From positions 1-16,994 of the forward strand of contig DPSD01000190.1 in NCBI GenBank assembly GCA_003538495.1: 16,994 nucleotides of DNA, written 5' to 3'. Of the stretch, positions 1 to 16,994 are shown piece after piece. Position 1 is the first letter of the stretch, and each line of letters starts with the position of its first letter. The stretch is from Accumulibacter sp. Its GTDB lineage: Bacteria > Pseudomonadota > Gammaproteobacteria > Burkholderiales > Rhodocyclaceae. Position numbers and translations under genes: made by a program. The notes beneath the pieces were generated by a model, which saw nothing but the letters and a program-made list of their open reading frames with translations, was not told the origin of the DNA and did no database searches.

Positions 1-955
1 GGGTGGATGCTCCATAATGCCGGGTATCTCAACCTATCTTTGGGTGCTCACCAACCGCAAGGAACCGCCGCGGAAGGGCAAGATCCAGCTTGTCGACGCC
101 CGGCGATTCTTCGTCAAGATGCCGAAAAGCCTCGGCAACAAGCGCAACAAGTTGGGTGACCCTACCGATAGGCCGAGCGAGCCGGACCAGATCGCCGATA
201 TCACTCGTCTGTTCGGTAGCTTTGTGGACGGCGAAACGCGGACGTTCACCGAGGAGGACCCGATTACCAAACAGCCGGTCGAGAAGGTGCTTGTGGTCAG
301 CAAGGTCTTCGACAACGCGGACTTCGGCTTTCACAAGATCACGGTCGAGCGACCGCTGCGGCTCAACTTCCAGGCGACCGCCGAGCGTATGGCCCGGCTG
401 GAGACCGAAAGCGGCTTTGCCAAGCTCGCCACCAGCATCAAGAAGAATGAGAAGGCACGCCTCGAAGAGATCGAGGCCGGCAAGAAGCGGCAGGAGGAGA
501 TCCGCAGGCTCCTTGACCGTTTCGCGCAGGTGCACGGCACCAAGCTCTTCAAGGATCGCATCGCCTTCCTGACCACTTTGCGCGACATCGATCGAGACGC
601 CGGTGTGCGCCTTTCTGCACCTGAACTCAAGGCCGTACTCGCCGCCCTGGGTGAGCGTGATGACACGGCCGAGATCTGCCGCGATCGCGGCGGCAACCCC
701 GAACCAGATGCCGAACTGCGCGACACCGAGAGCGTACCGATCAAGGAGAGCGTCACCGCGTACTTCGAGCGTGAGGTGCGCCCGCATGTGCCCGATGCCT
801 GGATCGAGGAGAGCAAGACCAGGGTCGGCTACGAGATCCCGATCAACCGGCACTTCTATCGCTACGAGCCACCCCGTCCGCTGGAGGTGATCGAAGCCGA
901 CATCAAGGCGCTCGAAGAAGATATCAAGCGGCTCCTCGGCGAGGTCACGGCGTGA
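1..955 (+). CDS. hsdM: Type I restriction-modification DNA methyltransferase subunit HsdM, 3' part
   Basis: This is the C-terminal part of HsdM, the subunit that, with HsdS, methylates adenine at the target site. The frame open from position 2 (first Met at 17) begins with GISTYLWVLTNRK, the end of the Rossmann-type N6-adenine methyltransferase domain. The family-typical IQLVDARRFFVKMPKSLGNK and a Lys/Glu-rich helical C-terminus (PRPLEVIEADIKALEEDIKR) follow; this tail usually contacts HsdS. The SAM-binding and NPPF catalytic motifs would lie upstream, outside the window. In frame 1, the first codons read MLHNAG, resembling the usual MFYNTG that precedes GISTY, while frame 2 reads SIMPG. An extra G in the GGG at 22-24 would explain the switch, so the gene may be frameshifted. 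The TGA stop overlaps the next gene's GTG. Confidence 0.9.
   Translation, partial: GGCSIMPGISTYLWVLTNRKEPPRKGKIQLVDARRFFVKMPKSLGNKRNKLGDPTDRPSEPDQIADITRLFGSFVDGETRTFTEEDPITKQPVEKVLVVSKVFDNADFGFHKITVERPLRLNFQATAERMARLETESGFAKLATSIKKNEKARLEEIEAGKKRQEEIRRLLDRFAQVHGTKLFKDRIAFLTTLRDIDRDAGVRLSAPELKAVLAALGERDDTAEICRDRGGNPEPDAELRDTESVPIKESVTAYFEREVRPHVPDAWIEESKTRVGYEIPINRHFYRYEPPRPLEVIEADIKALEEDIKRLLGEVTA
941..944 (+). promoter_or_regulatory. Ribosome binding site for the RecD-like helicase gene
   Basis: GAGG (within GCGAGG) lies 7 bases before the GTG at 952. It supports that start, which overlaps the hsdM stop as GTGA. Confidence 0.5.
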
Positions 956-3900
956 GCACCCTCACGTACCCGTTGCGACACGTTTCCATCCGCGTGCCTT
1001 GGCACGACAATGGTTGGAACGGCACGGTCTGCACCCAGCCCCGGCACAACACTGCTTGCCTCAAGCTGGTGAACATCGCCGAAAGCAAGGTGGAAGCCGA
1101 CGAGGAGAAGGTGCGCGGGCAGTCGTTGAAGGACATGAACCCCGTGGACTTCCCGCCATGCGTCAAGGAACGCTCCACCTTCATGGCACCGTTCGCGCTG
1201 GACCGGTTGCACGAGCATCCCTATGTCAAGTCGTCGCCAGACACCCACGCCCACTTCAAGCCCACGCGACTGCACTACCACGCCTACGCCGCTGCCGGGT
1301 TACCTTTCCGCTGGATGATGAAGCGGGTGGTGTTCGGCGATAATCAACGTGGCGAACGTGGTCTGGTTGAGAGCTTCCCGCTCGAACGCGTGAATCAGTC
1401 CTTCGAAGACACGCCTGGCCTCAAGTTCAAATCCCTCTGGCTTCAGGACCATCGCAATCACCGCGCGCTGCTGGATTGCTTCTGGAACCACGTTCAGTCG
1501 GACGAGTCGCTCGTCTTCGTCTATGCCAAGCAGGTGCCGCTGGTCGAAGACACAGGCCGGCGAGTCTTGATTGGCGCCGGGCGCGTACTCGAGCTCGGAC
1601 CGCTCACCGAGTACGACTACGACGGTTCGCCGGAGGGCAAGATCCGCAGCCTGTTGTGGGAGCGGATGGTGATTCACTCCGTGCGCCCCGGCTTCGAGGA
1701 CGGCTTCCTGATGCCCTACCAAGAGGCGCTTGCCAAGTCCGACGAAGGGCGCGCCTTTGACCCGGCCGAAGTAGTCGCCTTTGCGCCGGAAGACCGGTTC
1801 AGTGAGTTCTCGTATGCCACGGAGCATGTCGGACACGACGCCGCCATCGCTGCGCTGCTGGCTTGCCGTGCAGCGTTGCTGCGCTCCGCCGAGCTCTTTG
1901 ATGTTGCTACGGCCAAACAAGAGGCCTGGATAGACCAACAACTCGGTCGCTTGTGGACAAGGCGCGGCCCGTTCCCCGGCTTGGGAGCGGTGCTCGGCGC
2001 TACTGGCGTGCCGATGGCCCACTTTGTCGCACAAGCCTTGGCCGACTCGGTCGGTGACGACGGCGACCCCTGGACAGCCTGGCGGGCGGCGGTGGCCGAT
2101 CCGTCCAGGCATCTGCCGGCTGATCTCGCCAGACGACTCGATGGCACCATCGCCAAGTCCTGGCAGCGAATGCAGCCGCAGCGCCGTCAGGTGCTGGAAC
2201 TGCTGAGTCGCATCGACCTCACCGCCGAGCAAGCCGAGGTGCTCGCCGTACCCGAAACACGAGTCGAGCAGGGCCTCATACTCGACGACGCCGAGCTCTT
2301 GCGAAACCCGTATCTGGTTTACGAAACAACCCGCTTGACCCGATTGCCGGTTGCCATTGGCACAGTCGATCGCGGCCTGTTTCCCACCACCTTTGTTCGC
2401 GAGCGCCACCCGCTGCCCGAGCAATCCGTCGTGCAGACGCCAGTCGATGCGCGCCGCCTGCGGGCGCTGACGATCCGCGAGCTCGAGAACGCCACTGTCC
2501 GTGGCGACACCTTGTCTCCGCAGGCCGCCGTGATCGCGTCGTTGCGCAAACGAGCGCCGGAGCACGACGAGCACCACACGCCGGTCACCGCCGATCTCCT
2601 GGCTGTTGCGGAAGACGAGCACTTCGCGGGCGAGATCCGCCTCGTCGAAATGGCCGATGGCTCGCGCGCCTACCAGCTCGAACGTCTGGCCAAGAGTGGT
2701 GAACTGATCCGGAACACCATCGACAAGCGCGCCCAGAGCCAACCTCACCAGCTGAAAGCCGACTGGCGCCATGAGCTCGACCAGCAGCTTGGTGCGCTGC
2801 CTGCCGAAGGCGAAGAGAGTGACAAGGAAGAGCGCGCCCGCCAGGAAAAGGCCGCCGCACTCGCGGAACTGGCTGTGCGCCGCTTCTGTGTGCTCATTGG
2901 TCCGGCCGGCACTGGCAAAACAACCCTGCTCTCGGTCCTGTGCCGCGACCCGTCGATCCAGGCTGAGGGCATTCTGATGCTCGCCCCTACCGGCAAGGCG
3001 CGTGTGCGCATGGAGGACGTGGCGCGTCGTGCTGGGATCCAGAACCTGCAAGCTCTGACGCTGGCGCAGTATCTTTCGCGCTCAAAACCACAGCGCTACG
3101 AAGGTGCTACCGGCCGCTATCGGCTCACCGGCCAGCCGGGCGAGAAAGGCGCACGCACCGTGATCGTCGACGAGTGCTCGATGCTCACCGAGGAGATGAC
3201 CGCCGCCCTTCTTGAGGCGCTGAGCGGCGTGCACCGGCTCATCTTCGTGGGGGACCCGCGCCAGTTGCCGCCCATCGGCGCCGGCCGGCCTTTTGCCGAC
3301 GTGATTGCGCGGCTGCAGCCGCAAGACATCGAGACCTGCTTCCCGCGCGTCGGACCTGGCTATGCCGAGCTCACCGTGCCGCGCCGCCAGGGTGCAGGCG
3401 AGCGTGAAGACTTGCAACTGGCTGCCTGGTTCGGTGGCGGCGTGCTCGGCCCCGGCGAGGATCAGGTGTTCGAGATCCTGGCGGGCCAGCGCAGCAGCCA
3501 TACGATTCAGTTCGTCCGCTGGGATACGCCGGACGAACTTGAGGCGCTGTTGCCCATTTCTCTAGCCGCCGCGCTCCAGTTCAATCCCCAGCAAGTCGAG
3601 TGGCAGGCGTTCGCGTGCAGTCTCGGCGGCCAGCAGTCAGGCGATCATGTTTACTTCAATCGCAGTCGATCCGGGCAGCGTGCCGAGGCCTGGCAGCTCT
3701 TGAGTCCGGTGCGTCAGACGCCGTGGGGCGTAGATACGCTCAATCGCACAATCCATGTGCGCTACAAGGCACCCCAACTTGAAGTTGCTCGAGCCAGGGT
3801 AATGCCTTGGAAACGAAGATTGCCACAGCCCTTTGGCGACGACCAGATCATCTACGGTGACAAGGTCATCAACGTTCGTAATCAGTCGATCGGTCAGCAA

Positions 3901-4743
3901 CGGATCTATCCGAAACCGGCTGAGCGCGGTTACCTGGCCAACGGCGAGATCGGCATCGCGATTGGGCAGATTCGCACCAAGAGCTTCAAGTACGAGCCTA
4001 AGACCCTCCAGGTCGAGTTCTCCACGCAGCCGGGCATTTCCTTCGAGTTCTATGCGCCTAAGGGTGATGACGACGACTTCAGCCTCGAACTCGCCTACGC
4101 CCTAACGGTGCACAAGGCGCAGGGCAGCGAGTTCGACGTCGTTTTCCTCGTGCTGCCGAGCTCGCCCCAGGTGTTGACGCGCGAACTGCTGTACACGGCG
4201 CTTACGCGCCAGAAGCAGAAGGTCATCGTGCTGCACCAGGGCTCGGCCACCGACCTCCAGCGCCTGAGCGCTGAGCGCTACTCGGCCACCGCCACGCGCC
4301 TGACCAATCTGTTCGGCCCGCCACGGCCGGTGGAGGTGGGCGGCTCTTTCCTCGAAGACCGGCTGATTCACCGCACCAGCCGAGGCGAAGCGGTGCGCTC
4401 CAAGTCCGAAGTGATCATCGCCAACCTGCTGCACGCCAAGGGCATCGACTATCACTACGAACACCCGCTGGAACTGGGTGGCGTGTTCAAGTATCCCGAC
4501 TTCACGATCGAAGACGACGACACGGGCATCACCTACTACTGGGAACATTGCGGGTTGCTGCACGACGCCGCCTACCGCCGCCGCTGGGAGGAAAAGCAAC
4601 AGTGGTATCGCGAGCAAGGCATCTTGTCGCTGGAAGAGGGCGGCGGGCCGAAAGGCGCGCTCATCGTGACGCGCGACCAACGGGATGGCGGTATCGACTC
4701 GGCGGGTATCGCAGCGGTGATCGCGAAGATCGGCGGATGCTGA
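952..4743 (+). CDS. RecD-like SF1 DNA helicase with C-terminal PD-(D/E)XK nuclease-like domain
   Basis: This 1263-aa protein is probably an ATP-driven DNA helicase with a nuclease tail. Residues 1 to about 400 match nothing I recognise. Around 400-470 is a RecD2-like helical segment containing NPYLVYE. The SF1 core has Walker A GPAGTGKT (650-657), Walker B VIVDEC (737-742), motif III GDPRQLPP (767-774), motif V TVHKAQGSEFD (1052-1062) and motif VI YTALTR (1081-1086). A C-terminal domain has E1153 (RSKSEVIIANLL), D1183 (YPDFTI) and E1198 (YYWEHCG), the spacing of a VSR/UvrD-associated PD-(D/E)XK fold, though the final residue is EH rather than ExK. The GTG start overlaps the hsdM TGA and has a GAGG site 7 bases upstream. 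Its place inside the hsd operon suggests it processes DNA recognised by the R-M complex; that role is inference. Confidence 0.88.
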   Translation: MSTLTYPLRHVSIRVPWHDNGWNGTVCTQPRHNTACLKLVNIAESKVEADEEKVRGQSLKDMNPVDFPPCVKERSTFMAPFALDRLHEHPYVKSSPDTHAHFKPTRLHYHAYAAAGLPFRWMMKRVVFGDNQRGERGLVESFPLERVNQSFEDTPGLKFKSLWLQDHRNHRALLDCFWNHVQSDESLVFVYAKQVPLVEDTGRRVLIGAGRVLELGPLTEYDYDGSPEGKIRSLLWERMVIHSVRPGFEDGFLMPYQEALAKSDEGRAFDPAEVVAFAPEDRFSEFSYATEHVGHDAAIAALLACRAALLRSAELFDVATAKQEAWIDQQLGRLWTRRGPFPGLGAVLGATGVPMAHFVAQALADSVGDDGDPWTAWRAAVADPSRHLPADLARRLDGTIAKSWQRMQPQRRQVLELLSRIDLTAEQAEVLAVPETRVEQGLILDDAELLRNPYLVYETTRLTRLPVAIGTVDRGLFPTTFVRERHPLPEQSVVQTPVDARRLRALTIRELENATVRGDTLSPQAAVIASLRKRAPEHDEHHTPVTADLLAVAEDEHFAGEIRLVEMADGSRAYQLERLAKSGELIRNTIDKRAQSQPHQLKADWRHELDQQLGALPAEGEESDKEERARQEKAAALAELAVRRFCVLIGPAGTGKTTLLSVLCRDPSIQAEGILMLAPTGKARVRMEDVARRAGIQNLQALTLAQYLSRSKPQRYEGATGRYRLTGQPGEKGARTVIVDECSMLTEEMTAALLEALSGVHRLIFVGDPRQLPPIGAGRPFADVIARLQPQDIETCFPRVGPGYAELTVPRRQGAGEREDLQLAAWFGGGVLGPGEDQVFEILAGQRSSHTIQFVRWDTPDELEALLPISLAAALQFNPQQVEWQAFACSLGGQQSGDHVYFNRSRSGQRAEAWQLLSPVRQTPWGVDTLNRTIHVRYKAPQLEVARARVMPWKRRLPQPFGDDQIIYGDKVINVRNQSIGQQRIYPKPAERGYLANGEIGIAIGQIRTKSFKYEPKTLQVEFSTQPGISFEFYAPKGDDDDFSLELAYALTVHKAQGSEFDVVFLVLPSSPQVLTRELLYTALTRQKQKVIVLHQGSATDLQRLSAERYSATATRLTNLFGPPRPVEVGGSFLEDRLIHRTSRGEAVRSKSEVIIANLLHAKGIDYHYEHPLELGGVFKYPDFTIEDDDTGITYYWEHCGLLHDAAYRRRWEEKQQWYREQGILSLEEGGGPKGALIVTRDQRDGGIDSAGIAAVIAKIGGC

Positions 4744-4746
4744 CCC

Positions 4747-7700
4747 GTGAAAGCCTTCCTCGAACAGATCAATGACAAGCGGCTGCGTTCCTATGACGCA
4801 GACCCCGGCTTGCTCAAGGAGCATTGTGGCATCGAGGAAACGGTACTGGCAGGTGGCTACGGCTACCGTCAGATCCTCGAACTCGTCCAGAACGGTGCGG
4901 ATGCGTTGCTGGAAGCGCAGGAGCGTGGCGACGTGCTGGACGGCGATGGTCGCATCCACGTCCAGCTGCGCGGGTCGCGGCTCTATGTCGCCAACACCGG
5001 GGCACCGCTGAGTGAAGAAGGCCTGGATGCCCTTCTTCGTTCTCATTCGTCGCCGAAACGCGGCAACCAGATCGGGCGCTTCGGTCTGGGCTTCAAGTCG
5101 TTGCTGAAACTCAACGGGCGGATCGATGTCTTCACCCGTGCCGCAGGAGCGATTCGCTTCGATCCCGAGAGGTGCCGTGCGGAGCTCCAGCAGCGATTTC
5201 GGGTAACAGAGGCGCCCGGTCTGCGGCTCGCGTGGGCACTCCCGCCGGATGAGCGTGCGGCAGATCCGCTTTGCGCCGAGCTGGCGTGGGCTGAAACGAT
5301 CGTTCGCATCGAGGTCGGGTCAGAGAGTCTGCTGCAGCACATACAACAAGAGATTCGGTCGTTTCCAGCCGAGTTCCTGCTGTTCTTTCCTGTTGCCACC
5401 AGGCTGACACTCGATAACGGCGAGCAGAAGGCGCGGGACGTCCGCCTGGCCATCGAGGGTGTCGAGCAGATCCTGCACGATGGCGAGGTCGTCTCGCGCT
5501 GGCGCATCGCTGCGCGCGAAGTCCGTATCACCGACGCCCGAGCCATCGCGGACGCCACACACATCCACGCTCGCGAGTCCGTACCAGTCTCGTGGGCCAT
5601 GCCACTGGAAGGGCGGCGCGAAGAGGCCGGCCGCTTCTGGTTCGCCTTCCCCACGCACACGCAGACCTACCTGCCGGGCATCCTGAATGCACCGTGGAAG
5701 CTCAACAGCGACCGCAACGCGATCATCGGCGGCGAGTGGAATGCCGCGCTGATGGCCGAGGCGGCGCGCCTGATCGCGGAAACGCTGCCCAGCCTTGCCA
5801 CCCCGGACGACCCCGCTCGGCCCCTGGATGCCTTCCCCCGACAACTAGATCGCAAGGACGAGGACGCAGCCCCACTAGTCGAGGCGCTGTGGGCGCGGCT
5901 GGAGGCAGCAGCCGTCATCCCAGACGGCACCGGGGCACAGCGGCGCGGGCAGGACCTCTGGCGCCACCCGAAGGACACCCTGAACCTAGCAACTGCGTGG
6001 CAATCACTTGCTGGCGCAGAGCAGCAGCGCCAGCTGGTTCACGCGTCCTGCCTGGAGCGCCAGCGTGCCAGCCGGCTGAATGCGCTGGCGGAACGTATGA
6101 AAACGTCTACCGAACCGCACAGCCCACCGGCGCTTCACCGCCGCACCACCGAATCGTGGTTTGGCATCGTGGCGTCGACTGAGCCCGGCGCTGCGTTCGG
6201 CGTGCTAAAGCTGGCGGATTCCTTCTCCATCGACGTGAAGCCGGGCGAGTGGAACCAGGCTCGGCCCACACTTGCGATCGTTCCGACCCAGTCAAGCCAG
6301 TTGTTCACGGCGGCCAAGGTCGTCCTCGCACCCGAGGGAGTGTCCGTGCCCGGCCGCGCATCTGTAGCCGCCGAGCTTCAGTCCAACCCCGAGGCGCGGC
6401 GCATTCTGAGTGAGGTGCTTCGCGTCAATGAACTGGACGATCAGGTTTGGGCATCGATCCTTACCGAGGCACTTCATCAGGTGCTGAGCTGGCCGGCGGA
6501 GGCCAAGGAGACCGGCTGGAAGGTGTTTTGGTCCCGGCTGCGCCGCGCGCCTGCGGGCGTGCGCAGTGCCTTCCTGGACAGGAATCGCGATCGCGTGCGC
6601 GTGTGTCGTCGCGATGGACGGTGGGTGAGAGCCGACGGCGTCCTGCTTTCCGGTGGCTTGGTGAGCGAAAGCGATCCTTCTCCGAACTCGAATGTACTTG
6701 TCGATCCCGATGCGCATGGTAACGACCGGGCGTCGTTGGTCGCGCTGGGCGTCGTGGATGTTCCATCAGGCGACATCGGGCCTGCAGACTTCACTGAGAT
6801 TTCGGGCGAGACTCACGTGCTGGAGCCATGGCGCGCGGCGTGCCGCAGCCGCTACAAGGCAACGCAAGAGAACTCCGCCTCGCGAGACTACCTCACACCG
6901 TACGGCTTATCGATGCCGCGAGGTTATGGGTTGCTTGCGGAGCTCAATGGCGCCACGAAGGCACGTTTCACCTTCCAGCTCCTTGATCGCCTCGCCGAGC
7001 GGACGTTCCAAGGAACCATCCGCTTCGGCCACAGTACAATGTTGGTCTACCCGAAGATCGATGTGCCGCACCCGCTGTCATGGTACGTGCTCAAGCACGG
7101 CGAGGTGCAGCTGGGCTTTTCCACAGTGCCCCTCAGGGCTCTTGTCGAGCGCCGCAACCAACCAGTCCTGCGAGACCTGCCGGATTGGACACGTGTCGAA
7201 TCGGCGCTCGACCGGCTGAACACCGCCTTCCCCACAGTGTTAGTTACGCCGGACGACTTGCGCACCTTCTGGGTCGCGATGATCGCCGCACTCGTCACGC
7301 CGGCTGCCCTTGATGGCGACGCACTGAGCGACCTCTGGCTCGGCGCCGCCAGGGATGGCGTCGTTCCGACCGAACTGCCATCGCCGACAGGCCGCGTGCC
7401 GCTGACCGCGGCATTCGTGACCACCTCCGTCGATCTGACGCGGCGCGCTCGTACGCCGGAGCGCGTGGTCGTGGCGCTCGACGCCCCCACGATGCAACTC
7501 TGGCTGAAGGCAGGCGCGCAGGACCTTGCGCGCGTGATCCAGGCGGAGTGGGACGCCATCGCGGGGCCGCCCGAGCGCCTGACTAACGTGGTCCCCGAGC
7601 TTGGCGATGTCATGTTGGCAGGCGTTCGCGAAGCGGCACGGTGTCAGCACGTCAAGCAGCTCCGCCTCAGGATCGCCGACGCCGCACAGGAAGCCCCTTG

Positions 7701-9492
7701 CCTCATGTGGGACGGTGCGCTGTTCATGGATGCTGAACAACTGGCGCCGCTTTCCCGAGCGGACCGTCTACAGCGGCTGCTCGCCGAGATCGCCGCGTCT
7801 GGCTGGCTCGACAGTTCGCCTGGAGACGCGCTTCAGCGCCTTGCCGACGCAGGCGTCGACGAGCGGCGAGCGCACGTCGCACAGGGATCGACGCTGGCCG
7901 AGCGCCTGCTGCGCGCGGTGGGCAATCGAATCGGACCCTTGCTCGATGCCCTGGGCCAGTCGCTTCGCAACATGGGCTTCGTCCGGAAATGCACGCCGCA
8001 ACGGCTCGCCGAACTGGTGCTCGCCCAGTTGGGCCCGGCCGCGCTGCCGGCTCTGCGAGACACCTTGCTGGCGGAGGGGCTGCAGCCACCCGCGCGCTGG
8101 AACACGTCAGCCGCACTCGCGTTCGCAGCCGCCATCGGTTTCCCGCCCGAATTCGCTTCGTCGGCTGAAGCCAGGCGTGAGCCCGAGGAATTGATCAGCG
8201 GACCGATCGAGCTGCCGCCCCTGCACGACTTCCAGCAGGAGGTTTTCGCGGGCCTGAGTTCGCTGCTGGCCAACAGCGCCAAGCGACGGCGCGCAGTCAT
8301 CAGCCTGCCCACGGGCGGCGGCAAGACCCGCGTCACGGTGGAGGCGGCCGTGCGCCTCGTGCTCGCGCCGGCGGGCGCAACGCGTAGCGTGCTCTGGATC
8401 GCCCAGACCGACGAGTTGTGCGAGCAGGCGGTGCAGGCGTTTCGTCAAGTCTGGGTCAATCTTGGCGCCAGGCGAACGAACCTGCGCATCGCCCGCCTGT
8501 GGGGTGGCAATCCCAATCCGACTGGGCAAGCTCTGGACAAGCCGGTCGTCGTCGTGGGCTCGATCCAGACGCTGCATAATCGCGTCGGCGCGGCGGATCT
8601 GGACTGGCTGCGCAAGCCTGGCCTGGTGGTCGTCGACGAGTGTCACCACGCCATCACGCCGAGCTACAGCGCGCTGCTGCGCTGGCTGGATGCCGAAGCA
8701 CCGCGCGCCGGCGCGGCCGACAAGGCCGAACCGCCCATCGTGGGGCTGAGCGCGACGCCCTTCCGCACCGACGATGACGAAAGCCGGCGCCTTGCGCGCC
8801 GCTTTGACAGCCATTGGCTGCCCTCCGACCAGGAGCGGCTTTACGCACGCCTGCTCGCGCAGGGAGTGCTCGCACGGGCGCAGTACGAGTCGCTCGACTC
8901 CGGCGTAAGCCTGACCAACGACGAGTTGGCCAGGCTGGGGCGGCTGCCTGAGCTGTGGGAAGGTCTCGATTTCGAGAACCTGCTGGAAGCCATCAATCAG
9001 CGTCTCGCGGGCGACACGCGCCGCAATGGGCGCCTCGTGGAGTGCATCGAAGCAAGCGCCGAGCGCGCCATCCTCTTCTTCACGAACTCCGTCGCGCGTG
9101 CGGAGGAAATGGCCGCCCGCCTGAATCTCGCCGGCATCGGCGCCGCGGCCATCAGCGGCAGCACGCCGCCCGTGGCTCGGCGTTACTTCCTCGACCGCTT
9201 CCAGGGCGGGAAGATCCGTGTGCTGTGCAATCACAGCGTCCTGACCACAGGCTTCGATGCGCCCAGGACCGACATGGTGCTGATCGCCCGGCAGGTCTTC
9301 AGCCCGGTGCGCTACATGCAGATGGTCGGTCGCGGGCTGCGCGGGGAAAAAAACGGCGGCACCGTGTCGTGCCGAATCGTCACGGTCGTCGACAACCTCG
9401 GCCGATTCGAGCATCGGCATCCCTATCACTACTGCCGGAACTACTTCTCGACGATGGAAGGTGCGAAAACTGCGGCCGAGGTGCATTCATGA
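4747..9492 (+). CDS. GHKL (HSP90/sacsin-like) ATPase fused to SF2 DEAD/DEAH-type helicase
   Basis: This 1581-aa two-motor protein has an N-terminal GHKL ATP-binding domain: N-box ELVQNGADA (45-53, with E45 and N49), a G1-like ANTGAP (82-87, where the usual DxGxG is degenerate), and G2 IGRFGLGFKS (109-118). This resembles sacsin/HSP90-type ATPases more than histidine kinases. Residues about 330-1140 form a long region with no motif I recognise. The C-terminal third is a full SF2 helicase: motif I PTGGGKT (1188-1194), motif II DECHH (1297-1301), motif III SATPF (1335-1339), motif V TTGFDAP (1500-1506) and motif VI QMVGRGLRG (1525-1533). The GTG start follows the previous stop after three bases (TGA CCC GTG) and is in the same frame; there is only a weak GGCGGA upstream. 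Its TGA overlaps the hsdS ATG. The function is probably DNA translocation or remodelling in defence, by inference. Confidence 0.88.
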   Translation: MKAFLEQINDKRLRSYDADPGLLKEHCGIEETVLAGGYGYRQILELVQNGADALLEAQERGDVLDGDGRIHVQLRGSRLYVANTGAPLSEEGLDALLRSHSSPKRGNQIGRFGLGFKSLLKLNGRIDVFTRAAGAIRFDPERCRAELQQRFRVTEAPGLRLAWALPPDERAADPLCAELAWAETIVRIEVGSESLLQHIQQEIRSFPAEFLLFFPVATRLTLDNGEQKARDVRLAIEGVEQILHDGEVVSRWRIAAREVRITDARAIADATHIHARESVPVSWAMPLEGRREEAGRFWFAFPTHTQTYLPGILNAPWKLNSDRNAIIGGEWNAALMAEAARLIAETLPSLATPDDPARPLDAFPRQLDRKDEDAAPLVEALWARLEAAAVIPDGTGAQRRGQDLWRHPKDTLNLATAWQSLAGAEQQRQLVHASCLERQRASRLNALAERMKTSTEPHSPPALHRRTTESWFGIVASTEPGAAFGVLKLADSFSIDVKPGEWNQARPTLAIVPTQSSQLFTAAKVVLAPEGVSVPGRASVAAELQSNPEARRILSEVLRVNELDDQVWASILTEALHQVLSWPAEAKETGWKVFWSRLRRAPAGVRSAFLDRNRDRVRVCRRDGRWVRADGVLLSGGLVSESDPSPNSNVLVDPDAHGNDRASLVALGVVDVPSGDIGPADFTEISGETHVLEPWRAACRSRYKATQENSASRDYLTPYGLSMPRGYGLLAELNGATKARFTFQLLDRLAERTFQGTIRFGHSTMLVYPKIDVPHPLSWYVLKHGEVQLGFSTVPLRALVERRNQPVLRDLPDWTRVESALDRLNTAFPTVLVTPDDLRTFWVAMIAALVTPAALDGDALSDLWLGAARDGVVPTELPSPTGRVPLTAAFVTTSVDLTRRARTPERVVVALDAPTMQLWLKAGAQDLARVIQAEWDAIAGPPERLTNVVPELGDVMLAGVREAARCQHVKQLRLRIADAAQEAPCLMWDGALFMDAEQLAPLSRADRLQRLLAEIAASGWLDSSPGDALQRLADAGVDERRAHVAQGSTLAERLLRAVGNRIGPLLDALGQSLRNMGFVRKCTPQRLAELVLAQLGPAALPALRDTLLAEGLQPPARWNTSAALAFAAAIGFPPEFASSAEARREPEELISGPIELPPLHDFQQEVFAGLSSLLANSAKRRRAVISLPTGGGKTRVTVEAAVRLVLAPAGATRSVLWIAQTDELCEQAVQAFRQVWVNLGARRTNLRIARLWGGNPNPTGQALDKPVVVVGSIQTLHNRVGAADLDWLRKPGLVVVDECHHAITPSYSALLRWLDAEAPRAGAADKAEPPIVGLSATPFRTDDDESRRLARRFDSHWLPSDQERLYARLLAQGVLARAQYESLDSGVSLTNDELARLGRLPELWEGLDFENLLEAINQRLAGDTRRNGRLVECIEASAERAILFFTNSVARAEEMAARLNLAGIGAAAISGSTPPVARRYFLDRFQGGKIRVLCNHSVLTTGFDAPRTDMVLIARQVFSPVRYMQMVGRGLRGEKNGGTVSCRIVTVVDNLGRFEHRHPYHYCRNYFSTMEGAKTAAEVHS
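9478..9483 (+). promoter_or_regulatory. Ribosome binding site for hsdS
   Basis: GAGGTG ends 5 bases before the ATG at 9489 and lies within the end of the preceding helicase gene. It supports the ATGA-overlapping start. Confidence 0.55.
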
Positions 9493-9893
9493 GATTTGCG
9501 GCCTATCCAAAGTACAAGCCGAGCGGCAGCGAGTGGTTGGGTGACCTGCCCGACCAATGGAATGTGAAGCGTGGGCGCTTCTGCATGCACGTGAATCCCC
9601 GCTCGAGGCGACTGCGGACTCTTGCTCCGGAAGATGAGGTGTCGTTCGTGCCGATGGAAGCCGTTGGTGAGTACGGCGGCCTGCAGCTCAAGCAGACGCG
9701 GACAATTGACGAGGTAGGCGCCGGGTATACGGAGTTCGACGATGACGACGTTGTCGTGGCCAAGATCACGCCGTGCTTTGAGAATGGCAAGGGCGCTCTG
9801 GCCGCCGGTCTCGTAAATGGCGCCGCATTTGGGACGACCGAACTGCATGTTTTTCGCTCAACGCCCCTTGTTGAGCGACGCTTCTTGTTCTAG
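9489..9893 (+). CDS. HsdS N-terminal fragment (partial target-recognition domain 1)
   Basis: If TAG 9891 is a true stop, translation from ATG 9489 gives a 134-aa piece holding the opening box and most of target-recognition domain 1 (VSFVPMEAVGEYGG, VVVAKITPCFENGKG, TTELHVFRS). It lacks the QKRV segment and the conserved spacer helix, so it is unlikely to bind HsdM or DNA productively by itself. Confidence 0.5.
   Translation: MRFAAYPKYKPSGSEWLGDLPDQWNVKRGRFCMHVNPRSRRLRTLAPEDEVSFVPMEAVGEYGGLQLKQTRTIDEVGAGYTEFDDDDVVVAKITPCFENGKGALAAGLVNGAAFGTTELHVFRSTPLVERRFLF
9516..9560 (+). repeat. HsdS half-repeat box, copy 1
   Basis: This encodes KPSGSEWLGDLPDQW, the box that opens the first half of HsdS. 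It pairs with the copy at 10200-10244 (684 bases downstream), and 9 of the 15 residues are identical. This is the normal internal duplication of HsdS. Confidence 0.75.
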
Positions 9894-9935
9894 TTCACGA
9901 TCTCGCAGATCTTTCGGGCCACTGGTGAGGGCCAG

Positions 9936-10856
9936 ATGTACGGCGCGGGGGGGCAGAAGCGCGTGCCACCGGAATTCTGCAAGGATGTTCGGGTGCCGCT
10001 GCCGCCTTTGGATGACCAGCGGTCCATAGCTGACTTCCTCGACCGCGAGACGGCGAAGGTCGACACGCTGGTGGCGAAGAAGCGGACGTTGATCGAGCGG
10101 CTCAAGGAGAAGCGCACCGCGCTCATCTCGCGCACGGTTACCCGCGGCCTCCCGCCCGACGCCGCCCGCGCCGCCGGCCTCGACCCGCACCCCGACCTCA
10201 AGCCCTCCGGCATCGACTGGCTCGGCGAGGTGCCGGCGCATTGGGACGTGACGCATTTGAAGTACGCCACGTCGCGAATTGTTGATTGCCCACACGAGAC
10301 GCCGACCTACGCCGATGACGGTGAGTACTTCGTGATTAGGACGGCTGATGTCAGCTCGGGCAGGCTCGATCTAACAGCCGCCTATCGGGTCGATGCGGAC
10401 GAATTTTGCAGGCGCATTCGGAGAGAGCCGTTGCTTGGTGACGACATTGTCTATGGTCGCGAGGGAGAGCGATGGGGTTTCGCTGCACTTGTGCCTCAAA
10501 GCACGCCCGTTTGCCTTGGGCAACGCATGATGCAGTTCCGCGTAGCGACACATTTCGACGCCGCTTTTCTGATGTGGCAACTGAATGCGGCTAGCGTCGT
10601 CAAGCGGGGAGCGGTCGACATCACGGGCGCGACTGCACCTCACGTCAACGTCGAAACCATCCGGAACTATTGGCTCGCCGCACCTCCACTGCCCGAGCAA
10701 CACGTGATCGCCGAATTCCTCAATCATGAAGCCGCCAAGCTTGACGCGATGGTGAACAAGATCAAGACGGCCATCGAGCGCTTGCAGGAGTACCGCACTG
10801 CGTTGATCACGGCGGCAGTGACGGGCATGATCGATGTGCGCGGGGCCGTCGCATGA
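9936..10856 (+). CDS. HsdS C-terminal fragment (helix 1, target-recognition domain 2, helix 2)
   Basis: This is a 306-aa frame downstream of the internal TAG, starting at ATG 9936 with GAGGG at 9927-9931 as a possible reinitiation site (only 4 bases of spacing). It holds the GAGGQKRV end of domain 1, the complete conserved helix 1, complete target-recognition domain 2 and helix 2. One recognition domain flanked by both helices is the arrangement of known functional half-HsdS proteins, which act as dimers and read palindromic bipartite sites. Whether it is expressed is unknown; it may simply be the second part of a dead gene. Confidence 0.55.
10002..10151 (+). repeat. HsdS conserved helix, copy 1
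   Basis: This encodes 50 residues starting [16 protein letters not shown], a long spacer helix between the recognition domains. It is homologous to the copy at 10683-10832, 681 bases away, as expected for the pseudo-symmetric HsdS fold. Confidence 0.75.
10200..10244 (+). repeat. HsdS half-repeat box, copy 2
   Basis: This encodes [15 protein letters not shown], which opens the second HsdS half. It is the partner of the box at 9516-9560. Confidence 0.75.
10683..10832 (+). repeat. HsdS conserved helix, copy 2
   Basis: This encodes 50 residues starting [16 protein letters not shown]. It is the C-terminal counterpart of the helix at 10002-10151. Confidence 0.75.
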
Positions 10857-11302
10857 GCACGCCCTTCAATATCGAGAGCTTCGAGGAGTACTTGACGACG
10901 GTGCGCAACGAGCTTCCGGAGGGGCGCAAGTACTTCCGCGGCCAGACCAAGCTTGTTTCGCTGGGCTACGAACTTAAGCCTTCGATCGGACGCTACGGCC
11001 ACCTGCTGGAGAAGTCCTTCCGGGAACGCGACGAGCTCGAGTACGAAGTCCTCGAAGTGTTCAGTAATCATCTCGTCACCCACGTCCAGCACCTGCCGCG
11101 CACCGAGTGGGAGGCCCTCGCTATTGCACAGCACCATGGTCTGCCTACCCGGTTCATGGACTGGACCACGAATCCGCTGGTCGCCTTGTACTTCGCGGTA
11201 CGCGAGACCCAGACGGACGACGACAATCAGCCGATGAACAGCGCGGTGTACGTGTTGATCAGCGATCCACCGCGCTACACAGACTTCAATCGCAAGCAGT
11301 AG
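10853..11302 (+). CDS. FRG-domain N-terminal fragment
   Basis: If TAG 11300 terminates, a 149-aa protein is made that keeps the FRGQ and [12 protein letters not shown] core but loses the C-terminal RMRAQ and LFPDLDGIAKWL elements. The core motifs could be enough for partial folding, which is unproven. Confidence 0.5.
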
Positions 11303-11317
11303 CCGGCGGTAATACCG

Positions 11318-11752
11318 GTGAAAGACCTTGCAACGACGCCAGCGTCGCGTGCCTCCGGCTACGAGGAGTTCGGTGTCGAAGGACTTGAACCACAGGAGGG
11401 CGAGGTGCCGCTCCCGCCAACCGAGACAACAGACGAAGACGACAGGCAGGAAGACGGCAAGCGCCCGCCTACACCGTCGCCCTTCGAGATAACCGAAAAC
11501 GTGATTTACCACCCGCCGCATGTCTCGCCGCGGATGCGCGCGCAAGACAGCGTGCTGCTCGCCTGCCAAAAGCCCTTCGAGGCATTGGAGGAGCGGGACT
11601 GCCTCGAGATCATCATCCGCCACGACGCCCATGACGACATTCGCCGTCGGCTGGACCAGTACGGCGTGTTCGACCGGCAACTCTTTCCCGACCTGGACGG
11701 CATCGCCAAGTGGCTTCGCTACCGGGTCTTCGAAAGCAAAGGCGAACTGTGA
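11318..11752 (+). CDS. FRG-protein C-terminal fragment
   Basis: This is a 144-aa frame, in phase with the FRG gene upstream, with a possible GTG start at 11318, 15 bases after the TAG, and no convincing ribosome site. It begins with an acidic, Pro-rich, probably disordered stretch (PLPPTETTDEDDRQEDGKR) and ends with the folded LFPDLDGIAKWLRYRVF segment. It is best read as the second half of the FRG gene. Confidence 0.4.
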   Translation: MKDLATTPASRASGYEEFGVEGLEPQEGEVPLPPTETTDEDDRQEDGKRPPTPSPFEITENVIYHPPHVSPRMRAQDSVLLACQKPFEALEERDCLEIIIRHDAHDDIRRRLDQYGVFDRQLFPDLDGIAKWLRYRVFESKGEL

Positions 11753-11757
11753 GGGAA
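11751..11757 (+). promoter_or_regulatory. Ribosome binding site for hsdR
   Basis: GAGGGAA, overlapping the FRG stop codon, lies 7 bases before ATG 11765. It is among the better Shine-Dalgarno matches in the operon and fixes the hsdR start. Confidence 0.6.
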
Positions 11758-11764
11758 GCTGCGT

Positions 11765-14700
11765 ATGAGTAAGCAGACTAACGAGCGCGCATTTGAACTG
11801 CATGTCGAGGAAGTGCTGCTGCAGCAAGGCAACTGGCAGCCCGGTACCAACGCCGAGTGGGACGTCGAGCGCGCGTTGTTCCCGGCGCTCATCTGCCGCT
11901 TCCTGGAAGCCACGCAGGCGAAGCTCTGGGCGGCGATGCGTGCGCTACATGCGGCCGGGCTGGAAAAACTGATTATCAGCGCACTGGTCAAGGAGCTCGA
12001 CCTGAAGGGGGCGCTGCATGTGCTGCGCCACGGTTTCAAGTTCTACGGCAAGATCTTCCGGCTCGCCTACTTCAAACCGGCGCACGGTCTCAACGACGAG
12101 GTGCTGGCCCTGTACGCGCAAAACCAGCTCACCATCACGCGCCAGGTGCTCTGCCACCCGGGCAAGCACGACACGGTCGATCTGCTGTTCGCTGTGAATG
12201 GGTTGCCGGTGGCGACCTGTGAACTCAAGAACCCCGGCACGGGCCAGAACTGGCGCCACGCGATGCGCCAATATCAGAAGGACCGCGATCCGCGAGCGCC
12301 CCTGTTCGGCTTCAAGAGCCGCGCGCTGGTGCATTTCGCTGCCGATCCGGACGAGGTGCACATGGCTACACGGCTGCGGGGCGCGGACACGCACTTCCTG
12401 CCCTTCAACCGCGGCAGTCATCCGGGCGAGGTACAGTGCGGCGCCGGTAATCCGCAACATGCGTCGGGCTACCGCACGGGCTACTTCTGGGAAGAGGTGC
12501 TCCAGCGCGACAGCTTTCTCGACATCCTCGGACACTTCATGTTCGTCGAGAAGAAGGAGGAGAAGGTCGGCGATGGCAAGGGTGGCCAGCGGCGCATCGT
12601 CAAGGAAACGCTGATTTTTCCGCGCTACCACCAGCTTGATGCGGTGCTCAAGATCATCGTTGCGGCACGCGACGAAGGGCCGGGGCGCAACTACCTGATC
12701 CAGCATTCGGCGGGCAGCGGTAAAACCAACAGCATTTCCTGGCTTTCACATCGCCTGGCAAGCCTTCACGATTCCGACGACCGTAAGGTGTTCGACTGCG
12801 TCGTCGTCATCACTGACCGGCGCGTTCTCGACCAGCAACTGCAGGACGCGATTTATCAGATCGAGCACGCCCAGGGTGTGGTGAAGGCCATTGACCAGGA
12901 CAGCAAGCAGTTAGCGGCGGCGCTTATCGACGGCACCAAGATCGTGATCACCACACTGCAGAAGTTCCCGTTCGTGTTGCGCGGGCTGCTGCACGCGGCG
13001 GGCGCCGAGACGCAGGAGACGGCGAGCACAGACGAGAAGAAGCAGGCCAAGGCGTGGGAGGCAGAAATCGCCAAGCACCGCTACGCGGTGGTCGTGGACG
13101 AGGCCCACTCCAGCCAAACCGGCGAGACCGCACGCGAGCTGAAAGCCATTCTCGGCGCCGACGCTGTCGAAGATGCTGAAGGCGAGAGCGATTGGGAAGA
13201 TCGACTCAATCAGGTGATGGCCTCGCGCGGCAAGCAGCCGAACCTGAGTTTTTGCGCCTTCACCGCCACGCCCAAGGGCAAGACACTTGAGCTATTCGGG
13301 CGACCGGGCAACAGCGGTACGCCGGAAGCTTTCCATCTCTACAGCATGCGGCAGGCGATCGAGGAGGGTTTTATCCTCGACGTTCTGACGAACTACACGA
13401 CCTACGCCACGTATTACCGGCTGCTAAAGGCGGCCGAGGATGACCCGAATCTGCCGACGAAGAAGGCGGCGCGGGCACTGGCGAAGTTCATGAGCCTGCA
13501 TCCCTACAATATCGGGCAGAAGACGGAAGTGATCGTCGAGCACTTTCGTCGCAGCGTCATGCACCGGCTGGGCGGGCGAGGAAAGGCGATGGTCGTCACG
13601 TCGTCGCGCCTGCACGCAGTGCGCTACAAACTCGCCTTTGAGCGCTACATCGCAGATAACGGCTATACGGACGTGCGCCCGCTTGTCGCGTTCAGCGGCA
13701 AGGTGACCGACCCGGAAACCGGTGTCGAGTACACCGAGCCTGGTATGAACACCGATGTCGTGACGGGCAAGCCCATCAGCGAGGCGGCGCTGCCCTCGCG
13801 CTTCGAGACTCCTGACTATCAGGTGCTGCTGGTCGCCAACAAGTACCAGACCGGTTTTGACCAGCCGTTACTGTGCGCGATGTACGTCGACAAGCGACTC
13901 GACGGCGTCCAGGCGGTGCAGACGCTTTCGCGGCTGAACCGGATGATCCCGGGCAAGGACGCGCCGTTCGTGCTCGACTTCGTTAACGACACGGAGAACA
14001 TCTACAACGCCTTCAAGCCGTATTTCGACAAGACCGAACTGGCCGCGCCCTCCGACCCGGCGATGCTGAACAAGCTGAAGCATGAGCTTGATCAGGCGCA
14101 GGCTTACCACTGGAGTGAAGTTGAAGCATTTGCGCAGGTGTTCTACAAGCCGCTGGACCGGCAGGGCGCGGCCGACCATGCGCACATGCAGCGCCACCTG
14201 CAACCGGCGGTGGACCGCTTCAAGGCGATCGCCGATGAGGCCAAGCGCGAGGAGTTCCGAGCGAGGCTCTCGGCCTACGTGAACGCGTATGCCTTCCTGA
14301 GCCAGATCGTTCCCTACGCCGACGCGGAGCTGGAGATGCTTTACAGCTACGGGCGTTTCCTGCTGCCGCACCTGCCGCTCGACCGCGACACGACTGTCGT
14401 CAAGGTGGGTGACGAGGTGGCGCTGCAGTACTACCGATTGGAGCGCGTGTACTCGGGCGCGATCGCGGTGCACGAGGGAGAGGCCCAGTACATCAAGAGC
14501 CCGTCGGATGTGGGAACAGGGAAGGCGCATGACGAGCCAGCGCCACTGTCCGAGATCATCAAGGTGCTGAATGAGCGGTTCGGCACACAGTTTTCCGAGG
14601 AAGACCGCCTTTTCTTTCAGCAGATCAAGGAGAGGGCTTGCAAGAGCGAGCAGGTCGTCAGGACCGCGATGGCAAACCCGCTCGACAAGTTCGAGCTGGG

Positions 14701-14893
14701 GGTTCGCAGGCTTGTCGAGAACCTGATGATCGAGCGCATGGGCGAAAACGACAAGATCGTGACCCGCTACATGGCAGATCGGGAGTTTCAGGGGTCGGCG
14801 TTTCCGATACTTGCCCGAGAGATATTTGAGGCTGTGAGGTCGAAGAGTCCGTCCGCTGCTGATGGTGGGCAAGGGCCTGCGGGCCAAGGGTGA
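11765..14893 (+). CDS. hsdR: Type I restriction enzyme motor and nuclease subunit HsdR
   Basis: HsdR translocates and cuts DNA when bound to an HsdM2-HsdS complex on unmethylated target sites. The 1042-aa protein has the usual HsdR length. The N-terminal PD-(D/E)XK nuclease has D139 (VDLLF) and E153-L-K155 (CELKN). Next comes an SF2 translocase: QHSAGSGKT (313-321), VVDEAHSSQTGE (DEAH at 445-448), FTATP (499-503), ANKYQTGFDQPL and QTLSRLNR (719-726). The C-terminal helical region, including EAFAQVFYKPLD, is typical of the family. All key residues are present and the frame is unbroken, unlike hsdS. It is the last gene of the packed operon, 12 bases after the FRG gene, with a good ribosome site. 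It would be inactive as a type I enzyme without a working HsdM/HsdS. Confidence 0.95.
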   Translation: MSKQTNERAFELHVEEVLLQQGNWQPGTNAEWDVERALFPALICRFLEATQAKLWAAMRALHAAGLEKLIISALVKELDLKGALHVLRHGFKFYGKIFRLAYFKPAHGLNDEVLALYAQNQLTITRQVLCHPGKHDTVDLLFAVNGLPVATCELKNPGTGQNWRHAMRQYQKDRDPRAPLFGFKSRALVHFAADPDEVHMATRLRGADTHFLPFNRGSHPGEVQCGAGNPQHASGYRTGYFWEEVLQRDSFLDILGHFMFVEKKEEKVGDGKGGQRRIVKETLIFPRYHQLDAVLKIIVAARDEGPGRNYLIQHSAGSGKTNSISWLSHRLASLHDSDDRKVFDCVVVITDRRVLDQQLQDAIYQIEHAQGVVKAIDQDSKQLAAALIDGTKIVITTLQKFPFVLRGLLHAAGAETQETASTDEKKQAKAWEAEIAKHRYAVVVDEAHSSQTGETARELKAILGADAVEDAEGESDWEDRLNQVMASRGKQPNLSFCAFTATPKGKTLELFGRPGNSGTPEAFHLYSMRQAIEEGFILDVLTNYTTYATYYRLLKAAEDDPNLPTKKAARALAKFMSLHPYNIGQKTEVIVEHFRRSVMHRLGGRGKAMVVTSSRLHAVRYKLAFERYIADNGYTDVRPLVAFSGKVTDPETGVEYTEPGMNTDVVTGKPISEAALPSRFETPDYQVLLVANKYQTGFDQPLLCAMYVDKRLDGVQAVQTLSRLNRMIPGKDAPFVLDFVNDTENIYNAFKPYFDKTELAAPSDPAMLNKLKHELDQAQAYHWSEVEAFAQVFYKPLDRQGAADHAHMQRHLQPAVDRFKAIADEAKREEFRARLSAYVNAYAFLSQIVPYADAELEMLYSYGRFLLPHLPLDRDTTVVKVGDEVALQYYRLERVYSGAIAVHEGEAQYIKSPSDVGTGKAHDEPAPLSEIIKVLNERFGTQFSEEDRLFFQQIKERACKSEQVVRTAMANPLDKFELGVRRLVENLMIERMGENDKIVTRYMADREFQGSAFPILAREIFEAVRSKSPSAADGGQGPAGQG

Positions 14894-15077
14894 CTTGGTG
14901 ACTTCGCAGCGAGTCCGTCTATACCGGTGGCCAGCTGACGTAGGGTTGGATGGAAAGGCGGCCCGAATCTGGCATCAGCAACCGGGAGTATGAGAACGAT
15001 GCAATTCCAGCAATCCGGCGTCGCTATCAAGGCTCAAACTGCTTTCACCACGCTGTTCATACGGCCTTCGTGGGTCG
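14894..15077 (+). other. Intergenic gap after hsdR
   Basis: This 184-bp gap is the longest apparently non-coding stretch in the window. No clear terminator hairpin with a T-run was seen. TTGGTG (14895-14900) and TCTATA (14918-14923), 17 bases apart, form a weak sigma70-like pair that could drive the next gene, but the match is poor. A 36-codon ORF (ATG 14999, TGA ending at 15109) has GGGAG at 14984-14988, 10 bases upstream, and runs into the start of the next gene in another frame. It could be a leader peptide or chance. Confidence 0.35.
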
Positions 15078-16121
15078 ATGTTGATCGTGTCCGAGACGTT
15101 GCTGCCTGACGGCCTCCGTCATGTCCTGGTGCACGTCACGCTGAGTGGCGCGTTTCCGCCCGCACAAGATTCTGCCGACGATGTTGCCTTGCTTCGCGCA
15201 GCGAATCGAGCAATGCGCCGAAAGCAGCGTGGGCATTCGGATTCCTTCCTGTTTGTGTTCGCTGGGCAATTCGACGCGGACAAACTTCAGCAGGCCATTG
15301 CGGCCTATGGATTTCCAGATTTCTCTGTCTCGAAGATCGAGACCGACGGCGACGTTGACAAGCCGTCAGGGAGTGACTACGAGGATCTTTGCACAGAGGT
15401 TGGTGGGGTTGTTTCACAATGGCTTGGTCGAGAACATCCTGGAGCCATCGCGCTCTCCAGCGACGAGTTCAAGGAGACGACGTTTTGGTGGAGTGGGGTC
15501 GAGCATGATGATGATCGTTCTTGTGACTGGCATTTCACTGCTGAAGCGTATGCCGCATCTCTGCCAGACGCGCATCGCGCCCGAGCGGCGACCTGGTTGA
15601 CCGTGCTAAGTCATTCCGTAGAATTCGCTGAGATGCAATACGATTGTCCAGCAGGACTGGGCTCTGACCGTGCCGCTGCATGGGCCGCGACCTTGTGTGA
15701 GTGGTTGCATGGCTTCGAAGCCGCCACCGGGAATAGGTTCAACAATTTCGAGTCTGAATATGCTTTTGAGCTGATGCCGTCGGAGTTCTACTTGGGGTTT
15801 GAGTTTGCCAGGATTTCTGGTGAGGAGTTAGAGACAATATGTGACCAAACCGGCGATGACGTCGACAGCCTTCCACGTACTGCCCTTAAGACCGTCACAG
15901 AGGAGAAGCGAAGCGAGTTGCGTGGTGCGCTCGCTTCTTTTTTTGGAGGCGACTCAGACCTGTTTTGGGCGCTGTACTCGGCGATCTGGCCGAAGTTTAA
16001 TCAACCGATGAGCGACGCTCTCAACAGCACGTTGGGAACTTCTGACTATGAGGGCCTGGCAGAGCTCGAAGCCCCGTGGCGCTTCGTTTCAGACGGTTGG
16101 AGTGATGAAGCCGAGGGTTAA
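15078..16121 (+). CDS. Acidic hypothetical protein, 347 aa
   Basis: I do not recognise this family. The 347-aa product is acidic (many Asp/Glu, for example SGVEHDDDR and the end GWSDEAEG), has no evident signal peptide or membrane segment, and shows no nucleotide-binding or nuclease motif I can name. Aromatic residues cluster in FWWSG and DLFWALYSAIWPKF. The start is uncertain: ATG 15078 lacks a clear ribosome site, and the frame stays open upstream to the TGA at 14991 with no ATG or GTG start. Local GC is lower than in the hsd operon (sampled 60-base lines 45-58% against 67% in hsdR), suggesting a separate origin. It ends in TAA 21 bases before the STAS/HATPase gene, with which it may be co-transcribed. 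Confidence 0.75.
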   Translation: MLIVSETLLPDGLRHVLVHVTLSGAFPPAQDSADDVALLRAANRAMRRKQRGHSDSFLFVFAGQFDADKLQQAIAAYGFPDFSVSKIETDGDVDKPSGSDYEDLCTEVGGVVSQWLGREHPGAIALSSDEFKETTFWWSGVEHDDDRSCDWHFTAEAYAASLPDAHRARAATWLTVLSHSVEFAEMQYDCPAGLGSDRAAAWAATLCEWLHGFEAATGNRFNNFESEYAFELMPSEFYLGFEFARISGEELETICDQTGDDVDSLPRTALKTVTEEKRSELRGALASFFGGDSDLFWALYSAIWPKFNQPMSDALNSTLGTSDYEGLAELEAPWRFVSDGWSDEAEG

Positions 16122-16142
16122 CCGCACAATGAGCTGCATAGA

Positions 16143-16994
16143 ATGAGCCCGCTTGTCTGCCCGTCACGCCTGGCGGTCGATCTGCCTGATGCTCTCGTCG
16201 CACTCTGCACTGAGGCGTTGGCGGCCGACCACGATGTCCTGATTGATGGACGCGCACTCAGGTTCGCCGACCCCTTCGGCTTGGCCTTGTTGGGCTCGAC
16301 CTGCCACATGCTGAGGCAGCGTGACCAAGCCGTTCGTGTGTTTGGACTTGCCGATTCGGTGAGCAGCTATCTGCAGCGCATGGATGTCTTCCAGGAGGTG
16401 GAGTTGGCCGATCACGCGCCGGCCCGGGTGGGCGTTCGCCGGAACCGCCGCGACGCCCTGGTTGAGCTAACCCGAATTGACCATCCCCGCGACATTAACA
16501 GCACGGCCAACCAGCTTGCTGACGCGATGGTAGGTGCGATGCCGGACATCGACGCCAGTGAACCGATCGATGAAATGACCTGCACGAACACGGCGGACCG
16601 CATTGCTACACAGATAAGTTATGCACTCACTGAGTTGTTGAACAATGCTTTGAGCCACGCTCGACGGCAGCGCCATGGTCACGCGTGCGTGTGGGTCGCC
16701 AGCCAATACTATCCCCGCAGCGGCCGCCTTCAGTTGGCTGTTGTCGACAACGGTTGCGGAATGCTGGAAACCCTGCGCGATCATTCCGCCATGCGCAAGC
16801 TACCGCGCAAGACGGATCTGGACGCGATCCTGGTGGCGCTTCGTCCGCGCGTAAGCTGCAATCGCGACCTTGGGGCCTTTAATCTCTTATCACTGAGATC
16901 TTTACGTTTTCTGAGCAGACTTTGTCATACGGCTGCACCGTCGAGGGCGGGGACGATGGTTTGTGCGGTGATGCGGCAAGCGGCGGCCACGGTA
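16143..16994 (+). CDS. STAS-like and HATPase (GHKL) protein, partial at right edge
   Basis: The frame is open from ATG 16143 to the window end (284 codons, no stop). The N-terminal part (about 10-100) looks like a STAS domain: VLIDGRALRFADPFGLALLG then VRVFGLADSVSSYLQRMDVF, the beta-alpha pattern of anti-sigma-factor antagonists. The C-terminal part is a histidine-kinase-type ATP-binding domain with N-box ELLNNALSHA (164-173) and G1 box VVDNGCGM (200-207). No phospho-accepting His domain is visible, so a switch-like ATPase regulator is more likely than a sensor kinase. After VSCNRDLG (near 16873) the expected second glycine box does not appear and the DNA turns AT-rich, so the last 40 residues may be foreign sequence. 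No strong ribosome site is seen. It is probably paired with the acidic gene upstream. Confidence 0.7.
   Translation, partial: MSPLVCPSRLAVDLPDALVALCTEALAADHDVLIDGRALRFADPFGLALLGSTCHMLRQRDQAVRVFGLADSVSSYLQRMDVFQEVELADHAPARVGVRRNRRDALVELTRIDHPRDINSTANQLADAMVGAMPDIDASEPIDEMTCTNTADRIATQISYALTELLNNALSHARRQRHGHACVWVASQYYPRSGRLQLAVVDNGCGMLETLRDHSAMRKLPRKTDLDAILVALRPRVSCNRDLGAFNLLSLRSLRFLSRLCHTAAPSRAGTMVCAVMRQAAATV

Follow-up and report, generated by a model that had tools for sequence, protein, structure and literature searches.

The window, i.e., the whole 16,994-nucleotide stretch of Accumulibacter sp. contig DPSD01000190.1 analyzed here, carries six open reading frames (ORFs) lying in a tight series on the + strand, from the 3' part of hsdM through genes for a RecD-like helicase/nuclease, a GHKL ATPase fused to an SF2 helicase (GHKL-SF2), HsdS and an FRG-domain protein to hsdR. 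The features are listed below.

2..955, + strand: hsdM, C-terminal 317 codons, 5' end outside the window (PADLOC MTase_I, E 3.9e-86, model positions 393-660 of 661)
952..4743, + strand: RecD-like SF1B helicase with a C-terminal PD-(D/E)xK nuclease, 1263 aa (PADLOC PDC-S68, AAA_30, UvrD_C_2)
964..1869, + strand: N-terminal region of the RecD-like protein, residues 5-306, candidate PUA-type (EVE/YTH-like) modified-base reader
2170..4251, + strand: RecD2-like helicase part, residues about 407-1100
4396..4554, + strand: PD-(D/E)xK nuclease motifs, residues 1149-1201 (invariant residues, 27-row alignment)
4747..9492, + strand: GHKL ATPase fused to an SF2 (RadD-like) helicase, 1581 aa (ResIII, Helicase_C, P_loop_sacsin)
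4795..5799, + strand: GHKL and transducer (S5) module, residues 17-351
9489..10856, + strand: hsdS, in-frame TAG at 9891-9893 (Specificity_I from 9936 on, E 5e-87, PADLOC)
10853..11752, + strand: FRG-domain gene, PADLOC PDC-S15, in-frame TAG at 11300-11302 (PF08867, E 5.7e-24)
11765..14893, + strand: hsdR, 1042 aa (HSDR_N, SWI2_SNF2 and T1R_D3-like in Pfam; REase_I in PADLOC)

The genes overlap by four bases at the hsdM/RecD, GHKL/hsdS and hsdS/FRG junctions (-4 each) and are separated by 3 bases at RecD/GHKL and by 12 at FRG/hsdR. The ORF list and these junctions match the one-direction series with 4-base overlaps or 3-12-base gaps that an earlier note on this DNA had described, and each of its gene labels is backed by at least one of Pfam, PADLOC and NCBIfam. 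The hsdM part was recognized by PADLOC only, with no match in Pfam or NCBIfam. Homologues of hsdM, hsdS and hsdR, hsdM being represented by its C-terminal part only, are thus gathered in one operon as expected for a type I restriction-modification (R-M) system, and the TAG in hsdS means that the three subunit genes are not all intact. Beyond hsdR, a 347-aa ORF (15078-16121) lies in a GC dip (0.557 for 15001-16000) and gave no Pfam, PADLOC or NCBIfam match at E 0.001, and a further ORF (16143-16994), open at the window end, has STAS and HATPase matches below the Pfam cut-offs.

The earlier note does not mention the two in-frame TAG codons. Past them, both frames remain unshifted and colinear with intact homologues, namely hsdS with those of a Devosia MAG (locus L003) and of an Accumulibacter MAG (L001), and FRG with that of L003. 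Hence, the interruptions are single nonsense codons or sequence errors. Both halves of the FRG gene match PDC-S15 in register (E 4.4e-72 and 2.4e-55, profile positions 1-155 and 173-306 of 308). Two of the six genes are therefore broken in the given sequence, via mutation or assembly/sequencing error, and these nonsense codons may have inactivated both specificity and the FRG arm in the window copy. Among the seven gene ends checked, six are TGA and one is TAA, whereas the two internal stops are both TAG. For this reason, a reading of TAG as a sense codon was considered. It was rejected, since a case for recoding cannot be built on two codons in GC-rich DNA and single nonsense changes or errors suffice.

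The RecD-like protein matches PDC-S68 over the full profile (1514 bits, E 0, residues 6-1260 on profile positions 3-1218 of 1221). PDC stands for phage defence candidate, and these names reportedly come from a 2024 preprint by Payne et al.; the PADLOC row for PDC-S68 gives neither a function nor a source. The helicase part has a RecD2 fold. An alignment of the window copy with 26 relatives displayed conserved helicase motifs together with the series S-K-S-E / P-D-F / W-E-H, and residues K1151, E1153, P1182, D1183, W1197, E1198, H1199 and G1201 were invariant across the 27 rows. Upstream of the helicase, the N-terminal region may be a PUA-type (EVE/YTH-like) modified-base reader, a candidate role that is newly proposed here and unproven. 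At the sequence level, Pfam searches at E up to 10 with 10 segments returned no PUA-type family, and alignment with hhalign to a 10-protein EVE set scored 17.4, which is within the range of 200 column shuffles (median 14.6, 95% at 19.4, maximum 23.2), an unrelated HsdS set scoring 22.2. A Foldseek comparison with viral protein models gave a single match below E 0.001, to an unnamed 356-residue entry.

GHKL-SF2 matches ResIII and Helicase_C in Pfam and P_loop_sacsin above the cut-off in NCBIfam, where RadD is its best match though far below the cut-off. In PADLOC, TmtA matches the N-terminus and several SF2 helicase models match the C-terminus, none over the full length; among the SF2 models that the helicase half resembles are PbeA and type IV restriction enzymes. 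No catalogued full-length family was found for GHKL-SF2 in PADLOC, Pfam or NCBIfam, and the same held for six relatives in PADLOC. The N-terminal fold is that of a GHKL domain followed by a transducer domain, and this module dominated the PDB searches, which gave no domain calls for the middle part (about 450-1150).

The distribution of each motor was then considered. Each protein search was limited to scoring the 7995 candidates that had most words in common with its query; at E 0.001, there were 1449 matches to GHKL-SF2 in one search and 4082 to the RecD-like protein in the other. For GHKL-SF2, a scan of one genome per species with two short peptide patterns yielded 268 relatives, the best 80 of which gave 76 loci. 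Neighbors were counted within 8 kb with HMMs built from the loci themselves (score >100 bits), so that "none" means none of those families. On this basis, DrmA and DrmB accompany GHKL-SF2 in 31 loci, HsdM in three (L001, L003, L013), a type III methyltransferase in two (L007, L038) and RecD without HsdM in one (L048), leaving 39 with none; in L055, HsdM lies 8.2 kb away, just beyond the limit. When the count is restricted to the 49 loci flanked by 5 kb or more on each side, the numbers become 28, 2, 2, 1 and 16, respectively. This spread of neighbors indicates that GHKL-SF2 is a mobile module. It gave no match at E 1e-60 in 72,556 plasmid records, and among 20 loci on viral contigs only L077 matched nearly full length. 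Upstream of GHKL-SF2 in L077, an IMG/VR contig classed as viral, weak type I-like hsdM, hsdS and hsdR matches (32-148 bits) were observed.

The 31 loci with GHKL-SF2, DrmA and DrmB, found among L024-L076 (e.g., L030:8558-21687), form a recurring locus type. DrmA and DrmB lie downstream on the same strand in 29 of them, an SF1 helicase (UvrD-like or NERD-UvrD) occurs in 29, and a cytosine (5mC) methyltransferase in 26. PADLOC, run on L030 alone, confirmed DrmA and DrmB there. A search with one motif expression detected a phospholipase-D-type ORF near none of the 31, and the locus looks like a form of DISARM without a nearby ORF carrying that motif. All except L026 and L037 are from actinobacterial records, which we take to belong to the phylum Actinomycetota.

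For PDC-S68, four partly overlapping samples of 399, 385, 337 and 398 genomes gave 14 distinct positives; two of these were chosen centers (G002, i.e., L003, and G011, i.e., L048), and the counts use the other 12. Type I genes flank the gene in two (L127, L128), MADS-type genes in two (L114, L117), a DrmD / HKD-SNF2 / type III methyltransferase locus in one (L134), and pPIWI-RE-type genes lie nearby in one (L116). None of those partner genes was found in the flanks in L115, L125, L126, L129 (at a contig edge), L135 and L136, the last containing an ORF of 230 aa whose DrmD-type match is weak. On plasmids, 5 of the 72,556 records matched at E 1e-60; hsd genes were seen in the flanks of none of the five, and four show no searched partner. 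In the Sphingomonas plasmid pC33 (L111:11660-25457), the RecD-like gene extends across three ORFs and is followed by a TmtA-like GHKL gene, a gene for an 800-aa unknown protein and DrmD. Among the 12 best of 78 RecD loci on viral contigs (L137-L148), L140 matches hsdM, hsdS and hsdR weakly (53-122 bits) immediately before RecD, L148 has an hsdR-type neighbor (746 bits), and L144 has MADS-type genes. Methanocaldococcus jannaschii was the sole positive of 14 control genomes in the PDC-S68 search.

Beyond the window, the composite arrangement itself was recovered in the Devosia MAG, where L003 displays hsdM-RecD-GHKL-hsdS-FRG in the order of the window, the successive junctions being -4, +1, +6 and -4. 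The L003 contig stops 379 bases past FRG, and the ORF located there clusters with hsdS, so that hsdR is not seen in L003. Partial versions occur as hsdM-RecD-hsdS in L127 and L128, from genomes of the phylum of the Opitutales MAG G006 (Verrucomicrobiota), and as hsdM-GHKL-hsdS in L001. The hsdM-hsdS slot can therefore hold RecD, GHKL-SF2 or both, and the 4-base hsdM/RecD overlap is identical in the window, L003, L127 and L128, spanning two phyla. The cargo located after hsdS also varies: the window and L003 both have FRG there, and L128 has a reverse transcriptase-nitrilase pair. In L128, the two genes (RT UG5 and nitrilase, DRT-type) are embedded at 3782-6687, between hsdS and hsdR. In L001 and L013, GHKL-SF2 lies in hsd operons without this RecD gene, their genomes, G001 and G006, having given only weak RecD-type matches. 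In a gammaproteobacterial MAG (L048 / L118), the RecD-like gene adjoins GHKL-SF2 without hsd genes, the two proteins being 44% and 35% identical to the window pair.

In a GHKL tree built with a quick method and retaining several open forks, the window copy is sister to that of L001, which lacks this RecD gene, and L003 and L013 fall in other places, surrounded by copies that stand alone or are linked to type III genes. The RecD tree groups the window copy with copies from metagenomes; of its ten P rows, four had been chosen for contigs exactly equal in size to that of a GHKL match. Such equality was found for 7 of the 120 listed RecD matches against one of the 120 listed GHKL matches, the 20 shifted controls giving 0-3 (mean 0.9), and this excess suggests that RecD and GHKL form a recurring couple.

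Taken together, these data point to a type I R-M operon that probably carries, as translationally coupled cargo, three defence genes able to transfer separately: those for two large DNA motors between hsdM and hsdS, and the FRG gene between hsdS and hsdR. HsdM and HsdS would methylate adenines to mark self DNA and would cooperate with HsdR in cutting unmarked DNA. The RecD-like protein might load at DNA ends or single strands arising from HsdR or replication, unwind them in the manner of RecD2 and degrade them through its PD-(D/E)xK domain, its N-terminal PUA-like domain perhaps reading the modification state before degradation. Like topoisomerase VI-B or MORC, GHKL-SF2 would use ATP to close as a dimer clamp, with its RadD-like motor moving along the DNA or stripping it. 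FRG would act as a further, unrelated effector. The modules would be able to work in other operons, the gain here being that they are expressed together and that a self-mark protects the host. Such a self-mark, common to both motors, is plausible because both, judged from raw counts, are often found beside methylation-guarded defence genes; against it stand the 16 of 49 well-flanked GHKL-SF2 loci and the four of five plasmid RecD copies without any searched partner.

Alternatively, the genes could form one obligate composite, in which HsdM and HsdS give the target mark, the RecD-like protein and GHKL-SF2 are subunits of a single restriction complex needing all of them, and FRG carries out the last step. 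The coupled junctions, the same order in L003, the RecD-GHKL adjacency without hsd genes in L048, the proximity of RecD to a different, TmtA-like GHKL in L111 and the excess of equal-sized contigs would fit this scheme. However, hsd operons contain GHKL-SF2 without this RecD in L001 and L013 and the reverse in L127 and L128, and each motor also occurs without the other and without hsd genes. An obligate composite is thus improbable, and an obligate six-gene machine is unlikely as each motor is found in hsd operons lacking the other. The earlier note had suggested a composite defence system, and the arrangement does recur (L003, and in part L127, L128 and L001). The note had also named, as an outcome that would speak against its idea, that the motors lie mostly apart from hsd genes, and this is what was observed: hsdM accompanies GHKL-SF2 in 3 of 76 loci, and hsd genes flank PDC-S68 in 2 of 12 genomes and were seen on 0 of 5 plasmids. 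Because the motors lie mostly apart from hsd genes and two of the three extra genes are already catalogued, a single obligate machine is unlikely and portable modules fit better; the cargo genes look more like add-ons that can be carried elsewhere than like parts of one fixed new machine.

As a further alternative, the extra genes could be passive hitchhikers, i.e., independent stand-alone defences that have a promoter in common but neither a mark nor a substrate or partner. This would explain why both motors occur without any searched partner and why the hsdS-hsdR cargo varies between relatives. It is nevertheless doubtful given the same hsdM/RecD junction in two phyla and the association of GHKL-SF2 with DrmA and DrmB in 31 of 76 loci, 26 of these with a cytosine methyltransferase.

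A further and rather speculative proposal, to which we give a low probability, is that the RecD-like protein and GHKL-SF2 form a portable two-motor effector module for DNA-marking systems (type I, type III, DISARM, MADS). The PUA-type domain would read the mark, the SF1B helicase-nuclease would degrade DNA without the right mark, and the GHKL clamp and SF2 motor would hold or remodel it, the hsdS-hsdR slot serving as a second cargo site. If true, this would provide a general rule for effector acquisition by methylation-guarded defence operons. Two large motors, mostly uncharacterized according to our searches, recur between them in type I R-M, type III R-M, DISARM and MADS loci. This recurrence and the common hsdM/RecD junction in two phyla make it a testable question whether methylation systems act as a common self-mark for interchangeable effectors. 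The analysis also points to a DISARM-like Actinomycetota locus type around GHKL-SF2 and to a helicase-nuclease that may carry a modified-base reader.

Regarding known systems, the earlier note could match the gene set to no named one. According to profile matches, two of the three cargo genes are already catalogued in PADLOC, as PDC-S68 and PDC-S15, and GHKL-SF2 is without a PADLOC model. The window RecD-like protein matches the PDC-S68 model end to end but here adjoins GHKL-SF2, and a PUA-like fold is proposed for its N-terminus. Both FRG halves fall on the one PDC-S15 model, the window copy being split by a nonsense codon. In the literature searched, from which subscription journals were mostly absent, no description was found of the window gene set, of GHKL-SF2, of the double-motor arrangement or of the proposed reader domain, and neither PDC-S68 nor MADS by its system name gave a match. 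The accessible texts of PMC12458937 and PMC12839542 contain no match to RecD, FRG or GHKL-type words. From the parts available, PMC8011034 and PMC12137116 concern paraMORC and GHKL proteins, PMC9142583 DISARM, PMC7897488 VcaM4I and PMC10693628 other genes.

The GHKL-SF2 N-terminus resembles TmtA (best match over residues 2-414, E 3.5e-44), which we take to be a component of the Tiamat system. Homology does not extend over full-length TmtA, since the best stretch of each of the eight TmtA models falls within residues 2-568 of 1581, and it is other SF2 models that match the helicase half. With DISARM, the link is through the relatives, 31 of 76 having DrmA and DrmB, unlike the window: no DrmB is found among the matches listed for nine window proteins (for hsdS, the best 25 of 102), and DrmA gives one 21.5-bit match only, in the downstream STAS/ATPase ORF. 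As for MADS, PDC-S68 relatives directly follow mad7-type and ~1820-aa mad8-like genes in L114, L117 and L144 (calls by PADLOC for L114 and one L117 protein, and by our own HMMs for the rest), where PDC-S68 is possibly an extra MADS gene. The window has no cluster of mad genes, its only mad match being a weak, local one to mad8 (E 3.3e-5) within the RecD helicase.

GHKL-SF2 carries a GHKL ATPase followed by an S5 (transducer) domain, as in the MORC and paraMORC ATPases, whose GHKL and S5 module was described with an SF2 helicase in R-M neighborhoods (Iyer 2008, PMC2292703, as far as available). Relative to these proteins, including the five paraMORC families, the likeness is one of domain order, the SF2 helicase being fused to the GHKL protein in the window. 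A close parallel in operon design is the type I operon of E. coli E2348/69, in which DarTG2 lies between hsdS and hsdR (PMC12255303, in its accessible part). Extra defence genes are found inside hsdM-hsdS-hsdR in both cases, whereas the window has two giant motors between hsdM and hsdS, and FRG rather than a toxin-antitoxin pair between hsdS and hsdR.
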